From contig NC_013131.1 in NCBI RefSeq assembly GCF_000024025.1, forward strand, positions 3,224,001 through 3,288,000: a stretch of 64,000 nucleotides of DNA. Direction: 5' to 3'. The position numbers and the translations under genes were made by a program. Positions 1 through 64,000 of this stretch are shown here, one piece after another; positions within the stretch are counted from its first letter, which is position 1, and each line of letters starts with the position of its first letter. The notes under the pieces were generated by a model that did not search any database, was not told the origin of the DNA, and saw only the letters and a program-made list of their open reading frames with translations. The DNA comes from Catenulispora acidiphila DSM 44928 (GTDB lineage: Bacteria > Actinomycetota > Actinomycetes > Streptomycetales > Catenulisporaceae).

Positions 1-67
1 CGAAGGCGTCGAAACATACTTAAGCGATCCCTTTACTATCTGGAGCCGTCGCTCTATAGTTAAGGAT

Positions 68-406
68 GTGCTTAACCAAGAGCCGTCCCTGGACCGGGTC
101 TTCCAGGCCCTGGCCGACCCGACCCGCCGCGCCATGGTCGAACGCCTGACACGCGGACCGGCTTCGGTCAGCGAGCTCGCGAAGCCGCTCCCGATGTCGC
201 TCCCGGCCGTCGTCCAGCACCTCCAAGTGCTGGAGGCAGGCGGACTGGTGCGGTCGGAGAAGGTCGGACGCGTCCGCACCTGCCGCATCGAGCCGATCGC
301 GCTGCGAGCGGCCGAGAACTGGCTCGGCGCGCAGCGCACGACCTGGGAGAGCCGTCTCGACCGTCTGGGCGACCTGCTCGCCGACGACCACAAGAACAAG
401 GACTGA
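68..406 (+). CDS. ArsR-family winged-helix repressor
   Basis: The protein has 112 residues, normal for ArsR-type regulators. It shows the usual N-terminal layout: FQALADPTRRAMVERL, then a helix-turn-helix with SVSELAKPLPMSLPAVVQHL, then a wing containing GLVRSEKVGR. No metal-binding cysteine pair (CVC type) is present, so it is probably not a metal sensor. The gene ends 5 bases before an AHSA1/SRPBCC gene. In actinobacteria ArsR-AHSA1 pairs are a common two-gene operon in which the regulator represses its own promoter. The start is the ATG at 68; an AT-rich stretch just upstream probably holds the promoter. Confidence 0.9.
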   Translation: MLNQEPSLDRVFQALADPTRRAMVERLTRGPASVSELAKPLPMSLPAVVQHLQVLEAGGLVRSEKVGRVRTCRIEPIALRAAENWLGAQRTTWESRLDRLGDLLADDHKNKD

Positions 407-411
407 CACCC

Positions 412-876
412 ATGACCGAACGTTTCATCACCCACTCCACCTTCGTCCTCGAGCGCGTCTATGACGCCCCGGTCGAGCGCGTGTTCGCCGCCTGGGGCGA
501 CCAGGAGGTCAAGCGGCGCTGGTTCTCCCCGACGATGGAAGTCGACTTCCGCGTCGGCGGCACCGAGCGCAGCACCTTCCGCAACCAGCCCGACGGCCCG
601 CTGTTCACCTACGAAGCCGTCTTCCGCGACATCGTCCCCAACGAGCGCATAGTTCTGACGAATCACATGCACAGCGACCAGGACCGCATCGCGGTAAACC
701 TCGTCAGCATCGAATTCGCACCCGAAAACGACGGCACACGCGTGACCATCACCGACCACGGCACATACCTCGACGGCAGGGATCGAGGCGACTGGCGCGA
801 AGAAGGCGTCGGGCAGGAACTGGATCGCCTCGCGATAGAGCTCAGGCCCACGGCGCTCACGTCGACGATGGTCTAG
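412..876 (+). CDS. AHSA1/SRPBCC-domain protein
   Basis: A 154-residue protein of the Activator-of-Hsp90-homologue-1-like START/SRPBCC fold. It begins with the family pattern VLERVYDAPVERVFAAW, followed by KRRWFSP, a central VDFRVGGTER and a C-terminal helix around GVGQELDRLA. Members bind small hydrophobic ligands; the ligand here is unknown. The gene is probably co-transcribed with the preceding ArsR gene. The last residues (about 140-154) do not look like a normal family C-terminus. The same frame continues past the TAG into a GyrI-like pseudogene, which suggests that the 3' end was altered when the neighbour decayed. Confidence 0.88.
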   Translation: MTERFITHSTFVLERVYDAPVERVFAAWGDQEVKRRWFSPTMEVDFRVGGTERSTFRNQPDGPLFTYEAVFRDIVPNERIVLTNHMHSDQDRIAVNLVSIEFAPENDGTRVTITDHGTYLDGRDRGDWREEGVGQELDRLAIELRPTALTSTMV

Positions 877-1330
877 CACGGGGAGCAGTCCTACGTCGCG
901 CTCTGAGGCCTGGCCACGCTTCAGACGATCGGTACCTTCGCCGCCCGACTGTCGGAGGTCTACGCCTGGCTGGACGCGCACGGCGTCGAGCCGGCCGGCC
1001 CAGCGATCATCTGCTACCGCGTCATCGACATATGGCGCGAGCTGGACATCGAGGGGGAGTGCCCACCAAGGACCGCGAGCAGCCCGATGGCGGACTCGTC
1101 GCCGACGTCCTGCCCGCCGGACGCTACGTGTCGGTCACACACATCAGACACCCCGACGAGCGCATCGACGTCACCACCGGGACGCTCGCCTGGGCCCAAG
1201 CCCGCGGCCTCGCCTGGGATCAGCATCCGAGCGACACGGGCGACGTCTGGGGCGGCCGCCTCGAGGTCCAGCACGTCGGTCCGCTACAAGGGGCCGAGCT
1301 CGACAAGTGCGAGTCAGAACTCCGCGGGTC
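877..1330 (+). pseudogene. decayed GyrI-like small-molecule-binding protein
   Basis: The conceptual translation resembles the GyrI-like/AraC effector-binding family: EQSYVAL, then LQTIGTFAARLSEVYAWL, AHGVEPAGPAI, YRVIDIWRELDIE, and, after a shift of frame near 1045-1075, VADVLPAGRYVSVTHI and TLAWAQARGLAWDQHP. It is broken three times. A TAG at 874-876 and a TGA at 904-906 (probably a former CGA) interrupt the first part, which is in the frame of the upstream AHSA1 gene. The second half needs another frame. Such proteins usually sit beside AHSA1/ArsR genes, so this was likely the third gene of the operon. Confidence 0.7.
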
Positions 1331-1398
1331 AGAGGGAGAGGAGCCCGCCTTCGGCGGCGCTGGATCCACCACCTTCGCTTCCCATCGCGTGTAAGAAG

Positions 1399-1432
1399 CG
1401 CCCGGACGGCGGTCGGTACCGCCATCCGGGCG
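1399..1432. terminator. stem-loop terminator
   Basis: CGCCCGGA at 1399-1406 pairs with TCCGGGCG at 1425-1432, and an inner GGCGG/CCGCC-type stem lies in between. It sits immediately downstream of the leftward exported-protein gene ending at 1438 and probably terminates it. Confidence 0.65.
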
Positions 1433-1437
1433 TGCTC

Positions 1438-2403
1438 TCAGTGGTAGTTCACGTTGTGCAGGCGGGCCTTGTAGAACTCCGCGCCGTAGGACAGGCCGCG
1501 GGTGAAGGAGGGGTCGCCCACCGGGTCGAAGAACTGGACGTTCGGGTTGACCCAGTTGCGGGTGTCTCCGTGGTAGTCCTTGCCGGTCGCCTGGACCCAG
1601 AATGCCTCGCCGGACTGGTACATGGAGAACGACTTCACGCTTGAGTTCTCGTGGATCACGGTGACGACGTGCGTGGTCTTCTGGATGGAGATCACCGAGC
1701 CGCTGCGGGAGGCCAGCAGGAGGCCGGAGTCGTTGTAGGCCGCGTCGAGGCTGTGGCCCAGGCTCGAGCCGATACTGACATTGGTTCCGGCGCCGAGCCG
1801 GAAGGAGCGGTAGGTTCCGGAGATCGGGTACGACGTGGCCTTGTCCTGGCCGATCGCCCACAGGCGGTTTGCCACGTCGTCGAACCACAGGCCGTGGGCG
1901 CCGGGGAACGAGATCGTCTGCACCAGCGCGAGGGTGCTCGGGTCGCTGACCGCGGTCGGGGCGTAGACGCTCAGTTTTCCCGGGGTGGTGGAGGCGGTGA
2001 CGATCGCCCCGACGTTCGGGATCCGCTCGATCGCGTGCGGATTGTCGCCAGGGCTGGCCGACCACAGCAGGCTGCCGGTGCCCTGGGTGCCGGACGCGCT
2101 CTTCTTCAGGAGGCCGACGTTGCCGCCGGACGCCGTGAACAGCGCGATCTCGCCGAACGCGGCGGTGCTCCGGAACTTGACGTCGGACAGGTTCGACCAG
2201 CCCCCGCCGCCGGGCGAGAAGATCCACTTGGGGGTGGTCCAGGTGGAGGTGTTGGTATAAATCTGGACCTGGTTGCGATACTGCTCGCACACCGCCACGT
2301 CGTACGAGATCGCGGCCTGTGCCGGACCCGCCCCGAGCAGCGAGGCTGCGGGCACCGCGGCGCCCACCGCGACCGCGGACTTCAACAGGGTTCTTCTGTC
2401 CAT
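1438..2403 (-). CDS. Tat-exported beta-propeller-like protein
   Basis: The 321-residue protein starts MDRRTLLKSAVAVG, a twin-arginine-type signal peptide with an A-rich cleavage region ending near GPAQA (about residue 30). The mature part has repeated WxxxxG and HGLWFDD-like blades typical of exported beta-propeller proteins with no obvious catalytic residues. The exact family is not recognised. The start at 2403 is chosen because AAGGAG lies 7-12 bases upstream and because the signal peptide begins there, although the frame stays open far upstream to 2859. A hairpin follows the stop codon. Confidence 0.75.
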   Translation of the reverse strand: MDRRTLLKSAVAVGAAVPAASLLGAGPAQAAISYDVAVCEQYRNQVQIYTNTSTWTTPKWIFSPGGGGWSNLSDVKFRSTAAFGEIALFTASGGNVGLLKKSASGTQGTGSLLWSASPGDNPHAIERIPNVGAIVTASTTPGKLSVYAPTAVSDPSTLALVQTISFPGAHGLWFDDVANRLWAIGQDKATSYPISGTYRSFRLGAGTNVSIGSSLGHSLDAAYNDSGLLLASRSGSVISIQKTTHVVTVIHENSSVKSFSMYQSGEAFWVQATGKDYHGDTRNWVNPNVQFFDPVGDPSFTRGLSYGAEFYKARLHNVNYH

Positions 2404-2781
2404 CGAACACTCCTTGATATCAGAGCCCGAACCAAGGGACCCAGCTTCACCAGGCGGCTCCGGCGGGGTCAAGGCGATGGGACGGGTGCGGGACAAGTCC
2501 GGGACGACAGGAGCCCGTCCAGGCATCGCCGCGTGGCTGTTGTGAGCGTTTGCGTTATTCGGGTCTGGCGAATCATGTGACGTTCCCTGGTCGGAGGACC
2601 GCAGTGTGGTCCGCTCCGTGGGATCCGGCAAAATGATCGGCATCACGCTCACCCCATGCTCGACCAGCAGAGCCTGGACGGCTTCCATGCCTACGTCCGT
2701 GAGAACGGGCCAGCATTGTTCGACCATGGCGGTCCACCGCCCCGCCTGCTCAGGGGTCAGTCCGGCTATCTGGTTGAACAT
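2404..2781 (-). other. open, possibly coding leader in frame with the exported protein
   Basis: Upstream of the Tat signal the same frame remains open. An ATG at 2781, with GGAG about 6 bases before it, would encode MFNQIAGLTPEQAGRWTAMV followed by a plausible amphipathic segment and then a low-complexity proline-rich stretch that runs into the exported protein without a stop. It may be a small gene that has lost its stop codon, or chance GC-rich open frame. A 470-residue fusion would bury the signal peptide, so it is not annotated as one gene. Confidence 0.3.
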
Positions 2782-2825
2782 GATCACTCCATTTGCTGTG
2801 TTGCCGTCCTCCATAGGATGGCGCT

Positions 2826-3311
2826 GTGCCCGATCGCGAGAGATTGTCCCGCTCGTCATTCCGACGGATCCAGCCGATATCGCAGCCCCGACCCCTGACC
2901 CTCCTGCCGCAAAGGATCTGGTCGGCAGACAACTGGGACCGGTTGCAGGCGGGATACCGTGCCGGGGACATGGAAGAGAAGTGGAACGTGTTCGCCGAGG
3001 ACAACGTGGTGTTCATGCACCGCAGTTGGACCGGCCTTGGAATGTATGAGGTGACGTTCAACCCCGCCGACGGCGACGGCTGTCGGATCACTCAAGCCGT
3101 GGTCGAGGGCGATGCCGAGCGGAACCGGCCTGAGGACGACGAGTTCGACTGCGTCATGCTCGAGCTCGTGCTGAGCGCGATCGTGCTTGGGGAACCCGCG
3201 CAACAGGCCCGAGAGCGGCTTGTCGCCCTGCGCCGTAGAACAGCCGACGGCGCGAACCTTCCAGCCGGCGCCCTCCTGCACTCGGTCGTGGGTCTGCGAT
3301 CAGACCCGTAA
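2826..3311 (+). CDS. actinobacterial hypothetical protein
   Basis: A 161-residue protein. The core, IWSADNWDRLQAGYRAGDME followed by EKWNVF and FMHRSWTG, matches from memory a widespread uncharacterised actinobacterial family. The first 30 residues are arginine/proline rich, and a later start is possible. No catalytic motif or membrane segment is visible. It precedes an excisionase-like gene and an integrase remnant, so it may be old cargo at that integration site. Function unknown. Confidence 0.6.
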   Translation: MPDRERLSRSSFRRIQPISQPRPLTLLPQRIWSADNWDRLQAGYRAGDMEEKWNVFAEDNVVFMHRSWTGLGMYEVTFNPADGDGCRITQAVVEGDAERNRPEDDEFDCVMLELVLSAIVLGEPAQQARERLVALRRRTADGANLPAGALLHSVVGLRSDP

Positions 3312-3366
3312 GGTCAGGGGACTGCGCCACCCATCGAAAACCGCACTGGGCAGCGATGCCGACATC

Positions 3367-3585
3367 GTGTACTCGAACACCGCCCGCAACGACGACTTCT
3401 TGAGCGCAGGGGAACTGGCTTCGCTCATTCACGTCGACCCTTCGACGCTGCGGCGCTGGCGCACTGCCAAGCCGCCGAAGGGTCCGGCGTTCACGCGACT
3501 CTCCCCGCGTGTCGTCGTCTACGACATCGTCGATGTCCGCGGCTGGATCGCCATCAGCTGTATCGACCCGGCGGAGGGCGTCTGA
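3367..3585 (+). CDS. excisionase-like helix-turn-helix protein
   Basis: From the GTG at 3367 the frame encodes 72 residues with a MerR/AlpA-type winged-helix signature: FLSAGELASLIHVDPSTLRR, then WRTAKPPKGP and VVVYDIVDVRGWI. This size and fold suit an excisionase that bends DNA for a tyrosine integrase, and the gene is followed directly by an integrase remnant, the usual xis-int order of actinomycete integrative elements. The start is inferred from domain length; the upstream part of the open frame looks non-coding. Confidence 0.6.
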   Translation: MYSNTARNDDFLSAGELASLIHVDPSTLRRWRTAKPPKGPAFTRLSPRVVVYDIVDVRGWIAISCIDPAEGV

Positions 3586-3683
3586 TGGCAGAGTAGATCG
3601 ACGTTTCGCAATGCGGGGGTTGGAGGACAAGACGATGAATCCATACTCGGCCGGCTGGAGGAAATTGGTCGTGCCTTCGAGGA

Positions 3684-3860
3684 GTGCCCATCCACGTCCT
3701 GCGGGTGATCGCGGGGCACGGGTCGCTGTCCACGACCCAGCGATACCTGCACCCGGACCGGAAGCGGATCCAGGACGCTGGAACATCGCTGAATGACTTC
3801 CTCAAGACCCAGTGGCCCCCAATTGGCCCCCAAGAGCCTCAGGAGTCCGCAGAGGCATAG
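3684..3860 (+). pseudogene. C-terminal remnant of a tyrosine integrase
   Basis: The last 59 codons of a tyrosine recombinase remain: VPIHVLRVIAGHGSLSTTQR then YLHPD. GHGSLSTT and the Y of QRYLHPD match the conserved GH...TT and catalytic tyrosine of the C-terminal domain. The N-terminal and core-binding domains and the RxxH-containing part are missing, so the protein cannot recombine DNA. It follows an excisionase-like gene and precedes a tRNA-Pro 3' end copy, as expected for the att-proximal end of an integrative element. Confidence 0.75.
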
Positions 3861-3876
3861 CAGTGCCCGGAGAATG

Positions 3877-3924
3877 ACGAAGGCCGGTTGACCTGGGTAA
3901 ACTCCCAAGATAACCGGCCTTCGT
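3877..3924. terminator. long perfect hairpin after the integrase remnant
   Basis: ACGAAGGCCGGTT (3877-3889) and AACCGGCCTTCGT (3912-3924) are perfect inverted repeats of 13 bases around a 22-base loop that contains a smaller CTGGG/CCCAG-like pair. Its place between the integrase stop and the tRNA-derived att sequence suggests the integrase terminator, or an arm structure of the att region. Confidence 0.65.
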
Positions 3925-3927
3925 TGC

Positions 3928-3971
3928 GGTCGGGCTGACAGGATTTGAACCTGCGACCCCTTGACCCCCAG
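3928..3971 (-). repeat. att-site remnant: 3' half of a tRNA-Pro(GGG) gene
   Basis: On the minus strand the sequence reads CTGGGGG TCAAG, a variable loop, GCAGG TTCAAAT CCTGT and CAGCCCG A. This is the anticodon loop, T arm and acceptor 3' strand of a tRNA-Pro with anticodon GGG. The bases to the right do not complete the 5' half (the expected CTTGA stem strand is absent), so it is not a functional tRNA. Such 3' copies are the identity segments left by elements that integrate into tRNA genes. Confidence 0.7.
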
Positions 3972-4107
3972 TCTCGCGGGTTCAAGCCCCTGACCAGGCT
4001 CGGAGGAAAGCGCTGGGAGACAATCAGGTGTTTTGCTGAACCTCGCCGACCTTAGCCGACCCTCACCGACGCCGCCTGTAAGTGATCGTCTCCCACGTTT
4101 CTCCCAC

Positions 4108-4458
4108 CTATCGGCTGCCGGAACTCCTCGCCGCAGGGAGGCGGTACACGTCCGCCATGTCCTCGCCGAGGCGCACCGCCCACTTCAGCTCGTCGGCTTG
4201 TCGTGTGCTGGTGAATGTCGTCAGGACCCCCACCATGATCGCGCCTGTGCCACACACGACCCCAACGCCTGCTGCGGCGATCTCGACGCCGAGTACGCCG
4301 CTATCGTCCCCCGGCGAGCGGCGATCCATGTTGGTGAAGAACGCCGCAGCGAACGCCGCGCCGGCCAAGAGTAGGCCAATGATGCAGTGGCGCCGAAACC
4401 GGGCGAAGGGTTCGTGATGGTCGGTGTCCTGTTGACGCCTGCGGGCTAAATGCCGCAT
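4108..4458 (-). CDS. small membrane protein
   Basis: A 116-residue protein starting at the ATG at 4458 with GGAGG about 8 bases upstream. It has a basic N-terminus (MRHLARRR) and two predicted membrane segments, CIIGLLLAGAAFAAAFF and VEIAAAGVGVVCGTGAIMVG, separated by a short acidic loop, then a cytoplasmic tail. No family recognised. It lies alone next to the att remnant and may be the first gene of the element that extends to the right. Confidence 0.65.
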   Translation of the reverse strand: MRHLARRRQQDTDHHEPFARFRRHCIIGLLLAGAAFAAAFFTNMDRRSPGDDSGVLGVEIAAAGVGVVCGTGAIMVGVLTTFTSTRQADELKWAVRLGEDMADVYRLPAARSSGSR

Positions 4459-4732
4459 GGGTGTGTCCTCCAGACGACGTGCGAATACGACTCGACGCCG
4501 TCCCGTTCGCCAGCCCAGTCCACGGTGACGTGATCGGCGCGCATCAGCGCACGCTAGCGCCTTACGCGCCCCCTGACTACGTGGAAGAAAACGTGACTCC
4601 CAACAAACTGGGATGAACGGCGTCACTCTTCCGGGTGAACCATGGTCAAGTGACGCATGACCCTGACATGAGCTGCGCATTCGTATACGGTGCGTAAATT
4701 GCGACGTGATCCAATAGCGCCGGGGGAGCGGG
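4459..4732. other. intergenic regulatory region between divergent genes
   Basis: This is a 274-base region with no convincing gene. It holds an imperfect inverted repeat GTGAC/GTCAC around 4594-4626 and must carry the promoters of the divergent flanking genes. The rightward gene has a strong ribosome site (GGGGGAGCGGG) just before its ATG at 4733. Confidence 0.4.
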
Positions 4733-5554
4733 ATGATCTGGGACGTTCCACACCACCGAGGGGCAGGGTTTTCCCTGTACGTGCTCCGGCCCGCTGGGGT
4801 TTACCCGGTCCTTGCGGATCTATGCGCTAAGCCCGGACTGCGGCCCGCCGAGCTGACGCATCGGCTGGAGTTGGCGACCGCCGTAGATGCCCCTCTTATT
4901 GATGCTCGAGAGCCGCCTGAGGGAATGAGTCATCTGCTGGGTCACCTACGCGACGCGGGGCTGATCGTGCGCAACAGGGGCACATTACGTGGTGCTCACA
5001 CGCGCTACAGCGCGACCGAACTCGGCACGGGGCTCGTCGGGGCACTGCGTCCGGTGACGGACTGGGCGGTGGCCGACTTTGGCTTCGTGGTCGCGGCAAC
5101 GCGGGTTCGACTGGGCCTGGCGCCGCTCGACGGCCTGGTGCCTACCAGCAGGTGCCAGGAGCGCTCGGCGACGAATATGGCGATCAACCTTCTGGCAGGC
5201 CTGTGGACGAACGTGTTGATGGTGTACGTGGACTCCGCCGGCGAGGGAGGCATAGGGCCGCAAAGCCTGGAGGAGGCGGTGAACGGAGACATCAAGGCTT
5301 CCAGCGGTGAGGGCCGAGTGGTGCGACCGCTACCGCACGGCACCATGCATGCGACGCTGAAGGCGCTGGTGGCGCGGGGGCTGCTGCTGCGTGTGGAGTA
5401 TCCGCCGCAGGTGAGGTATTCGCTGTCGACTCACGGCCGCGGTTTGATGGACGCGTGGTGGCAGGTGGCTGACACATGGGGGATCGCGAATGACAATAAG
5501 CTGTTCCGGATTGTGGCGAAGACGTCGGGCTGGTTCCAGTCTGCGGAGGGCTGA
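4733..5554 (+). CDS. two-domain winged-helix (HxlR-like) regulator
   Basis: The 273-residue protein contains two winged-helix modules in tandem. The first (about residues 25-110) has PAELTHRLEL and GMSHLLGHLRDAGLIVR followed by RYSATELG. The second (about 185-255) has THMATLKALVAR-like HATLKALVARGLLLRVEYPP and RYSLSTHGRGLMDAWW. Duplicated HxlR-like domains of this length are found in actinobacteria and probably act as DNA-binding regulators with an internal pseudo-dimer. It is a single gene, converging with the CYTH gene whose stop codon lies one base away. Confidence 0.7.
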   Translation: MIWDVPHHRGAGFSLYVLRPAGVYPVLADLCAKPGLRPAELTHRLELATAVDAPLIDAREPPEGMSHLLGHLRDAGLIVRNRGTLRGAHTRYSATELGTGLVGALRPVTDWAVADFGFVVAATRVRLGLAPLDGLVPTSRCQERSATNMAINLLAGLWTNVLMVYVDSAGEGGIGPQSLEEAVNGDIKASSGEGRVVRPLPHGTMHATLKALVARGLLLRVEYPPQVRYSLSTHGRGLMDAWWQVADTWGIANDNKLFRIVAKTSGWFQSAEG

Positions 5555-5555
5555 C

Positions 5556-6119
5556 CTAGGCGCCCCGGGACCGCTTCACCGCGTCCGTGTAGAGCTCCGT
5601 CGTCAGGTCGTCGTCGTTGATGCCGAGTTCGTGTAGTACGCCGCGGACTGCGTCAAGCGCCGCGGACAGCCCGTCCTCCTGCTCGACGACCGTTTCGACT
5701 TCCAGGAACGTCCCTTCGATCTCGGGCACCGTCACCAGCGTTGCGAGCATCGGGTGTCCGTCGTGTTCGAACTCGAAGTTCTCGCAGCGCTTGGAGAAGG
5801 TCAGCGCCGGCCGGTAGCCGAGTCCTTCCAGGATCGCCGCGACGGCTTCCGGATCGGCAACCTCGGTCTCGAACTCGGGCTTCGACCCGCTTGCCTCGTC
5901 GACCGCCGGCGCCTTGAACGTGAGCAGGTGCCGGACCGAGTCCTGTGTCTCGATAGTCCGGAGCCGCAACTCTCGGCCGCCGGACATGAACCCGTCGCCT
6001 GCGCGGTCGTAGTAGGTGTCGTGGTACACGGCCTGCGTAACGTCTGCCCGGCTGGCAAGCCCGGCACGGACCGTCTGCGGGTCACCCACTCGAGCTTTGA
6101 GTTCGGCTTCGATCGACAT
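5556..6119 (-). CDS. CYTH-domain protein (class IV adenylate cyclase/thiamine triphosphatase-like)
   Basis: This 187-residue protein has the CYTH signature at its very start: IEAELKA supplies the ExExK motif that opens the triphosphate tunnel. Further conserved charged strands follow: HDTYYDR, RELRLRTIE, LLTFKAP, FSKRCENFEF and TFLEVETVV. CYTH enzymes act on triphosphate compounds with divalent metal. CyaB-type adenylate cyclase and thiamine triphosphatase cannot be separated here by eye. It lies downstream of the XRE regulator by 11 bases, so the two are probably one transcript. Confidence 0.85.
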   Translation of the reverse strand: MSIEAELKARVGDPQTVRAGLASRADVTQAVYHDTYYDRAGDGFMSGGRELRLRTIETQDSVRHLLTFKAPAVDEASGSKPEFETEVADPEAVAAILEGLGYRPALTFSKRCENFEFEHDGHPMLATLVTVPEIEGTFLEVETVVEQEDGLSAALDAVRGVLHELGINDDDLTTELYTDAVKRSRGA

Positions 6120-6130
6120 GGCGGACCCTT

Positions 6131-7003
6131 TCAGATGAAGCGTTCGGAGGTTGCGACAAGCTCATCGATCGCACGCCGGAAGCCGCGGTGCAGCGATGCC
6201 CCGGACAGCACGTCGACACGGCACACGGGGGACTCGTGCCCCTCCCAACCTTCGTCGAACGTCGAGACGAAGCTGATCTCATCCGTGGAGATGACCCGCC
6301 ATACCGGCAGCGCGGTGTACCGGTAGGCCTCCAGGCTGATGGCGGGGTGAAGCGTGAGCTCCGCCAGCTTGTGCTCCGCCAGGCGGATCCCGGCCGCGAA
6401 CCCGTCAGGGGACTCGCCGATCTCGACCGCGCGTCGGGCTGCCGCATCGCTATCGGCATCCAGGATCAGCACCCTGACCAGCAGCGCGCCGGGCCTGGTT
6501 GGCGTTGTCATGGCCGCACGCAGCAGGCTGTCGTTCAGGCCCCACAGCCCGAGCCCACGCACCGCGAGGATGTCCAGGGCGCTTGCGCCGGCCACCAACT
6601 GGCGTATGTCGCGGGCAGCGTCAGCCTGTACCGAGTAGTAGCGACCGACGATCCCGGCCGCAGCTACAAGGTCGTCGGCGGCGCCGGCCGCGCGGATACC
6701 GGAGGGCGCCAGACCCAACAGCATCCGGGCGCTGTCGGGCATGTTCAGTCCGTCGGCAATGCGTTCGAACATCTCCAGCGAAGTGACTTCACGCCGCCGG
6801 TTCACCAACTCGTTGAGGCGCCCCTGCCCGATACCGATGGCCTCGGCAAGCCGCGATTGGGACGCGCCGGTGTGCTGCTGTGCGAACCGCAGCAGGGCGC
6901 TGACGTTCCTGTCTCCAAGCGCTTGGCGCACGTCCGGACGGCGCCATGCGGTCGCAGGTAAGTGGACGGGGCCCGGCGGTGAGGTCACACCCGGAACATA
7001 CAT
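6131..7003 (-). CDS. XRE-family regulator with DUF5919-like domain
   Basis: In this 290-residue protein, residues about 35-90 form a helix-turn-helix (SALLRFAQQHTGASQSRLAE then IGIGQGRLNELVNRR). The remainder (about 110-288) matches the DUF5919-type domain seen in actinobacterial XRE proteins, with ALDILAVRGLGLWGLND and ALPVWRVISTDEISFVS. The annotated ATG at 7003 has no clear ribosome site and sits inside an inverted repeat (7002-7016), so the transcript may be leaderless or the true start lies downstream. Together with the divergent three-gene cassette it forms a regulated locus. Confidence 0.8.
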   Translation of the reverse strand: MYVPGVTSPPGPVHLPATAWRRPDVRQALGDRNVSALLRFAQQHTGASQSRLAEAIGIGQGRLNELVNRRREVTSLEMFERIADGLNMPDSARMLLGLAPSGIRAAGAADDLVAAAGIVGRYYSVQADAARDIRQLVAGASALDILAVRGLGLWGLNDSLLRAAMTTPTRPGALLVRVLILDADSDAAARRAVEIGESPDGFAAGIRLAEHKLAELTLHPAISLEAYRYTALPVWRVISTDEISFVSTFDEGWEGHESPVCRVDVLSGASLHRGFRRAIDELVATSERFI

Positions 7004-7016
7004 CTCAGGGTGAGAT
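7002..7016. promoter_or_regulatory. operator-like palindrome
   Basis: ATCTCA-GGG-TGAGAT is a perfect 6+6 inverted repeat lying between and partly inside the divergent starts of the XRE regulator and the 7066 gene. It is the best candidate for autoregulation by the XRE protein. Confidence 0.5.
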
Positions 7017-7065
7017 ACCCACCATGAGGTTGGCCTGTCGGGTTTCGTGGCGCACCGTGGAGACC

Positions 7066-7305
7066 ATGACCAGACCGCCCTGCCTGCCCGACGTCATGGC
7101 GTCGGAGATCCGGCACACCCTCGTGCCTGCGTCGAGCATCACGGCCGGCGATACTGTCCGGCACCTCGACATGTGGTTCGAAGTGCGCAGTGTGATGAGG
7201 CTGAACGGCGACGTGTGTATCGCGCTGAAGACGGCGAGCATGGAGCAGCGGCTGGTGCTGCAGGTTCCTGCCGACGCGCAGGTGATGACGTGGACTACGG
7301 CGTGA
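7066..7305 (+). CDS. small hypothetical protein of the XRE locus
   Basis: A 79-residue protein starting at ATG 7066 with GGAG five bases upstream; an ATG at 7024 is also in frame. The sequence TAGDTVRHLDMWFEVRSVMR suggests a small beta-barrel. It is the first of three genes linked by GTGA overlaps and is transcribed divergently from the XRE/DUF5919 regulator. This arrangement is familiar in actinomycete genomes, but the function is unknown. Confidence 0.55.
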   Translation: MTRPPCLPDVMASEIRHTLVPASSITAGDTVRHLDMWFEVRSVMRLNGDVCIALKTASMEQRLVLQVPADAQVMTWTTA

Positions 7306-7529
7306 GTGCCCCGGACTATTGGCTACGCCGACGTGCCGGTGACGGCGAGGCCGATGCCATCCGTGTCAACGCCGACGAAGCCGCGATGATTGCACAACGG
7401 CCAGGCGCGGTTGGTGACCTGTCCGGACGTGGGCTTGTCTGGCAGGAACCTGACAGCAGCTCGTATCTTGGCACGACGTTCGTCACGCTCACCCCAGTGT
7501 GGGAGTCCGGCGCGGCGGGTCCGCGGTGA
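7302..7529 (+). CDS. small hypothetical protein, second gene of cassette
   Basis: 75 residues from the GTG at 7302, which overlaps the preceding stop (GTGA), so translation is probably coupled. The translation contains YWLRRRAGDG and an acidic, aromatic C-terminal half (GLVWQEPDSSSYLGTTFVTL). It overlaps the next gene in the same way. No known domain recognised. Confidence 0.55.
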   Translation: MSAPDYWLRRRAGDGEADAIRVNADEAAMIAQRPGAVGDLSGRGLVWQEPDSSSYLGTTFVTLTPVWESGAAGPR

Positions 7530-7819
7530 CGGTACGCACGAGCGATGGCGGCAGTCCGATCGTCCACGCAGGCAGCCGCGAGGAACTTGCCGTAGTCGCG
7601 GAGGGGTACGCCGCCGACCCCCGGCGCTTGCCGCACGGTTTGAACGCTGGGCATCTGCTGCTCGTTGCGGAGCGACTGCGCGCCGGCGTGCGTGTGTGTG
7701 ACCTGGGTCCGCTGCGGTTCTACGCGGACCGCGCCGACGGCACGCCGTTCCGGGGCCCGTTCGCGCCGGATCCGGATCCTGGCTGGCTGGAACAGCAGCA
7801 GGTAAGCGCTGGACGGTAA
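7526..7819 (+). CDS. small hypothetical protein, third gene of cassette
   Basis: 97 residues from the GTG at 7526 (GTGA overlap with the second gene). It shows VRTSDGGSPIVHAGSREELA and a C-terminal proline-rich end. No motif recognised. A strong stem-loop at 7918-7952 follows before the convergent helix-turn-helix gene. Confidence 0.55.
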   Translation: MTVRTSDGGSPIVHAGSREELAVVAEGYAADPRRLPHGLNAGHLLLVAERLRAGVRVCDLGPLRFYADRADGTPFRGPFAPDPDPGWLEQQQVSAGR

Positions 7820-7917
7820 TAGCCGATGCCTCGTTTGCGCAGCGGTCGCAATGGTAGGTTCGGACCGAATCGGATGTCGGGAGGAAGCGGGAGTAATGCC
7901 CCTGCGACCTGCCGTAG

Positions 7918-7952
7918 AGACGCCCGGCCAGCGCTGATGCGGCCGGGCGTCT
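7918..7952. terminator. bidirectional stem-loop terminator
   Basis: AGACGCCCGGCC and GGCCGGGCGTCT are perfect 12-base inverted repeats around an 11-base loop, located between the converging genes ending at 7819 (+) and 7958 (-). Confidence 0.75.
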
Positions 7953-7957
7953 GCGCG

Positions 7958-8677
7958 TCAGGACACTTCTGGAGGTACCTCGGCCGCTTCCCGTTCCTCT
8001 TGAGTGAACATCGACAGCGGCGACATGCCACCGCGTATAAGCCGCAGTTCTCGGGCGATACGATCGCGAGCGTCGTCTCTCCCGTAGGCAATCCAGCCCG
8101 TCCACCTGTCAACAGGCGAACGGAAGCGACGAGTAAGCTGAGATGCCCGGCTTTGGCTCGTCTGAGCCTCAAGCTGGATGGCGCGGTGCAGCACTCGATC
8201 GCCATGCGGGTTGTCGTGCGGTGAGCTGTCGGATAGCCAGCTGACCGCCTCCTCGCGGGTGACCTGAACGTAGCCGTCGAGGAAATAGCGCTCCGCGTCA
8301 TCACCTACTCCGCTGCCCTGGGGCGCGCGGGTGGCGATTCGTTGGGCGCGCTGGTTCAGGAGTCCGGCGTAGGTGCGCAGCGTCTCTTCATCAACCGGTT
8401 CGGCCACGGGGCGCGGTTCGATCCGGTTGATGGTGCTCCGCGCGATGCCGGTGATGGTTGAGATTGCACTGACCGGCACGTCAGCGGCGATCGCTCCGCG
8501 TATTAGCGCGTCGCGCTCAGCGGCGAGCTCGTGGACGCGATAGGCGTACTCATGCAGGGCCTCACGAGCCAGTGCAGCGGTGGGAAACCAGTGGGCGCCG
8601 TCCAGATTCGGCTTGGGGAGATCCAAGCTAAAGGGTGCAGCGGCCGTTATGGGCGGCCTATCCGGCGATTCGCTCAT
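7958..8677 (-). CDS. helix-turn-helix regulator of the divergent 8.8-kb operon
   Basis: A 239-residue protein starting at ATG 8677. Residues about 60-90 read GAIAADVPVSAISTITGIAR followed by STINRIEP, a clear helix-turn-helix. The C-terminal half is charged and helical, ending in TQEEREAAE. It is divergent from the 8834 gene across about 157 bases that contain two kinds of direct repeats, so it probably represses that promoter and its own. The family is not recognised. Confidence 0.6.
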   Translation of the reverse strand: MSESPDRPPITAAAPFSLDLPKPNLDGAHWFPTAALAREALHEYAYRVHELAAERDALIRGAIAADVPVSAISTITGIARSTINRIEPRPVAEPVDEETLRTYAGLLNQRAQRIATRAPQGSGVGDDAERYFLDGYVQVTREEAVSWLSDSSPHDNPHGDRVLHRAIQLEAQTSQSRASQLTRRFRSPVDRWTGWIAYGRDDARDRIARELRLIRGGMSPLSMFTQEEREAAEVPPEVS

Positions 8678-8685
8678 GACTCGCA

Positions 8686-8805
8686 CGCTACAGTACACAT
8701 GCAGCGTTCGCTACAGTTGGCGTATTGAGATGCGGCCGGGCGTCGACATGTGCGGGCCCTACATTCTTTTACAGCCTTGCGCTGTACAGCGATGCGCTGT
8801 ACTCT
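8686..8805. promoter_or_regulatory. divergent promoter region with two repeat pairs
   Basis: CGCTACAGT occurs at 8686-8694 and 8709-8717 (23 bases apart), next to the leftward regulator. GCGCTGTAC occurs at 8779-8787 and 8794-8802 (15 bases apart) on the side of the rightward gene. The second pair overlaps a good promoter: TTGCGC (8777-8782), a 17-base spacer, TACTCT (8800-8805). The repeats share a TGTA/TACA core and are likely operators. Confidence 0.55.
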
Positions 8806-8833
8806 GGTGATATCCACCAGGGAGGGCAGCGAA

Positions 8834-9187
8834 ATGAACGTCACCACCGGCACCATCGTCCAGCTCGACAGCGGCGAGTACGGCATCTCCGGGGACGCCA
8901 CCGCCCTGGCCGACGCCTACACCAACAGCACGCCGATCGCCCCCACCAACGCGCCCTACGCCGCCGACCTGCTCTACCTCGGCAGCACCCGCGAGACCTA
9001 CGGCGACTACGGCCGCAGCCTGGAGACTCTGGGTCTCGCCTATATCAAGGACGACGGACAGGCCGTGTACTACCTCAACACCAACCGCCTCGACCAGGCG
9101 CCCGCCCTCGCCGAGGCCTTCGGCCAGTTCGACAACTACGGCTACGACGCCGCCGACGACGACTACATCAACCCCCGCTACATGTGA
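8834..9187 (+). CDS. small acidic hypothetical protein
   Basis: 117 residues from ATG 8834, preceded by GGAGGG at a suitable distance. It is strongly acidic and tyrosine rich, with IVQLDSGEYGISGDATALAD and a tail YGYDAADDDYINPRYM. No catalytic motif. The high negative charge recalls DNA-mimic or anti-repressor proteins, but that is only a guess. It is driven by the promoter at 8777-8805 and followed 14 bases later by a DNA-binding-domain gene. Confidence 0.55.
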   Translation: MNVTTGTIVQLDSGEYGISGDATALADAYTNSTPIAPTNAPYAADLLYLGSTRETYGDYGRSLETLGLAYIKDDGQAVYYLNTNRLDQAPALAEAFGQFDNYGYDAADDDYINPRYM

Positions 9188-9201
9188 CCTGGGAGCCAGA
9201 C

Positions 9202-9840
9202 ATGACCAGCGTGACCATCACCCTGCACATTGACGCCAAGCACGTCTCCGAACGCGGCGGCGTCTCATGGACCCAGGCACACCCCGTCGCGATCGATCTT
9301 GACACGCTCACGCCCCGCGCCCGCGCTCTGGCCGAGGCTGTTGCCCAACTCCCCGGCAAGCGCAAGGGCGGCGGGGAGATCATGTGCGAGCACCGCACCA
9401 AGACCCGCAGGGACATAACCCCGGACGCCGAGTCCTGGCTCCCGCCGGAACGGCTGGACGAGCCCGCACGGCAGGCCTGGGCCAGGTGGGACATCTACCG
9501 CGCCGACAGCGAAGTGCCGCCAGCCGAGTACCTGGAGATCCAGGCTCGCAAAATCCCGCCGGAGTGGCGCATCGTCTGCGGCCACGCCATCGGATTGCCT
9601 GACCCAGCCCCGGTTGCCTCCTCGCAGTCCGCCGGCGAGGACGACCGCCTCACCCCCCGGGCCGTCGTGGAGTACCTCGCCACCCGCCACCAGCGGCACA
9701 TCGGTCCCAGCACGTGGCGGTCCTACGCTGCGCGCGGACAGGCCCCGGCTCCCGTTGGGCACGTTGGTCGAGAGTCTCTCTGGTCCCCCGTGGATGTGGA
9801 CGCGTGGGCCACCGGTCAATGGCACGCCGACCGCAGCTGA
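9202..9840 (+). CDS. hypothetical protein with C-terminal MerR-like DNA-binding domain
   Basis: 212 residues from ATG 9202. The N-terminal third is beta-rich (VTITLHIDAKHV). The C-terminal 60 residues, RLTPRAVVEYLATRHQRHIG, PSTWRSYAARGQAP and SPVDVDAWATGQW, resemble the excisionase/AlpA helix-turn-helix. It is probably the second gene of the 8834 operon. It ends 22 bases before the terminator that also closes the phage late operon arriving from the right. Confidence 0.55.
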   Translation: MTSVTITLHIDAKHVSERGGVSWTQAHPVAIDLDTLTPRARALAEAVAQLPGKRKGGGEIMCEHRTKTRRDITPDAESWLPPERLDEPARQAWARWDIYRADSEVPPAEYLEIQARKIPPEWRIVCGHAIGLPDPAPVASSQSAGEDDRLTPRAVVEYLATRHQRHIGPSTWRSYAARGQAPAPVGHVGRESLWSPVDVDAWATGQWHADRS

Positions 9841-9861
9841 ACCGCATCCGGGCATACGAAA

Positions 9862-9895
9862 ACCGCCTCCTCGCCCGTCAAGGCGAGGAGGCGGT
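9862..9895. terminator. terminator of the phage late operon
   Basis: ACCGCCTCCTCGCC (9862-9875) pairs perfectly with GGCGAGGAGGCGGT (9882-9895) around a 6-base loop. Read on the minus strand the stem is followed by TTTTCG, a Rho-independent signal for the leftward late genes. It also separates them from the rightward gene ending at 9840. Confidence 0.85.
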
Positions 9896-9918
9896 AAGGA
9901 TGTTCGCGGCAGCGTCGG

Positions 9919-10476
9919 TCACCCAGACGGTGCCGACAGCTTCGGAAGCGCCGGAGTACAGCCGAGCGTCGTATACCCGGCCCGGATCGTCGCCACCGCC
10001 TTCTCGAACTGCTCCAACTGCCCAGGCGTGCCCGGCGTGCTCGACGTCGGATGCGTTGTTGCCGTCAGCAGTACCTGGTACAGCGGGCACAGCACCTTGA
10101 TTCGCGTCTCCTGCTGCTGCTGAGCCGTCACGTAGCTCTGCCGCAGTGATGTCTGTAGCCGCTGGTTCGTCTGATCTTGCGAATACCACAGGCCAAGGCT
10201 GACCAGCGACAGCACAATGTCGAGGAGGACGACAATCCCGAACTTGGCGTTGGCGTAGCGCCGGTCCCGCCGCTCAGCCGCCACATCCGCGGCAGCCTTG
10301 GCCTTGGCCGCATCGATGTCCTCGTTCGCCTTGACGGTGGCGTCGTGCAGCTCAGTCCGGAGCGCCTTCAACTGCTGCATCACCGCATCGGCACTGCCGG
10401 CCACCTGCTCGGCAGCTTGAGTCAGCGTCGCTGTAGCGTCCTGCTCTGGAACGTCCGGGACCTGCACTTCAGTCAT
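9919..10476 (-). CDS. phage membrane-anchored coiled-coil protein
   Basis: A 185-residue protein, the last gene of the late operon. Residues 1-75 form a coiled coil (TQAAEQVAG, AAKAKAAADVAAERRD). A membrane segment follows (about 80-98, FGIVVLLDIVLSLVSLGLW), then a helical external domain with one cysteine pair. Its place after endolysin and two other small helical proteins suggests a lysis accessory (spanin/holin-like) or a late membrane protein. The start overlaps the next gene upstream by 8 bases. Confidence 0.55.
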   Translation of the reverse strand: MTEVQVPDVPEQDATATLTQAAEQVAGSADAVMQQLKALRTELHDATVKANEDIDAAKAKAAADVAAERRDRRYANAKFGIVVLLDIVLSLVSLGLWYSQDQTNQRLQTSLRQSYVTAQQQQETRIKVLCPLYQVLLTATTHPTSSTPGTPGQLEQFEKAVATIRAGYTTLGCTPALPKLSAPSG

Positions 10477-10678
10477 TGCACTCCCCGGTTCGTTCCGCTG
10501 CCTGCTCCGCCATCTGCCGGATCTGAAGAGCGACGTCCTCCAGGCCGGTCACCAGCGAGTCAAGATTCGACGACACGCCCACCAGACGTTCCTCCAGTCG
10601 CGCCAGCGGTGCCGCGATCCGCTGTTCCGCGATCGCGACCGGGCTTGTTGGGTGGTGACGACGGCGACGGAAAGGCAC
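10469..10678 (-). CDS. small helical phage protein
   Basis: 69 residues: a basic N-terminus (MPFRRRRHH) and a long amphipathic helix with LARLEERLVG and LDSLVTGLEDVALQIRQMAE. It overlaps the next gene by 8 bases, so translation is coupled. No family recognised. Confidence 0.5.
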   Translation of the reverse strand: MPFRRRRHHPTSPVAIAEQRIAAPLARLEERLVGVSSNLDSLVTGLEDVALQIRQMAEQAAERTGECND

Positions 10679-10690
10679 AATCTCGACTCC

Positions 10691-11182
10691 CTAGATCACG
10701 CCGCCGTGGCTCTGGCGCCGATGCGTTTCCAGCTCGGCTCTCAGCGTGTCACGTTCGATAGTGATTGCGGCCAGTTCGTCCTGTGTCTCGTCCCGCTCCG
10801 CGGTCACCTCGGCCAACTGCTCCTCGAGCTGCTGGCGTTCGGCCGCCGAGGAGGTTGTCAGCGTTTCCATGGCGCTGGTTAAAGACGCCGCCGCGGACTC
10901 GAGATCCCCGACCTGCTTCTGCAGTGCCTTAATCCGCTGTTCGGCCTCGGACAGGGCTTCCTTAACTGGCTCCAGCAGGCTCAGCGCGGTCGCGGTCAGG
11001 CCTTGTGCGGTCTGGACGTCGTGCTGGTGCTCGGCTTCGTGAGCGTCGTTGGCATGTTGTTGTCGCTGCTCTTTGTGCTGGCGGCGAGTCAGGAAGTACG
11101 TACCGGCCGCGGCCAGCCCGGACGGGCCGCCGACGCCTACGACGACCGGCCACAGCGATGACAGGGCACTGTGGGTCGCCAT
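10691..11182 (-). CDS. phage membrane protein with long coiled coil
   Basis: 163 residues from ATG 11182. A single membrane segment near the N-terminus (LWPVVVGVGGPSGLAAAGTY) is followed by about 110 residues of heptad-type coiled coil (LEPVKEALSEAEQRIKALQ, LESAAASLTSAMETL). Its position right after endolysin suggests a holin/lysis-regulator role, without proof. Confidence 0.55.
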   Translation of the reverse strand: MATHSALSSLWPVVVGVGGPSGLAAAGTYFLTRRQHKEQRQQHANDAHEAEHQHDVQTAQGLTATALSLLEPVKEALSEAEQRIKALQKQVGDLESAAASLTSAMETLTTSSAAERQQLEEQLAEVTAERDETQDELAAITIERDTLRAELETHRRQSHGGVI

Positions 11183-11252
11183 GTACCCCGTGCCGGTTCT
11201 CAGCCGCTGGCCGTGGTTGCGGACGGGTGGGCATGTGACGTATGGATCGTGC

Positions 11253-12281
11253 TCACCGGTGCACTGCCTCAACGAGGTAGGCGAGCGGCACGTTCGGGTT
11301 TCCCCTGCGCGTAACGCTGATCTTCTGCACAGCGGTCGGCAGCGGCCCGCCGAAGGGGTTCACCCGATCGGCGGCGGCGTCGACCACCACGTCCTCGTAG
11401 ATGTGCGACCAGCCCTGGCCGTGGGTGAAGATGGCGACCCGGACGGTCGCGGTGCCCATGTCGGCACCGAGGCTGAACCAGACGTTGCCCCAGCCGGCCG
11501 CACCGTAGTTCGCCGGCGGGGGCAGCACCATCGTCACGGCGTTGGTGCCCGGCGTGATTTCTCCAGTGGCGAATGCGGGCATGGTGTCGTCCCTCGGATC
11601 GGTGGAAGCGGGCGTCGGGGTCGAAGGCGGTGGCGTGACTGTTGCCGGGGCTGGCGGTTTCAAGTCCGCGACCAGCTGCGCAGCGGTGCCCTTGTACGCG
11701 TTGTAGTCCAGCTGCTGTCCGCCGTCGGACGCCTTGTTGGTGAACTGGTAGATCAGCGGCGTCATCTCGCCGTAGGGCTTCCAGCCCGCGGCACCGTCGC
11801 CCGGGTAGATGGCGGCCGGTCCGCCGGAGCCGCCCGGGTACGCCGAGGAGACCAGCGACACCCCGCGGTCGGCCACGCCAGACAGGCTTGGCGAGCCAAG
11901 TTGCTGCCAGAACCAGCGCGGCAGATACAGCAGCCGAAGGTTCAGGCCGGCGTCGTGCGCGGCGTCGATGTAGGCAAGGATCTGCTTCAGCGTCGGTGAG
12001 AACTTGCCCGCCGGCTCCGCATCGAGCATGCCCGGCAGCAATACGTCGCCGACGTTCGCCAGCGTGTGCGCGGCCTGAGCGTGCGCGTCCTCGCCGGACA
12101 GGAAGTGGTACCAGGCGAACGGTCGGCGCAGCGCCGCGGCCTGCGCACGCCACGCCTGGTAGTCGGCGTCGGTGTAGTAGGTACCCTCAGTCGTCTTCGC
12201 GAGAACGAACGCGGCGTCCGCCAGGCGCGATAGCACCAGGCCGCTCTGAAAGCTGGAGATGTCCGGCCCGAAGATGGTCAT
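11253..12281 (-). CDS. GH25-family endolysin (muramidase)
   Basis: A 342-residue lysozyme of glycoside hydrolase family 25. It opens with FGPDISSFQSG (catalytic-type Asp7) and continues with KTTEGTYY (Glu32), MLDAEP (Asp87, Glu89) and LIYQF near residue 190, in the usual TIM-barrel order. After a Pro/Thr linker (about 208-230) a C-terminal beta domain of about 105 residues probably binds the cell wall. No signal peptide is present, so release needs a holin. The start overlaps the stop of the membrane-protein gene upstream (ATGA). Confidence 0.9.
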   Translation of the reverse strand: MTIFGPDISSFQSGLVLSRLADAAFVLAKTTEGTYYTDADYQAWRAQAAALRRPFAWYHFLSGEDAHAQAAHTLANVGDVLLPGMLDAEPAGKFSPTLKQILAYIDAAHDAGLNLRLLYLPRWFWQQLGSPSLSGVADRGVSLVSSAYPGGSGGPAAIYPGDGAAGWKPYGEMTPLIYQFTNKASDGGQQLDYNAYKGTAAQLVADLKPPAPATVTPPPSTPTPASTDPRDDTMPAFATGEITPGTNAVTMVLPPPANYGAAGWGNVWFSLGADMGTATVRVAIFTHGQGWSHIYEDVVVDAAADRVNPFGGPLPTAVQKISVTRRGNPNVPLAYLVEAVHR

Positions 12282-12574
12282 GAATCACGACTCCTCGCTG
12301 CCTGTTCGGCGTGGGCGTCGGCAATATGCTCCGCCGAGATCCGGTCCGGGACTGTGGGGTGGTGCTTTGCGCACGCTTTGAAGGCGGTCCCGACGACTGG
12401 GTGAGTGCCTGGGCGCCAGCAGAAACGCGGGCTGTTGACGTGGCAGGTGTGGCGCTTGTACAGCGCGGTCGCTCCGCCGACGAGCGTGAACTCACCCAGG
12501 CATGATCCGATGCCCGACCAGAAGTTGGCCCAGTAGCCGGGATCAAGTCCGAACACGTGCGCCAGCAGATTCAC
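12278..12574 (-). CDS. small membrane protein of the lysis region (holin-like position)
   Basis: 98 residues: one hydrophobic N-terminal segment ([20 protein letters not shown]) followed by a Cys/His-rich tail ([19 protein letters not shown]). Proteins with this N-terminal pattern are common in actinomycete phages and plasmids. It overlaps both neighbours by 4 bases and directly precedes endolysin in transcription order, which suggests holin or antiholin function, but the Cys/His tail is unlike classical holins. Confidence 0.6.
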
Positions 12575-13113
12575 CGCGCGGCGGACTTCGCGGCCGTCAT
12601 GAGCATGTGCTGGTGGATCAGGTCCAGCCGAGACCGAGCCTCGGCCGCCACGTGCGGGTCCCGAATGACGATCGCCGCGTTATCCTGCATGCTCTCACCA
12701 GACGTCGACCAGTTCGTCGATCCGGTAAGCACGTCCAGCCCATCCACGATCACCATCTTCAGATGCATGATCGCGCCCTTCTCGGAGTGGCCGATCGCGA
12801 TCGAGTTAGACGGGTACGCCTCCTTGGCGAGTAGGGCGCGTTCATGCGCACCACCCGATTGAGACTTGTCGAGCGTCAGCTGCACATAGCAGTGCTCGGA
12901 ATCCAGCTTCTCGTGTAGCGCTGCGGCCAGTTCGTCATCGTCGAACCCGAACATCGCGACCACCAGGCTGCGTTGCGCTGACGCGATGAGCTCTGCAAGG
13001 GCTCCGTGAACGTCGTCTACTGGCGAGTAGAAGGTGCGGAAGTTCACCGGGTAGCCCGCGGGGAACCCGTCCGTCTTGTGCTTGTCGAGAGCGGTCAGAT
13101 CAGACAGCGGCAC
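12571..13113 (-). CDS. phospholipase D-like (single HKD) protein
   Basis: The 180-residue protein contains one complete PLD active-site motif: MHLKMVIVD (His117, Lys119, Asp124) followed by GSTNWS (131-136). Single-HKD proteins of this size resemble Nuc-type nucleases or phosphodiesterases that work as dimers. No signal peptide is visible. The gene lies between the SGNH hydrolase and the holin-like gene, an unusual place in a lysis cassette. Confidence 0.85.
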
Positions 13114-13122
13114 GGGATCTCC

Positions 13123-14313
13123 TCACAGCTTCGTCACATCGAGCGAGTTCGCCATCACCGCGGCGCCGGCCGAGTTCGGGTGCAGGTGGTCGCCCGAGTC
13201 GTAGGCGGTCTTGAGGTTCTCGTTGACGGCCGTCGCCGAGTTGAAGTCCGCGACCCCGTCCGCGCCGGACACGCCGCTGATCACCCACGCGTTGTAGGCG
13301 AGCCGCTGCGTCTCGACCGCGGACGTGCACAGCGAATCGCCCTCGCACGGTGTGATCGTGGACAGCAGGATCCGCAGGCCAGCAGCATGCGCGGACGCCA
13401 CGAGCGAGGCCTGCGCCTGCTCCAGGACCTGTGCAGTCACCCCGCCGCGCAAGTCGTTGATCCCGTCGGCGTCGATGACGCTGCGGACTCCAGGCTGGTC
13501 GAGCACGTCCTGCTGCCAGCGATGTTGCAGGGAAGGTCCCAAGGAGCCCTTATCTTGAGTGACCCAGTTTCCGGCGATGCCCTCGTCAATGACCGACAGT
13601 CCGGCGGCGCTGACCCGGTCGGCGAGGTAGTTCGGCCAGCGGGTGTCCGTGTCGATGCCGGTGCCGGTGCCGTCGGTGATGGAGTCGCCCACCGCGACCA
13701 CCGTGGACGGCGTTGTCGAGGACACGTCGACCCCGTCGAGCATCGTTACGAAACCGAACGTGTTGCTGGTCGGGTAGTACTCGGCGGTGGAGACGTCGCC
13801 GCCGTTGTGGTTGTACTCGGTCTCGGTGGCGACGTCGTGACGGCTCGTCTGCGCCAAGGCCGCCCCGGACGCGACGTAGATGCTGACCAGCAACCTCGTG
13901 TTCGGTGCGACCGTGAAAGTGACCGGGTCGGACGCCACCTGGCCGCCGGCGGGGATCGTGACCGCCTGCGCGCCGCCGAAGGTCACCGTCGTCGGGACCG
14001 GCTCCAGCGTCGTGCCGCCGTTGAGCTGCGTCCCGACGGTGACGTGCCCGATCTGCGCCGCCTGTGGGGAGAACGCATCGGACAGGCGGATCCGCAGCGA
14101 CGTCCCCCCGCCCGACGTCCTGACGACCATCCGCAACGTCTCGTTATCCCACGGGCCTGACACCGGCGCGTAGGCCGGCGCCGAGCCCCACGATGCCGTC
14201 CAGCCGGTGCCGGTGGTGGCAGTGGCAGTAGCCGGTCCGGCCGCCGACGAGACCGGAAGAACGAGGAGGACCGCAGCAGCCGTAGCCGCAAGGGCGGTGC
14301 GAAGCCGAATCAT
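13123..14313 (-). CDS. secreted SGNH/GDSL hydrolase
   Basis: A 396-residue protein with an N-terminal signal peptide (RTALAATAAAVLLVLPVSSA), a jelly-roll-like domain (about 40-195) and an SGNH hydrolase domain. Block I is VVAVGDSITDG with the nucleophile Ser211, followed by ADGINDLRG and a C-terminal DHLHPNSAG (Asp375, His378). This resembles exported actinobacterial sugar-ester/lipid esterases. It could deacetylate envelope glycans during lysis or be a cargo gene active in the lysogen. The start at 14313 is set by the signal peptide. Confidence 0.85.
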   Translation of the reverse strand: MIRLRTALAATAAAVLLVLPVSSAAGPATATATTGTGWTASWGSAPAYAPVSGPWDNETLRMVVRTSGGGTSLRIRLSDAFSPQAAQIGHVTVGTQLNGGTTLEPVPTTVTFGGAQAVTIPAGGQVASDPVTFTVAPNTRLLVSIYVASGAALAQTSRHDVATETEYNHNGGDVSTAEYYPTSNTFGFVTMLDGVDVSSTTPSTVVAVGDSITDGTGTGIDTDTRWPNYLADRVSAAGLSVIDEGIAGNWVTQDKGSLGPSLQHRWQQDVLDQPGVRSVIDADGINDLRGGVTAQVLEQAQASLVASAHAAGLRILLSTITPCEGDSLCTSAVETQRLAYNAWVISGVSGADGVADFNSATAVNENLKTAYDSGDHLHPNSAGAAVMANSLDVTKL

Positions 14314-14416
14314 GAATGTACCCAAATGATGTCGAGAAGGGATGTGGCCTCTGCGGTCCCGCAGAGCCGGATTACCTCCACCACCCACACCGCCTGTAGC
14401 AGAATGCTGATAGGGG

Positions 14417-14749
14417 GTGAGGCTCGTGCAGATCGATGCTGCTCTCAACTTTGTTGCGCTGGTTGCGCCGCTCGTCCTGTCCTACTGCGTTGCGGGCGCT
14501 ACCCTGCGCGGGCTGCGCGCCTGGAGGCGACACGCGTGGCGCGCACGGCTGGAACAGCAGCCATTCCACCCGCGGATGCTTCCGACCTTGGGACAGCACA
14601 CGGCCACCGGGCTCAGCGGACTGACCCCGGACGCCTGGTACGCCAACCTCGCAGACGATGCCATCAAGGGCCGGCGCAGGAGAGGGCCAAGCTGGCTGGA
14701 CTACCTGGAGGAGTTCCATCCAGAAAAGGGGGCATGGCGCGGCCGGTGA
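14417..14749 (+). CDS. oppositely oriented membrane-anchored moron gene
   Basis: 110 residues on the plus strand, inside an otherwise leftward late operon. The GTG start at 14417 follows a purine-rich stretch. One N-terminal membrane segment (ALNFVALVAPLVLSYCVAGA) is followed by an arginine-rich cytoplasmic domain (RGLRAWRRHAWRARLEQ) and a WLDYLEEFHPEKG tail. Orientation and isolation fit a moron expressed in the lysogen. No known family. Confidence 0.55.
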   Translation: MRLVQIDAALNFVALVAPLVLSYCVAGATLRGLRAWRRHAWRARLEQQPFHPRMLPTLGQHTATGLSGLTPDAWYANLADDAIKGRRRRGPSWLDYLEEFHPEKGAWRGR

Positions 14750-14784
14750 GGACGGACAGGTTGGCGCTCCCCTGTAACGGAAAC

Positions 14785-15339
14785 TCAGCTCATCCCATAC
14801 ACGCTGAAGACCGATCCGGCACTGAAGCTCCCCGAGTTCGGGAACAGCAGGAGGCTCGTAATGATCGCCGACACGTTGTACTGGCCGCTGAAACGCCCAG
14901 ACCAGGAGTCCGATACGGTGTTGAAAGCCGCTGAGATGCCCACCGTAGTCGAGAAGCCGGTGCCGTCGGAAATGCCGTCCACAGTGAAATTCCCGGAGGA
15001 GTAGTAATTCGCGGTGGCGTTCGCGCCCATCATCGTGGCGATCTGGATCTGAGTCGTCAGGCCGCCCGAGCTGGCCGAGGTTGCGGTGCTGTTCTCCGTC
15101 TCCGTCTTCTGCCACAGGTAGTGGCTGCCCGAATCGCCGTTCATCTGCAGCCATAACTGCTCCGCACCAACCGCAGCCGTACCGCGGGCGCGCCAGAACA
15201 CCTGGACCCGGTTGAACCCTGAGGAGACGAAAAGTGGCATATTTGCGGTAGTCCCGGTGAGTACTGTGGAGCTGATCAGCGGGAAGTCGGCGTTTAGCTC
15301 GGCAGCGGTGAGGCGCTGCCCAGCGGAGAACGTCGGCAC
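14785..15339 (-). CDS. minor tail/virion protein
   Basis: 184 residues opening with PTFSAGQRLTAAELN, a start shared by many actinophage fibre-like proteins. The rest is beta-rich (VQVFWRARGTAAVGAEQLWL) and probably forms a receptor-binding or decoration domain. It follows the 760-residue baseplate protein by 10 bases in the transcription order. Confidence 0.65.
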   Translation of the reverse strand: MPTFSAGQRLTAAELNADFPLISSTVLTGTTANMPLFVSSGFNRVQVFWRARGTAAVGAEQLWLQMNGDSGSHYLWQKTETENSTATSASSGGLTTQIQIATMMGANATANYYSSGNFTVDGISDGTGFSTTVGISAAFNTVSDSWSGRFSGQYNVSAIITSLLLFPNSGSFSAGSVFSVYGMS

Positions 15340-15349
15340 GGGGCAACTC

Positions 15350-17632
15350 CTAGAGGCTCAAGACCATGGGCTGCCACAGCCGGACATCGGTGAACGTGGC
15401 CTGGGATTTGACGACACCGTTGACGGATCGGATCACGGTGAATATCTGGTGGTAGGGCGGCGTGGACGCGACGATATTCGTGACCGTCATGCGCTCCCCG
15501 CCAACCGCGATATCGAAAGGGAAATCACCGGCGCTGGTCGTCCACAGCGGCGAGTTGCCGAACGCGGCGCCGGCTGTGGTGACCACAAGCGTCGTGTCGG
15601 TCGGGCCGTAATTCGCCGCCAGGTGAGACCCGTCGGTATCCAGGCGCCCCAGCACCGAGTCGTCAAGCACCGCAATGCGGTAGGGCGCTTCCGGGCTGCA
15701 GTTCAGCGCCATGTCGTGCTCGAACACGCCCAGCGTCTCTGAGTAGCCCTGCAGCACCTGCGAGATCGGATCCGGCGGCAACCAACCCGGCAGGTTCAAA
15801 ACCGCGACACGGTCGCCAATGTCCATGGTGAGCGCTGCGACCAGGAGTGCCGGGTTCGAAGTGAAGGTGGGATGGCGCAGGTTTAGCGAGATCGACGGAT
15901 AGCGGGGCTCGTCAACAGTGCCCAGTAGCAGCCGCCAGCCGGCCTGATCAGTGAGTTGGGCATCGCCGCCGACGGAGATGCTGACGCCGTTCGGGTAGGG
16001 CCCGACACCAGACGGCGGCGACTGTGTCGACATGGCCCCGCTGGTCAGCGCCTGCCTGGCCGAAGATCCATTAATCCGGCTGACGGTGATGTCGTTTCGG
16101 GTAAACCGATCGTCGTCCAGCGGGGCCAGCGGTGCCGACAGTTGGTGAGCGGAGACGTCCAAGGTCAACTGCGGACTCTGGTTGTACAGCGATACACGCT
16201 TACGGAGAACCAGTTCGGCTTGGTCACGGGCCTCGAACAGGATGCCGCCATCGGTGTCCACGACCTGCTGAACGAGGTTGGTAAAAGTGTCCGACAGCTG
16301 GTACCCCATGGTCACGGAGTCGTCAAAAACTGAACCGGTAAGCGCTGCTGACGCGCTCACGCCAGGTTCCTCGAAGTTCAATCGCACAAATCGGTCAGCT
16401 GTGGCCTCGCCGATCCAGGCATTCAAGGGCTGCGCCAGGTTGAACAGGCTGTCCCAAACGGACTGGTAGGAGACGTGACCGATGGCCGTGTCGTTGATGT
16501 GACCATCGGGGTTGATGACGACGCCGTATGCGCTGCCGGTTGCCGACGAAGTCAAGGTCCCTGATGCGGACAACGCGCCCGACGCGCCAGGGCTCAGGAC
16601 AGTGGTGGCCCAGGTGATGTTGGCCCCCGAGGTTATCAGCTCCATGGAGACGCGCAGCAGCTTGCCGTTGACGGCGAAACCGACGTAGCCGGAGGAGAAC
16701 AACAGGGTTCCGGAAACGCTGTATCCGGAGATTTGCAGCGACCCGTTGCTTGCCGAACCGTATTGCAGGTCCAGTCGGGCCACCCGGCCGGAGGTGAACA
16801 GGCGTGCAATGACGGCAGTGTCAAAGGCGCCGGTCGCAGGCACGGCAAGCAGGAAGCGCAGAACGTTGTCGGTGCCATTGAACGGATCTGCCGGGATCGC
16901 GCCATTCCAGATGCTGGCCGACAGCAGCGGCAGTGAGTCTGAGCACAGAAACCCGGTGAAGTTGGAAAGGCTGGGCGGAGCCTGCCCCGACAAGGTCAGG
17001 GCTGTGCCCGTCGGCCACGCCAACGCCGACGCCAACGATGTTGCGGTCTGGCCGTCCTCGCAAGGCCAGTACGCTACCGCGGACGATACGCCAGCGCTGA
17101 GAGTGTACGCCCGTCGCATCGCCGAGCCCTCGGGGACATTGCCCTGGTTCAGCCGTCGCAGGATTCCGGACGCCTGGATCTGCGTGTACACGTCGGACCC
17201 GGAAATATCCCAGGTGGTGGGCCACGACGGAACCTCGCCGTAAAACCGGTACCACGGATCGTTGGACCCGTTGACCAGACGTGAGACGCGGATCGCGGTG
17301 TTGCGCCCCAATACCCCGTAGTAGGGGCCGAGGGGATTCTTCGGGGTGAACCGGCCGTCGCGATTGTTCAGCGTCAGCGTGCAGGTCTGAGGCTGGGCCC
17401 CAGAGGTCTCATCGGGGCGACCCCTGGTAATTCTGATGCGGTCCCGGTAGTACACGTATGGGGTGATGTCGGTCCAGTCGTTTCCGGACGGGTCCAACAT
17501 GATCTCGACGCGGATGCCGATCGGACCGCCGGGGCCGGTGTCGAACGGCTGCCCGGCCGGGTTCATAGGGCTGGGGGTGTTGCGTCGCCACCGCGGACCC
17601 CACGACGATAACTGTGCCGCAATGTTGGTCAC
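15350..17632 (-). CDS. large minor tail/baseplate protein
   Basis: 760 residues. The N-terminal 130 residues (RVEIMLDPSGNDWTDITPYV, CTLTLNNRDGRFTPKNPLGP) look like the hub-type tail protein of actinobacterial siphophages. The middle is a jelly-roll-like beta region, and the C-terminus contains a further hub-like part (GDRVAVLNLPGWLP). It lies after the tape measure, as expected for a tail-tip protein that contacts the cell surface. No hydrolase motif was seen. Confidence 0.75.
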   Translation of the reverse strand: MTNIAAQLSSWGPRWRRNTPSPMNPAGQPFDTGPGGPIGIRVEIMLDPSGNDWTDITPYVYYRDRIRITRGRPDETSGAQPQTCTLTLNNRDGRFTPKNPLGPYYGVLGRNTAIRVSRLVNGSNDPWYRFYGEVPSWPTTWDISGSDVYTQIQASGILRRLNQGNVPEGSAMRRAYTLSAGVSSAVAYWPCEDGQTATSLASALAWPTGTALTLSGQAPPSLSNFTGFLCSDSLPLLSASIWNGAIPADPFNGTDNVLRFLLAVPATGAFDTAVIARLFTSGRVARLDLQYGSASNGSLQISGYSVSGTLLFSSGYVGFAVNGKLLRVSMELITSGANITWATTVLSPGASGALSASGTLTSSATGSAYGVVINPDGHINDTAIGHVSYQSVWDSLFNLAQPLNAWIGEATADRFVRLNFEEPGVSASAALTGSVFDDSVTMGYQLSDTFTNLVQQVVDTDGGILFEARDQAELVLRKRVSLYNQSPQLTLDVSAHQLSAPLAPLDDDRFTRNDITVSRINGSSARQALTSGAMSTQSPPSGVGPYPNGVSISVGGDAQLTDQAGWRLLLGTVDEPRYPSISLNLRHPTFTSNPALLVAALTMDIGDRVAVLNLPGWLPPDPISQVLQGYSETLGVFEHDMALNCSPEAPYRIAVLDDSVLGRLDTDGSHLAANYGPTDTTLVVTTAGAAFGNSPLWTTSAGDFPFDIAVGGERMTVTNIVASTPPYHQIFTVIRSVNGVVKSQATFTDVRLWQPMVLSL

Positions 17633-17653
17633 AGCACCCCCGTTGCGTTTTTG

Positions 17654-18316
17654 CTACCGGGGGCGCTGCTGATTTTGACGCCGTGGGCGCTGGTTCCGAC
17701 TCTGCTCGAGCCGTGTAGCCCACCGCACGTTTCCCGGCTCGTAGTTGCCGTTGACGTCGATGCGGTCGAGCGTCAGGCCCTTGGGACGTTCCCCGATCAG
17801 CGAAACGATCTCGGGAATGAACACTGCGACGCGGAGCCATGGCTCGTGTACCCGTATTCCGCGACCGCCGTAGTAGGAATAGTCCCCGCTCTTTGGATTG
17901 GTGCAACGGGCAACCATGCGCGTCCAGGTGCCGTACAGCTCGTGACTTGAGAGCCCGTGAGTGCGGTTCTTTCTCCCCCTGGTGCGGGTAACTTCACGTC
18001 GGAGGCATCCGCAGGAGAGTACGGCCTTCGCAACCAGGTGGATTGCCTTGGTGGTCATCTCGGTGCCGCAATCGCACCGGCACCTGATTGCCAGCCTGGT
18101 GGGGGCGGCGAGGATGGTCAGGCGGCCAAAGCGGTCGCCCGGCGCGATGGCCACGGTGTGCTGCAGGCATCCGCAGGACCGCGACTTACCTTGGCGCAGG
18201 TTTCCGATCTGCACAGACCTTTCGGTGCCGCAATCGCACCGGCACGCCACCTCGCGCTTAGAGATAACCTCAACAACGGTCCAGCGTTCGTACTTATCGC
18301 CGATTCGAATGGGCAT
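17654..18316 (-). CDS. putative free-standing homing endonuclease with Zn-binding repeats
   Basis: A 220-residue protein. The N-terminal half has two tandem CxC...CGC repeats (CRCDCGTE...SCGC at about 25-50 and 78-105), probably small zinc-binding DNA-contact units. The C-terminal half (about 115-210) has THGLSSHELYGTW, RCTNP, YYGGRGIRV, LTLDRIDVNGNYEPGNVRWA and Q..N, the pattern of a phage HNH-like putative homing endonuclease family. It interrupts the tail gene block and is likely a selfish insertion. Confidence 0.75.
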   Translation of the reverse strand: MPIRIGDKYERWTVVEVISKREVACRCDCGTERSVQIGNLRQGKSRSCGCLQHTVAIAPGDRFGRLTILAAPTRLAIRCRCDCGTEMTTKAIHLVAKAVLSCGCLRREVTRTRGRKNRTHGLSSHELYGTWTRMVARCTNPKSGDYSYYGGRGIRVHEPWLRVAVFIPEIVSLIGERPKGLTLDRIDVNGNYEPGNVRWATRLEQSRNQRPRRQNQQRPR

Positions 18317-18344
18317 GCAAGAAGCCTAACATACCGCTATCAGA

Positions 18345-18860
18345 TTATTCGTCCCAGCAAAGCCAGCACGTCATGTTAACGGCCCCTGCAAACGTTGCCC
18401 GGACGCGAAGAAACTTCGACACTGCGATAATCGGGCGCTCATCAAGCACCCACTGGTAATCGAACGTGGTCGGTACGGCGCCGGCCGTCGGCGGAACCTG
18501 ATCGAAATCGAGCAGCCGCGTAGTCGTTGTCGAGCCCTCGAGCGTCGCGGTGTAACCAGTCGCCGATGCCCCCAGCGTCATCAGCGATGCTGGCGCATTC
18601 GGATCCAGGGGCACGAGCCCCGATGCCTGGTGTGCGGTAACGGTCGCAGACACATCGGTTTGGATAAGCTCGATAACGCCGCCAGTTGATCCCGGCACCG
18701 CCGACATGGAGTAGCCCCAGGAGATGAGTTGGCACTGCCGTGTTGACGGTGTCGCCAACTGAAGCATCGTCTTGATGACGGTGCCGGTAGTGACTGGCGA
18801 CGGCGCCGCAGTAGTTACCATGGGCGAGTTGAACATCTTGTACCGATGGATTTTTACCAC
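18345..18860 (-). CDS. virion-associated hypothetical protein
   Basis: 171 residues, beta-rich, with VIKTMLQLATPSTRQCQLIS and WGYSMS. The pattern of polar beta strands and the site between the tape measure and baseplate genes suggests a distal tail component. No membrane segment or catalytic motif. The putative homing endonuclease separates it from the baseplate gene. Confidence 0.6.
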   Translation of the reverse strand: MVKIHRYKMFNSPMVTTAAPSPVTTGTVIKTMLQLATPSTRQCQLISWGYSMSAVPGSTGGVIELIQTDVSATVTAHQASGLVPLDPNAPASLMTLGASATGYTATLEGSTTTTRLLDFDQVPPTAGAVPTTFDYQWVLDERPIIAVSKFLRVRATFAGAVNMTCWLCWDE

Positions 18861-18885
18861 TTACCAATCTGGACTTGATGGCAAC

Positions 18886-21800
18886 TCAAAAGCTCTGCCC
18901 GAGGGCCTTCTGGACGCTGTTGGGATCCGACCCGTGGCGGATGCGGATGTTCTTGCGGATCCACGTCATGAGCTCGTCGCCGCCGTTGCCGCCGACCCAC
19001 TCGATCTGAAGCACGCCGCCGGACGATCCAAGGCCGCCCTGGGCGATCATTGATTGAGTGTTGGCATGGGGCATGACCTGGGTGCCGGTCGGCAGTTTCA
19101 GAAGTTCGGTCCCTGCTTCGCCGATGATCGCGGACAGGCCGCCCCAGATGGGGCCGCCGGCGGCCTTGAAAGGGCCGATGGGCGGTACCCCGACGGTTAT
19201 CGAGTCGACGTTGATGCCGCTGCTGAAGGGAATCGGGATGTGGAAGCTCGGCGTGCTGAAGTGCAACTGGTTCCACAGGTTGGCAATTGCATTGAGGGCG
19301 CCGACGAACTCTTCCTTGATCCAGTCCCACATGCCGGCGCCGGCCCTGGCCAACTTGCCCGGCAGCCCGGTCACTGTGTGAATGAAGCCGTCGAAGGCCT
19401 TGCTGACCGGCGCGGCTACGTCGTCGTCCCACTTCTGAGAGATCCAGTCCCACATGTGCGCGCCCGCGGAGACCAGTCGGCCCGGTAGCTTCTTCACGAA
19501 GTCGACGACCGCGTCCCAGTGGGCGATGATCTCTGACACGCCGCCGGTGAACGGTGCCAGCAGCTCCGGCCACCACCGCTTTATGAAGCCCAGGAAGAAG
19601 TCGAACTCGGCCTTCGTAACGACCCACACATCGTGGATGACATCGCGGAATATCTTGAAGTGCTCATATGCGTAGACCACACCGAGAACCAGGGCCGCGA
19701 TTGCGGCTACCACCAGCAGGACGGGGTTCGCAGCGAGCACTGCGTTGAAAGCGACAAAAGCGATCGTGGCAATCGCGATCCCCTTGGCCAGCGGCACCAC
19801 CCACTGCTGGTTGTCCTGGATGAACTTCGCCAGCGACTGCATCAGCGGCGCCACGATCCGCAGCGCCCCTGCCAGACCCTGCGCGAGCATTGTGACCACC
19901 GGCGACAGGACGATCAGGATCTGCGCAATTGAAGTCGCGATCGACTGTAGTGACTGCTGGACCTGCGGGGAGTCCAGAACCTGCAGCGCCGGAGCAAGTG
20001 CCGCAGAGAACGCGCCGGCTATCGTGCCCAGCGGACCGGCAAGGTTGGAAACGATCGTGAAGATGGCCTGTATCGACTGGCCGGCGCCGCCCGCATTGGT
20101 GACCAGACCGCTGAAGAAGTCGGGAATCCCGGACGACATCAAGGTTTTGATTCCGCCGCCGAGCCCGGACACTATCGGGCCTGCCTGCGACGCCGCCTTA
20201 GTCAGGCCGCCCGTCAAAGCCACAAGTCCGTCGCCGAGATCCTTCGCGAACCCCGCGCCGTCCTTCAGCACCTGCGTCAGCTGGCCCTTGAACGCGGGCG
20301 ACGTCATCAGGTTCCCGAACTGGATCGCCGTGCCGCCGATGATCGTGCCCATGTCGCCGACGGCCTTGTTGAACAGCGAGCCGAGGCCGTTCGAACCGCC
20401 CACGTCCTTCAGGAGCGTGGTGAAGCCGGGCAGCAGCGTCGTCTGCGCAGTGGCCTCGAGATCGTGCAGACCGCCCCGCATCGAAATCAGCTGGTTGACG
20501 AAATCCCGGCCGGCCGGGGTCAACTTCGCCATATCCTGCGCGAATTTGTTCGCAGCCGCAGACCCCGAAGATGCCGCAGCCGCGGCAGACAGAGCCTGCT
20601 GCTCCTGCATGTCCTTGAGTGCCTGAACCGCCTTGGACACCGATTCATTCGACGAGATCTGCTGTTCCGCCGCATCGCGGATCGCGGTAGCCAGCGACTG
20701 CTGAGCCTTCGCGACCGACTGGTTGCTTGAGATCTCCTGGTTGGCCTGCGCCTCCCGGGCGCGAGTTGCCGCAAGCTGAGCGTCGGCTACGCCCTGCGTG
20801 GCCGAGACAACCTGCCGCTGCGCCGCGACGACCGCCGTGCTGCCGTCCACGCCCTTCTGGTTGGCGTCGTTCGCGGCCTGCTGCGCCTCAAGCGCCTTCT
20901 GCTGCGCGTCCGTCAGGTGTTGCTGGGCGTCGATCAGCTGCTGCTGCGCTTCCTTCTTCTGCTGATCAGTCAGCAGGCTGTTGCCCTTGGCCTTGTCGTA
21001 GGCCGCCTGCGCGTCAATGACCGCGTTCTGCGCGTCCGCGACAGAGTTCGCCGCATCGGCCGAAGCCAGATTCAAGTCCTTGAGGACGTTGACGCCGTCC
21101 TTCTGAGCCTGCGTCAACGACTCCTGTGCCTGCGTCAACGACTCCTGCGCGTTCGCGAGGCGCTGATCGGCCGAAGCCACGGCATCTGCTGCCGATTGAG
21201 CCGAGATCGCCGCCTGCCGCTCGGCGTCGGTAACGCCCTGTTCCGCAGACTCGATCGACTGGGCCGAGTTAATCGCCGAAATCGCGGCCTGCCGCTTCGC
21301 GTCGGCGATTGCCTGCTCGGCATTGCGAATCGAAACAGCGTTACTGAAGGCCGTTGCCGCGAGCTGCGCCGAGGACTGGCCCGTGGCTTGACTCTGCGCC
21401 CCGTAGTCCCGCAGCGCGGCAATCGGCCCGGCCATCCCCAGGCCCAGCGTTGCGAAGCCCGCGCCCGCGGCGCCCACTACAGCCGGGATCGCTGCCAGCG
21501 CTGGGCCGAGCGCCAAGGCCGCCCCGATCAGCGAGGACATCCTGAGGGCGCTCGTATTGAAACCGCTGCCCGCATTCGCTGCGGCCTGACCAGCGCCCTC
21601 GGCGGCCGGCTGGAGCTCGGTCATCGCCGCACGCAAAGTCCGCGAGCCGGATTCCATGGAGGTGAACGACTGGCGCAGGACGCGGTCGGCCTCTTGTGAA
21701 ACCCTTTCGCCCTCGTCCATGGCTTTGCGGAAGGACGTTTCAAAATCTTCAGCATCCTGCGTTGCCGGCTCAAGCTCGGCCATGGCCGACCGGAGCGCGC

Positions 21801-22335
21801 GCACCCCGGTCTGCATCGCAGTGAAGGACTGGTTCATCGCCTTTTCGGCGGCCGCAGCGTTCTTCTCGCCCTCCGCGAACGACGCGCGCAGTTCGGCCTC
21901 GAACTTATCGGCGTCCGACTGGATCGGCACCTTGATGGGCTGGGGCTTTACGCGTCCCGCCTTGGATGCAACGTCCTGCTCCAGGCTGGTTCCGTCGGAC
22001 TCGACCCGGACCTTGATCTTCTCGCCGGCGCCGGCAGCATCCGCCTCGGCCTTGACTCGCTCCTTCAAGCCGTCGGCATCGACATCCATCCCGACGATGA
22101 TGTTGATGCCCTTTTCGGCCGCGCTGACGGCCTCGATGACCTTTTCGCGGAGATCCGGGTCGTCCAGGTCGATGCCGACGATGACGGCAATGTTCCGCTC
22201 GGCCGTCCGAACGGCCTCGATGACTTTGTCGCGCAGGCCGGCGTCATCGAGGTCGGTGTTGAAGGTGGCGCCGCTTCCCGCGACGAAGTTGGCGGCGTCG
22301 GCCAGCGCCTTCGCTCTGGCTTCCAGCGCGGCCAT
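18886..22335 (-). CDS. tail tape measure protein
   Basis: 1149 residues from the first ATG (1167 if translation begins at an ATC at 22387-22389). The N-terminal 100 residues carry two near repeats (KVIEAVRTAERNIAVIVGID and KVIEAVSAAEKGINIIVGMD). Long alanine/glutamine-rich coiled coils follow (about 300-600), and hydrophobic segments at about 245-300 and 840-890 suit membrane insertion during DNA ejection. The length predicts a siphovirus tail. It follows the gpG/gpGT genes, the standard order. No cell-wall hydrolase domain was seen. Confidence 0.92.
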   Translation of the reverse strand: MAALEARAKALADAANFVAGSGATFNTDLDDAGLRDKVIEAVRTAERNIAVIVGIDLDDPDLREKVIEAVSAAEKGINIIVGMDVDADGLKERVKAEADAAGAGEKIKVRVESDGTSLEQDVASKAGRVKPQPIKVPIQSDADKFEAELRASFAEGEKNAAAAEKAMNQSFTAMQTGVRALRSAMAELEPATQDAEDFETSFRKAMDEGERVSQEADRVLRQSFTSMESGSRTLRAAMTELQPAAEGAGQAAANAGSGFNTSALRMSSLIGAALALGPALAAIPAVVGAAGAGFATLGLGMAGPIAALRDYGAQSQATGQSSAQLAATAFSNAVSIRNAEQAIADAKRQAAISAINSAQSIESAEQGVTDAERQAAISAQSAADAVASADQRLANAQESLTQAQESLTQAQKDGVNVLKDLNLASADAANSVADAQNAVIDAQAAYDKAKGNSLLTDQQKKEAQQQLIDAQQHLTDAQQKALEAQQAANDANQKGVDGSTAVVAAQRQVVSATQGVADAQLAATRAREAQANQEISSNQSVAKAQQSLATAIRDAAEQQISSNESVSKAVQALKDMQEQQALSAAAAASSGSAAANKFAQDMAKLTPAGRDFVNQLISMRGGLHDLEATAQTTLLPGFTTLLKDVGGSNGLGSLFNKAVGDMGTIIGGTAIQFGNLMTSPAFKGQLTQVLKDGAGFAKDLGDGLVALTGGLTKAASQAGPIVSGLGGGIKTLMSSGIPDFFSGLVTNAGGAGQSIQAIFTIVSNLAGPLGTIAGAFSAALAPALQVLDSPQVQQSLQSIATSIAQILIVLSPVVTMLAQGLAGALRIVAPLMQSLAKFIQDNQQWVVPLAKGIAIATIAFVAFNAVLAANPVLLVVAAIAALVLGVVYAYEHFKIFRDVIHDVWVVTKAEFDFFLGFIKRWWPELLAPFTGGVSEIIAHWDAVVDFVKKLPGRLVSAGAHMWDWISQKWDDDVAAPVSKAFDGFIHTVTGLPGKLARAGAGMWDWIKEEFVGALNAIANLWNQLHFSTPSFHIPIPFSSGINVDSITVGVPPIGPFKAAGGPIWGGLSAIIGEAGTELLKLPTGTQVMPHANTQSMIAQGGLGSSGGVLQIEWVGGNGGDELMTWIRKNIRIRHGSDPNSVQKALGQSF

Positions 22336-22413
22336 CGCCGAAGCGGTGTCGTCGCGAACCCTAACGACGATCTCGATGACGTTGCTGATGGGGACACCCC
22401 CACCCGGACAGAG

Positions 22414-23045
22414 CTACTGCGGGGGCGAACTTTCCTGTTGCGGGGGTTTGCCCAACGCCTCAATCGCCAGCATCCGCAGCACTGAGGCGTCCATCGCCAG
22501 CGCCGCCTCGGGGGTGCAATGGAACCGGTCGCACAGGCCGAGGACCAGCTCGGCCTCTTCTAGCTCGCGAGGCTTGCCTCCAACGGCACCATCGGCATCG
22601 ACAACGCATCCGGTGGCCGCCCATTGCTCGAGCTTCGCGGCAAAGGGTTATCAACGCCCGACATGCCCTGCTGCCACGCGCCTACCAGGCGCAGGATGAA
22701 CCGCGAGTCCTGGGCGCCGATACCCTCCAGGGTTGCCGGGACGTCAACCCCGTTCTCGGTCAGATTCCACGACACCAGGTGTTTGGCGAAGTCGGCGAAG
22801 GTGTCGTCAACTGCGTCAAGGGCTTCGGTATCAAGGCCGGCTATAGCAGCCTGCGCCGCAGCCTCGTCGTTCGGGTCGAGACCCAGCACCGACTTTGCGA
22901 CCGAGGCGATCGAGGCCATGCGGGCGGTGCCGTCTTTGAGTTCCTGGACGGTCTGGGACCGCATCCGCACTTCCAGGCCGGCCAGGTCGGTGTCGGTGAA
23001 GTCGAGCACCAGGACCGTGCGCGGCGATTCGAAGCCCATGATCAA
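22414..23045 (-). CDS. tail assembly chaperone, -1 frameshift product (gpGT-like)
   Basis: Translation starts at TTG 23045 (or the in-frame ATG at 23039) and follows gpG to the CCCTTTG site at 22641-22647. After a -1 slip it continues AAKLEQWAAT, then REL, EEAELVLGLCDRF and ALAMDASVLRMLAI to a TAG at 22414-22416. The added 75 or so residues have the helical composition of gpT extensions. In lambda-like phages gpG and gpGT are made at a fixed ratio to guide tail-tube polymerisation on the tape measure. The stop is only 25 bases before the tape-measure reading begins. Confidence 0.75.
22560..23045 (-). CDS. tail assembly chaperone (gpG-like)
   Basis: The unshifted product has 161 residues: VLVLDFTDTDLAGLEVRM and a helical domain including FADFAKHLVSWNLTENG, typical of actinophage gpG proteins. 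It ends in a short low-complexity tail (RSSSNGRPPDALSM) when ribosomes do not slip. Located between the major tail protein-like gene and the tape measure, with a 4-base overlap with the former. Confidence 0.75.
   Translation of the reverse strand: MIMGFESPRTVLVLDFTDTDLAGLEVRMRSQTVQELKDGTARMASIASVAKSVLGLDPNDEAAAQAAIAGLDTEALDAVDDTFADFAKHLVSWNLTENGVDVPATLEGIGAQDSRFILRLVGAWQQGMSGVDNPLPRSSSNGRPPDALSMPMVPLEASLAS
22641..22647 (-). promoter_or_regulatory. programmed -1 ribosomal frameshift site CCCTTTG
   Basis: On the coding strand the bases read AAC CCT TTG in the gpG frame, i.e. the heptamer C CCT TTG (XXXYYYZ). A -1 slip gives CCC TTT and leads into the only long open -1 frame, which carries the gpT-like extension. 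The -1 frame is closed by TGA and TAA just upstream of the slip site, which fixes where the shift must occur. Confidence 0.75.
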
Positions 23046-23458
23046 CTCCAGGTAGGGACTTGGCCGTCCGCGAGCACGCCGGGCACGGAGAAGGTGAACG
23101 CGCCGCCGGTCGCGCGAGTTAGCGCGTAGTCCGTCAACAGGCAGTTCGGCGCCAAGGTTTTGGACGACACCACCAGCGTCACCAGTCGTGTTACCGACGT
23201 GGACGAGATCGTGGAGAACACAGCGTGGCTCATGTTCGCGGCCGGGTTGAACACGCCGGAGAAGGTGACCGAGAAGTCCGCGAGGAGCAGCAGCCGTTCG
23301 AACGCCGACTTGTCGATGCCCGTAACGTCCTGCACGGCGCGTGGAGTGGCGAATTGCAGGTTAGTGAAATCGTTCTTGATCGCTTGCTGCATGTTGGATG
23401 CATCGTCAACGCTGGCAGTTGTCCAGCCGATGCCCGAGGTCTTGCTCGTTGGACTCAC
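23042..23458 (-). CDS. tail-tube-like protein (short paralogue)
   Basis: 138 residues. It shares an alignable core with the 252-residue protein encoded at 24095-24853: DVTGIDKSAFERLLLLADFS, then NMSHAVFSTI, and ALTRATGGAFTFSVPG, against DVTGINKFAFERIGGLRDG, AHPVLSALP and GTRATSGAFTFNVG. This marks it as a second major-tail-protein-like product. It directly precedes gpG, the normal position of the major tail protein. Confidence 0.7.
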   Translation of the reverse strand: MSPTSKTSGIGWTTASVDDASNMQQAIKNDFTNLQFATPRAVQDVTGIDKSAFERLLLLADFSVTFSGVFNPAANMSHAVFSTISSTSVTRLVTLVVSSKTLAPNCLLTDYALTRATGGAFTFSVPGVLADGQVPTWS

Positions 23459-23625
23459 TTCCCTTCTGATGAGTTGGAGTCACTGCCGGACGCAGGGAAG
23501 CGGGCAGCACGGATCGGCGGACCGCGTTGTGATTGCGGACCGCTGGAGAGCGGAAATCAGGCTCCTGCGGCGGGCGACTTCAGGCCGGGCGCTCTACCTC
23601 GACGAGGCCTGTGCGCCTTATCGAA
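23459..23625. other. short intergenic stretch, no gene seen
   Basis: A gap in the tail block between the frameshifted gene and the short tail-tube paralogue. GAAGGGAAG just before 23458 is the ribosome site of the paralogue. No hairpin with a U tract or promoter is obvious. Confidence 0.4.
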
Positions 23626-24092
23626 ATCAGCCCCGCTCGATTTCCTCGGTGATGTTTTCCTGGTGCTCACCGAAGTCGTCGACCCACGATTCGGGGCCCG
23701 AGTGCTTGAGCGGCAGTTGCCCGGTCGGGTTGCCGCGCCAGTCGCCGCCGCGAACCAGGTACAGCGGCTCACGCTCCAACGAGGTCCGGTGGGTTTCGAA
23801 GCACGTCTGGCCGGCCTCAAAGGTGAACGCGGGTCAGTCCGTCAGGCAGTCGCTCCTCGCGAAAGCTGCGCCCGGACTGCGAGCGGATGTAGTAGGCCTG
23901 TCGCTGTCCGAGTTCGGTGGACTCGTCGATGGTGGTGCGCCAGCCGTTCGCCTGAGCCTGGCAGTTGACCTCGTCGCAGGTGGCTTCGCGGAAATGCGTG
24001 GCCAACGGCGAGGACAGCGCATAGGTCTTGTAGGCGGCGGCCGGCCCGACGGGCGCGATGCGCATGCCCTGCGGCGTGTGAATCATGTTCAT
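23626..24092 (-). pseudogene. frameshifted phage protein next to the tail-tube gene
   Basis: From ATG 24092 the first 87 codons encode PQGMRIAPVGPAAAYKTYAL, FREATCDEVNCQAQANGWRT and REERLPDGLTR, then run into a TGA 3-4 codons later. One base further, the +1 frame continues FTFEAGQTCFETHR, REPLYLVRGGDWRGNPTGQL and WVDDFGEHQENITEEIERG to a stop at 23626. Together they form a protein of about 154 residues resembling a familiar actinophage family. The extra base is at about 23828. It could be a true mutation, a sequencing error, or a programmed event. Confidence 0.7.
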
Positions 24093-24094
24093 GA

Positions 24095-24853
24095 TCAGAA
24101 GGCCTGCCCCGCTATCGGATTCCGGACGTATGCAACGGCGAACGCAAGCGATGTGAAGCCGCCGGTCGTAACCGTGGAGGCGCGCAGGTAGCGGCGGACG
24201 TTGGCGCTGTTGGAGATGGCGATCCGCTGCGTCTGCGGCGTGGTGGATGTGATCTGCGTGAACGCAGCGCCGGACAGGTCGGCGAAAGTCGCGTTGTCCG
24301 CGCTGTCCTGAATCTTCACGGTGACGTCGGTGCCGGTGAAAGCCATCACCTGCAGATAGGCCTGCAGCCCGAACGCGGACGGAGCGTTGGTGGCTCCGCC
24401 GTCTACCGAGGTGCCGTTGGTCGCTGCGGTGTCGGTGCGCTTGCCGGCCGTCAGCGTCTTGCCCCACTCGATGCCGAATCCGTTGGCCTGCGTGCCGACG
24501 TTGAACGTGAACGCACCGCTGGTGGCGCGGGTGCCGTCGTAGTTGAGCTGCTTCGCGACCAAGCACGCGGCCGGGTCTCCAAGCGTGGTGCTGATCAGCA
24601 TCATGACGCCGACGTCACCGCGGGGCAGTGCTGACAGCACTGGGTGCGCCTGGCCGGTGGCCGTGTTGAAGAACGCCATGAAATCCATGGCGCCGTCGCG
24701 CAGCCCACCGATGCGCTCAAATGCGAACTTGTTGATGCCGGTGACGTCGAGCACCGCGACCGACCCGGAGATTTTCGACAGGGAGCCGATGTCGCCGGAC
24801 AGGTCATAGCCGCCTACGAAAAGTTGCTGCCCAAGGCCCGACCGCTTGCTCAC
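24095..24853 (-). CDS. major tail (tube) protein
   Basis: 252 residues. The N-terminal 140 residues form the tail-tube-like domain (LFVGGYDLSGDIGSLSKISG, DVTGINKFAFERIGGLRDG, GTRATSGAFTFNVG). The C-terminal 110 residues (AYLQVMAFTGTDVTVKIQDS) look like an added Ig/galactose-binding-like surface domain. It shares the core with the 138-residue protein downstream, which lacks this extra domain. Its start overlaps the previous gene by 4 bases. Confidence 0.75.
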   Translation of the reverse strand: MSKRSGLGQQLFVGGYDLSGDIGSLSKISGSVAVLDVTGINKFAFERIGGLRDGAMDFMAFFNTATGQAHPVLSALPRGDVGVMMLISTTLGDPAACLVAKQLNYDGTRATSGAFTFNVGTQANGFGIEWGKTLTAGKRTDTAATNGTSVDGGATNAPSAFGLQAYLQVMAFTGTDVTVKIQDSADNATFADLSGAAFTQITSTTPQTQRIAISNSANVRRYLRASTVTTGGFTSLAFAVAYVRNPIAGQAF

Positions 24854-25227
24854 TGGAGGCCTCCGTATCCGCGCATCCTGACGTGCTTGCGCGCTTCGTC
24901 CATGAATCCGGAGGCATCGAAGGCGTCGGCCTTGTACTCAAGCTGGGTTTGGGTCGGCGCGTCTTGCGTTGGACGCAGTACCTCGAGGAAGAGTCCGTCC
25001 TGAAGAATCGCAACGCGGTGGCCCTCGAACAAGGTGCTCAACTGCTGGTGCATGACCGCCGCTTGTTCGTCCGTGATCTGCTTCGAGGTCATAAGGACAA
25101 TGACGACGCCGGGCTGGACCCGCGCCACCCGCACCTCTTCGAAGCCGAGATCGGCCAACTCGTGCGGTAGTCCAGTTGCTTCATCGGCCACGAAGTGAAC
25201 CCCTCCCGTTATGGGATCTGCGGCCAT
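24850..25227 (-). CDS. phage head-tail region hypothetical protein
   Basis: 125 residues from ATG 25227, whose start lies 18 bases inside the upstream gene. It contains VHFVADEATGLPHELADLGF, VVIVLMTSKQITDEQAAVM and a C-terminal basic helix (DEARKHVRMRGYGG). Position between the tail-terminator-like gene and the major tail gene suggests a connector role. No family recognised. Confidence 0.55.
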   Translation of the reverse strand: MAADPITGGVHFVADEATGLPHELADLGFEEVRVARVQPGVVIVLMTSKQITDEQAAVMHQQLSTLFEGHRVAILQDGLFLEVLRPTQDAPTQTQLEYKADAFDASGFMDEARKHVRMRGYGGLQ

Positions 25228-25670
25228 ACGTCGTCGATGACGCACGGGATGGTGATCGTCATGCAGCGGTACGGAACGTTGCCGACTTCGACATAGCCGC
25301 CGACGGCTGACAGCGCGGTGCCGTAGGCGCCGAGGAGATCGATCTGCTCCACCAGCCCGCCGAAGGTGAAGGCTGCGCTGTAGGCGGCGAGCATCTGGTC
25401 GACGGCGCCGGTGATGATGGTTTCGGTGTCGTCGACCGGCTGGCCATCGGCATTGAGGTAAATCCGCGCGTACAGGGTGAGGATCGCGGAGCTAACGGCG
25501 AGGCCTGACATGAGCGGAGCCGGCTTGACGTCGCCGAACCACACGTCGGCGGTGAGCCCGTTGCCCGGCGCGGATACGGATTCGTGCCCCTGGACGGATT
25601 CGAACAGCCCGAGCGTTTGCATGTGGTCGACCGCGGCGCCGATGATCCCGGCCGAGTTGAGTCCGGTCAC
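25209..25670 (-). CDS. tail terminator-like protein
   Basis: 153 residues. The N-terminus (AGIIGAAVDHMQTLGLFESV) and the alternating strands ILTLYARIYLNADGQPVDD and YVEVGNVPYRCMTITIPCVI match the layout of actinophage tail-terminator/tail-completion proteins. It overlaps the connector gene before it by 4 bases, consistent with the standard head-tail joining order. Confidence 0.6.
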   Translation of the reverse strand: MTGLNSAGIIGAAVDHMQTLGLFESVQGHESVSAPGNGLTADVWFGDVKPAPLMSGLAVSSAILTLYARIYLNADGQPVDDTETIITGAVDQMLAAYSAAFTFGGLVEQIDLLGAYGTALSAVGGYVEVGNVPYRCMTITIPCVIDDVWPQIP

Positions 25671-26065
25671 TCGTTGGCCTCGGCCACGTAGTTGGTGACG
25701 ATGGGCTCGGCGATGTTAGGCACGTCGGATTCGGTGTGGTCCGCGGCGCGCTTCAGCGCGAAGTATCCGGGAAACCTCGTGACGGGCGAGTTGCGGGAGC
25801 CGACGCCCTCAAGCCATGGACCGTATTGCAGGTGTGACTCGGGCCAGCCGTCGTTGACGACCAGGTCCTTGTCGCGTCGGGCGACGTTGACGAATAACTG
25901 GTAGCGGCCCGTGGAGTGCCGGAAGGAGGCGTCCATGAAGGACTGCCAGGAGTCCTCGGCGTAGGTGGCGATTTCCTTCTGGATCTCCTCGGACATACGC
26001 CGCATCGATTCGATGGCGCGCCCATCAAAGACCGGGCCTGACAACTTGACTTCAATGTCAGCCAT
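25667..26065 (-). CDS. HK97 gp10-like head-tail connector
   Basis: 132 residues from ATG 26065. It begins with IEVKLSGPVFDGRA, followed by an alpha segment (IQKEIATYAEDSWQSFMDAS) and beta strands (GRYQLFVNVARRDKDLVVND), the layout of gp10/minor head-tail proteins that cap the connector. Start and stop overlap both neighbours, so it belongs to the connector gene string. Confidence 0.6.
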   Translation of the reverse strand: MADIEVKLSGPVFDGRAIESMRRMSEEIQKEIATYAEDSWQSFMDASFRHSTGRYQLFVNVARRDKDLVVNDGWPESHLQYGPWLEGVGSRNSPVTRFPGYFALKRAADHTESDVPNIAEPIVTNYVAEANE

Positions 26066-27123
26066 CAGACCGTCCGCCTTCTGGCCTTGCGTCCGTACTG
26101 CGCGTAGGCCTGCGCGCGGATATCCGCAAGAGCTTGCCCGGAGACGGGCCGGGCGTTGTCCGCCGAGCCAACGGTGCGGGCGTAGCCGGAGATGCCCTGC
26201 AGCAGGTTGTTCTCGGCCTCGGCAAGCGACAGTTGCGTCACCAGCGACGGCGGCGTGTAGCGACTGACTGCCGTGGCGCTGGAGTGCGTGGACGCTGTGG
26301 TGCCGAGCGCTCCGCGGGTGACGGTCCACGACCGTGCCGCGTAGATCGTGGCGCTTGCGTGGGTCGCCAGGGTCGTGCCGTCCCATGCGCGTTTGACGAT
26401 GACGGTGGCGCCAGCCTTGTCCACGACAAGCATGCGTTCGGCGTCCAGCAGCAGTGTTTCGCCGACATAGAACGTGCCGCCGCTCGGAGTGAGGATGCTG
26501 TCGGCATTGCTGGCGGATGCGCATCCCGCCCCGGACTGGGTCTGACCGGTCGAGGCCATCGCCTTGTCGGTCAAGAGCATGCGCTCGGTGTCGACAAGCA
26601 GGACGTCACCGACGCCGGCCGCCGCACCGTTGGTGACGGTAACCGAGGTGTCGGTGGTGTCGCTGACGCCAGCGGCAAGCGCTCCGGCGCCCGTGGAGTC
26701 CAGGTTGAACCCGAACGTCCCCGTAACCGTCACGTCTCGCTGAGGTGTTGGACCAGCTCCGAACGCGGAGTTCGTGGACCGGTTAATCTCCATGGAGGTG
26801 TACGGCGGTCCGGAGTTGGCCGGCTCGAAGAAGAGGTTCCCGAGAGGGATCGTCTGGCCGCCGGTCGTCACCGACGTGGGAATCGCCGCGAGTTCCCAGG
26901 CGTCGAGCCAGATGCGCCATGGCAGGGCGTATTGGTATGAGGGCCAGTCCCAGAACCGGGTCATGTCACGGGGGTAGAACTTGCGGTGCAGTTGACCTTC
27001 GACGGCACGGGATGCGGCCTGGATGGAACGGTCGATGTCGTCGTCGCTGCGCGCGGTGCCCTTGACGTCGAGGGCCTTCTTGACGGCCTCTCGGGTGACG
27101 TATGCCGGTTCCGTTACGCTCAC
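26065..27123 (-). CDS. gp6-like head-tail adaptor with inserted repeat domains
   Basis: 352 residues. Residues 1-90 (YVTREAVKKALDVKGTARSD, SIQAASRAVEGQLHRKFYP) and 295-352 (QLSLAEAENNLLQGISGYAR) form the helical adaptor expected next to the portal ring. Between them about 150 residues have two related units, VGDVLLVDTERMLLTDKAMA and VGETLLLDAERMLVVDKAGA, each followed by a W/R-T-rich strand. Common adaptors are 100-180 residues, so this insert is extra and probably forms surface knobs. Confidence 0.65.
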   Translation of the reverse strand: MSVTEPAYVTREAVKKALDVKGTARSDDDIDRSIQAASRAVEGQLHRKFYPRDMTRFWDWPSYQYALPWRIWLDAWELAAIPTSVTTGGQTIPLGNLFFEPANSGPPYTSMEINRSTNSAFGAGPTPQRDVTVTGTFGFNLDSTGAGALAAGVSDTTDTSVTVTNGAAAGVGDVLLVDTERMLLTDKAMASTGQTQSGAGCASASNADSILTPSGGTFYVGETLLLDAERMLVVDKAGATVIVKRAWDGTTLATHASATIYAARSWTVTRGALGTTASTHSSATAVSRYTPPSLVTQLSLAEAENNLLQGISGYARTVGSADNARPVSGQALADIRAQAYAQYGRKARRRTV

Positions 27124-28964
27124 TCGAGCACCCAGCTCGCGACGGTCGGCGCCACCGACCCGTTGACCTGGACCCAGCCCAGTGGCGGTACGCGCACCTG
27201 ATACAGGGGTAGCGTGCCGGAGGCCTGCGTGTAGACGCTGGTCATCGTCGGCGCGGCGGAACCGCCCCTTAGGGCGCCAAGCTGAACCGCCGTAACCGAC
27301 GTTCCGCCCTGCAGCGTTACGGTCGCCCAGCGTCCATAAGGATTCTGGAATGCTTGGCCGGCCGTCAGCGCTGGCGGGCTCGCAAGCGGGCCCGGGAGCT
27401 GGAAATCACAAATCAAGTTCAGTGGTGTACCCGCACCCACGGCTGGGGATTGCGCCACCCCGTTGCTCTTGACGTGGAACTCACCGCACGCCGCCGCCAG
27501 CCCGCCCGAGTTGTCACGGATCGTGGACTGGCCTTCGGTATCGTAGGATCCCGACATCATCGGACCGACCCCGCTTTGCCCAGGGCCGATAAACTCCAGC
27601 TGGTTATTGCAGCCCTCGATGCTGACCTGGTCAATGAAGATGCCGTGCGATGCTCCGACGCCGTTCCCGCCGTCGCCGTAGTTGCCGACCGGGCACACGC
27701 CCGACCAGCTGTAGAGGATTGTGCCGCCGACCCACTCGGTGTGCTCGGTCACGAAAATCGCCCGCGTGTACCCGCCGTGGCAGGTCACGTTGCGCAGCTG
27801 GTTGTTGTCGTTGTTGCCGGCGGAGGGTAGTAGTACACCGATGGCGAGGCCAGCGGAGAAGCCGTCGGGGTTGCTGTAGTCCCCGCCGTTCGGGGCGTAG
27901 GTCGCCGCCGTCCCGTATCCGAAGTTCTCCAGCGCGGCAGCGGCAAGGCCGTGGAAGTTCAGGGCGCCGTAGGTCCAGCCGTTCAGCGAGTGTGTGGTGT
28001 AGACCTGGATGTTCTGCATCCGCACGATCACGTTGTTGTACAGCAGCGCGTCCGTGCCGTAGCCGTTGGCGCCGGTCTGTCCAGAGATGACCGCCGCCTG
28101 GCCGTTGGCGTTCAGCGCGTTTGTCTGCGCGGTGGACGTTGCGAACGCGCCGAACGAAACCAGCGTGCTGCCCGACAGCTGCGGAATCTTTTGTTCCCAG
28201 TGTCGTGTCGCGCCGCCGTCAGTCGCTCCCAAGATGATCAGGGCGACCTTGCCGCTAGTGGTCGCCTGAATCGGGATCACCAGTTGCCCGTTGGCCTTGG
28301 TCGTTCCTCCGGCAACCAGCGGGCCGGCCACGCCGTAGAACAGGCCGCTTCCGGTCGGCGGTACCCACACAATCGCGGTGCCGTTGATTTGCCCGTAGGC
28401 GAACGCGGCGTTGATTGTGGCCTGCAGCGCGGCGGTATCGTCGGTGGCCCACATCACCAGCGCGTTGCCGGACATTGTGTTGGTGGCGTTAGCGCCGAGG
28501 GTCACAGTGGAGGGTGACGTGTAGCCGGTGATTCTGGTCACCAAAGTCGTGGCGCCGGAGGAAAGCGCGCCCTTCACCATGACCCACTTGCCGACGTCGG
28601 CCGGCTTGAACGGCTTCGACGTGCCGCAGGTAAGGATGTTCTGGCCGTTGGTAATGGCGCCGTCCGTGGCTGCCTGCCCGTCGCCGACAGCGCCGTGGGT
28701 GCGGACGTCAAAGACCCAGGATCCGACGTTGACTGCCGACATCCATAGTGAGGCGGCCGTCGACGTTGCGGCCTGTACCTGACCGATTGCCGCAGTACCG
28801 CCGGCCTTAACGCCACCTACGGACATGGAGCCGGTAACGAGTACGTCGCCGCCGACGGCCAGGGCTGGCAACGTACTTGCGGGGTCCTGTGTGATCTGCG
28901 CGGCAACTCGTTCGGGCCTGCGGTTGTGGACGCTCAGCCCGTCGCCGGCAAGGCTCATCGCCAC
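27120..28964 (-). CDS. pectate-lyase-fold tail spike or virion depolymerase
   Basis: 614 residues. After an N-terminal collar-like region (VLVTGSMSVGGV) there is the Pectate_lyase_3 opening VFDVRTHGAVGDGQAATDGA and DDTAALQATINAAFAYG, then repeated beta-helix rungs up to about residue 480 and a C-terminal beta domain ending with PLGWVQVNGSVAPTVASWVLE-like residues. Such proteins are trimeric spikes that bind or cut surface polysaccharide. The place, between small head proteins and the adaptor, is unusual for a spike gene. Confidence 0.75.
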   Translation of the reverse strand: MAMSLAGDGLSVHNRRPERVAAQITQDPASTLPALAVGGDVLVTGSMSVGGVKAGGTAAIGQVQAATSTAASLWMSAVNVGSWVFDVRTHGAVGDGQAATDGAITNGQNILTCGTSKPFKPADVGKWVMVKGALSSGATTLVTRITGYTSPSTVTLGANATNTMSGNALVMWATDDTAALQATINAAFAYGQINGTAIVWVPPTGSGLFYGVAGPLVAGGTTKANGQLVIPIQATTSGKVALIILGATDGGATRHWEQKIPQLSGSTLVSFGAFATSTAQTNALNANGQAAVISGQTGANGYGTDALLYNNVIVRMQNIQVYTTHSLNGWTYGALNFHGLAAAALENFGYGTAATYAPNGGDYSNPDGFSAGLAIGVLLPSAGNNDNNQLRNVTCHGGYTRAIFVTEHTEWVGGTILYSWSGVCPVGNYGDGGNGVGASHGIFIDQVSIEGCNNQLEFIGPGQSGVGPMMSGSYDTEGQSTIRDNSGGLAAACGEFHVKSNGVAQSPAVGAGTPLNLICDFQLPGPLASPPALTAGQAFQNPYGRWATVTLQGGTSVTAVQLGALRGGSAAPTMTSVYTQASGTLPLYQVRVPPLGWVQVNGSVAPTVASWVLE

Positions 28965-29011
28965 CCCACCTTTCCGGGTTCAACAGGTGCTGGCGAGATG
29001 GCGTGAGAGAG

Positions 29012-29209
29012 CTACAGGATTTCCGGCCGGACCCAATCGCGGGGGTATGAGAATCCGTCAAAAGTGCAAAAAAGGGTCACTTCGGCGGACCCTGGTGCGG
29101 GAGTCAGCGGCTCGCCGCAGTGCGGACAAGCCAGCGGCGGGTTCGACGCCCAGTACTCGTACTCGACGTGCGCTTGTTTGAGGATGTCGAGCATTTGGAG
29201 CCAGCTCAT
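29012..29209 (-). CDS. small zinc-ribbon phage protein
   Basis: 65 residues: a helical N-terminus (LQMLDILKQAHVEYEYWASN) and ACPHCGEPL with FCTFDGF as the second knuckle, where only one of the two C-terminal zinc ligands is kept. Similar short CPxxGEPL proteins occur near capsid genes of actinophages. Role unknown. Confidence 0.6.
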   Translation of the reverse strand: MSWLQMLDILKQAHVEYEYWASNPPLACPHCGEPLTPAPGSAEVTLFCTFDGFSYPRDWVRPEIL

Positions 29210-29241
29210 CGCCGGTCACCTCACCCCTTGGGCGCCGGCTC

Positions 29242-29655
29242 CTACTTCGCAACAGCCTTCTTCGCCGCGGCCTTCTTCGCAGGCTTCGGTGCGGGCGCCG
29301 CTTCGGGCTTGTCGACGCCGGCGGCGCCCTCACCTGAGTCTGGTTCCTCGTCCGTAGCGGCCGATGTCGCGTCGGACGTCTCGGGTTCGGCCTGCGCCGC
29401 CGCCTCGGTGGCTTCCGGCGCGGTGCCCTCGGTCTCGGTCTCAACGGCCGAGGTCTCCTCTTCGGCCGGCAGCCCGAGCGCGTTCGAAGGGCCGCCCTCC
29501 ACGCTGATCTTCGGCACGGCTGCCTCCTGCTCCTGCTCTGCTTCGATGACTTCTTCGGGGACGGCGTACAACTCGGAGACCGCGTCGCACTGCGGACACC
29601 GCAGCAGCCCCACCGCGAACTTGGTGGAGCAGCTGCGGCATTGCATCCACGCCAT
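29242..29655 (-). CDS. zinc-ribbon protein with acidic tail
   Basis: 137 residues from ATG 29655. The first 30 residues hold two CxxC knuckles (CRSCSTKF, RCPQCDAV). The rest is a disordered Glu/Ala/Thr-rich region (EEETSAVETETEGT) ending in a lysine-alanine tail (KPAKKAAAKKAVAK). This suits a DNA- or capsid-bound structural accessory. It overlaps the previous gene by one base. Confidence 0.6.
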   Translation of the reverse strand: MAWMQCRSCSTKFAVGLLRCPQCDAVSELYAVPEEVIEAEQEQEAAVPKISVEGGPSNALGLPAEEETSAVETETEGTAPEATEAAAQAEPETSDATSAATDEEPDSGEGAAGVDKPEAAPAPKPAKKAAAKKAVAK

Positions 29656-30122
29656 CAGGCGGCCACCACGGCGGCGCCGACATCGTAGGGAACGTAGATT
29701 AGATCCCACTTCACGCTGCCGGTGTTCGTCGCCGACGTGGTGATGGTGACGGAGCCGGCGTCGACCAGGAACCTGCCCGCCGGCGTCGCAACCCCGGCCT
29801 GCGTAGCCAGGTCAACGACGGTAGCGCTGCCCGGGTTGATGCCGACGTGCGTGCCGATCGGCGCGGCGATGACGCTGGACGCGGTGCCCAGCGCTGTCGT
29901 CGAGCCAGTACCGACGGTCGGGGCGTAGCCGATCGCGACCGTGCACGCCTGGTTTTGCACTGCCGTGGTGACCTCGCCGACCAGCGACACGATCAGGATC
30001 CTGCCGCCGCTCACGGTGAAGATGTTCCCGGTGGCCGTAGCCGGCAGAGTCGCGGTGGCGCGGGACACGAGATAGCCCTCGGTGATGAGACGCACCGCGG
30101 AGGCCTGGATCAGGGTCGTCAC
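29655..30122 (-). CDS. head decoration-like protein
   Basis: 155 residues, all-beta in appearance: VSRATATLPATATGNIFTVS, ILIVSLVGEVTTAVQ, VKWDLIYVPYD. The position two genes after major capsid and the beta-rich, charge-poor composition suit a capsid decoration or cement protein. No specific family recognised. Confidence 0.55.
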   Translation of the reverse strand: MTTLIQASAVRLITEGYLVSRATATLPATATGNIFTVSGGRILIVSLVGEVTTAVQNQACTVAIGYAPTVGTGSTTALGTASSVIAAPIGTHVGINPGSATVVDLATQAGVATPAGRFLVDAGSVTITTSATNTGSVKWDLIYVPYDVGAAVVAA

Positions 30123-30123
30123 G

Positions 30124-30540
30124 TCACGCCCCCAGGATGGCGAGGTTCGCCGGGCCGCGCGAAGCGGTCAGGTCGTGCAGGATCGCCGTGACGAGACCCG
30201 AACCGCCGACAGAAACCTTGACGTAGGCCTTCGGGTCAGCGAGCTGGATGCCGAAGACAGTGAACGCCACCGTCCCGGAGGCGATCGTGACCGCGTTCGA
30301 CGCTGCCTGGCTCGCCTTCACCCAGGTCGCAGTGCCGTTAGTGGCCGTGTTGGTGTAGATGCGCGTGATGATGTTGCCCGGAGTCGCATACGAGCCGCCG
30401 AAAGTGCTGGCGACGGTCAGGGTGAACGTGTCGTTGCCGGTGCACACGAAAGTACAGGCGGTGGCCTGCTTGAGGCTGAACCCGTTGCCGGCGGCGATCG
30501 GGATGATGTTGAAGACGCGGCCGAGGCCTTCCATTGCCAT
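30124..30540 (-). CDS. head protein following major capsid
   Basis: 138 residues from ATG 30540, with AAAGG before it. It is beta-rich, with GRVFNIIPIAAGNGFSLKQA and FTLTVASTFGG, and has no Cys or His cluster beyond one CTFVC pair. It lies directly downstream of the major capsid gene after a gap with a hairpin. A decoration/cement or head-completion role is likely but unproven. Confidence 0.55.
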   Translation of the reverse strand: MAMEGLGRVFNIIPIAAGNGFSLKQATACTFVCTGNDTFTLTVASTFGGSYATPGNIITRIYTNTATNGTATWVKASQAASNAVTIASGTVAFTVFGIQLADPKAYVKVSVGGSGLVTAILHDLTASRGPANLAILGA

Positions 30541-30600
30541 GGTGGTGCCTTTCTGGCTGGCGACTTGGCTCCGGGGCGCCACTGCCGGAGTTGCCTTTTC

Positions 30601-30628
30601 GGCGGCCGGGAGTTGAGGGCCGGCCGCC
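30601..30628. terminator. hairpin between capsid and the next head gene
   Basis: GGCGGCCGG (30601-30609) and CCGGCCGCC (30620-30628) are perfect inverted repeats. There is no U-run after the stem on the minus strand, so it is more likely a partial terminator or RNA-stabilising structure that keeps capsid mRNA abundant. Confidence 0.5.
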
Positions 30629-30751
30629 TACGGGTGCTGCGAGGGGTGTTGCTGGAGAAGCAGAAAGACCCCGCTCGGTATCGAGGAGGTCTTCGAGGTG
30701 CGCCGTGCTATTCGGTCGAGGTCGGACGATCTGACTCGCCTGCCGAATCCC

Positions 30752-32152
30752 TTACGGGCGGGCCGCGAGGGACACGAACGGCGACAAAGCGCCCGCGCCG
30801 TTATGAGGCGTAATGGGAGACTGCAACCAAGGTTGGCCGTCCAGGCGGCTAATGATCCGGAAGACCGTTTTGTCCGACGCGAACTTGAAGTGCGGGCTAG
30901 ACGTGGACTGCATCATCTGGCGGTCGCCGATGAGGTAGTAGGACAGGTCGACGAAGTTGATGTCGCCGAGGCTGCCGAGGGCCGGCGTCTTCTCGGTGAA
31001 GATCACGGGACGGCCGAGGATGCTGACCGGCGGCACGGCCGAGCCAGGCTGCTGCAGGTTGCCGAGCCACACGGCCGAACCGCCGGTGCCCACGGACAGC
31101 GCCATCGTCGCCAGCTGCGGGAAGGTGTCGATTGATGCGATCCACACCGCGTTCTGCAGCGCGGTCGGAAGCATTCGGGCGTACATCTTGACGATGTTTT
31201 CCCAGACGATCGTCCCTGAAGGCTGGCCGGCCTCGGCCGCGACCGCCACGGACGCCGGGCAGTTGACGAAGCCGCGGGGCTCGCCGGCGCCGGTGCCGTT
31301 CATGAAGCCGATGTCCTCGTACCAGGCCAGCGCCCGAGGGAAGACGTCGTCGAAGAAGCTGGTGAACGCTGGCGCGTCAGCCAGGAGCTCGTTGGGGATC
31401 TCGGCGTAGCCGGTCAACTTCTTGGCGTCCAGGGTGACGCGACCGAAACTGGCCTGCGACTCGACGAGGGCCGCGGCCTCTTCGGTCCAGTAGCAGATCA
31501 CGCCGCCGAACACGCTGGACACGTTGCTGGTGGAGTCGATCATCGGGATCGGGACGCGCAGCGTCTCCATCGGGATGACCTGAGCCCGCGGCCGGACGAC
31601 GGCCTGCTCCAGGGCGACCTGCAGCAGGTTCGAGCGCAGCGTCTCCGGGATGAGGAAGCCGCCGTCGGCCGGGACCTCACTGCCGAAGCTGTTCATGATC
31701 TCGGTGACCTTGGACCGCTTAGCGGACAGGTCGGCGGAGCGGTTGACGCGCATCTCGTCGAAGTGGGTGGCGCGGAAGAACTCGGCGGAGTCTTGGAACA
31801 TTCCGTCCAGGGCGCGGCCAATGGCGCGCTGGCCGTTGAGCGCCTTCTCCGCACTGCTGCGCCGGGCGCCGTTCTCGAGGTGGACGCGCGGCATCGCGGC
31901 CGGCCCGGGGGTCATGTCAACCGGCGGGATGTCGCCCTTCTCGCCGTTGTCCTTCATGAACTGCGCGAAGCCGAGCTGAACTTGCTCGGCGATCTGGGCC
32001 TTGAGGTCCGGGTCCGTCTTGGCGTTCGCCGACTGGTAGTTGCCGACGAACTCCTTGAACTTCCCCTCCTTGAGGACGTTCGTCATGCGTTCGCCGTCGT
32101 TCATCCACTCCTCGAGCTCGGCCGAGGACGTCGGGATGGCGATTGTGGTCAC
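30752..32152 (-). CDS. HK97-fold major capsid protein
   Basis: 466 residues from a GTG at 32152 that overlaps the protease stop (GTGA). An N-terminal scaffolding (delta) domain of about 130 residues (ELEEWMNDGERMTNVLKEG) is followed by the HK97 core: GGFLIPETLRSNLLQVALEQ, AVVRPRAQVIPM, YAEIPNELLADAP and GTGAGEPRGFVN. The protease upstream probably removes the delta domain. The C-terminal end carries ILGRPVIFTEKTPALG, typical of the A domain. Confidence 0.95.
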   Translation of the reverse strand: MTTIAIPTSSAELEEWMNDGERMTNVLKEGKFKEFVGNYQSANAKTDPDLKAQIAEQVQLGFAQFMKDNGEKGDIPPVDMTPGPAAMPRVHLENGARRSSAEKALNGQRAIGRALDGMFQDSAEFFRATHFDEMRVNRSADLSAKRSKVTEIMNSFGSEVPADGGFLIPETLRSNLLQVALEQAVVRPRAQVIPMETLRVPIPMIDSTSNVSSVFGGVICYWTEEAAALVESQASFGRVTLDAKKLTGYAEIPNELLADAPAFTSFFDDVFPRALAWYEDIGFMNGTGAGEPRGFVNCPASVAVAAEAGQPSGTIVWENIVKMYARMLPTALQNAVWIASIDTFPQLATMALSVGTGGSAVWLGNLQQPGSAVPPVSILGRPVIFTEKTPALGSLGDINFVDLSYYLIGDRQMMQSTSSPHFKFASDKTVFRIISRLDGQPWLQSPITPHNGAGALSPFVSLAARP

Positions 32153-33846
32153 TGCATTGCCTCCTTCAAGGCCGCGGTCATGCTCGGGTCCCACGCGAAG
32201 TTGAGGTCGCCGTGGGTGTGGTTGCTGGGGGAGTCGCCGTGGTCGCCGGAGTCGGACTTGTCGGCGTCGTCAAGGTGGGCCTGCAGGTGCTTCTCGACTC
32301 CGGGCTTGTCGGAGTCGGGGATCTTGGATCCGGGCAGGCGTGCGAGGCCGTTGCGGCAGGCTGCGAGATTCGCGGGGCCGCCCTCGGTCTTATGGTGCGG
32401 AAAGCGGTAGTTGTCCTTTTTGTCGTCGGCGTCGTCGTCGCCTTCCTCGGACTTCTCCGCGGCGGCTTCGTCGGACATCCAGGCGTGGCAGTACCGCAGG
32501 ACCTTGTCGTCGTTCGGCATCGCCGCGACCGCGGCCGGCCCGTCCCACGGCGTGTCGACCGTGTCTGTGTGGTGAACAGGCAAGCTCTTGTTCAGCAACG
32601 GCATGGATTCGATGCCGAGGATCCGGTCGCCGCGGAGCGAGTTGGTCGTCATGCCGCCGTCGCCGTCGGACTCTTCGTCGCCGTGGTCGTGGCGGTGGTC
32701 GGCGTCGCCGCTGTGGGTGTGCTCGTGTTCGTGACTGTCGTCGTCGCCCTGCGCCCCGAACGCCGGGTGCGCGTGGGTGTGGGTGCCGTCGTAGGGCTCG
32801 TGCATCGCGGCGTTGCTGATGTTGTCGCTGCCGGATTCGGAGCCCTGGTCGCCGATCAGCGCCAGGCCCTGGTTCAGCCAGTTGCGGAAAGGCTCGGCGG
32901 GGATCGAGTCCATGGGGCCTCCCGCGGGAATGGAGAAGCCCCGGTCCGCATTGACCGGGGCTTCGTCGTGGAGCTGTGTGGTTGTGGGTGGCGGGTCAGC
33001 GTCTGGCTGCCGTGCGGCGTCGAGTCCGTCCACCGGGGCGTTCTGCACCTCGGGGTCCGAATCGTTCAGAAGCTTCAGCTGGTCGTCGGCATCGGCACGA
33101 GCCTGCGCGAGCGTTTGCTGCGCGTCGGATTCCAACTTCTCGGCAGCGTCGACCCGAGCAAAGACCGCAGCCTTCAGGCGGTCCGGGGTGTTGCGGAAGA
33201 CCGACAGGTCGAAGTGCGCGGCCAGCTTCGTGGCCTCGTCGTCCGGCGCCGCCTTCGACGGCTTTGCGGGAGGATCGGCCATGCGGTCGGCGAGGCCAGC
33301 GTCCACTGCCTCCTGGCCGATGTACCAGGTCTCGGCGAGCATCGCGGCGCGCCAGTCGTCCTTCGGCTTGCCGGTGCGGTCGGCGTAGATGCTGGCGATG
33401 TTGTCGGAGACCCGGTCAAGCAGTTCAGCCTGTTCGCGCATGTCGGCGGCGTTGCCGATGACCAGACCCCAACCGTCATGAATCATCAGGCTCGCGTTGC
33501 GTCCCATGACGATCTGCTCGCCGGCCATGGCGATGACCGAGGCGATGGAGGCGGCGAGAGCATCGACGTAGGTGGTGACGCCGCCACGGCCGGACAGGTA
33601 AGCGTGGATCGCTATCCCATCCCAGACTTCGCCGCCAGGACTGTTGAGGTGAAGGTCGATCGGGCCGTCGACCTGCTTCATCTCGTCGATGAAGTCCTGG
33701 GCCGTGACGCCGAAGAACCCCACCTCGTCGTAGATCATGACCTGGGTCGGGCCGTCAGCCTGAGCCTTGATCCGGAACCAGTCGTTGCGGCCGGCCCGGA
33801 GGTTTGCGATCGTCCTGGTCGTCTTCAGCCGGGACAGGCCCATCAC
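32149..33846 (-). CDS. ClpP-type prohead protease with long C-terminal extension
   Basis: 565 residues. The N-terminal 190 residues are a ClpP/crotonase-fold protease: LHLNSPGGEVWDGIAIHAYL, then ALAAS with nucleophile Ser100, and MIHDGWG with His123. A coiled-coil linker and a His/Asp-rich stretch (THTHAHPAFG, HEHEHTH, HRHDHGDEE; about 365-410) follow. The last 130 residues (DTPWDGPAAVAAMPNDDKVL, YRFPHHKTEGGPANLAACRN, IPDSDKPGVEKHLQAHL) form a domain often attached to phage head proteases. It should mature the capsid. It starts by ATGA overlap with portal. Confidence 0.9.
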   Translation of the reverse strand: MMGLSRLKTTRTIANLRAGRNDWFRIKAQADGPTQVMIYDEVGFFGVTAQDFIDEMKQVDGPIDLHLNSPGGEVWDGIAIHAYLSGRGGVTTYVDALAASIASVIAMAGEQIVMGRNASLMIHDGWGLVIGNAADMREQAELLDRVSDNIASIYADRTGKPKDDWRAAMLAETWYIGQEAVDAGLADRMADPPAKPSKAAPDDEATKLAAHFDLSVFRNTPDRLKAAVFARVDAAEKLESDAQQTLAQARADADDQLKLLNDSDPEVQNAPVDGLDAARQPDADPPPTTTQLHDEAPVNADRGFSIPAGGPMDSIPAEPFRNWLNQGLALIGDQGSESGSDNISNAAMHEPYDGTHTHAHPAFGAQGDDDSHEHEHTHSGDADHRHDHGDEESDGDGGMTTNSLRGDRILGIESMPLLNKSLPVHHTDTVDTPWDGPAAVAAMPNDDKVLRYCHAWMSDEAAAEKSEEGDDDADDKKDNYRFPHHKTEGGPANLAACRNGLARLPGSKIPDSDKPGVEKHLQAHLDDADKSDSGDHGDSPSNHTHGDLNFAWDPSMTAALKEAMQ

Positions 33847-36800
33847 GTCCTCGCCTTCTCGTGGTGGTGTCCGTTAATGTGCGCCGGTTCCGGCTCGAGA
33901 AGGTTGACGAGCTTCTTCAACATTGCAGTCAGGTCGTCACCGGGGTTATCGGAGTCAGGCCCGACGTCGTAGTCGACGAAAAGGGTTCCGCGGCAACGTT
34001 CGCGCCCCTCGCAAAGCGTGTAGCCACCCATGGGGTACGCGGCGAACGCCTCGGCCACGGCGTCCGGGTCATCGGTGTCGCCGAAGACGGTCCCGTCGAT
34101 CTCTTCGCAGTTGTCGCAGGTTGCCGAGTCCAAGACTTCTACGGCCCGGAGCTGCCCACGCGGGGCGCCGTGCTGCGTGAATGTGGCGTGCCGGGCCCGG
34201 TTCTGTGCCGCCGACATCGCTCCGGCCAGGTGCCCGCGGGGGCCGGCTTCGGACAGGCCTTGCAGGAACTGCCCAACCTGGTCCGCAACCTGCTGCCCGC
34301 CAACTCCGGGAACGGCAAGCCGCATCGCTTCTCGCCCGGCCGATACCGCAAGCTCGGAAGCCATAAGGGCGACAGCTACTGCGGCGATCGTTTCGAGCTC
34401 GGAGGAGTCCGGCGTCTTCGGCGGCACGCTGGCGCCTTGCTCGTCGGCTTCGCGGCTGGCTTCCCGAGCGGCAACCACGGCGAACGCGACCATCGCGGCA
34501 AGCAGCAACGCCTTCGCGGCGACCGTGTCGACGGCCAGCGTTCCGAGCGCGGCTAGTTCGGCAGCGTCCACGTGTTCGCGGATCTGCTGCTGCAACTGCT
34601 GCTGCTGGGCGGGCAGGATCTGGCTCTGGTAGTCGGCGACGACATTGTCGGTGGCCGACTTCCACTGTGCATCGACGCGGGACAGGTCCGGCTGGTTCGG
34701 GCCCTGCGCTGGCGGCGTCGGCCCCGAATCGCCTGTGGCTGCGGTAATCGCGGTGAGGGTGCGGGCGTGGATGGAACTGCGCACCTGGTTCTCGACGGGA
34801 TTGTCGTCCTCGGTAGGCTCGCCGCTGCTGTCGTCGGCCTGCTCAAGTTCGCCGGCGCCGGTAGTGGGGGTTGCGGCCGGGACCTGAATGATGTGGCGCA
34901 TCCGCGGCAGGCCGACCACTTCGGCAGCGTCGTCCGGGTTGACGTTTGCGCTGATGAGCGCGGCGTAGGCCGTGGTCTTCGCGGTGAGCTCGGCGTTGTC
35001 GGCTTCGCGGTCGTCCGGCAGCGGGTTGACGTAGTCCCATTCGACGTTCTCGCCGGTGCTGCCGAACATCGGCAGGAACTGGTTGTTGAGAGTGTCGCGG
35101 AGCCGGTCAAGCCGGGGGATGATCTTCCAGCGTCCGAAGACTTCTTCGGCGGTTTGGGCGTTGGAGTTGCCGTGTATCGCGATGCGCCCGTTGCGCCGGG
35201 TCACGTAGATGTGGTTCGGCACCTCAAGGCTGTAGACCTTGCCGTCGTAACGTTCGGTCGAAACGTTGTTGGATCCCGTCACCCAGGACGCCGGCCGGTC
35301 GGTGATGTGGATGTAGTACATCGGCGCGCGAGCGCTGCGTCCGTCATGGTGTGACGCCATGTTGGCGCGGCAGCCGAGACGGAAGACGAACTCCAGCACG
35401 TCATCGGCAAGGCCCGGGGAGCTAGTCGCGTAGTAGCAGTTCGAGCGGCCCGGCCGTGGATCGCGACTGCCGTCGCCAGCCATCATCGCGTCGAACAGGA
35501 TGCGCCGCTGCCGGAGCGACAGGTTGAAGCACCACCGCGGGATGCGCTTGTCCTGGCAGTTGGTGCCTACGTGCTCCCGCAGCCAGGTGATCAGACCCTT
35601 GCCGGTGATGTTCCACCGGGCGATCTGACCGCCCTCGTCGAAGTACTCATAGGCAGAGAACGGAAGCTGCGCGAGACAGTCACGGATCCGCTGCGGGTAC
35701 TTCTTCTGCGCCAGCGTCATTACGTAGCGGTTGCCAGCACGCTCCTCGGACAGGATGCCGCCCTCGGAGATAACCCAGCCCAGGAACTCCAGCCACGCAT
35801 CCATCGGCAGGCGTTCAGATCCGCCTCGACCGTAGTGCCCGTTGTCGTATTCGACGGCGGGCAGGTCAAACCACTGCTGGTCCGCGCAGTCCTCGGCGTC
35901 CGGGGCAGTCTGAACTAGGAACCGGGACGGGAGTTGGTCCGCGCGGCATGTACGCCAAACGTCCGGCAACCGCGGTGTCGCGTACAGCATCGTGTGGTTG
36001 GGGGTGACCTTCACGTCGATGACGTCGTTGACGATCCGAACCATGTCGCCGTGGTAGTCGTAGGCGAAGCGGTGGATCGGCGCGTGGTATTCAATGCGGC
36101 GCGTCGCGGGGTTAACGGTGGCGATGAGGTCGGCGTCTTCGACCTTCTCGAACGGCTTCCAGCCGCCGTTGGTGAGGACCTCGGTCTGGTCGTCGTGGCA
36201 GCGGTTGACATCGTCAGCGTTGCCGAGCATCGACTTGTGGATGCCCCAGGCCTCGCGCAGGACATCCCTGCTGACGTTCCGCAGGTTGGAGAAGTCCATG
36301 TCCTTGATGGACATCTGGGTCGGAACCCAGGTCGCGCCACCCTCGAGGATCGCAACGCGGTGGGACCGGGACACGCCCTGGTGAGATTCGCGCCACCGGG
36401 TCGAAAACTGGTCGAACTCGTCGTCCGACATGTTTCCCGGCACAGTGACGACGCCGCCGGGGACAGCGCCGTTGATGAAGAAGTTCCGGTTCCACTCGCT
36501 GCCGTACTTCATGGCGTCGATGTCGACCAGCACCGACTGCACCGGCCCGAGCCCGCGGTATGGGTCCAGGGGGTTCGGGTATTTGGTGAGGATGACCTCT
36601 TCGGGCTGCAGCGGAACCCGCTCGCCCGACGGTCCGGTGTAGACGTACCCGGCGATGTACTTCTCCGCCGACGGCACCGGCTCCATGCGGTCCGGGCGGA
36701 CCAGCCACAGCCCGGTCGGGAAGGTGGCTCGGGAGTCGCGGACGACAACCCACCACTGTTCGCCGGTCAGCTCCATGTGCTGCCAGCCGGCTTCGCGGAA

Positions 36801-37151
36801 GTTGACGCCGGTGGTGAACGGGTTCGGGTTGTTCCAGACGTTCAGCGCCTGGTGCTGCAGCACTTCGGTGCGCTGGTCGGATCCGCGGTCGCCGGTGGTG
36901 TACCGCTGTCTGCCGTCGGCTTTCGGCTTGCGGTACAGCCGCCACTGTGGGGTGGCGCTGGCGGAGGACAGCAGCGACACGATTTGGAAGATCGTGCCCG
37001 CGGTCCCCATCGCCCGCATGTAGACCTCGTTGTCCGAGCGTCCGGACAGTGCGGGGATGATGTAGCGGCCTGGTGCGGCGTAGGGGACCGGTGAGGCGTT
37101 GGCGTTCTTGTTGAGTAGGCTGCCGACGACGTTGAACATCGACCGGACCAC
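33843..37151 (-). CDS. portal protein fused to MuF-like minor head domain, with intein
   Basis: The 1102-residue precursor starts at GTG 37151 after AGGAGG. Residues 1-317 and 663 to about 760 are the portal (YRGLGPVQSVLVDIDAMKYG, HKSMLGNADDVNR, then AEEVFGRWKIIPRLDRLRDT). Residues 318-662 are an intein. After a helical region the last 110 residues hold ATFTQHGAPRGQLRAVEVLD and ATCDNCEEIDGTVF, a MuF-type head-morphogenesis domain, so portal and minor head protein are one chain of about 757 residues after splicing. It is followed by ATGA-coupled protease and preceded by a small membrane protein and terminase. Confidence 0.92.
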   Translation of the reverse strand: MVRSMFNVVGSLLNKNANASPVPYAAPGRYIIPALSGRSDNEVYMRAMGTAGTIFQIVSLLSSASATPQWRLYRKPKADGRQRYTTGDRGSDQRTEVLQHQALNVWNNPNPFTTGVNFREAGWQHMELTGEQWWVVVRDSRATFPTGLWLVRPDRMEPVPSAEKYIAGYVYTGPSGERVPLQPEEVILTKYPNPLDPYRGLGPVQSVLVDIDAMKYGSEWNRNFFINGAVPGGVVTVPGNMSDDEFDQFSTRWRESHQGVSRSHRVAILEGGATWVPTQMSIKDMDFSNLRNVSRDVLREAWGIHKSMLGNADDVNRCHDDQTEVLTNGGWKPFEKVEDADLIATVNPATRRIEYHAPIHRFAYDYHGDMVRIVNDVIDVKVTPNHTMLYATPRLPDVWRTCRADQLPSRFLVQTAPDAEDCADQQWFDLPAVEYDNGHYGRGGSERLPMDAWLEFLGWVISEGGILSEERAGNRYVMTLAQKKYPQRIRDCLAQLPFSAYEYFDEGGQIARWNITGKGLITWLREHVGTNCQDKRIPRWCFNLSLRQRRILFDAMMAGDGSRDPRPGRSNCYYATSSPGLADDVLEFVFRLGCRANMASHHDGRSARAPMYYIHITDRPASWVTGSNNVSTERYDGKVYSLEVPNHIYVTRRNGRIAIHGNSNAQTAEEVFGRWKIIPRLDRLRDTLNNQFLPMFGSTGENVEWDYVNPLPDDREADNAELTAKTTAYAALISANVNPDDAAEVVGLPRMRHIIQVPAATPTTGAGELEQADDSSGEPTEDDNPVENQVRSSIHARTLTAITAATGDSGPTPPAQGPNQPDLSRVDAQWKSATDNVVADYQSQILPAQQQQLQQQIREHVDAAELAALGTLAVDTVAAKALLLAAMVAFAVVAAREASREADEQGASVPPKTPDSSELETIAAVAVALMASELAVSAGREAMRLAVPGVGGQQVADQVGQFLQGLSEAGPRGHLAGAMSAAQNRARHATFTQHGAPRGQLRAVEVLDSATCDNCEEIDGTVFGDTDDPDAVAEAFAAYPMGGYTLCEGRERCRGTLFVDYDVGPDSDNPGDDLTAMLKKLVNLLEPEPAHINGHHHEKART
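35166..36200 (-). mobile_element. LAGLIDADG-type intein inserted in the portal protein
   Basis: 345 codons in frame, starting with Cys (CHDDQTEVLTNGGWKPFEKV) and ending RIAIHGN before a Ser (+1). Block B is KVTPNHTML (intein residues 65-72). The endonuclease motifs are WLEFLGWVISEGG (136-148) and LFDAMMAGDGSRD (235-247), and block F is KVYSLEVPNHIYVT (321-334). The residue before the terminal Asn is Gly instead of the common His, with His one place earlier. The extein junction is DDVNR/SNAQTAEE, inside the conserved clip/stem part of the portal. Confidence 0.9.
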
Positions 37152-37201
37152 ATGAACCTCCTGCGGAGCTGTTCAGGTGGACGGCGGTGGGGCGGCGTTG
37201 G

Positions 37202-37474
37202 TCAGTCCATGCACTCGTTAAGGATTGCGACCGAAATACCGGTGGCTGCCAGCCCGGCAATCGTCTTGAAGTCCCACGCCGCGGCGTCGAGGAAGCCGAG
37301 GGCGGTGGCGGTCATGACGAGCTTGCGGACGGTGGCTTCCGGGCCGACGATGTGCGCTGATGCGCCCCGAACCCGAATCGCGGCCTTGCGGCGCCACGCG
37401 GCGAAGCCCCGCTTGGCCGGCGTCCAGCGGTTCACTGGCGGCCGGGTATGGGCTCCGACGGTTGCTGTGGTCAC
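37202..37474 (-). CDS. small membrane protein between terminase and portal
   Basis: 90 residues: a basic N-terminus (NRWTPAKRGFAAWRRKAAIR) and hydrophobic C-terminal half (LVMTATALGFLDAAAWDFKT, IAGLAATGISVAILN) with one or two membrane segments. It overlaps the terminase stop by 4 bases. Similar small genes between TerL and portal occur in actinophages; function unknown. Confidence 0.55.
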   Translation of the reverse strand: MTTATVGAHTRPPVNRWTPAKRGFAAWRRKAAIRVRGASAHIVGPEATVRKLVMTATALGFLDAAAWDFKTIAGLAATGISVAILNECMD

Positions 37475-38925
37475 TTCACCACCCTGATTCCGGGCTTGGG
37501 TACCGACGGCGTGTAGAACGCCAACAGAAGCGCGTCGGCGTTGTCGGGGGAGCGCCCGATCCGCTTCTTCGTCTCTTCCTTCTTCTCCACAACGATCCGG
37601 CCCGAGGCGTCAAGGTCGTACTTGGGGGCGGTCAGCTGCGACACGAGACGGTCTCGGTCTGTGGTGTCGAGTTGCGACAGGTCCCAGCCGCCGTCTTCGG
37701 AAAGTTTCCGGCCGACTTCCCACCAGATCTGCGACCGCAGCCGGGCATACTTTTCCGGCTGGGTGGATGCCTCACTAACGTTGACGCCCACGACCTCGGC
37801 AGTGTGCAGACCCTGCTTGCGTCGCGCCTGGAGAGACCCGACGATGCCCCAGCCGATGCCGATCGAGTCGACTTTCACCTTGGTGGCGCCGGTTTCCCGG
37901 ATGGCCCGGACGATGTGGTCGACGACCTTTTCGGAGTCCTTCTCGCGGTTGCGCCATTCGCGTCCGGCGGCGATGCCGCGGCGTTCCCGGATGCAGGTCT
38001 CGTCGCCGCCGGCGCCGAGGTCTACTCCAAGCTCGACCGGCACTAGACGGTCGGGGGCGTAGGGATGGACGGGTTCGCGGGTGCAGGCCATCAACTTCGA
38101 TAGCCGGACCACGCCGTCGGAGGCGTCAGAGGGGAACTCGGCGTCGACTTTCGACAGGTAGATGGGGGATTCGGGCCCAAACTCCTCGGCCATGTCCAGC
38201 ACGTAGGCCTGAGATACCAGCATGTCGGCAAGGTCGTCGGGGACTTCTTCGCCGGTGAAGTTCGGCGTGTCCCTGGCCGCAATCTTGATCATATTCCAGC
38301 GGTCGGACTTGCAGACCTGCGCGAAGTGCGATCCGGGATCGTCAGGGTTGCCGATGGCAAGGATGCGGCAGTGCACGCCGGTGGCGATTGCCAGTGCCGC
38401 GGTCCAGAACTGCTTGGAGATCCCGCAGGCCTCGTCAAGGATAACGAGGACGTACTTGGCGTGGATGCCTTGGAACGCGTGCGGGTTGTAGTCTGACGGC
38501 TTGCGTCCGAACGCGACCAGGAACTTGTCGTACTTCCAGTCGGTCTCGTTAATGCGTCCCGGAAGCGGGGTGCCACGGGCCTCAGCCTTCGCGAACGCCT
38601 TGTTGATCTCGGCCCACAGGATGGCCTTGACCTGGTCACCGGTCGGCGCCGTAGTGACTACGAACGCCTCGCCAGGGGGGTGGGTGTCCAGCCACCACGC
38701 GGTCAGCCGGGACGCTACAAACGACTTGCCTGTCCCGTGGCAGCTCTGAACTGCGGTGAGTCGCTGGTCTCGTACAGAAGTGGCGATGTCGACCTGGCGG
38801 GACCACAGATACTCGCCGAGCTTGTCATCGACCCAGCGTGCCGGGTCGGCAAGGTAGGCTTCTGCAGTTTCCGCGTCCTCGGCGGCGTCTTCGATCCGGT
38901 CGGCGGCGAGCAGCAGCGCGTCCAT
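37471..38925 (-). CDS. terminase large subunit
   Basis: 484 residues. The ATPase domain has Walker A SCHGTGKS (61-68) and Walker B VLVILDEACG (159-168) with the catalytic Glu, then AIGNPDDPGSHF as the coupling motif. The RNase-H-like nuclease domain follows, with acidic residues in ELGVDLGAGGDET, VKVDSIGIGWG and DNADALLLAFY. It packages DNA into the prohead through the portal. It follows the terminase small subunit-like gene by 15 bases. Confidence 0.95.
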   Translation of the reverse strand: MDALLLAADRIEDAAEDAETAEAYLADPARWVDDKLGEYLWSRQVDIATSVRDQRLTAVQSCHGTGKSFVASRLTAWWLDTHPPGEAFVVTTAPTGDQVKAILWAEINKAFAKAEARGTPLPGRINETDWKYDKFLVAFGRKPSDYNPHAFQGIHAKYVLVILDEACGISKQFWTAALAIATGVHCRILAIGNPDDPGSHFAQVCKSDRWNMIKIAARDTPNFTGEEVPDDLADMLVSQAYVLDMAEEFGPESPIYLSKVDAEFPSDASDGVVRLSKLMACTREPVHPYAPDRLVPVELGVDLGAGGDETCIRERRGIAAGREWRNREKDSEKVVDHIVRAIRETGATKVKVDSIGIGWGIVGSLQARRKQGLHTAEVVGVNVSEASTQPEKYARLRSQIWWEVGRKLSEDGGWDLSQLDTTDRDRLVSQLTAPKYDLDASGRIVVEKKEETKKRIGRSPDNADALLLAFYTPSVPKPGIRVVK

Positions 38926-38940
38926 GGGCGCCCCCGTCGG

Positions 38941-39648
38941 CTATACCGCGCGCAGTCGACGTGCGGCGACCTGCTTGGCCTCGGTCGCGACCTTCCCGGT
39001 GACCCCGGCGTGAGCGAGCGCGGCATCGATGGCAGCGATAACCCGCTCCGCCTGGGATTCGGTGATCTTCGCTAAACGCTCGTCAATTCCGAGACGTCCG
39101 TAGTCTGCGAGGAACTTGCCAAGCCGGTCCATGGACCGTTCGTACAGGGAGACTTCGGCGCGCAGCTGTTCGCCGGCGCCGGCCTGGTAGCGGATGCCGC
39201 GGTTCTTGGCGTTGCCGCCTTCGCGGTCCCGCCGCTCTTCCGCGTCGTCGAAGTCCTCAAGCAGCTTCTCGACGCGACCCTGCAGCAGTTCCATCCACGC
39301 CCGCGCCCGCCCAGCCAGGTTCGCCAGTTCGGTGAGCGGGTTGTCCACCGGCGCGCCAACCAGGGTTGCAGCCTGCTCCATTAGCTCGGCCTCCACGATG
39401 CGCCTTGCCGCGGCCACTTTCGCCTGCGGGGCACTGCCGCCGTGCTTGGCGCAGACGGTTTGGCCCGGAAGGGCACCCTTGCGGCAGCGCTCTCCAGCAA
39501 ACTCCGGGTGAGATATGCCGCTGATGCGACCTGTGCAGCGTCGGCCGTCCTCACCATGGGCTACGCAGGTCTCGTAGCCGGCACGTGCCCACCGCCCGCA
39601 TTGGCTGCCATCGCGGTTGACACCTGTACAGCGGCGGTCGTCCGGCAT
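38941..39648 (-). CDS. terminase small subunit-like protein
   Basis: 235 residues from ATG 39648 (a GTG at 39675 is also possible). The N-terminal 75 residues are Cys/His rich: CTGVNRDGSQCGRWA, ETCVAHGEDGRRC, RCRKGALPGQTVCAKHGGSA. These repeats occur at the front of many actinophage terminase small subunits. A long coiled-coil region (RAWMELLQGRVEKLLEDFDD) and a C-terminal helical part follow. It should recognise the packaging site and recruit TerL. Confidence 0.75.
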   Translation of the reverse strand: MPDDRRCTGVNRDGSQCGRWARAGYETCVAHGEDGRRCTGRISGISHPEFAGERCRKGALPGQTVCAKHGGSAPQAKVAAARRIVEAELMEQAATLVGAPVDNPLTELANLAGRARAWMELLQGRVEKLLEDFDDAEERRDREGGNAKNRGIRYQAGAGEQLRAEVSLYERSMDRLGKFLADYGRLGIDERLAKITESQAERVIAAIDAALAHAGVTGKVATEAKQVAARRLRAV

Positions 39649-39720
39649 AGATGGGGCACCCAAGCCGTTCACCACCCTTGCTCGCCGGTCGCAGTGTCGC
39701 CGTCGTCGCTGACGGGCGGT

Positions 39721-40338
39721 TCAGGACTCGCGCCGGAAGACGATCACAAATCCGGGGTCGATGGCGTACAGCAGCCGGTACCGCAGCGCCCCGGACTCGG
39801 TGTCGATGGCAAGCACGCCGTCGGCGTAGGCGACGCCGGCGAGCCCGTGGTGGCGCAGCAGCGCGATATCAACCGCGATGACCTCGGGCGCTTCGACGAT
39901 CCGGACGGTGCCGTCGCGGTCCTGCTCGATAGTGAGGTCCCCGGCGGGAATGAGGTCGCCGGTCCAGGGGTGTTCGCGCGCCCAGTCGAGGACGTCGTCG
40001 GCAAGGGTGCTCGGCGCGGCGCCGACCACAGAAGCGGGCGTCGTGGGTCCGATGAACTGGGTCTCGGCTTCGGCCCAGGCGATGGAGCCCTGGTCGTATT
40101 CGGCGGCAAGTTCAGCCAGGTCGCGGCGCAGCCGCGCGGTAGTTTCGCTGCCGATCTCGAACGCGACGCACGCGTTCTGCCACGGGTCGGCGCCGGGGGA
40201 AGTCCAGTCGCCGTAGATCCGGAGCGAGTGGCTGCGGACCGCGGCGGTGAACTTGCCGTGGAACTCGGACCATCTGGCCTGGGTGAGCTTGTCATCGGAG
40301 TTGCCGATGCTGGCGTAGACGGTGTGGGTGTCGGCCAT
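39721..40338 (-). CDS. phage hypothetical protein
   Basis: 205 residues from ATG 40338. TVYASIGNSDDKLTQARWSE begins a domain that from its strand order (SLRIYGDWTSPG, NACVAFEI) may be a beta/alpha fold. The second half (RLRRDLAELAAEYDQGSIAW, VRIVEAPEVIAVDIALLRHH) is mixed. It is familiar as a phage-associated protein but has no assigned function. It overlaps the preceding gene by one base. Confidence 0.6.
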   Translation of the reverse strand: MADTHTVYASIGNSDDKLTQARWSEFHGKFTAAVRSHSLRIYGDWTSPGADPWQNACVAFEIGSETTARLRRDLAELAAEYDQGSIAWAEAETQFIGPTTPASVVGAAPSTLADDVLDWAREHPWTGDLIPAGDLTIEQDRDGTVRIVEAPEVIAVDIALLRHHGLAGVAYADGVLAIDTESGALRYRLLYAIDPGFVIVFRRES

Positions 40339-40604
40339 CAGGTGGTCGCTCCGCGTCGGGAGCGTCCGTTGCGCCGCAGTCCGGCTTCGCGCCGTTCGGT
40401 CTCGGTCATCTCGGCGACAGCGGTCCGGTAGGTGCCGCTCTCGGGATCGACCTGGCCGAGGTCCGGGCGTCCCGGGCCGGCAGAGACCCACGCGAGTCCG
40501 CCAACGCCGTTGGCGCGGACGGAGTGAGTGACGATGCCGTACCGCACTGCCTGCAGCGCGTCGACATCGGGGTGTTCTTCAGCGGATCGGCCAGAGAGGG
40601 TCAT
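40338..40604 (-). CDS. phage hypothetical protein
   Basis: 88 residues from ATG 40604, coupled to the papain-like gene by an ATGA overlap. It contains VDALQAVRYGIVTHSVRANG and PESGTYRTAVAEMTETERRE. Short, soluble and without motifs. Confidence 0.5.
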   Translation of the reverse strand: MTLSGRSAEEHPDVDALQAVRYGIVTHSVRANGVGGLAWVSAGPGRPDLGQVDPESGTYRTAVAEMTETERREAGLRRNGRSRRGATT

Positions 40605-41128
40605 TCCGAATGCCTCCAAGTCTGCGCATCAAGGCGGCGCGCAAGCATCGCCGGCGTCACACAGGACGGGTCGCCTTGCCCGCACGACCAGTCCAACCCG
40701 GCGTACTGCCCTGCTTGCACAGCAAGCTCAGAGCACATGACGGACCGCCGGGCCCGTTCGAACCATGCGAGGATTCGCCACCGCAAGCCGAGGCATCGCA
40801 GCCCGTCAACGGCGTCGGCGGTCCAGGCGTAGGGTTCGCCGCGTTTCGAGGACGCGTACTCGGCGACGGCAGCACGCTGCATATCGGTCATGGGCTCGGC
40901 GGTGTTGTACTCGATACGGCAGCCGGCGTATTCGGAGACGTCGCGGATACGGACGCCACCGGGTTCGGCTTCGACGATCTGCCCGTCGCCGATGGAGATG
41001 AAAACGTGGTCCGCCCAGCTTTTTGTCAACGCGCGGATCATGAACGGTACGAAGCCGCCGGTCTTGACGCAGCCGTACACGCCGACCGGGGGAAGTCCGC
41101 GGCGGAACACGGTCTCGGACGGCGCCAC
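40601..41128 (-). CDS. YiiX/NlpC-P60-like permuted papain-fold hydrolase
   Basis: 175 residues. The layout fits circularly permuted papain-like enzymes: KSWADHVFISIGDGQIVEAE supplies the early His, and SVMCSELAVQAGQYAG supplies the catalytic Cys in the MCSE.. motif. Such enzymes act on amide bonds of peptidoglycan or lipids. The gene lies upstream of terminase rather than in the lysis cassette, so a role in virion assembly or entry is as likely as lysis. Confidence 0.65.
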   Translation of the reverse strand: MAPSETVFRRGLPPVGVYGCVKTGGFVPFMIRALTKSWADHVFISIGDGQIVEAEPGGVRIRDVSEYAGCRIEYNTAEPMTDMQRAAVAEYASSKRGEPYAWTADAVDGLRCLGLRWRILAWFERARRSVMCSELAVQAGQYAGLDWSCGQGDPSCVTPAMLARRLDAQTWRHSE

Positions 41129-41137
41129 CGCGACCCC

Positions 41138-41386
41138 CTACTCGGTCGCGTACTCCACCGCCGGCGGCGGCACCTCGCGCACGACCAGCTCGGCCAGGTC
41201 CGCCACGATCGCGATGTCCGGATCGACGACGGTCAGCGTCGCAGTGACGGGTCCAGGGTTGTTCACGTCCAGCGGCGCGATCTCCACGCGCGTCACGCAG
41301 GTGAGCTGCTGGTTATCGACCCAGACTTGCGCCATCGATGCGGGTCCGCCGGGGTGGACGATGCGGATCTTCGGGCCGTCAACCAC
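41138..41386 (-). CDS. small beta-rich phage protein
   Basis: 82 residues: IRIVHPGGPASMAQVWVDNQ, then VEIAPLDVNNPG and TATLTVVDPDIAIVADL. The composition is all-beta. It is one base from the coiled-coil gene upstream and 9 bases from the papain-like gene downstream. No family recognised. Confidence 0.5.
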   Translation of the reverse strand: MVDGPKIRIVHPGGPASMAQVWVDNQQLTCVTRVEIAPLDVNNPGPVTATLTVVDPDIAIVADLAELVVREVPPPAVEYATE

Positions 41387-41667
41387 TACTTCGCCGGCTC
41401 CGCGGCCGTGCTCACGTCCGCCGCGACTTCCCTGGCGACGGACTGCACGTCCTGCTCGGCTTCGGCAACGACAGGTGCGGCGGCGGTCTTGGCGTCGTGC
41501 GCGACCTGCTCGGCGTCGGACTTCACTTCGGCCTCGACCGCGGGCAGGTGGCCGGTGAGCTCGTTGAACCAGGCACGGAACTCCGCGGCGAGCGCATGCT
41601 CCCGCTCCTCAAGCTGCGTGATTAGCGCGTGACCCTTGGCCTCGAGCTCGACCAGCGCAGCCTTCAT
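41386..41667 (-). CDS. small helical phage protein
   Basis: 93 residues from ATG 41667. It is a long charged helix (LVELEAKGHALITQLEEREH) followed by an alanine-rich amphipathic region (EQVAHDAKTAAAPVVAEAEQ). Its last base is shared with the next gene. Probably structural or a scaffolding accessory; unknown. Confidence 0.5.
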   Translation of the reverse strand: MKAALVELEAKGHALITQLEEREHALAAEFRAWFNELTGHLPAVEAEVKSDAEQVAHDAKTAAAPVVAEAEQDVQSVAREVAADVSTAAEPAK

Positions 41668-41678
41668 GGCACCCACGG

Positions 41679-42272
41679 CTACGCCGGGGGGTTGTCGTCG
41701 CGCGGAACCGGCTGCCCGAAGACCGCGCCGACGCTGGTTGCCGCGCCCGGGTCGATCTGCACGGTCACCGGCGCCATCGCCTTGCCGTTCACGTCGGTGA
41801 TGTTGAGGGTGAGGAGGCCGGCCTGCCCGGGGTGGGATCGCACGTTCGCCGACAGGGTGTCCTCGGCCACGGCGACCTCGCCGAGGTCGGTGTTGTCCTC
41901 GACCCACGTGAACGGGGCCACGAAGTCGCCGTTGGGGTCGGAGAAGTCGGTGGGGACCGGCACCTTCTCGTCGTCGAATGCGGTCAGGGTAACGGTGACC
42001 ATGTCGTTGTCGGGCATGGAGAAAGCCATGGGGTGTCCTTCCGTGTTGCGGGGTTCGGGTGTGCCGAAGACGGCTTCGACGGTGGCGATGGGGGCTGGCC
42101 GACTGAGCCAGTGTTCGAACCAGTCGGCAACTTCGGTAACGCGGCGGCCGATGGTCCGGGAGCTGCGGGCCGGCCGGTCTTCGATCTCTCGAGTACCGAG
42201 GCCTGTGAAGAGTGCGGTGGCGTTGGCGAGGGCGGTGGCTCGTCGCTGGTCGCGTTCAGTGCTCACCGCCAC
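41679..42272 (-). CDS. phage protein, possibly two fused small genes
   Basis: 197 residues from GTG 42272. The N-terminal 80 residues are helical (RRVTEVADWFEHWLSRPAP). After NTEGHPMAFSM the rest is beta-rich (MVTVTLTAFDDEKVPVPTDF, ITDVNGKAMAPVTVQIDPGA). An internal ATG at 42029 has a very good ribosome site (GGAAGGA), so a separate 116-residue product is likely made too. Either a gene with internal initiation or an in-frame fusion of two small genes. Confidence 0.55.
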   Translation of the reverse strand: MAVSTERDQRRATALANATALFTGLGTREIEDRPARSSRTIGRRVTEVADWFEHWLSRPAPIATVEAVFGTPEPRNTEGHPMAFSMPDNDMVTVTLTAFDDEKVPVPTDFSDPNGDFVAPFTWVEDNTDLGEVAVAEDTLSANVRSHPGQAGLLTLNITDVNGKAMAPVTVQIDPGAATSVGAVFGQPVPRDDNPPA

Positions 42273-42288
42273 CCGCCTCTCTGTTTGG

Positions 42289-42657
42289 CTACTCGTCGCG
42301 TCCGTATGCCTGGTCGCGGGCGCGGCGCAGGGTACGGATCAGACGGTTGAGTTCGGAGCGAGACAACGACGGCGAGTAGGCCTCGGGCATCCAGCCCTCT
42401 TCCCACCCCACGGCCTTCTCCTCAGCCTTGCGCAGCTCGTCGCCCATCTGGGTCCACGCTGCGATCGGCGCCTGAAGCGACACCTGGACGTTGCCGATCT
42501 TGTCGTCGCCGGCTGCGTGCCAGCGCACGTTGACGATCGGTTCGTACCAGGTACTGGCGCCGTCCATGCCGCTGCTCATCGGCTCGCCGGACGCGGCATC
42601 GCCGGTGCGTCCAACGTGTTCGATTGTTTCGGGGAAGTTGATCTGATCTTTCGGCAT
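42289..42657 (-). CDS. phage hypothetical protein
   Basis: 122 residues from ATG 42657. Contains PKDQINFPETIEHVGRTGDA, VNVRWHAAGDDKIGNVQVSL and a C-terminal helix (RSELNRLIRTLRRARDQAYG). Familiar among actinophage early/late junction genes; no function assigned. Confidence 0.5.
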   Translation of the reverse strand: MPKDQINFPETIEHVGRTGDAASGEPMSSGMDGASTWYEPIVNVRWHAAGDDKIGNVQVSLQAPIAAWTQMGDELRKAEEKAVGWEEGWMPEAYSPSLSRSELNRLIRTLRRARDQAYGRDE

Positions 42658-42706
42658 CACGCCATCTCCATCACGGAGGCCGCCCTGCGTGTGGGGCGGA
42701 GGTTTA

Positions 42707-42994
42707 TCAGGCGGCAATCCAGGTGCCGCGGATGAATCCATGTGATCCGCAAGCCCGGCACAAGAGCGACGGCTCAATGTGCAGCGGATCGAGGCTGATC
42801 ACGTCCCAGCCGTACTCGGGGTTGTGCGGCTTGAACGGAACGAAGCCCGCGCACCAGTCACCGGCGGCAGTGCAATGCCACTCGGTGATGCCTGCAAGCT
42901 CGATCCCGTCGGGCATGTACGCAAGGACGTAGGCGTGGTCGTCATCGAGGTAGACAGCGCCTTCGTCGGGCGGGTCGCCGTGCATGATCGTCAC
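42707..42994 (-). CDS. DUF6527-like Cys-containing phage protein
   Basis: 95 residues. The C-terminal part SLDPLHIEPSLLCRACGSHG followed by FIRGTW resembles the DUF6527 type (a PS..C..C.HGFI pattern). The first half is beta-rich (AVYLDDDHAYVLAYMPDGIE). Likely a metal-binding small protein. No partner known. Confidence 0.6.
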   Translation of the reverse strand: MTIMHGDPPDEGAVYLDDDHAYVLAYMPDGIELAGITEWHCTAAGDWCAGFVPFKPHNPEYGWDVISLDPLHIEPSLLCRACGSHGFIRGTWIAA

Positions 42995-43015
42995 CAGGGC
43001 TCCTTTGGCGGGGCG

Positions 43016-43201
43016 TCAGGCGTCGATCAGGTCAAGGAACTCATCGAGATCAACCGGCGCGGATTCGCGCGGGATCTCAAACTCGTCGTCAAACAGTCGC
43101 CAGTGCTGCGGGCACGACTCGTACCGTTCGATGCGGCCGACAGCGTCAGGGGTCAGGAACACCAGGCAGGCGCAGTGGTCAGTCACGGGCGCGGGATCCA
43201 C
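43016..43201 (-). CDS. small phage hypothetical protein
   Basis: 61 residues with PAPVTDHCACLVFLTPDAVG, then RIERYESCPQHWRLF and an acidic tail. Overlaps the next gene upstream by 19 bases. Three Cys and two His could bind a metal. Unknown. Confidence 0.45.
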   Translation of the reverse strand: MDPAPVTDHCACLVFLTPDAVGRIERYESCPQHWRLFDDEFEIPRESAPVDLDEFLDLIDA

Positions 43202-43347
43202 CGGTCAACCCCGGCAACGTGCAGCACGAGGAAGAACGACCCGATCAGCAGCATCGCCATCGGCGAGAACCACGCGCTGGTGTGGCTGCCGGAGCCCTGC
43301 TCGATGAAACCAAGTAGGTAGGCGACGGCGGCGAGGATCGCGAACAT
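43183..43347 (-). CDS. two-segment membrane micro-protein
   Basis: 54 residues from ATG 43347 with a strong AGGAGGCC ribosome site. Two membrane helices (FAILAAVAYLLGF and PMAMLLIGSFFLVLHVAG) are joined by a polar turn. It is the first gene after the tRNA cluster. The topology fits a small holin-like or membrane-stress protein, but the location is far from the endolysin. Confidence 0.5.
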   Translation of the reverse strand: MFAILAAVAYLLGFIEQGSGSHTSAWFSPMAMLLIGSFFLVLHVAGVDRWIPRP

Positions 43348-43375
43348 GAAGGCCTCCTGATAGCTCGACGAGCTG

Positions 43376-43461
43376 CGGAGAGGGCGGGAATTGAACCCGC
43401 CGCCGGTGTCACCCGGACGACTGCTTAGCAAGCAGCTGCCTTACCGCTCGGCCACCTCTCC
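43376..43461 (-). tRNA. tRNA-Ser(GCT)
   Basis: A complete class II tRNA: acceptor GGAGAGG/CCTCTCC, D arm with GAGCGGTAAGGC, anticodon stem-loop GCTGC-TTGCTAA-GCAGT (anticodon GCT), long variable arm, and T arm with GGTTCAATTCC. The CCA is not encoded. It is flanked by phage genes, so it is phage-carried. Confidence 0.9.
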
Positions 43462-43465
43462 AAGG

Positions 43466-43549
43466 CGGAAGGTAAGCGATTCGAACGCTTCACGGTGTTA
43501 CCCGCCACGGTTTTCGGGACCGCTTGACACACCACATGTCGGACCTTCC
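43466..43549 (-). tRNA. atypical class II tRNA, anticodon CGA (Ser-type)
   Basis: Acceptor GGAAGGT/ACCTTCC, D arm GACA-TGTGGTG-TGTC, anticodon stem GCGGT/ACCGT with loop CCCGAAA, a long variable arm and T arm AAGCG-TTCGAAT-CGCTT. The anticodon reads CGA (Ser). Position 33 is C instead of the almost universal U, and two bases instead of one separate D and anticodon stems. It is likely a diverged or decaying phage tRNA. Confidence 0.65.
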
Positions 43550-43552
43550 AGG

Positions 43553-43604
43553 GGCGAGGAGAGCCTGATCAGTGCACCGCTCCGTGAGGGTGCGCTTCCT
43601 CGCC
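43553..43604. other. structured hairpin between tRNA genes
   Basis: GGCGAGGA (43553-43560) pairs with TCCTCGCC (43597-43604) and an inner GTGCACC/GGTGCGC stem lies within. It could be a processing or stabilising structure of the tRNA transcript, or the relic of another tRNA. No anticodon arm can be drawn. Confidence 0.35.
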
Positions 43605-43650
43605 TTGTCCGGCGCCCTGACGGGAGCTACCCGACGGTTTCACCGGTCCG

Positions 43651-43726
43651 TGGCTCGGGTCGGATTTGAACCGACGATCTTAGGCTTATGGGGCCCACGG
43701 GGACGGCCGAACTCCCCTACCGAGCA
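43651..43726 (-). tRNA. atypical tRNA-Met-like (anticodon CAT)
   Basis: A 76-base class I tRNA: acceptor GCTCGG/CCGAGC with an unpaired position 1-72 (T and C), D arm GGGGA-GTTCGGCCG-TCCCC, anticodon arm TGGGC-CCCATAA-GCCTA with anticodon CAT, and T arm GTCGG-TTCAAAT-CCGAC. It again has C33 in place of U33. The 1-72 mismatch recalls initiator tRNAs, but the anticodon stem lacks the initiator's three G-C pairs. Confidence 0.6.
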
Positions 43727-43787
43727 TCGCTGTTGCGTACCTTGACGCTACGTCGGAGCGCGGTGCGATCGCACCCGGATAAACAGC

Positions 43788-43811
43788 AAGCCCACCCGTG
43801 AAGGTGGGCTT
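43788..43811. terminator. stem-loop upstream of the tRNA cluster
   Basis: AAGCCCACC (43788-43796) and GGTGGGCTT (43803-43811) form a perfect 9-pair stem with a 6-base loop. It lies between the transfer/early block ending at 43877 and the tRNA/late block, so it likely ends leftward early transcription. Confidence 0.65.
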
Positions 43812-43876
43812 GGATGGCGCTCACTCGGGACACTTCACCGAGGATGTGCCCATCATGAGCCAAGCGCAGGTCAGCG

Positions 43877-44128
43877 TCAAGTTGCGGACTCCGGACCTGT
43901 TTGCGGCTCGGTTGATTGCGACCGTCGAAGGCTGTCACGCATCGACTTCTCCGCCTGCACCACTTCCCGCTCGACGAGGACATCCTCAGGAGGGTCCTGA
44001 AGCCGAACGGTCCGGACGTGCCCGTCTTTGATCCACCGGTCGATGGTGCGGCGCGACCTGCCCGTGATGGCCATTGCCTGCTTGATGCTGATTGGACGGA
44101 ACAGCGGGTCCGCCGGGTCCGGGGTCAC
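43877..44128 (-). CDS. excisionase/AlpA-like DNA-binding protein
   Basis: 83 residues with a helix-turn-helix of the MerR/Xis type: PISIKQAMAITGRSRRTIDR then WIKDGHVRTV, followed by an acidic PEDVLVEREVV strand. It could be a recombination directionality factor or a transcription factor that switches late genes on, since it is the last early gene before the tRNA/late block. Overlaps the upstream gene by 4 bases. Confidence 0.6.
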   Translation of the reverse strand: MTPDPADPLFRPISIKQAMAITGRSRRTIDRWIKDGHVRTVRLQDPPEDVLVEREVVQAEKSMRDSLRRSQSTEPQTGPESAT

Positions 44129-44907
44129 GCCGCGGCCCGCTTCTTGAACGGCTGCGCTGCCAGTTTGACCCAGCGTTCGTACTCGTCTTCCTTAAGGAGA
44201 GTGCCGCAGTCTCGACACAGAACGTACCCAGTAGCGCGGCCCTGCCAGTCGAGTTCGTGCTCGAGCGCCATTAGGTCGCACTGCCTGCACGGGATGCCCT
44301 CGCACGGCACGGCGCGGACGTCGTCGGTGCGGGTGAGTTTGGCTGCGTGCCGGTACAGCCGGTTGAGGTCCTTGCCGAACTCCGCGGACTGCGCCGGCTC
44401 CGAATGCTCGGCGATCATCCAGTCGAAGTGGATGAGCAGAAGCCGGGTGTCGGCGGTGATAGCGGCGCCGCGACTCCGCGGTGGTGGCGCGGCGAGGTCG
44501 CGGTCGACACGGATGGCTTCTGCCCAGTAGTTGAGGACGCCGACGATGTCGTCGATGCAGAAGGTGTAGCGCTCGCGGCCGTGGATGGGGCGTCCTTTGG
44601 ATCCGGAGACATGTACGGTGCCGGCTGCGGTGGCGTTCTCGACTTCGAGCATGAGCCGTGCGGCGAGTTCAGGAAAGTCAGCGAGTCCGATACGGACGTG
44701 CCGTGCGCAGGGGTTGCACCAGACGGGCTGGCCGGCGCGGGCGGTGAGTTCGTGGGGTGTGCCTTTGGTGAGGCGGGCGGTTTCGGCGCGGCGCCAGCCG
44801 GAGTTGCAGGGCCCGACACAGGCGGTCGGGGTTGGGACATTGTTCACCGCAGCGGCTCCCGTGGGGTTGTGATCTACCCTTGGTGCAGCGGTGTCGGTGT
44901 GTCGCAT
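44125..44907 (-). CDS. Cys-rich phage protein with zinc-binding ends
   Basis: 260 residues. The N-terminal CVGPCNSGWR...CNPCARH and C-terminal IPCRQCD...VLCRDCG pairs are probable zinc knuckles around a helical middle (ELAARLMLEVENATAAGTVH, HGRERYTFCIDDIVGVLNYW). This family is familiar from actinomycete phages and plasmids but uncharacterised. It is the second-to-last gene of its unit. Confidence 0.65.
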   Translation of the reverse strand: MRHTDTAAPRVDHNPTGAAAVNNVPTPTACVGPCNSGWRRAETARLTKGTPHELTARAGQPVWCNPCARHVRIGLADFPELAARLMLEVENATAAGTVHVSGSKGRPIHGRERYTFCIDDIVGVLNYWAEAIRVDRDLAAPPPRSRGAAITADTRLLLIHFDWMIAEHSEPAQSAEFGKDLNRLYRHAAKLTRTDDVRAVPCEGIPCRQCDLMALEHELDWQGRATGYVLCRDCGTLLKEDEYERWVKLAAQPFKKRAAA

Positions 44908-44974
44908 GGTGACCAGTAGCGGATGGCGGTCTTCGCTGGTCGGCAGGTTGATCCAGAGGGTACGGCAAAAGGTG

Positions 44975-45003
44975 AGGCCCGGACCATGTGGCGGTCCGGG
45001 CCT
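44975..45003. terminator. stem-loop between 45027 and 44907 genes
   Basis: AGGCCCGGACC (44975-44985) and GGTCCGGGCCT (44993-45003) form an 11-pair stem with a 7-base loop. On the minus strand it is followed by CACCTTTTGCC. A likely terminator or attenuator inside the leftward early block. Confidence 0.65.
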
Positions 45004-45026
45004 TTGTCGTTCTCGGGCGCCCCCTG

Positions 45027-45236
45027 CTAGGCCTGTTCGCCCTGGCGCCTGGAGATCGCGTCGTCCAGGTAGCCGTCCGACACCCGGCGGTGGCGGGCAG
45101 CTTCCTCGCTGTCGCCGGCCGCTGCAGCGTTCCGGCTGGAGTCCTGGAAGTCCTTGGCGAGGCGGAGGCTGAGCGCCGCCGGGTCTTCGGCTGCCAGGTT
45201 GTTGGCTTCTTCGCTGTACATCCAGTGCAAGTCCAT
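45027..45236 (-). CDS. small helical protein
   Basis: 69 residues from ATG 45236 with GGGAGA upstream. It is almost entirely helical and acidic (HWMYSEEANNLAAEDPAALS, LRLAKDFQDSSRNAAAAGDS). No family. It lies in its own small unit, 80 bases after the next gene. Confidence 0.5.
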   Translation of the reverse strand: MDLHWMYSEEANNLAAEDPAALSLRLAKDFQDSSRNAAAAGDSEEAARHRRVSDGYLDDAISRRQGEQA

Positions 45237-45315
45237 AATGATCTCCCTAGTCGTGAGTTGGGCTGTCGTGCGCGGCACGTATCGTTCACTTCCTGAAGTA
45301 TCTGGACTCAAATGC

Positions 45316-45711
45316 TCAGTACCGCCAGGTCCGCCCTTTGATTTCGTTGGCGATCGCGACCAGCGTCTCGACCTGAGCTAGACGGTCGGTGCTCGGTGCG
45401 ACGCCAGCAGGGATGGTCAGCAGCGCCGTCGTCGACATACGGCCGGCCATGGCGGCGATTCGCGGCGACTGGGACGGCACCACCACCTCGTTGTAGGCAA
45501 ACGTCCACCCGTCGGTGCCGATCAAGTCCAGGGCGTTGCGGGCGGAATCGACGTCGCTGTTTCGGAGCCAGTCGGCAGCGAGGCCGAATAGTTCACCTGC
45601 TTTAGCAATGTCCTGCACCTGCGCGGGCGCGTTCTGCACAGCGCGCATGCGGCGCCGGACAACGGCCGCTCCAGCGCCGGCCACGATCAGCACGGCAGCC
45701 CAATCGGTCAT
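45316..45711 (-). CDS. membrane-anchored hypothetical protein after the translocase
   Basis: 131 residues from ATG 45711, overlapping the translocase stop by 4 bases. One N-terminal membrane segment (WAAVLIVAGAGAAVV) precedes a soluble domain with LFGLAADWLRNSDVDSARNA. Probably works with the translocase, given the coupled translation. Confidence 0.5.
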   Translation of the reverse strand: MTDWAAVLIVAGAGAAVVRRRMRAVQNAPAQVQDIAKAGELFGLAADWLRNSDVDSARNALDLIGTDGWTFAYNEVVVPSQSPRIAAMAGRMSTTALLTIPAGVAPSTDRLAQVETLVAIANEIKGRTWRY

Positions 45712-47753
45712 CGGCCGGCCCCTACGAGGCGGGCGTGCTGCGGCAGAACCCACACGCCGCGGTCGCTCTTGACCAGCTTGTTCTGCTCGACCGCGCGGGA
45801 GCATGTCTGGGAGACGGCGGCGAGCCTCTTGTCAACGTCCTCGCCGATGCCCTTGCAGATCTGGGTAGTGCTGGCCTCTTCGCCGAGTTCGGACAGGAAC
45901 AGCTCGATCTTGTCCCACATGGTGCCCGTCGTTGCGGCAGTGGTTTGCGCGAGGGTCTCGGACCACGGCTTCTCCGGGTTCGACGCCTCGTCTTTCGCCT
46001 CCTCGGCGGTGACGAACGCGCTGCCGTCGGCCATGGCCACCATCAGCAGCTGCCCGGTCTCGGTAGTGACTGTAACGCCGTCGCAGTACCAGGCCTCGTC
46101 ATACGGCGTGGGGGGCGCCTGGTCTTCGTCGTCTTCCCAGTCCCACTGGGTGTCGTCGAGCCCTCCAACGGCGGCACGCATCATGACGGAGTGGTCGGAG
46201 TCGGTGCCGAGGTGGTAGGCGACGCCGGCTGCGGATGATCCGTCAGCCCACAGCAGCGGCAGCGCGCCGGGGTCGCCGATTTGCTTGCCGTTGGCGACAA
46301 TCATGCCGGTGAACTGGTTGCCGGTGCGGTGCACGGTCGCGGTGGTGAGGAGTCCGTCGCGGATGGACATGTCGCCGCCGAGCTTGTCGGCGGTGGGGTA
46401 CTGAGTGAGGACGGTCAGTCCGATCAGGACTTTGCGGCCTTCGGCGACGAGCTGCGCAATGAGCGCTGCAGCATGCGGGAATCGGGCGATGAACGCCGGG
46501 AACTCGTCGATGATGATCCGGATGTGTGGCATCTCAGGGGTGGGGCGCAGCACCTCCCGGTTCAACGAGGCAAGGATCCTCAGCCGCCGATTTTTCTCGG
46601 TGACCGCGGCGGCGAGCGCAACCATGATCTCTTCATCGGAGCGGGCGAGGACGTCAACACGGTCGCGCCACCCGGAGTAGGACGCACCCTGGTGCGGGTC
46701 GAGCAGCCAGGTGGCGGTGCAGGCCTCGTTACGCTTGTTGTAGGTGTGCCGGGCCATGGCCAGCCGGAGCCGCGCGGTGCGGGACTTGCCGGAGCCGGTG
46801 GAGCCGACGATGAGTTCGTGAACGGCGCCCCAGCCGGGAAGGATCAGCGGGTGGTGGGTCCATTTGCCTGTGGGGGTCATGCCGGCGGGGTGCCGGTAGG
46901 TGCCGGGGTCTCCGGGTCCGCGCCACGGCACCGGGTCGGTGAGGGGGTTGCGGTTGAACATCATCAGCCGCGCCTTGTTCTCGCTGATGGGCTCGACGGC
47001 GAGGCGCGACGGGTGGATGTCGAGCCCGGTTGAGATTTTCCCGAGCTGGGGCGTGATGTCGGCGACGGTGTGGCGGATCGGGCCGCCGTCGGCGTTGAGG
47101 GTGATGATGCCGGTGGTGCCGTTGCCTTGGCCGTTGGCGTCCAGGAGCGGTTCGAGTTTGGTGAGGCTTGAGTTCTGCATGGGCCCGGCGGCACACCCGA
47201 TGCGCTTGGCCCAGATCTTGCCGGGGCTCGGCGCCTCCTCCTCCGGCGCTTCCGCTTCCTGCGCGACCGACTGCTCTCGCTCTTCGGGTGCTGCCGCAGC
47301 GAGTCCGCGCAACCACCAGCACACGGTGGCGACGCCTGTGGCCGCTCCGTAGGTGGCCAGTGCGGTCGGGGTGTACGGCTTGGCGATGGTGGCGTGCAGT
47401 TCGAAGCCGGTGAGGTACATGCCGCAGGCGGTGATGTACGCAACCTGCTTGCCGTTGAGGGCATCGTCGTTGCGGCGTCGCAGCTCGGCATATCCGCCGG
47501 CGGCGCCGACCGCAGTGACCACGCCGCCGGCTTCGATCCATCCGGCGACTTCGGGTGTGGCTGCGTGCAGCATCCCGGCGGAGGCGATACCGACCGCGGA
47601 GACGGACAGCGGCATCAGCCGGAGCTTGTGCCGCCACCAGGTGCGGCCGGCCCATATAGCAGCCTTGCCGCTGGCGGTGTCGCGGATCTGTGCCGGTGGG
47701 CGCGTCGGCGACCGGACCGCCACGTCCTTGGTGGGCGTCTGTGTGGTCTTCAT
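45708..47753 (-). CDS. FtsK/SpoIIIE (TraB-type) DNA translocase
   Basis: 681 residues from ATG 47753. Two or three membrane segments lie in the first 150 residues, then a linker and an ATPase domain with Walker A GSTGSGKS (317-324) and Walker B IRIIIDEFPA (411-420), with LLDPHQGASYSGW in between. The C-terminal 70 residues (FLSELGEEASTTQICKGIGE) are a winged-helix-like DNA-binding domain. This is the layout of actinomycete TraB/FtsK proteins that move double-stranded DNA between hyphae. The downstream genes (DUF2637 and other membrane proteins) match a plasmid-transfer block. Confidence 0.85.
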   Translation of the reverse strand: MKTTQTPTKDVAVRSPTRPPAQIRDTASGKAAIWAGRTWWRHKLRLMPLSVSAVGIASAGMLHAATPEVAGWIEAGGVVTAVGAAGGYAELRRRNDDALNGKQVAYITACGMYLTGFELHATIAKPYTPTALATYGAATGVATVCWWLRGLAAAAPEEREQSVAQEAEAPEEEAPSPGKIWAKRIGCAAGPMQNSSLTKLEPLLDANGQGNGTTGIITLNADGGPIRHTVADITPQLGKISTGLDIHPSRLAVEPISENKARLMMFNRNPLTDPVPWRGPGDPGTYRHPAGMTPTGKWTHHPLILPGWGAVHELIVGSTGSGKSRTARLRLAMARHTYNKRNEACTATWLLDPHQGASYSGWRDRVDVLARSDEEIMVALAAAVTEKNRRLRILASLNREVLRPTPEMPHIRIIIDEFPAFIARFPHAAALIAQLVAEGRKVLIGLTVLTQYPTADKLGGDMSIRDGLLTTATVHRTGNQFTGMIVANGKQIGDPGALPLLWADGSSAAGVAYHLGTDSDHSVMMRAAVGGLDDTQWDWEDDEDQAPPTPYDEAWYCDGVTVTTETGQLLMVAMADGSAFVTAEEAKDEASNPEKPWSETLAQTTAATTGTMWDKIELFLSELGEEASTTQICKGIGEDVDKRLAAVSQTCSRAVEQNKLVKSDRGVWVLPQHARLVGAGR

Positions 47754-49030
47754 CAGTTGATCGCCAGTACGGTCTGGTGGGCGGCGGCGTTGCCGGTCAT
47801 GGCCTGCGCTTCGGAGTGCGGGCCTTGGTGCCGCTGCACGGTGTCGTGCATGTTCTTCACGGCCTCGGCGTGGAGAATCGCGGCCTGCGCCGACGCCTGG
47901 TTGCATTCGGCAGCGATCTGTTCGGCGGCTGCGAGGGACGCAGCGATTTCGGCAACGACAGCCTCGGCGTCGGCGCGCCGCTGTTCGGTTTGGGCCAGCC
48001 CGACGGCAGTGGTGATGCCCACGCCGATGGAGGTCATGGACGCGTTGTCCACGCGCAGGACGCTGAATCGTGCCGCGGTTTCCTCGAGTTGCGCCGCGTG
48101 TTGGCGGGCCTTGTTCGCGGTTGCGACGGCGGTTTCGTGGCGTGCGACCGCGGTACTGCTGCGGACGAGGGCGTTGGCGGCGCGTTCGATGGCGCTGTTG
48201 GCTCGAACCGTGGACTGCTCGACGGCGCTGACGGCGTAGGCGAACGCGTTCTTGGCCCACCGGAACAGGTCGTGGATGGTGAGGATTTCAGCTGCCATGG
48301 CGTGTCCGTTCGGTGCAGTGATGATGGCGGTCGGGTGAGCAGGGAGTTCCGGCTGGTTGACGATGTCGGCGTATTCGGAACTGGCGAACTGGCTCGGCGT
48401 CGTCACCGGCGCCTGGATGTCGTCGGTGAGTTCGGCGTCGATGACCGCGTCATCGGGCCGCGCGCTGGAGTGCGGCGGCACGTTCGGTTGCTGCGCGCCA
48501 CGGCGGCGCAAACTGAAGCCGGTGGTGCCGCCGGATGGGGTTCCCGGGCGAGACCAGCGACGCCCTGCCGTGGACGCAGACCCGTTCTTCGGAGTGCGGG
48601 ACTGGCGCTGCGTCTTGTTCTGGGTGCCGCGTGCGGTTCGCTTCTTCGCGGTCCAGGTGGCGCCGGACACGAAGCCCAACCCGAAAATGGCGGCGCCGGC
48701 GAGGGACGCGGCGGTGGCATCGCCGAACAGGTCGGCCAGCTTCCCGCCGAGCCGCCGCCCGGGGAGGTGTGCGCGCGTCTTCGTCTTCCATCGGCGGTAC
48801 AGGGACCGCTGCCACTGCCCGAACGTGATGTCGCCGGGGCCGAGCGACGGGCTGGATCCGGACGAGGGGGCGCCCTTCCCTGTATTGCGTGCCCCGGCGG
48901 TCTTCGGTCCGGCGCCGGCTGTTGCGCCGCCGCCGGCCGTCGCAGGGGTGGATGCCCGTGCGGCTTTGACGGTGGCGACAACGCCGGAGCCCGCCCACCA
49001 GGCGATGGCGATGAGGATGATCGGAATCAT
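47753..49030 (-). CDS. membrane protein of the transfer block
   Basis: 425 residues. An N-terminal anchor (IPIILIAIAWWAGSGVVATV), a basic Pro/Thr/Gly-rich stretch, a second hydrophobic segment near 105-120 (ASLAGAAIFGLGFVSGA) and a long alanine-rich coiled coil from about 250 (VEQSTVRANSAIERAANALV) to the end. It resembles Spd-type accessory proteins in character only. It overlaps the translocase start by one base, so both are made together. Confidence 0.6.
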   Translation of the reverse strand: MIPIILIAIAWWAGSGVVATVKAARASTPATAGGGATAGAGPKTAGARNTGKGAPSSGSSPSLGPGDITFGQWQRSLYRRWKTKTRAHLPGRRLGGKLADLFGDATAASLAGAAIFGLGFVSGATWTAKKRTARGTQNKTQRQSRTPKNGSASTAGRRWSRPGTPSGGTTGFSLRRRGAQQPNVPPHSSARPDDAVIDAELTDDIQAPVTTPSQFASSEYADIVNQPELPAHPTAIITAPNGHAMAAEILTIHDLFRWAKNAFAYAVSAVEQSTVRANSAIERAANALVRSSTAVARHETAVATANKARQHAAQLEETAARFSVLRVDNASMTSIGVGITTAVGLAQTEQRRADAEAVVAEIAASLAAAEQIAAECNQASAQAAILHAEAVKNMHDTVQRHQGPHSEAQAMTGNAAAHQTVLAIN

Positions 49031-49037
49031 GTCGGCG

Positions 49038-49634
49038 TCACCCCAGACCGACGAGGCTGCCGAGGAAGTGGGAGATCGTCTCGGACAGCAGCGTCAGCCA
49101 CGTCACCACCCAAACGCCGGCCGTTCCGGGCATGGTGGCGGCGAGCGGGCCGAGACCGAACCAGCCCCACTTGTTGAACGACTCCTCCATGGCGCCCCAC
49201 CGCGGGTGGCGCTTCGGTCGGCCGTTGGCGCCAACGCCGTTCCTGCGGAGGTGGGCGATCAGGTCGGCGGTGACGGTAATCGCAAACGCCACGTCGACAA
49301 ACGCCAACACGGTCAGGAGCCCGAGGTGGTCGTTGGCGAATGTCGGATCGCCAGTCCATTTCGACAGCCAGTTGGCGGTGAGGTTGTTGACGTTGGCGCA
49401 CCACTTGCCGACAACGCCAAGAGTGGCGGCGAAGATGAGGCCGCTGGCGGCGAGGCACGCCCAGCTGAGCCATTCGACGACGGGGTGCCGGTGCGCGGCG
49501 AAGCGGTGGAGGATGAACCAGGCGAGCAGGCAGATGGCGCCGAGGGCGGCGTACACGTTGCCGTGCGCGAGGTGGAGTGCGGCGGCGGCGGTCGCGGGGT
49601 GGTTGGGGTTGATCGTCGGGTAGAACGTGCGCAT
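49038..49634 (-). CDS. four-segment membrane protein of the transfer block
   Basis: 198 residues with membrane segments around 24-42 (NVYAALGAICLLAWFIL), 55-75 (LSWACLAASGLIFAATLG), 105-125 (LLTVLAFVDVAFAITVTAD) and 160-185 (LGPLAATMPGTAGVWVVTWL). It is the last of the membrane genes upstream of the coiled-coil protein; a repeat array lies just before its start. No family recognised. Confidence 0.6.
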   Translation of the reverse strand: MRTFYPTINPNHPATAAAALHLAHGNVYAALGAICLLAWFILHRFAAHRHPVVEWLSWACLAASGLIFAATLGVVGKWCANVNNLTANWLSKWTGDPTFANDHLGLLTVLAFVDVAFAITVTADLIAHLRRNGVGANGRPKRHPRWGAMEESFNKWGWFGLGPLAATMPGTAGVWVVTWLTLLSETISHFLGSLVGLG

Positions 49635-49657
49635 GGGACGGCTCCGTTTCGGGGCGG

Positions 49658-49767
49658 TTCACGGTGTGAAGTTCACGGCGGGGATGGTGCACGGGGTGAA
49701 GCGTTTGCGCTGATCAAGGGTCTGCGGTGGGCTGGGAGGGCTGTGAAGTTCACGGTGTGAAGTTCAC
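49658..49767. repeat. GTGAAGTTCAC palindrome array
   Basis: GTGAAGTTCAC occurs at 49666-49676, 49743-49753 and 49757-49767, the last two separated by GGT. TTCAC-GGT-GTGAA pairs also appear at 49658-49670. The arms GTGAA/TTCAC are inverted repeats. Related copies lie near 52077-52086 (GGAAGTTCAC) and 54858-54866 (GTGAGTTCAC). The array fills the gap upstream of the 49634 gene and looks like an operator or a translocase/partition recognition region. Confidence 0.6.
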
Positions 49768-49783
49768 AGACGACCGGCGGGCT

Positions 49784-50887
49784 TCAGCTGGCCTGCTCTA
49801 CGGTTTCGACGGCCCGGAGCCGGGGCGCAAGCTCGGGAAATCGACGCTCGACGATCTCCCTGATCTGCTTGGCTCGGGAGTCGGTGTTAAGCCCTTCGAC
49901 AGCCGCGACAAGCTCCGGCGCGGTGGGGCGGGGGTTCGCGCGCTTGCCGGTGTTGTCGGCGAGGATTTGGCGGTAGGCGCCGAGAGTGGCGACAACGAGG
50001 GCTTCGACTTTGTCGGTGGCGGAGTTGTCGTTGGCGTCCGCAGCGCTGGCGACAGGCTTGGCGTTGGCGACAGCCGTGTTGTCGTTTTGGCGGTTGTCGG
50101 TCGGCGTCTGGTTGTCGTTGGCGGTTGTCGTTGCCGTTTTGGCGGCCGTCGCGCTGTCGACTGTCGTTGTCGTCGCGGCCGGATTAGCGGTTGGCGTTGT
50201 CGACCGGGTGTTGGCGGCAGCGTTGTCGGCGCCTGCCCGGTTGGCGACTGCCGCCGGCGCCTCATCCGTGGCGACCTTCTCGGCGAGCATTTCGGCTGCC
50301 TTGCGCGCCAGGGTGTCGGCGCCGAGTCCGACAAGAGCCTGCACGGGGATCGCAAGGATCTCGTTGCGGATCGCGGCGCGGGTGCCCTTGCGGTCCACCG
50401 TCCACCGCAGCATCAACAGTCCGGTGCGGACCTTGAAGACGACCTTGCCGTGGCGCCGCTCGTAGGCCTCGCGGGCTTCCTTCAAGACCTTCCCGAAAGC
50501 CAGGACGGCGGCGATCGGCAGCAGCGCGGAGACGAGCTTGCCCTGCGGGTCGTTGATGTGAATCCAGTTAATCCACGACGACAGCGTGGTGAAGCCGTCC
50601 ACGTAAAGCAGCGATCCGAGGCTGGCTCGGCCGTAGATGGCGGCGCGGAAGCTCAGCAGCGACAGGGCCAGTGCGGCGCCGTCGAAGGTGGACGGCACCA
50701 GCCATGCCGCGCGCTCACTCAAGTCCATGTGCTGCTGGGCGAAGGCATGCAGTGCGATGAACGACGCGGCCCAGCCGGCGACGGCCACGGCCACGACGAG
50801 GATCATGGCGAGTGAGGCAAGTCCGTTATCCCTCAGCGCGTCGCGCCACCGCGGCTTGGCATCCGGCGTCTCAGTGTTCTCGGTCAT
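49784..50887 (-). CDS. DUF2637 membrane protein (Spd-like)
   Basis: 367 residues. The N-terminal 150 residues match DUF2637: LASLAMILVVAVAVAGWAAS, FIALHAFAQQHMDLSERAAW, LVPSTFDGAALALSLLSFRA, with four membrane segments. After a basic segment comes a Thr/Asn/Ala-rich low-complexity region (230-300) and a C-terminal charged helix (AKQIREIVERRFPELAPRLR). DUF2637 proteins are carried by Streptomyces-type conjugative plasmids and integrative elements and are linked to plasmid spreading. Confidence 0.8.
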   Translation of the reverse strand: MTENTETPDAKPRWRDALRDNGLASLAMILVVAVAVAGWAASFIALHAFAQQHMDLSERAAWLVPSTFDGAALALSLLSFRAAIYGRASLGSLLYVDGFTTLSSWINWIHINDPQGKLVSALLPIAAVLAFGKVLKEAREAYERRHGKVVFKVRTGLLMLRWTVDRKGTRAAIRNEILAIPVQALVGLGADTLARKAAEMLAEKVATDEAPAAVANRAGADNAAANTRSTTPTANPAATTTTVDSATAAKTATTTANDNQTPTDNRQNDNTAVANAKPVASAADANDNSATDKVEALVVATLGAYRQILADNTGKRANPRPTAPELVAAVEGLNTDSRAKQIREIVERRFPELAPRLRAVETVEQAS

Positions 50888-51672
50888 CGGGTGGTCTCCA
50901 CGTTCACGTCGAGGACGTCCGCCAGCGCCATCCAGTCGTCTTCACGGCCGGCGGTGATGGCGAGGCGCGTCGGGGCGGCGGCAAGTTCGGTGGGGGAGCT
51001 GTAACGCTCGGGTGCCGGAACGATGTCCGGGTGGCGCAGGTGCAGGTCGTACACAACCCGATCAGCCCGTTGATCGGCGTCACGGCCGACGTGGAACCAG
51101 GACTGATGCTTGATGCGGGCGCGCTCGGTCTTGTGCTGTTCGCTGTCGAGGTTCATCTGCAGGTTGCCGGCGATGCGGTCGTATTGCATGCCAGCTTCGT
51201 GCTCGGTCTTCCGAACCTCGCGATTCGCCTTGGCTACGACCCAGGCCAGGCCTCCGTTGAGCACTCCGAACATCGCCGTCGCAACCAGCGACGCAGGCCA
51301 CTTCGGTGCCCACAGCAGCACACCAACACCGCCGAGGATCAGGGCTACCGGCGACAGCAGCGCCCCGGCCCAGCTGCCAGCCTCCGTGCGGGACAGGAAG
51401 CCTGCGCCGGCCAGGGCCGCAGACCCTGCCGCTGCGGCACTGACAACGGCTTCGGCGGCCACGGAGTGGGCGCTGCCGTTCAGGCATGCCTGATGTGCGG
51501 ACCATGCGCCCCAGCCGAGGAGCCCGTTGGCGAACACCGCACCGAGTGCGCGCGCGACGGTCCCGCCCTGGCCGCGGTTCTCGCGGCAGGTGGTCTCGTA
51601 GTACGTGGTCTGCGACGGCTGGAAGTAGGCGTTGCGTTGCGGCTTCCAGGGTTCGAGTTCGGCGTGGCTCAC
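50884..51672 (-). CDS. membrane protein of the transfer block
   Basis: 262 residues. Hydrophobic segments lie around 45-58 (AVFANGLLGWGAWSAH), 70-92 (AAEAVVSAAAAGSAALAGAG), 104-120 (LLSPVALILGGVGVLL) and 127-147 (LVATAMFGVLNGGLAWVVA), followed by a charged cytoplasmic domain (EHEAGMQYDRIAGNLQMNLD). The 4-base overlap with the DUF2637 gene indicates one transcript. No family recognised. Confidence 0.55.
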   Translation of the reverse strand: MSHAELEPWKPQRNAYFQPSQTTYYETTCRENRGQGGTVARALGAVFANGLLGWGAWSAHQACLNGSAHSVAAEAVVSAAAAGSAALAGAGFLSRTEAGSWAGALLSPVALILGGVGVLLWAPKWPASLVATAMFGVLNGGLAWVVAKANREVRKTEHEAGMQYDRIAGNLQMNLDSEQHKTERARIKHQSWFHVGRDADQRADRVVYDLHLRHPDIVPAPERYSSPTELAAAPTRLAITAGREDDWMALADVLDVNVETTR

Positions 51673-51707
51673 GGTGTTCCTCGCAGGGTCTAGTTCGGCG
51701 GCGTGGC

Positions 51708-51833
51708 TTAGCGCTCGCGGATCTCGTTGGGCTTCGGCGTGCGGCTGGCCTTCAGCTTTTTCAGCAGGCCAAGGCCAATAGCGACGGTGAGACCGGCGGC
51801 GGCTGCGGTAATCAGGGCTTCGGCGACGTACAT
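51708..51833 (-). CDS. 41-residue membrane micro-protein
   Basis: ATG 51833 is preceded by AAGGAGC at a good distance. The product, YVAEALITAAAAGLTVAIG then LGLLKKLKASRTP, is a single membrane helix with a basic tail. It was too short for a standard size cut-off but has clear coding bias and sits in frame between transfer genes. Similar micro-proteins accompany Spd genes on plasmids. Confidence 0.6.
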   Translation of the reverse strand: MYVAEALITAAAAGLTVAIGLGLLKKLKASRTPKPNEIRER

Positions 51834-51843
51834 GGCGAGCTCC

Positions 51844-52029
51844 TTAGGATTCGGGTGCCGGTCGCTCGCTGGCCTGGCGCGCGACGTGGGCGAGGAGATC
51901 GGCGGTGATGACGGCGGCGACGACGGGGCCGTATTCGGCTTCGATGGCCTCCAGTGCTTCGACTCCGGCGTCGCCGTCGCGGGTGGCGGTGGCGTTGGTG
52001 AGCTGCTCGAGGTGGTCGGACAGGGGCAT
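51844..52029 (-). CDS. small acidic protein
   Basis: 61 residues with PLSDHLEQLTNATATRDGDA and a hydrophobic helix (YGPVVAAVITADLLAHVARQ). It is 10 bases from the micro-protein gene. A GTGGAAGTTCAC-type repeat lies just upstream of it near 52077. No family. Confidence 0.5.
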   Translation of the reverse strand: MPLSDHLEQLTNATATRDGDAGVEALEAIEAEYGPVVAAVITADLLAHVARQASERPAPES

Positions 52030-52088
52030 GGCGTACTCCTCGGTGGTCGGGTTGGGGTTTTGCGGTCACTGGCGGTGGAAGTTCACGA

Positions 52089-52562
52089 CTAATCGCCAGC
52101 CTCAGCGCGCCGCATGTCGGCGATCAGGGCGGCCAGCTGCCCGTCGAGGTCTTCGGCCCAGTCGCGGATCTGCTGGTCGTCGTATTCGGCCATCGGCGCC
52201 GGCGCGGGCGGGATATCGTCGCCGAGGTTCAGCCACACGCCGCCGCGTCCGTCGCCGTCGCTGCGGGGCGGGCAGTAGGGGCACGCGCGGTCTTCCTCGT
52301 TGAGGATGTAGTGGGACTTCGCGGCGATCCGCGCGAAGGCAATCGCCGGCAGCATCACGGCGGTGGTAACAGCCAGGCCGGTCATGTCGGGCCGTTTGAG
52401 CGCGATGAAGACCACGGTGAAGCCACTAAGGATCCAGGGGCGCAGGCCTTGGTGGCACCAGGAGAGCTGGATCAAGCGCCCGACGGGCCGGGTGTCGATC
52501 CAGGCGGCTGCGGATAGCTCGGCGGAGTACAGGTGCGCGTACAGGCGCTTCAGCATGTTCAT
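52089..52562 (-). CDS. membrane protein with C-terminal acidic domain
   Basis: 157 residues. The N-terminal half has two membrane helices (LRPWILSGFTVVFIALK and GLAVTTAVMLPAIAFARI) and a CPYCPP motif. The C-terminal half is acidic (EYDDQQIRDWAEDLDGQLAA). ATGA overlap with the next upstream gene. Unknown, probably part of the early membrane group. Confidence 0.5.
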   Translation of the reverse strand: MNMLKRLYAHLYSAELSAAAWIDTRPVGRLIQLSWCHQGLRPWILSGFTVVFIALKRPDMTGLAVTTAVMLPAIAFARIAAKSHYILNEEDRACPYCPPRSDGDGRGGVWLNLGDDIPPAPAPMAEYDDQQIRDWAEDLDGQLAALIADMRRAEAGD

Positions 52563-53383
52563 GACTCACCGTCCCCATCGGGGTCACGCTGCGGCCCGAA
52601 TGCGAAACCGGACTCGTCTTCGCCGTCGCGCCACACGGTGATCGGCAGCGCTCCGGGCGTGGCGTCCAGGACCTGCCGGATTGACCAGGTGTGCGTGATG
52701 CACTGACATTCGGCTGGCGCGGGGTTCTCTGGGTCCATCGTGCTGCCGGTCTCGGCCGGTCCGTCCCAATTGCCGTGCTCGAGCACAAGGGCGTAGGCGT
52801 GCTGCACGTCCTCGGTGCCCCAGTCGGCCATCTCGTTGAACTCGATGTCGCTGAGGTAGATCTCGCCGTACAGGCTGTCGAACAGCCCGAACGGATCCTC
52901 AGCGTCGTGTTCGGCGGTGATGGCGTGGACTGCGGCCATGAACTCGGCCGGGTCGTAGTGTCCGATCGCGATGAGCGGCACGGGGCTGTGGATGTTGTCG
53001 CCGGCGCTGATGGTGATGCCGTTGGCGGTGTAGCCGGTAGCAGCGATCAGGGCACGGGCGGTATCGCCGTCGACCGGAGTCGGGACGTGCCGGAGGTTCT
53101 GGGCGGCGCTGACGCGGGCCTGGCGCACGGCGGCGCGGCCGGCTTGTGCGGCTTCCATAGTGGGGTAGTTCTTCATCGGACACCTCCTGCTGGTCTTGGG
53201 TTCGTTCGTGTTCTCGTGGTCCAGATCGCGTGCGAACTGCCCGAGCTGCGGGATGTGCACGGTGTCGCGAAGGTCTGACAGGTCGTCGTTGCGACCCGGT
53301 CCGGCCTTGAGGACGACTGCCTCGTAGGCGCGGCCCGCGTTCGTGGCCGTGCTGCTGACGGGTCCGAGCTGGGTGGCGTTCAC
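52559..53383 (-). CDS. early hypothetical protein with internal start
   Basis: 274 residues from the GTG at 53383, which overlaps the HATPase stop. A second start at ATG 53176 has a perfect AGGAGGTG ribosome site and would give 205 residues (KNYPTMEAAQAGRAAVRQAR, ITISAGDNIHSPVPLIAIGH, YLSDIEFNEMADWGTEDVQH). The first 69 residues (AYEAVVLKAGPGRNDDLSDL) look like a separate small gene that runs in frame. A C-terminal CQC motif is present. Function unknown. Confidence 0.55.
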   Translation of the reverse strand: MNATQLGPVSSTATNAGRAYEAVVLKAGPGRNDDLSDLRDTVHIPQLGQFARDLDHENTNEPKTSRRCPMKNYPTMEAAQAGRAAVRQARVSAAQNLRHVPTPVDGDTARALIAATGYTANGITISAGDNIHSPVPLIAIGHYDPAEFMAAVHAITAEHDAEDPFGLFDSLYGEIYLSDIEFNEMADWGTEDVQHAYALVLEHGNWDGPAETGSTMDPENPAPAECQCITHTWSIRQVLDATPGALPITVWRDGEDESGFAFGPQRDPDGDGES

Positions 53384-53808
53384 GAGAACACCTCCGCGGT
53401 GAGCTCAAACCAGGTGATCTTCCCGGTGCGGGTTTTCGTCCTGCCCCACCGCGTCGCCAGGTCACCCACGATGAGGAGTCCGCGGCCGTGTTCGTCGTCT
53501 GCCAGGTCCGGTACGGGGATCTGGAGATCCGGGTCGGAGACGGTGATCCGCAGGTGTCCGTGCCACCAGGCGGCGGTCACGATCATGTCGCCGAGGCCTG
53601 CGTTGTGCACCAGCGCGTTCGTCGTGATCTCCGAGACGACCAGCGTGGCGTTCTCGACGGTGTCGGCGGGCACGTCCCAGCCAGCGAGTGTCGCGTCCAG
53701 CCAGTGGCGGGTGTCGCGGACGGACTGTAAGACACGGGGCAGGGTGATTTCGTCGTACAGCGGCGAGTCGGCCACGGGGCGGTCCTGGGGGATGGCGGTC
53801 AGCAGCAC
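53380..53808 (-). CDS. HATPase_c anti-sigma factor-like protein
   Basis: 142 residues from GTG 53808. The GHKL ATP-binding fold of RsbW-type serine kinases is visible: NATLVVSEITTNALVHNAG (N box), TVSDPDLQIPVPD (G1-type) and DDEHGRGLLIVGDLATRWG (G2). In actinobacteria such proteins bind sigma factors or phosphorylate anti-sigma antagonists. A phage copy could redirect or silence a host sigma factor. It overlaps the next gene upstream by 10 bases. Confidence 0.8.
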   Translation of the reverse strand: MLLTAIPQDRPVADSPLYDEITLPRVLQSVRDTRHWLDATLAGWDVPADTVENATLVVSEITTNALVHNAGLGDMIVTAAWWHGHLRITVSDPDLQIPVPDLADDEHGRGLLIVGDLATRWGRTKTRTGKITWFELTAEVFS

Positions 53809-54191
53809 GGGGCACCCCCGGTGGCGTGGTGGGTGTGGACGGTATCGGTGCGCGGCAGGAGCACGAAGCCGTGCTGTGCTGCCCATGCGCGGGCGTGGGC
53901 TTCGTCTTCGGACATGCCGGTTCTGTTGGCGTAGTGCACGGCCTGCCAGGTAACGCCGGCGCCGAATGCGCGGTACAGGAACGGGGGTCCGTCTGCGGCG
54001 GTGAACGGCCCGTCAAGGTTGTGGCCGATGGCGATGTCCGCGACGGCTTCGGCGCTGTCGAGGCTGATAACGATCGGCAGGTATTCCGGCACGGGCAGGG
54101 TCGAGTCCTGCTCGAGCCAATCGGCGAGGCTGCGCAGGGCTTTCGCGAAGGCAGTGGTCTGGGCGTGGCGTGCGGCGCTGCGCTCGGTCAT
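53799..54191 (-). CDS. small early protein
   Basis: 130 residues. ARHAQTTAFAKALRSLADWL then LPIVISLDSAEAVADIAIG and a C-terminal GFVLLPRTD. Its helical start resembles small actinophage proteins of unknown function. It overlaps the next gene by 4 bases. Confidence 0.5.
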   Translation of the reverse strand: MTERSAARHAQTTAFAKALRSLADWLEQDSTLPVPEYLPIVISLDSAEAVADIAIGHNLDGPFTAADGPPFLYRAFGAGVTWQAVHYANRTGMSEDEAHARAWAAQHGFVLLPRTDTVHTHHATGGAPCC

Positions 54192-54559
54192 CGCACCTCA
54201 CCGCCGCCCGGGACGAGAGCACTCAGCGCCTCTGCCGGCGTCCACATGTAGTTGTCGTTCACGCCGAGGTTCAGCCAGTAGCCGAAGATCGGGCCGTGAA
54301 GTTCGGGGCTGCTGACGGTGCCGGTAAGTCCGGCGTGGTACGGCGCGTCCGGTGCGACTTGCACGCTGTCGCCGCGGTTGAACAGCGGGGTGCCGGTCGG
54401 CAGGAGTGTCAGCTGGTCGGCGTCGGCGAAGTGGGTGGTGCCGGCGGCGGTCTCAATGTAGTAGCCGTGTTCGACGCCGACTCCGGTGGGCTCGACGACG
54501 GTTCCGACGGCAGAGACACGAGCGAACAGGACCTTGTCGCCGGGGGAGAAGGCATTCAT
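54188..54559 (-). CDS. small beta-barrel-like early protein
   Basis: 123 residues from ATG 54559: AFSPGDKVLFARVSAVGTVV, RGDSVQVAPDAPYHAGLTGT and GYWLNLGVNDNYMWTPAEAL. The repeated GDxV strands suggest two small SH3-like barrels, as in KOW/CarD-type nucleic-acid or protein binding. One of a string of ATGA-coupled tiny genes. Confidence 0.5.
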   Translation of the reverse strand: MNAFSPGDKVLFARVSAVGTVVEPTGVGVEHGYYIETAAGTTHFADADQLTLLPTGTPLFNRGDSVQVAPDAPYHAGLTGTVSSPELHGPIFGYWLNLGVNDNYMWTPAEALSALVPGGGEVR

Positions 54560-54837
54560 GACACACCACGGTCTTCGGTGATCGCCGCGATCCAGTTGTT
54601 GCGGTTGTCGTACATGGCGTCGGTGCGGGCCTGCAACTGCTCGGAGCGCATCTCCATGCCGTCGAACAAGCGGTCGGCGTTGACGGCGACGTCCAGCGCG
54701 AACTGCGCCATGGCCAGGTGCGCGGCGTGCAGCCGCATGTGCTTGTCCAACTGCCCTGCATCCCCGCGGGGCCCGGACTCGGACTCGGCCTTGGCCAGCG
54801 CCTTCTCGGCGGCTGCGTAATGCTGGGGCCCGTTCAT
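54556..54837 (-). CDS. small helical early protein
   Basis: 93 residues, helical: YAAAEKALAKAESESGPRGD, HMRLHAAHLAMAQFALDVAV. Of a type common in actinophage early regions. ATGA-coupled on both sides. Unknown. Confidence 0.5.
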   Translation of the reverse strand: MNGPQHYAAAEKALAKAESESGPRGDAGQLDKHMRLHAAHLAMAQFALDVAVNADRLFDGMEMRSEQLQARTDAMYDNRNNWIAAITEDRGVS

Positions 54838-55199
54838 CGGTCGCCTCCGGGGATCGGTGTGAGTTCACGGCATGCCTTGACGGTCGTGACCGTCGCAAGG
54901 TGGCGGTGGCCTGGCTGCGGGTCGGTGATGATGCGCGCGACCGGACCTTCGGGAGTGTTCGCGACGATGTCGACGCGGCCGGTCCGCACGTTGCCGTCGA
55001 ACACCCAGCTGACCTTGTCGCCGGCGTTGAACGCGGGCCCGTACAGAAACCCGGCGAGTGCGGCGCGCAGGTCGGCGTAGGAGGTGTCGTCGTCGTCGAC
55101 CCACGGGTATCCGTGGTTGATCAGGACGGAGTTGATCTCGTCGAGCAGCGCGGTGCTGAATCGCGGGTCGTCGTTGGGGAACCGCAGCGGGTAGGTCAT
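54834..55199 (-). CDS. small beta-barrel-like early protein
   Basis: 121 residues from ATG 55199: a helical front (TALLDEINSVLINHGYPWVD) then AFNAGDKVSWVFDGNVRTGR and VDIVANTPEGPVARIIT, again a GDxV small barrel like the 54188 gene. ATGA-coupled to its neighbours. Unknown. Confidence 0.5.
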   Translation of the reverse strand: MTYPLRFPNDDPRFSTALLDEINSVLINHGYPWVDDDDTSYADLRAALAGFLYGPAFNAGDKVSWVFDGNVRTGRVDIVANTPEGPVARIITDPQPGHRHLATVTTVKACRELTPIPGGDR

Positions 55200-55513
55200 C
55201 ACGCACCGCCCTTCGGCCACAACCGCTCCGGGATCCGGCGGCAGGTCTCGGCGTGCACCTGCGCACTCCGGTTCGGGATAGCGTCATCGCTGGAGACGGC
55301 ATCGAGGCTTCCGCAGGACTCGCAGGCGGCGCGGTACCACCGGCGCGTCATATCCGCCGCAGCGTCGCGCGTCACGATGACATGGGCGCCACCGACGGCG
55401 AGGAATCGGGCAGTAGCGGTTGCAGTCGAGACGGTGGCGTTCTTCTCGGATGCTGCGATCCGGGCCATGGCAACTGCGCGGTTCGCGAGTCGGTCCTCGC
55501 TGTGGCGGCTCAT
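55199..55513 (-). CDS. small Cys-containing early protein
   Basis: 104 residues from ATG 55513. Contains RAVAMARIAASEKNATVSTA, AAHVIV-like GAHVIVTRDAAADMTRRWYR and AACESCGSLDA...HAETCRR, which supplies Cys and His for a possible zinc site. Coupled to neighbours by 1-base overlaps. Confidence 0.45.
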   Translation of the reverse strand: MSRHSEDRLANRAVAMARIAASEKNATVSTATATARFLAVGGAHVIVTRDAAADMTRRWYRAACESCGSLDAVSSDDAIPNRSAQVHAETCRRIPERLWPKGGA

Positions 55514-55689
55514 CACGCACCGCCCTTGGTCTCGTTCGCGGCCGTCCTGGCACCCTGCTGGGCTTCGCGGACCTGCTTTACGGTGCGGCCGGCGTAGGCG
55601 CCGCCGTTCGCGGGTCGGTTGCCGACGAGCGTCTGCATCAGGGCGTTGTAGCCGCGGGTGGTGGCATCGATCGTCGCGGGGCCGGTCAT
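55513..55689 (-). CDS. 58-residue early protein
   Basis: From ATG 55689: TIDATTRGYNALMQTLVGNR and YAGRTVKQVREAQQGARTAA. Basic and probably helical. Overlaps its neighbours by 1-4 bases. Coding is supported mainly by the coupling pattern. Confidence 0.4.
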   Translation of the reverse strand: MTGPATIDATTRGYNALMQTLVGNRPANGGAYAGRTVKQVREAQQGARTAANETKGGA

Positions 55690-55895
55690 CGGGCACCTGC
55701 CGGCACGTACTGCACGATCTCTTCCATGGTGATACGGACGCCGGCGTCGAGCCCGCTTCGACGGCCGTTGAGCAGCGCCGCCTCTTCGAGGTACTGGCCG
55801 GTGCGCAGGGTTTTCCACGCCAGGCGGGCGGCGGCGCGAAGCCGGAGCGGGTACGACATCGGCGGGATGGCGGCGGACAGGCTGGTCGTCTGCAT
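55686..55895 (-). CDS. 69-residue early protein
   Basis: From ATG 55895: TTSLSAAIPPMSYPLRLRAA, then WKTLRTGQYLEEAALLNGRR. Small, basic, coupled to the DUF6907 gene by a 1-base overlap. Unknown. Confidence 0.4.
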   Translation of the reverse strand: MQTTSLSAAIPPMSYPLRLRAAARLAWKTLRTGQYLEEAALLNGRRSGLDAGVRITMEEIVQYVPAGAR

Positions 55896-56197
55896 CACAG
55901 CCCCGCCTTCCCGAGCGCCCGCAGCAGTGCCAGCGCCAGGTTTTCGGCCTGCTGGCCGGCCAGGTCCAGCGGCACCGAGTTCAGCGTGAGCGCGATGGTC
56001 GGCTGCGTCTCGTCGGGGTCCTGCATCAGCTGCACCGACGCCGAGGTGAGGGTGACTCCGCTGGGGTAGCCGGCCGGGTAGGTGAGGTCGGTGCGGGTGC
56101 CGATGCACAGGTTCGTGTCGGCGTCGTGTTCGGTACACCACGGCGGGCAGGTGCGGGGTTCCGGAACAAGGGCGAGTTGCGGAATGCTGGAGTGCAC
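55895..56197 (-). CDS. DUF6907-like protein
   Basis: 100 residues. The opening RTCPPWCTEHDADTNLC is the Cys/His motif of DUF6907, and the rest (VTLTSASVQLMQDPDETQPT, IALTLNSVPLDLAGQQAENL) is the usual beta-alpha part. These small proteins are common in actinomycete mobile elements. Function unknown. It lies 82 bases after the helix-turn-helix gene. Confidence 0.75.
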   Translation of the reverse strand: MHSSIPQLALVPEPRTCPPWCTEHDADTNLCIGTRTDLTYPAGYPSGVTLTSASVQLMQDPDETQPTIALTLNSVPLDLAGQQAENLALALLRALGKAGL

Positions 56198-56279
56198 GGC
56201 GGTCTCCGTTTTCCTAGGAGCGGTTGGCTGTCTAGGTCCGGGTCGGCGGTAGAGACGCTGGCTCGGGCCGTCTTTGCGT

Positions 56280-56483
56280 TCAGGCGGCGGATCGCGCTCG
56301 GCGATCGGCCAAGTAGCGGTCGCACTCGGTCTCGGGGACCAGGTACATGCCGCGCTCTCCGTCGCGCTCAGCGGCGATGAGCTTCTTTCGGATCATGATC
56401 CGGACCTTCGACTCGCTCGCCCCAATGCGGGTGGCAACCGCAGCCACTCGCAGGAACCTGACCTGACCTGTGGTCTCGCTCAT
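56280..56483 (-). CDS. small helix-turn-helix protein heading the early operon
   Basis: 67 residues: VRFLRVAAVATRIGASESKV then RIMIRKKLIAAERDGERGMY and VPETECDRYL. This is an excisionase/MerR-like winged helix. As first gene behind the promoter at 56527-56555 it may autoregulate the early operon or act as a directionality factor. AAGGGAGG lies just before its ATG. Confidence 0.65.
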   Translation of the reverse strand: MSETTGQVRFLRVAAVATRIGASESKVRIMIRKKLIAAERDGERGMYLVPETECDRYLADRRARSAA

Positions 56484-56526
56484 GCTGCCTCCCTTGTTGG
56501 TGTTGCTCAGCGTGCTGTCATTGCTG

Positions 56527-56555
56527 AGATTAGCAGGTTTCGCGTACTCTGTTAA
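56527..56555 (-). promoter_or_regulatory. promoter of the leftward early operon
   Basis: On the minus strand TTAACA (56555-56550), a 17-base spacer and TAATCT (56532-56527) make a near-consensus sigma-70-type promoter. A CTCAGC/GCTGAG inverted repeat lies just downstream, around 56506-56529, as a possible operator. Confidence 0.65.
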
Positions 56556-56579
56556 GCCTCAACCTCGGGGCAACAAAAA

Positions 56580-56602
56580 GCCCCCGGCGTCAAGCCGGGG
56601 GC
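56580..56602. terminator. Rho-independent terminator of the GntR operon
   Basis: GCCCCCGGC (56580-56588) and GCCGGGGGC (56594-56602) form a 9-pair stem with a 5-base loop. On the minus strand it is followed by TTTTTGTTG, so it ends leftward transcription from the GntR gene just before the next promoter. Confidence 0.85.
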
Positions 56603-56624
56603 CCAGTGGTGAAGGGAGGTTCAA

Positions 56625-57398
56625 TCAGTGCGTGGACCTGCGATACAGCAGCTCGAACCGGTGACCGCCCTTCACCATGACGGTTGCTTCGATGGGCTTC
56701 CCGCCGCGCGACCACACGATGCGGAGCGTCTGGAGCACCGAAACGAACGGCGGCAGGTGCAGCAGTTCGAGCTCTTGTGTCGTGGGAACGCGGGTCGAGA
56801 CTCGGTCCTCGTAGTCGACTGCGGGCAAGTGCATCCCATCAAGGATCTTCTGCACGCCGCCCTTGATCGACCCCGGCAGGGCAATGCGGGTACCTGCCGC
56901 AATCTCGATCGGGTAGTAGGACCAGTCGACCTCGACAGGTTCGTCCGTTTCTCGGACGCGCATAACTCTAAAGCGGCGAACGGCTTGGCCGTTGGGCCCC
57001 AGCCCAAGCAGCTTGGCAACATCTCCTGGAATCGTTTCGGCGTCGGCTTCTTCCATGCGCTCCTGCCGGGCGCGCTCGGGTACTGCAACCTGAAGGACGT
57101 CAACGGCGAGCGTGTCGTAGCGGTAGATGTCGAGCTGCGGGTCTGGATCGGCGAGAACGGGGGTTCTCGGTTCAGCAATCACCTCGGTGCCCTTACCTTT
57201 CTCCGAACGAATCAGGCCTTCACCCTTCAAGATCTCCAGCGCGTGCTGAACGGTGTTTACCGTCGTGTCGTACCACTCAGCCAGGATCTTGACTCCGGGG
57301 AGCATGTCCGGGTACTTGCCCGCAAGGATCACCGCCCGAATGTCCGCCGCGATCTGCTCGCGTCGCGGTCGGGGGTCGCTATAGCTGTCGTCCGTCAC
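56625..57398 (-). CDS. GntR-family regulator with UTRA domain
   Basis: 257 residues. The wHTH (about 10-75) has QIAADIRAVILAGKYPDMLP, VKILAEWYDTTVNTVQHALE, LKGEGLIRSEKGKGTEV. The UTRA domain (about 95-250) follows with GPNGQAVRRFRVMRV, EVDWSYYPIEIAAGTRIAL and a C-terminal QTLRIVWSRGGKPIEATVMV. KorSA-type GntR proteins control transfer and replication genes of actinomycete integrative plasmids, a fitting role here. It is 3 bases downstream of the UTRA-only gene, so the two are co-transcribed. Confidence 0.88.
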   Translation of the reverse strand: MTDDSYSDPRPRREQIAADIRAVILAGKYPDMLPGVKILAEWYDTTVNTVQHALEILKGEGLIRSEKGKGTEVIAEPRTPVLADPDPQLDIYRYDTLAVDVLQVAVPERARQERMEEADAETIPGDVAKLLGLGPNGQAVRRFRVMRVRETDEPVEVDWSYYPIEIAAGTRIALPGSIKGGVQKILDGMHLPAVDYEDRVSTRVPTTQELELLHLPPFVSVLQTLRIVWSRGGKPIEATVMVKGGHRFELLYRRSTH

Positions 57399-57401
57399 GG
57401 T

Positions 57402-57932
57402 TCAGCCGACCTCAATCCGGTACTGCAGAACCCTGCCAGCAGGCAGCATCAGCGAATCCGTAACCTCAACCGGGGTGTCATCACCGGTGTACGCAGTACG
57501 GAACAACCGGGCCACACGCTTATCGGGCGGGACCTGCAGCAACTGCGCCTCCTCGGCGTTCGGGGCGGACTCAAGTTCGACTTCTTCATCGGCGTAGGCC
57601 AGCGCCAACCCGAGCGCGGCGATAACCGCTGGCGCACCGCCCTTGATCTTCTTGGGGTCGGCAAGCGGTGTGCCGTGCGCAAGCAGCTCGGGATACCACG
57701 AGTTTGCGATCTCCACGGGCTTGTCCTCGATGAGCATCAGCCGGCGGCGGACCACCGCACGCTCGGCCGCGCCAAGCTGAAGCGCGTCGGCAATCCGCTG
57801 CGGCGGCTTCACCGTTTCGACCGCGAGAATCCGCGACGCGCCGCCCCGGTCGGCGGTAGCCGCAGACCAAGCATCAGGGCCGCTTCGTGCCGCCAGGTAG
57901 GCGGCGGAATCATCAGGGTTTTCGTGCATCAA
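57402..57932 (-). CDS. stand-alone UTRA-domain protein
   Basis: 176 residues with no DNA-binding domain. The UTRA fold is seen in RILAVETVKPPQRIADALQL, ERAVVRRRLMLIEDKPVEIA, NSWYPELLA and EVTDSLMLPAGRVLQYRI. It is the first gene of the GntR operon. Without a helix-turn-helix it may pair with the GntR protein's UTRA domain and tune repression. Operator-like palindromes lie just upstream. Confidence 0.75.
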   Translation of the reverse strand: MMHENPDDSAAYLAARSGPDAWSAATADRGGASRILAVETVKPPQRIADALQLGAAERAVVRRRLMLIEDKPVEIANSWYPELLAHGTPLADPKKIKGGAPAVIAALGLALAYADEEVELESAPNAEEAQLLQVPPDKRVARLFRTAYTGDDTPVEVTDSLMLPAGRVLQYRIEVG

Positions 57933-57979
57933 CCGCTCCCTTTGGCGCTCCGACCAGGACTCATCCAGAGTACGCGAAC

Positions 57980-58000
57980 ACCGGTAAACCTTACCGGTAA
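57980..58000. promoter_or_regulatory. GntR-operator-like repeat
   Basis: ACCGGTAA occurs twice (57980-57987 and 57993-58000), the second inside the perfect palindrome TTACCGGTAA. It lies about 50 bases before the start of the UTRA-GntR operon, where an autoregulatory operator is expected. The adjacent GAGTACGCGAA also appears in the early promoter near 56540-56550. Confidence 0.5.
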
Positions 58001-58048
58001 GGCGCTATGGTCGTATGCCCTGGTCAGGCGCGGTTGTGGGGCCGGGCG

Positions 58049-58136
58049 CTGCGAAAACGAGTCTCGGAAGCAGCCGAAACGAGATCGGAAACACGCCGTT
58101 TCGGGGATCGGAAACGCGTGTTTCCAGTACCAGAAA
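58049..58136. repeat. tandem GAAAC/GTTTC inverted repeats
   Basis: Within 90 bases there are six or more GAAAC or GTTTC blocks. Two adjacent units about 24 bases apart read ATCGGAAAC-N-GTTTC, the second being GGAAAC-GCGT-GTTTCC (58110-58125). They fill the gap between the toxin gene end (58152) and the UTRA/GntR operon. Likely operator sites or an iteron-like binding array. Confidence 0.5.
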
Positions 58137-58151
58137 CAAGCGTTGGCGTAC

Positions 58152-58406
58152 CTAGCCCAGCCAGGTGATGCCGGTGACGTGAACCTCGGCAGCGTGTTCG
58201 AGAATCAGGAACGTCAGCATGCCGCCGTTGCCGAACGATGCAGTGCGGTGCGCATGGTGGTCATCAACGGGCTCGTCCGGCTGTCGCTGGAAGTTCCAGG
58301 GGTCAGCGCAGATCAGCGCGACCGTCTCCACGAGATCGTCAACCATGCCATAGGGCATGCAAACCAGCTGAGCCTTCGCGGTCTCGGTGAACTCCCAGGC
58401 ATACAC
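58152..58406 (-). CDS. RelE/ParE-like toxin candidate
   Basis: 84 residues with the RelE-type order: WEFTETAKAQLVCMPYGMVD, LVETVALICADPW, a variable loop, HHAHRTASFGNGGMLTFLIL and HVTGITW. Basic catalytic residues typical of RelE are few, so it may act differently or be weak. It follows the DUF6247-like gene by 6 bases, the antitoxin-first order of type II systems, and has a distant homologue at 62031-62288. Confidence 0.6.
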   Translation of the reverse strand: MYAWEFTETAKAQLVCMPYGMVDDLVETVALICADPWNFQRQPDEPVDDHHAHRTASFGNGGMLTFLILEHAAEVHVTGITWLG

Positions 58407-58412
58407 CGCGAG

Positions 58413-58799
58413 TCAGCGACGCGCCGCCAGAGACCTCAGCTTGTCCAAGGCGTCCCTGGATGCGCCCTTCGCCTCCAGGATGGCCAGTACATCGTCCGGG
58501 TTGGCCCGTTCGCTGTCCGGGATGCCGTTCACCCGCCAGCCCTCGACCTTCGCCAGGAACGCCTTGTGCTTGGCAGGGTCGCACCAGCTAATCGACTCGG
58601 CCCACCACCACGTCAGCATCTCGTTCAGCGGTTCAAGCGAGTTTGCCTCACGCGCCTCGGTGTAGGCGCAGTCAAGCGCGGCGTCGAATCGCTCGACCAG
58701 GCCCTGCTCGCCGGCGTTCACCAGCACGGCTCGGATCGCGGCCGGAGTACGTGCCGGCTTCGGCATCACTCTCGGGCTGTGAATCGGCTGGGCGCTCAT
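58413..58799 (-). CDS. DUF6247-like antitoxin candidate
   Basis: 128 residues from ATG 58799. PARTPAAIRAVLVNAGEQGL, VERFDAALDCAYTEAREANS and LEPLNEMLTWWWAESISW fit the DUF6247 pattern (a helical antitoxin-like family whose members usually precede a RelE-like gene). The region shared with the 62285-62605 protein is the helix ending in LRATVEKWW in that copy. Likely binds and neutralises the adjacent toxin. Confidence 0.6.
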   Translation of the reverse strand: MSAQPIHSPRVMPKPARTPAAIRAVLVNAGEQGLVERFDAALDCAYTEAREANSLEPLNEMLTWWWAESISWCDPAKHKAFLAKVEGWRVNGIPDSERANPDDVLAILEAKGASRDALDKLRSLAARR

Positions 58800-58927
58800 G
58801 CCTGTCACCTTCCCGCGCATGCACTAGTCCACGCAACCCCTACGCCGGTTCGCCAGGGACTACCTGTTGACGCCGGCGTCACCATCGTGCTTGCGCACTC
58901 CCGAACGTTCCTTAACAAGGGCAGCCG

Positions 58928-60127
58928 ATGACCACCGATGACCAGGCCTTCGACCTCGTCGCGGCCGAAGATTTACGCCTGTCCTACACGTCAGTCCGGG
59001 ACTGGACAATGCTCCACCCCGAGCTGCGCGGCACGCCATTCCAGCTGTACGCCATCATGCGATCACTGGTGATCGACAAGGCCGGAGATCAGCCGTCGCG
59101 CCGCATCACCCTCGATCAGTTGTGCTGGCTGCTGCCGGGCGTCAACGGCAAGCCGACATCGCTGACCGTCGTGAAGGACGCGCTTCGAGCGCTGGACAGG
59201 CTGGGCTTGGTAACGAACCCCGACAGCGAACGCCTGGTCACGTCCACGGGCGACCGCGGCATCAAGTCTCGGCGCCGCTTCCAGATCAACGACCTGCCGC
59301 CCGACGGATTCCGAGGCTGGCGCAACGCCTGGGACAAGCTGGACAGCTACCGCGAGGAATGGCGCACCGTCGCACCTAAACCGCCGGCCCTCGGCTCCGC
59401 GCCGGTTCGAAACGAACTCGATGACGGCCAGGACCAGCGACCCAAAACGGACGTCGGCGGCATCGAACAGACTCTCGAGGGTCGGAATTCCGACCATCGA
59501 GCCAACCAGGCAGAACAGGACGAAACCCCAGGTCATCTCGATGGTCGGAATTCCGACCGTGCTGGACGGAATTCCGCCCACGGCGGACGGAATTCCGTCC
59601 GACAACTGGCATCTGACCAGCCCCAACGGGCCCCTAAGAAGTTTCTCAAAGAAGGTTCTCTCTCTACGGTCGCCTCAGCGGCGACCGATGCGGACCCCAC
59701 CAGGCGAGAGAGAGAACCCGTCTGCGACGAAGAACCAGACCCCGCCGACCTGATCGTGAAGGCGTGGGCCGACGCCTGGACCAGAACCCGCAGCGGCCCA
59801 TACCCCGTCAGGTCCCCGGACGCCGTTCGTCGCAATGCCCGGCGACTCCTGGCCGACGGCAGCAATGTCGACCTTCTGTGCATGGCCGCAGCCAACATGG
59901 CCGAGCGCGGCTGGATCGACCTCGACAAGCACCTGGAGCGCTGGATCCCACCGAAGACGCCGGGATCGCCCGCAGCCGACACATCCGGCCGTACCGCAGC
60001 CGACTGCCGCTGGTGCGACCCGTTCGGCTGGTACGAGCATGCCAACGGCGACGGCGCCCGCTGTAACCACCCCAACGACCCGCCGGCCGGACACCCGGCC
60101 GCCACCAACACCAGGAGCGCCGCATGA
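58928..60127 (+). CDS. replication initiator (lambda O-like) carrying internal iterons
   Basis: 399 residues. Residues about 20-115 form a winged-helix domain of phage replication proteins (RDWTMLHPELRGTPFQLYAI, RRITLDQLCWLLPGVNGKPT, VVKDALRALDRLGLV). Residues about 180-226 are encoded by a phased palindrome array, giving GRNSD, GRNSD, GRNSA and GRNSV. The C-terminal part has a helical domain (DAVRRNARRLLADG) and a possible zinc site (CRWCDPFGW...CNHP). It should bind its own gene and load the DnaB helicase encoded next, overlapping by ATGA. Confidence 0.75.
   Translation: MTTDDQAFDLVAAEDLRLSYTSVRDWTMLHPELRGTPFQLYAIMRSLVIDKAGDQPSRRITLDQLCWLLPGVNGKPTSLTVVKDALRALDRLGLVTNPDSERLVTSTGDRGIKSRRRFQINDLPPDGFRGWRNAWDKLDSYREEWRTVAPKPPALGSAPVRNELDDGQDQRPKTDVGGIEQTLEGRNSDHRANQAEQDETPGHLDGRNSDRAGRNSAHGGRNSVRQLASDQPQRAPKKFLKEGSLSTVASAATDADPTRREREPVCDEEPDPADLIVKAWADAWTRTRSGPYPVRSPDAVRRNARRLLADGSNVDLLCMAAANMAERGWIDLDKHLERWIPPKTPGSPAADTSGRTAADCRWCDPFGWYEHANGDGARCNHPNDPPAGHPAATNTRSAA
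59480..59600. other. putative origin of replication: four phased palindromes
   Basis: GGTCGGAATTCCGACC occurs at 59480-59495 and 59543-59558 (perfect 16-base palindromes), ACGGAATTCCGC at 59566-59577 and GGACGGAATTCCGTCC at 59585-59600. All share CGGAATTCCG, with centres at 59487.5, 59550.5, 59571.5 and 59592.5, spaced 63, 21 and 21 bases, i.e. multiples of two helical turns. Placement in the initiator gene is like lambda ori inside gene O. Confidence 0.75.
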
Positions 60128-61470
60128 CCGACCAGGAGACCGACGCGCCAGGGCATATCCGCACCCCGCCGTCCGACCTCGACGCCGAACAGTGCGTCCT
60201 CGGCGGCATGCTGCTGTCCGCCGATGCCATCGGCGACGTCCTTGACCTGCCGCTCGCCGGCAACGACTTTTACAAACCCGCCCACGAGACGATCTTCGCC
60301 GCGATCCTGGACCTGCACAGCCGCAGCGAACCCGCAGACGCCGTCACCGTCGGCGCACTACTTGCCAAATCCGGCGACCTTAACCACATCGGCGGCGGAC
60401 CCTACCTGCACACCCTCATTAACTCGGTGCCGACCGCAGCCAACGCCGGCTACTACGCCGACATCGTCAAAGAACTCGCAGTCCTACGCCGCCTCGGCGA
60501 AGCCGGAACCCGCATTGTCCAAATGAGCTACGTCACCGACCGGTCCGACGCCGCCACCGTCGTCGACCTCGCCGCGGCCGAAATCCAGGCCGTCACCGGA
60601 GACACCCGGACCGACGGCGTCACCACAGTCGCCGACGAAGCCGAAACCTTCCTTGAAGGGCTGCTCGACAACACCAAACCCCGCAACTACCTGCCCACCC
60701 CCTACCGGGACTTCCGCGACGCCGTACCCATCGAAGGCGGCGACATGGTCGTCGTGGCCGGCGACACCGGCATGGGCAAGTCCGTCGTGATGGTTGACTT
60801 CGTCCGCCACGCCGCCATCGAATGCCGCAAGCGCACGCTGCTGGTATCGATCGAGATGAACGCCGACCAGCTCATGCAGCGCATGTTCGCCGCCGAAGCG
60901 AAAGTGCCCCTGCACCACCTGCGCGGCGACGTCAACATCGACGACTTCGAACAGAAACGGCTCGGCAAAGCAGCCGGCCGGATCCTCGACGCACCCATCG
61001 ACATGATCGTTGACGGAACGGTCACGCTCGGCCGGATCCGCTCCACCCTGCGCCGCATGCAAGCCCGGCACATGCTGCCCGAGCTGGTCGTCATCGACTA
61101 CCTGCAGATCCTCACCCCCGAACGCGAAACCGGAAACCGCACCATCGACGTCGGCGCGCTGTCCCGCGGAATCAAGCGCATCGCCATGGACTTCCGGATA
61201 CCGGTTATCGTCGGCGCCCAGCTCAACCGGCAGCTCAACGGCCGCACCGACAAGCGCCCCGTCCTGTCCGACCTGCGCGAGTCGGGATCCATCGGGCAGG
61301 ACGCGAACATCGTGGTGCTGCTGTACCGGGAGGACTACTACGAGCGCGAATCCCCGCGCGCCGGCGAACTCGAACTGATCGTCGCGAAGAACCGGCAGGG
61401 CCCGCTGTGCAACATCACCATCGGCTTTCAGGGGCATTATTCGCGGGCCCTGGACATGGCGCAGACGTGA
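60124..61470 (+). CDS. dnaB: replicative DNA helicase (DnaB family)
   Basis: 448 residues. The N-terminal helical domain (DLDAEQCVLGGMLLSADAIG, FYKPAHETIFAAILDL) and the RecA-like motor with Walker A GDTGMGKS (213-220), SIEMNADQLMQRM, Walker B ELVVIDYLQIL and the LRESGSIGQDANIVVLLYRE segment are all present. Normal DnaB length, so no intein. It overlaps the initiator by 4 bases. It would be loaded at the origin inside the preceding gene. Confidence 0.95.
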   Translation: MTDQETDAPGHIRTPPSDLDAEQCVLGGMLLSADAIGDVLDLPLAGNDFYKPAHETIFAAILDLHSRSEPADAVTVGALLAKSGDLNHIGGGPYLHTLINSVPTAANAGYYADIVKELAVLRRLGEAGTRIVQMSYVTDRSDAATVVDLAAAEIQAVTGDTRTDGVTTVADEAETFLEGLLDNTKPRNYLPTPYRDFRDAVPIEGGDMVVVAGDTGMGKSVVMVDFVRHAAIECRKRTLLVSIEMNADQLMQRMFAAEAKVPLHHLRGDVNIDDFEQKRLGKAAGRILDAPIDMIVDGTVTLGRIRSTLRRMQARHMLPELVVIDYLQILTPERETGNRTIDVGALSRGIKRIAMDFRIPVIVGAQLNRQLNGRTDKRPVLSDLRESGSIGQDANIVVLLYREDYYERESPRAGELELIVAKNRQGPLCNITIGFQGHYSRALDMAQT

Positions 61471-61478
61471 CCAGCGGG

Positions 61479-62021
61479 TCAGCGGTTCGTCCAGGCCCAG
61501 CGGAACCGATACGCGCCGGCAACCAGCCGCATGTCCGACACCTTAACCACCTGCCCGGATGCGTCGATGCCGCGCCGCACAATCCGCACCACCGCAGTCA
61601 TGTCGTCGATGCCGAGCCTGTCCCGCTCATCGGCAGTCACGTTCTCACGCTCAACGAACTCAACGTCCTCGGAAAACGAAACCAGCTCGTGCCCGAGTTC
61701 AGCCAGCCGCGCCGGGACGCCACCGGGGCCGGTGTTCAAGCCTCCGATCGGCGTGCCCTCGGCGAGCTTCGCCGGCAGGTAGGAACGGGCCCAGCAGACG
61801 CGCTTGCCGTCCACCGCGTAGACGCGGTCACGGACGATCGCGTTCCTGCCGAGATCGGCGGCGTCTTCGTCTCCCGCGTCTTCTGCATAGGTGACGGCCA
61901 ACTCGAGAACCTCAAACTGGCGGTCGCCGGCATCGGCGGACCATACGGACTTGCCTGCGGTGCGCGGCTCGGCGGACAGGCGGGCGTTGGCGTCACGGAA
62001 GATCGGCTCAAAGTCGGTCAC
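61479..62021 (-). CDS. second stand-alone UTRA-like protein
   Basis: 180 residues without a helix-turn-helix. The UTRA-like order is GDRQFEVLELAVTYAEDAGD, GRNAIVRDRVYAVDGKRVCW, ARSYLPAKLAEGTPIGGLN, FVERENVTADERDRLGIDD and MTAVVRIVRRGIDASGQVVK. It converges on the helicase gene, with stops 9 bases apart. A second UTRA-only protein in one element suggests a network of GntR partners. Confidence 0.7.
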   Translation of the reverse strand: MTDFEPIFRDANARLSAEPRTAGKSVWSADAGDRQFEVLELAVTYAEDAGDEDAADLGRNAIVRDRVYAVDGKRVCWARSYLPAKLAEGTPIGGLNTGPGGVPARLAELGHELVSFSEDVEFVERENVTADERDRLGIDDMTAVVRIVRRGIDASGQVVKVSDMRLVAGAYRFRWAWTNR

Positions 62022-62030
62022 GGCGCCGTC

Positions 62031-62288
62031 CTACCCTGCCCACACAACGTCAACGATTGTCACCGTCGCAGCGGTTTCGTTCACCACGTAAACAATCATT
62101 CCGTATGGTCCAACCGCCAACATCCGCGTAACGAACGCGCCCTCGGATTTCACCGACGAGCCAACACCGTGCGGATCGTTCGGCAACTCCAGCATCGCCA
62201 GCACAAACGCCTGGTGGATGTCCTTGGCCATGGCCGGGCTTCCCACCACAGCGGAGGCTTCCTCGGTGATGACCAGGCTGTAGCTCAC
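62031..62288 (-). CDS. second RelE-like toxin candidate
   Basis: 85 residues: YSLVITEEASAVVGSPAMAK, FVLAMLELPNDPHGVGS, AFVTRMLAVGPYGMIVYVVN and ATVTIVDVVWAG. The strand order and VVW ending match the toxin candidate at 58152-58406 (TGITWLG ending), though identity is low. It overlaps its antitoxin-like partner by 4 bases. Confidence 0.6.
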   Translation of the reverse strand: MSYSLVITEEASAVVGSPAMAKDIHQAFVLAMLELPNDPHGVGSSVKSEGAFVTRMLAVGPYGMIVYVVNETAATVTIVDVVWAG

Positions 62289-62605
62289 CGGCTGCTATGC
62301 CCGACGTATGGGCGGCCGTGGCGCTGCTCGAACTGCTCGGCGAAGTCCGGAATCACGTCTTCGATCGGGACCGTCCGTGCCGTACCGGCCTTGACCTGCT
62401 CGACCCGGCCCCAGGTGCCGGCGCGGTTCATGACCGCGGTCAGCCACCACTTCTCGACTGTGGCCCGCAGGCTGCCGGCTTCGATGTCCTCAAGCTCGGC
62501 CATGAACTGGTTCCGCTGCTCGGCCGTGAGCGCCTGCTTTATGGCGCGGATCGTGCGCGGCAGGGAGATTCGGTGTGGTGTCGCATCCGACGGCTCGGCA
62601 CTCAT
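62285..62605 (-). CDS. second DUF6247-like antitoxin candidate
   Basis: 106 residues from ATG 62605: HRISLPRTIRAIKQALTAEQ, RNQFMAELEDIEAGSLRATV then EKWWLTAVMN. The EKWW helix parallels the MLTWWW helix of the 58413-58799 protein. The two pairs lie on either side of the initiator-helicase operon. Confidence 0.6.
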   Translation of the reverse strand: MSAEPSDATPHRISLPRTIRAIKQALTAEQRNQFMAELEDIEAGSLRATVEKWWLTAVMNRAGTWGRVEQVKAGTARTVPIEDVIPDFAEQFEQRHGRPYVGHSSR

Positions 62606-62738
62606 AAGGCCAACGTACCGGCGCGGTGCGGTCACCGCCATGATGACCTCGCACTTTGGTGGATGCACTTTCCTGTATGAACTGCTGGTCGGCGCATGTT
62701 TCAATGCGACGGCACGGGCAGCTGCCACGCGCTCCATT

Positions 62739-63182
62739 TCAGCCACAGTCCCCAATCGTGACCTGGGCTTTCTTCAGCCTCGGTGCTGGCGTGGCGTCGG
62801 GGTTGTAGCCCGGGTTGTCGCTGAGCCAAGCCGCTTGGGTGCAGTCGCCAGGCCCGTTCGGGCTCGAGGTTTTGAGCGTGTCGAACGTCAGCTTGCAGTG
62901 CTCCGGGTCAGTGCCGCCAAGCTCGATTGCCGAGTCCGGCAGGCCCGGTTCCCGCTGCCATTCGATGACGTCGCCGCGGTCCGGCAGGGGAGTGGCGCAG
63001 GTTTCAACCGGCACGGACGGCTCGCTGGTGGTGCTCACGGCCGGGGGTGTTGCGGTAGTGGCAACACCGGCTGGGTGCGCTGCCGGGGCGGCTGCGGGCT
63101 TGCTGGCGCTACTGGAGCATCCCGCCAGCATCAGGACGGCAGCAGCTGCAACGGCGGTGGCTGTACGACGCATCGTGTCCAC
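62739..63182 (-). CDS. lipoprotein
   Basis: 147 residues (starts at GTG 63182 or ATG 63173). The signal peptide RRTATAVAAAAVLMLAGC carries a lipobox (LAGC), followed by a Ser/Ala/Pro linker and a small Cys-containing domain (VIEWQREPGLPDSAIELGGT, HCKLTFDTLK). Phage lipoproteins often block superinfection or injection. Its start lies one base from the previous stop. Confidence 0.7.
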   Translation of the reverse strand: MDTMRRTATAVAAAAVLMLAGCSSSASKPAAAPAAHPAGVATTATPPAVSTTSEPSVPVETCATPLPDRGDVIEWQREPGLPDSAIELGGTDPEHCKLTFDTLKTSSPNGPGDCTQAAWLSDNPGYNPDATPAPRLKKAQVTIGDCG

Positions 63183-63749
63183 CTAGCCGATCGTCCACTG
63201 CGCAACGTTGTCGCCGCCAAGACTGGTCAGCGCGTACTGCACCTGCGTGATCTTCTGCCCGTCGGGGACTTGGAAATCGACGAACCCCAACGCGGTATCG
63301 CCCGCCGTGAGATTCACACTCGACGGCATGTCCGCGCCGGCCGTTGTCGTCGCGAAAGCGATGCTCATCGTCTCCCCGGCGGCGTTCTTCACCGTCACGT
63401 CCGCCTGCGGGTCGTCGGAGTACACGCCGCTGCCCTGGTTGACGACGCGAACCTGAAGGGCAACGAAGTGTTTGCCTGCGTCGGGGACGGTGAACTCGTC
63501 GGAGCCCTTCGCCGGGTCGACGATCTTCACGAGGGTCACGGCGAGTTTGGCGTTCCGGCCGCTGATCTTGACGGTGTCGCCGAGTCCTGCCTTCTTCGGC
63601 GCGGCCGAGGTGCTGCTGGTTGCGGCGGCATGGGCTGCGGTTGTCGCAGCCTCGGCGGGCGCTACGGGCGTGGTGTTGACCTTGGCGCTGGTACAGCCGC
63701 CGAGGGCGGCGAGCGTGAGTACAGCGGTGATGGTTGGTATGCGGCGCAT
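63183..63749 (-). CDS. DUF4352-like lipoprotein
   Basis: 188 residues from ATG 63749 (GGGGGG upstream). A lipobox signal (TLAALGGC), an Ala/Thr linker, then a beta sandwich typical of DUF4352: DTVKISGRNAKLAVTLVKIV, HFVALQVRVVNQGSGVYSDD and DTALGFVDFQVPDGQKITQV. Such domains are extracellular and often immunogenic. Forms an operon with the next lipoprotein gene. Confidence 0.75.
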   Translation of the reverse strand: MRRIPTITAVLTLAALGGCTSAKVNTTPVAPAEAATTAAHAAATSSTSAAPKKAGLGDTVKISGRNAKLAVTLVKIVDPAKGSDEFTVPDAGKHFVALQVRVVNQGSGVYSDDPQADVTVKNAAGETMSIAFATTTAGADMPSSVNLTAGDTALGFVDFQVPDGQKITQVQYALTSLGGDNVAQWTIG

Positions 63750-63871
63750 GTGAATCCCCCCAGGGATAGGCAACAGACCTCGTCACGCTACGGGCTGGCG
63801 GGGGTGGCGCTACGGGGTGTGGCCGGATCGTTGCTGATCGAATCAGGGGTCGCACTTACCTGCTACGCGGA

Positions 63872-63901
63872 AACGGCCGCGACCCGAAGGTCACGGCCGT
63901 T
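63872..63901. terminator. stem-loop near right edge
   Basis: AACGGCCG (63872-63879) pairs with CGGCCGTT (63894-63901), extended by GACC/GGTC with one mismatch. It lies between the last two leftward genes of the window and probably separates their transcripts. Confidence 0.55.
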
Positions 63902-63965
63902 CAACACCCGATTCGATTCCGAGCCAAGCCTACTCGGGGCCGATCAATCCCAACAGGCAGCGCGC

Positions 63966-64000
63966 ATCAGTCATCGGCCCAGTCGAAGCCGCGAAGCGGT
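63966..64000 (-). CDS. 3' end of a further leftward gene (partial)
   Basis: On the minus strand the frame entering from the right edge reads LRGFDWADD and stops at TGA 63968-63966. The Asp/Trp-rich end is a typical protein C-terminus, but only 10 codons are in the window, so the product cannot be named. Confidence 0.35.

Follow-up and report, generated by a model that had tools for sequence, protein, structure and literature searches.

In an actinobacterial prophage we identified a full-length, apparently intact intein of the class 1 type that interrupts the gene for the portal and carries a LAGLIDADG homing endonuclease. We assign a probability of roughly 92% to this reading, in which splicing and homing are inferred. 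The window, meaning the whole 64,000-nucleotide stretch analysed, encodes the portal on its minus strand as one open reading frame of 1,102 amino acids (33843-37151). The intein occupies 345 codons of that frame (35166..36200, minus strand; residues 318-662), starts with CHDDQTEV, ends with RIAIHGN and contains no stop; its translation, predicted model and fold matches all describe a LAGLIDADG endonuclease set within a Hint splicing domain. On either side lie an N-extein of 317 codons (36201..37151, minus strand), which ends in DDVNR, and a C-extein of 440 codons plus the stop (33843..35165, minus strand), which begins with SNAQT. An earlier note on this DNA had described a 345-codon in-frame insertion splitting the portal between these two motifs, and its coordinates proved exact and the frame open; Cys1, the TPNH block, the two LAGLIDADG motifs, the terminal Asn and the Ser at +1 that it had listed are each present in the translation.

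As marks of a class 1 intein, the sequence has a nucleophile at position 1, a TxxH block, a C-terminal Asn and a Ser at +1; the penultimate His, common in this class though not part of its definition, is absent. Cys1, the presumed first nucleophile (block A; 36198..36200, minus strand), is invariant in an alignment of 33 inteins (A4). In block B (TPNH, residues 66-69; 35994..36005, minus strand) His69 is also invariant, and Thr66 is kept in 90% or more of the rows. The first LAGLIDADG motif, LEFLGWVISEG (residues 137-147; 35760..35792, minus strand), contains the acidic residue E146, invariant in A4, and the second, LFDAMMAGDGS (residues 235-245; 35466..35498, minus strand), contains the acidic D243, found in at least 90% of the rows. 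The intein closes with His-Gly-Asn (residues 343-345; 35166..35174, minus strand), Gly-Asn being the ending of all eight inteins first aligned. The Ser that follows (35163..35165, minus strand) is residue 318 of the spliced portal and the presumed acceptor. A class 3 assignment was also considered and was ruled out by the Cys nucleophile at position 1. The intein block is single-copy in the host genome (search at E 0.001), and none of nine other genomes of the host genus has the intein.

The verdict that the insert is an intein rests on profiles and a structure model, because the signals from single-sequence Pfam, NCBIfam and phmmer searches were weak or absent. Specifically, no Hint or intein model in Pfam was matched by the insert, and the Pfam LAGLIDADG_3 model fell below threshold on it (19.2 vs 22.5 bits); at E 0.001 this model matched 28 of the 33 rows of A4, the window's row not being one of them. 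The NCBIfam models for intein-bearing DnaB, GyrA and Tes matched far under their cutoffs (best E 9e-6), and phmmer of the single insert sequence against PDB sequences gave no match at E 1. PHROG 85, a thymidylate synthase family, matched intein residues 1-76 (E 1e-9), probably by way of an intein inside that family.

An eight-row profile of the insert and seven relatives, compared with solved inteins, gave PI-PkoII as its best match (7e-15); it also matched VMA inteins (1e-13 and 7e-13) and the AceL NrdHF intein (3e-7). The structure model, computed from the intein block and 32 relatives, has a mean pLDDT of 93.6. Foldseek ranks the TliVMA intein first (E 1e-16), and VIA-align superimposed 310 residues on it, spanning model residues 1-345, with a Z of 26.5 and an rmsd of 4.0; against the AceL NrdHF intein it reached a Z of 19.7 at 1.8 A. 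The endonuclease part was matched by I-DmoI in Foldseek (about 4e-6) and by I-Tsp061I with a Z of 14.1 over model residues 109-301. As modelled, the insert is a Hint fold plus a LAGLIDADG endonuclease, beyond chance, and the intein identity proposed in the earlier note is upheld by a model that fits solved inteins from end to end. The solved TliVMA, PI-PkoII, PI-PfuI and PI-SceI inteins share this Hint and LAGLIDADG architecture (Z 21-26.5), but are only 13-18% identical to the window's intein and interrupt other host proteins.

LAGLIDADG enzymes also occur in introns, and the same endonuclease motifs could belong to a group I or II intron that carries a LAGLIDADG gene and is excised from the RNA. 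However, the insert is in frame throughout, a Hint fold surrounds the endonuclease in the model, and an Rfam search of the insert at E values up to 1 gave no intron match, its sole hit being a chance one (E 0.75). We consider an intron highly improbable.

The exteins belong to a phage portal protein of the HK97 type. They match PF04860 in Pfam (E 5e-50, 170.9 bits against a cutoff of 39.1) and PHROGs 2662 (E 5e-68) and 12 (E 1e-53), with both the N- and the C-extein matched by PF04860 and the PHROG portal families, and the predicted spliced product is 757 residues long. The earlier note had placed the insertion next to a MuF fusion, which does not hold: the MuF-like domain (PF04233) begins about 315 residues past the insert, in the C-terminal region, and stays below the Pfam cutoff here (17.9 vs 29.6 bits). 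In one portal relative, locus L109, the same domain scores 49.5 bits, above the cutoff.

Next to the portal lie genes for TerL (37471-38925, 484 aa), a protease (32149-33846) and a major head protein (30752-32194), the latter two recognised in the PHROG search; this arrangement is consistent with a head module. TerL matches PHROG 2 in a single stretch and DnaB (60124-61470, 448 aa) matches DnaB_C unbroken, which fits the earlier note's remark that neither contains an intein. The phage structural genes are accompanied by an FtsK/SpoIIIE-like protein (PHROG, 6e-8; 45708-48260, minus strand) and a DUF2637 protein (3e-51; 49784-50887, minus strand), of kinds that integrative elements and plasmids of actinobacteria typically carry. 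Elsewhere in the window, a GDSL lipase-like protein (2e-20; 13123-14448, minus strand) is perhaps a tail-linked gene of the prophage, and a GH25 lysozyme-like protein (5e-10; 11253-12281, minus strand) perhaps a lysis gene.

The earlier note would have been contradicted had all close portal homologues contained the same region without Hint similarity; instead, intein-free homologues exist. Scanning viral contigs with a portal alignment, we confirmed at least 587 relatives among at least 600 stretches and retained the best 80. All 80 of these best-scoring relatives (of at least 587) cross the junction in one alignment with no insert, a selection that favours uninterrupted genes and is not a measure of how often the site is filled. 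The nearest empty alleles, L029 and L030, are 85% identical to the window's portal over a 406-aa query, and the complete L030 portal (752 aa), which is intein-free, aligns to the spliced window portal over its full length at 70.4% across 763 columns. Over the 60 bases around the site, 54 are identical to the window in L029, 54 in L031, 51 in L032 and 46 in L030. The portals of Streptomyces phage Dagobah (41.5-43% identity) and of another genome of the same class (about 47-50%) also read through the junction without an intein. The possibility that the insert is an ordinary domain of this portal family has close to no probability left, since the insert is missing from all of these proteins.

The insertion site lies inside a strongly conserved motif. 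Numbered as in the spliced portal, position 316 is Asn in every one of the 80 best empty alleles, and position 317 is Arg in 73 of them and Lys in the other 7. Inteins habitually occupy sites where imprecise loss would harm the host protein, and a site in a conserved portal motif fits this habit because imprecise loss there would be harmful. From an alignment to the RcGTA portal, the description of the R4C portal in the available part of PMC10276861 and the usual portal topology, the site is probably in the tunnel-loop region, between the second stem helix and the spine helix.

The residues just downstream bear on whether the intein still works. Residue 318 is Ser in the window, but Ala in 76 of the 80 empty alleles and Ser in the other 4; at residue 319, 71 have Asn, 5 Thr, 2 Val, 1 Asp and 1 Ser. 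In 71 of the 80, neither position holds a Cys, Ser or Thr. The sequences suggest either that Ser318 arrived with co-imported flanking sequence or that the intein entered a rarer Ser allele. Because Ser318 is needed by the intein here and the position is Ala in 76 of 80 relatives, the residue gives indirect support for a working intein. This argues against a decayed or splicing-dead intein, which would be retained as a block or would only cleave, in a prophage without working heads. Prophage genes often decay, and the sub-threshold Pfam scores point the same way. However, the splice-site and endonuclease residues are intact, the frame is open, and the GC content at third positions (0.85) resembles that of the exteins (0.90 and 0.82), and we regard a dead element as quite unlikely.

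We searched for related inteins in phage genomes and viral contigs. At E 1e-5 the intein hit 144 of 50,697 phage records, and in 136 the match covered 80% or more of the query. The host genes among the matches listed include nucleotidyltransferase, DNA methylase, RDF/phosphoesterase, ThyX, ribonucleotide reductase and some others; when two portal inteins were used as queries, no portal was among the matches listed (60 of 141 and 30 of 301 records). For IMG/VR we used a four-row alignment (A2), the eight-row alignment (A3) being too divergent for contig scanning, and found 47 loci with a related intein. After setting aside eight near-duplicates (L111, L113, L129, L135, L140, L141, L153 and L154), 39 distinct loci remained. 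Their host genes were not preselected, because the search patterns were built from intein motifs only. The 14 top-scoring loci (L109-L122, 12 of them distinct) are all portal-family matches or near-duplicates of such, and of the 28 distinct precursors scanned against PHROGs, out of 39, 18 have a portal-family hit with a threshold of E 1e-5.

We placed the inteins within these 18 portals by alignment. One, L109 (like its near-duplicate L111), is interrupted at the window's codon, and 13 (L110, L112, L114-L122, L139 and L142) are interrupted one codon later. These 14 portal inteins share the type of gene family and the insertion region with the window's, but most differ from it by the shift of one codon, follow an Ala and have Thr or Ser as the +1 residue. 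The remaining four are placed elsewhere or ambiguously: L123 and L149, with inteins far upstream, L124, with its intein at +3, and L136, which is cut at its C-end. In addition, L125 has the same NRA-T junction as the hotspot inteins without a portal match. The difference of one codon is no alignment slip, since the spliced L109 and L112 portals align without gaps relative to each other there. The 14 hotspot portals span five families (PHROGs 2662, 12, 9232, 10963 and 37955), and blastp at E 0.01 detects similarity to the window's extein in no more than 7 of the 39 distinct exteins.

L109 forms a clade with the pair L110/L112 (support 100/99); since these differ in position, at least one shift must have occurred within the clade, and the tree over the hotspot rows needs two position changes. 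A single origin for all hotspot inteins was considered and is unsupported: the hotspot label needs four changes on the tree, TerL and other inteins are placed among the hotspot inteins, and the branch of the window's intein is without firm support. By path length on the trees, portal inteins are the nearest to the window's. Percent identity alone fails to single them out, because the intein in L005, a nucleotide-sugar epimerase-like gene in a cyanobacterial MAG, resembles the window's to much the same degree (36-40% identity) as that of L109 does (about 39.8-41%). Among 394 genomes of the class, the host's included, 48 have a hit to the intein profile at E 1e-12; in the flanks of 12 loci from these 48, read by eye, none is at the portal site.

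What is new here is that related inteins recur at a single portal site, in two positions separated by one codon; in our searches of the open-licence literature we found no earlier report of a portal hotspot or of such a shift. A general account, to which we give slightly better than even odds, is that VN-R/A-N-A (NRA-T-A elsewhere) is an intein hotspot of tailed phages, and that one intein subfamily entered several divergent portal families there, shifting by one codon to whichever Ser or Thr the portal tolerates, residue 318 (Ser) in the window and L109 and residue 319 (Thr or Ser) in the others.

Splicing in the window's portal would proceed as follows. Cys1, aided by His69 of block B, would form the N-terminal thioester, which would be attacked by Ser318 of the portal, and Asn345 would cyclise without a penultimate His as the exteins join to give the 757-residue portal. 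The endonuclease would cut empty portal alleles at their conserved VNR-A-N-A site, and repair would copy the intein in, perhaps bringing with it the flanking codon that supplies Ser. It is reasonable to suppose, with the earlier note, that head assembly would depend on this splicing.

The earlier note had called the penultimate Gly a known but uncommon variant that may slow splicing; the suggested slowing is not supported. In this subfamily Gly is usual: a terminal Asn is readable in 33 of the 39 distinct IMG/VR loci, of which 31 have Gly before it, one has Ser and one has His (the +1 residue in these 33 being Thr in 20, Ser in 11 and Cys in 2). An experimentally tested comparison is the RDF intein of cluster A1 mycobacteriophages, which has a penultimate Gly like the window's but a different host gene. 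According to the available parts of Kelley et al. 2016 (PMC5050341), splicing of the RDF intein was demonstrated experimentally for Bethlehem gp51, where the native Gly gives complete splicing and a change from Gly to His, rather than Gly itself, slows the reaction so that precursor accumulates. This result is suggestive rather than conclusive, because the RDF intein is a distant relative (18-21% identity, Magnito copy aligned). We counted against the intein reading that the tested Gly-ending intein is this dissimilar and comes from a different phage than the copy aligned, together with the Pfam intein and LAGLIDADG models that the window sequence does not pass and the missing penultimate His.

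Some inteins are known to splice conditionally. The window's intein might accordingly act as a regulated switch, slow or conditional splicing timing the supply of portal and hence head assembly; the available part of PMC7156551 puts forward conditional splicing for a phage terminase. We see no sign of regulation in the present data, and the Gly-ending RDF intein splices readily in the parts of PMC5050341 at hand, and we judge a switch unlikely.

The earlier note described inteins as best known in terminases, polymerases and helicases; taking the portal as an unusual host gene is only partly right. The intein in the window is a further portal intein, in a host gene already known to accept inteins. 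The available portion of Kelley et al. 2016 (PMC5050341) tabulates 229 inteins, 6 of which are portal (PORT) inteins of cluster C1 mycobacteriophages, and the subfamily studied here is often found in portals. Like the window's, the C1 inteins interrupt a phage portal protein; unlike it, they are carried by a myovirus group. We did not recognise the C1 portal in the parts of ET08 and BeanWater examined, nor among the four ET08 proteins or parts scanned. The best match from a phage isolate is the nucleotidyltransferase (NT) intein of C1 mycobacteriophage BeanWater, 30.4% identical over residues 1-345, which ends in His-Gly-Asn like the window's but lies in a different host gene. Interference between phages by an intron endonuclease is reported in the available part of PMC11620839; by analogy, a similar role is possible for the endonuclease of the window's intein.

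With its well-defined boundaries and close empty alleles (L029 and L030), this portal intein lends itself to parallel tests of splicing and homing. The recurrence of related inteins in two positions at a single portal site would throw light on the passage of inteins between distant phages, and the spacing of one codon on the way an insertion point can shift. For annotators, very long portal genes may conceal inteins.

Three relatives may contain a second intein. The L112 portal precursor (L112:2571-6905) seems to hold a second intein of a different type near its MuF-like end (residues about 1086-1426), where sub-threshold Intein_splicing (9e-7) and PT-HINT matches surround a DUF559 nuclease match (2e-10). 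The 1,101-aa epimerase-like frame L005:4578-7883 apparently has two inteins when its translation is read by eye. L127:978-5162, a terminase-like frame with a GIDWG-T intein, has about 430 extra residues (about 201-629) that are absent in relatives and are perhaps a second intein. Separately, the 1,463-aa portal precursor L149:1904-6292, whose intein is at another portal site, also has a match to a NUDIX hydrolase family, over residues 1055-1180.
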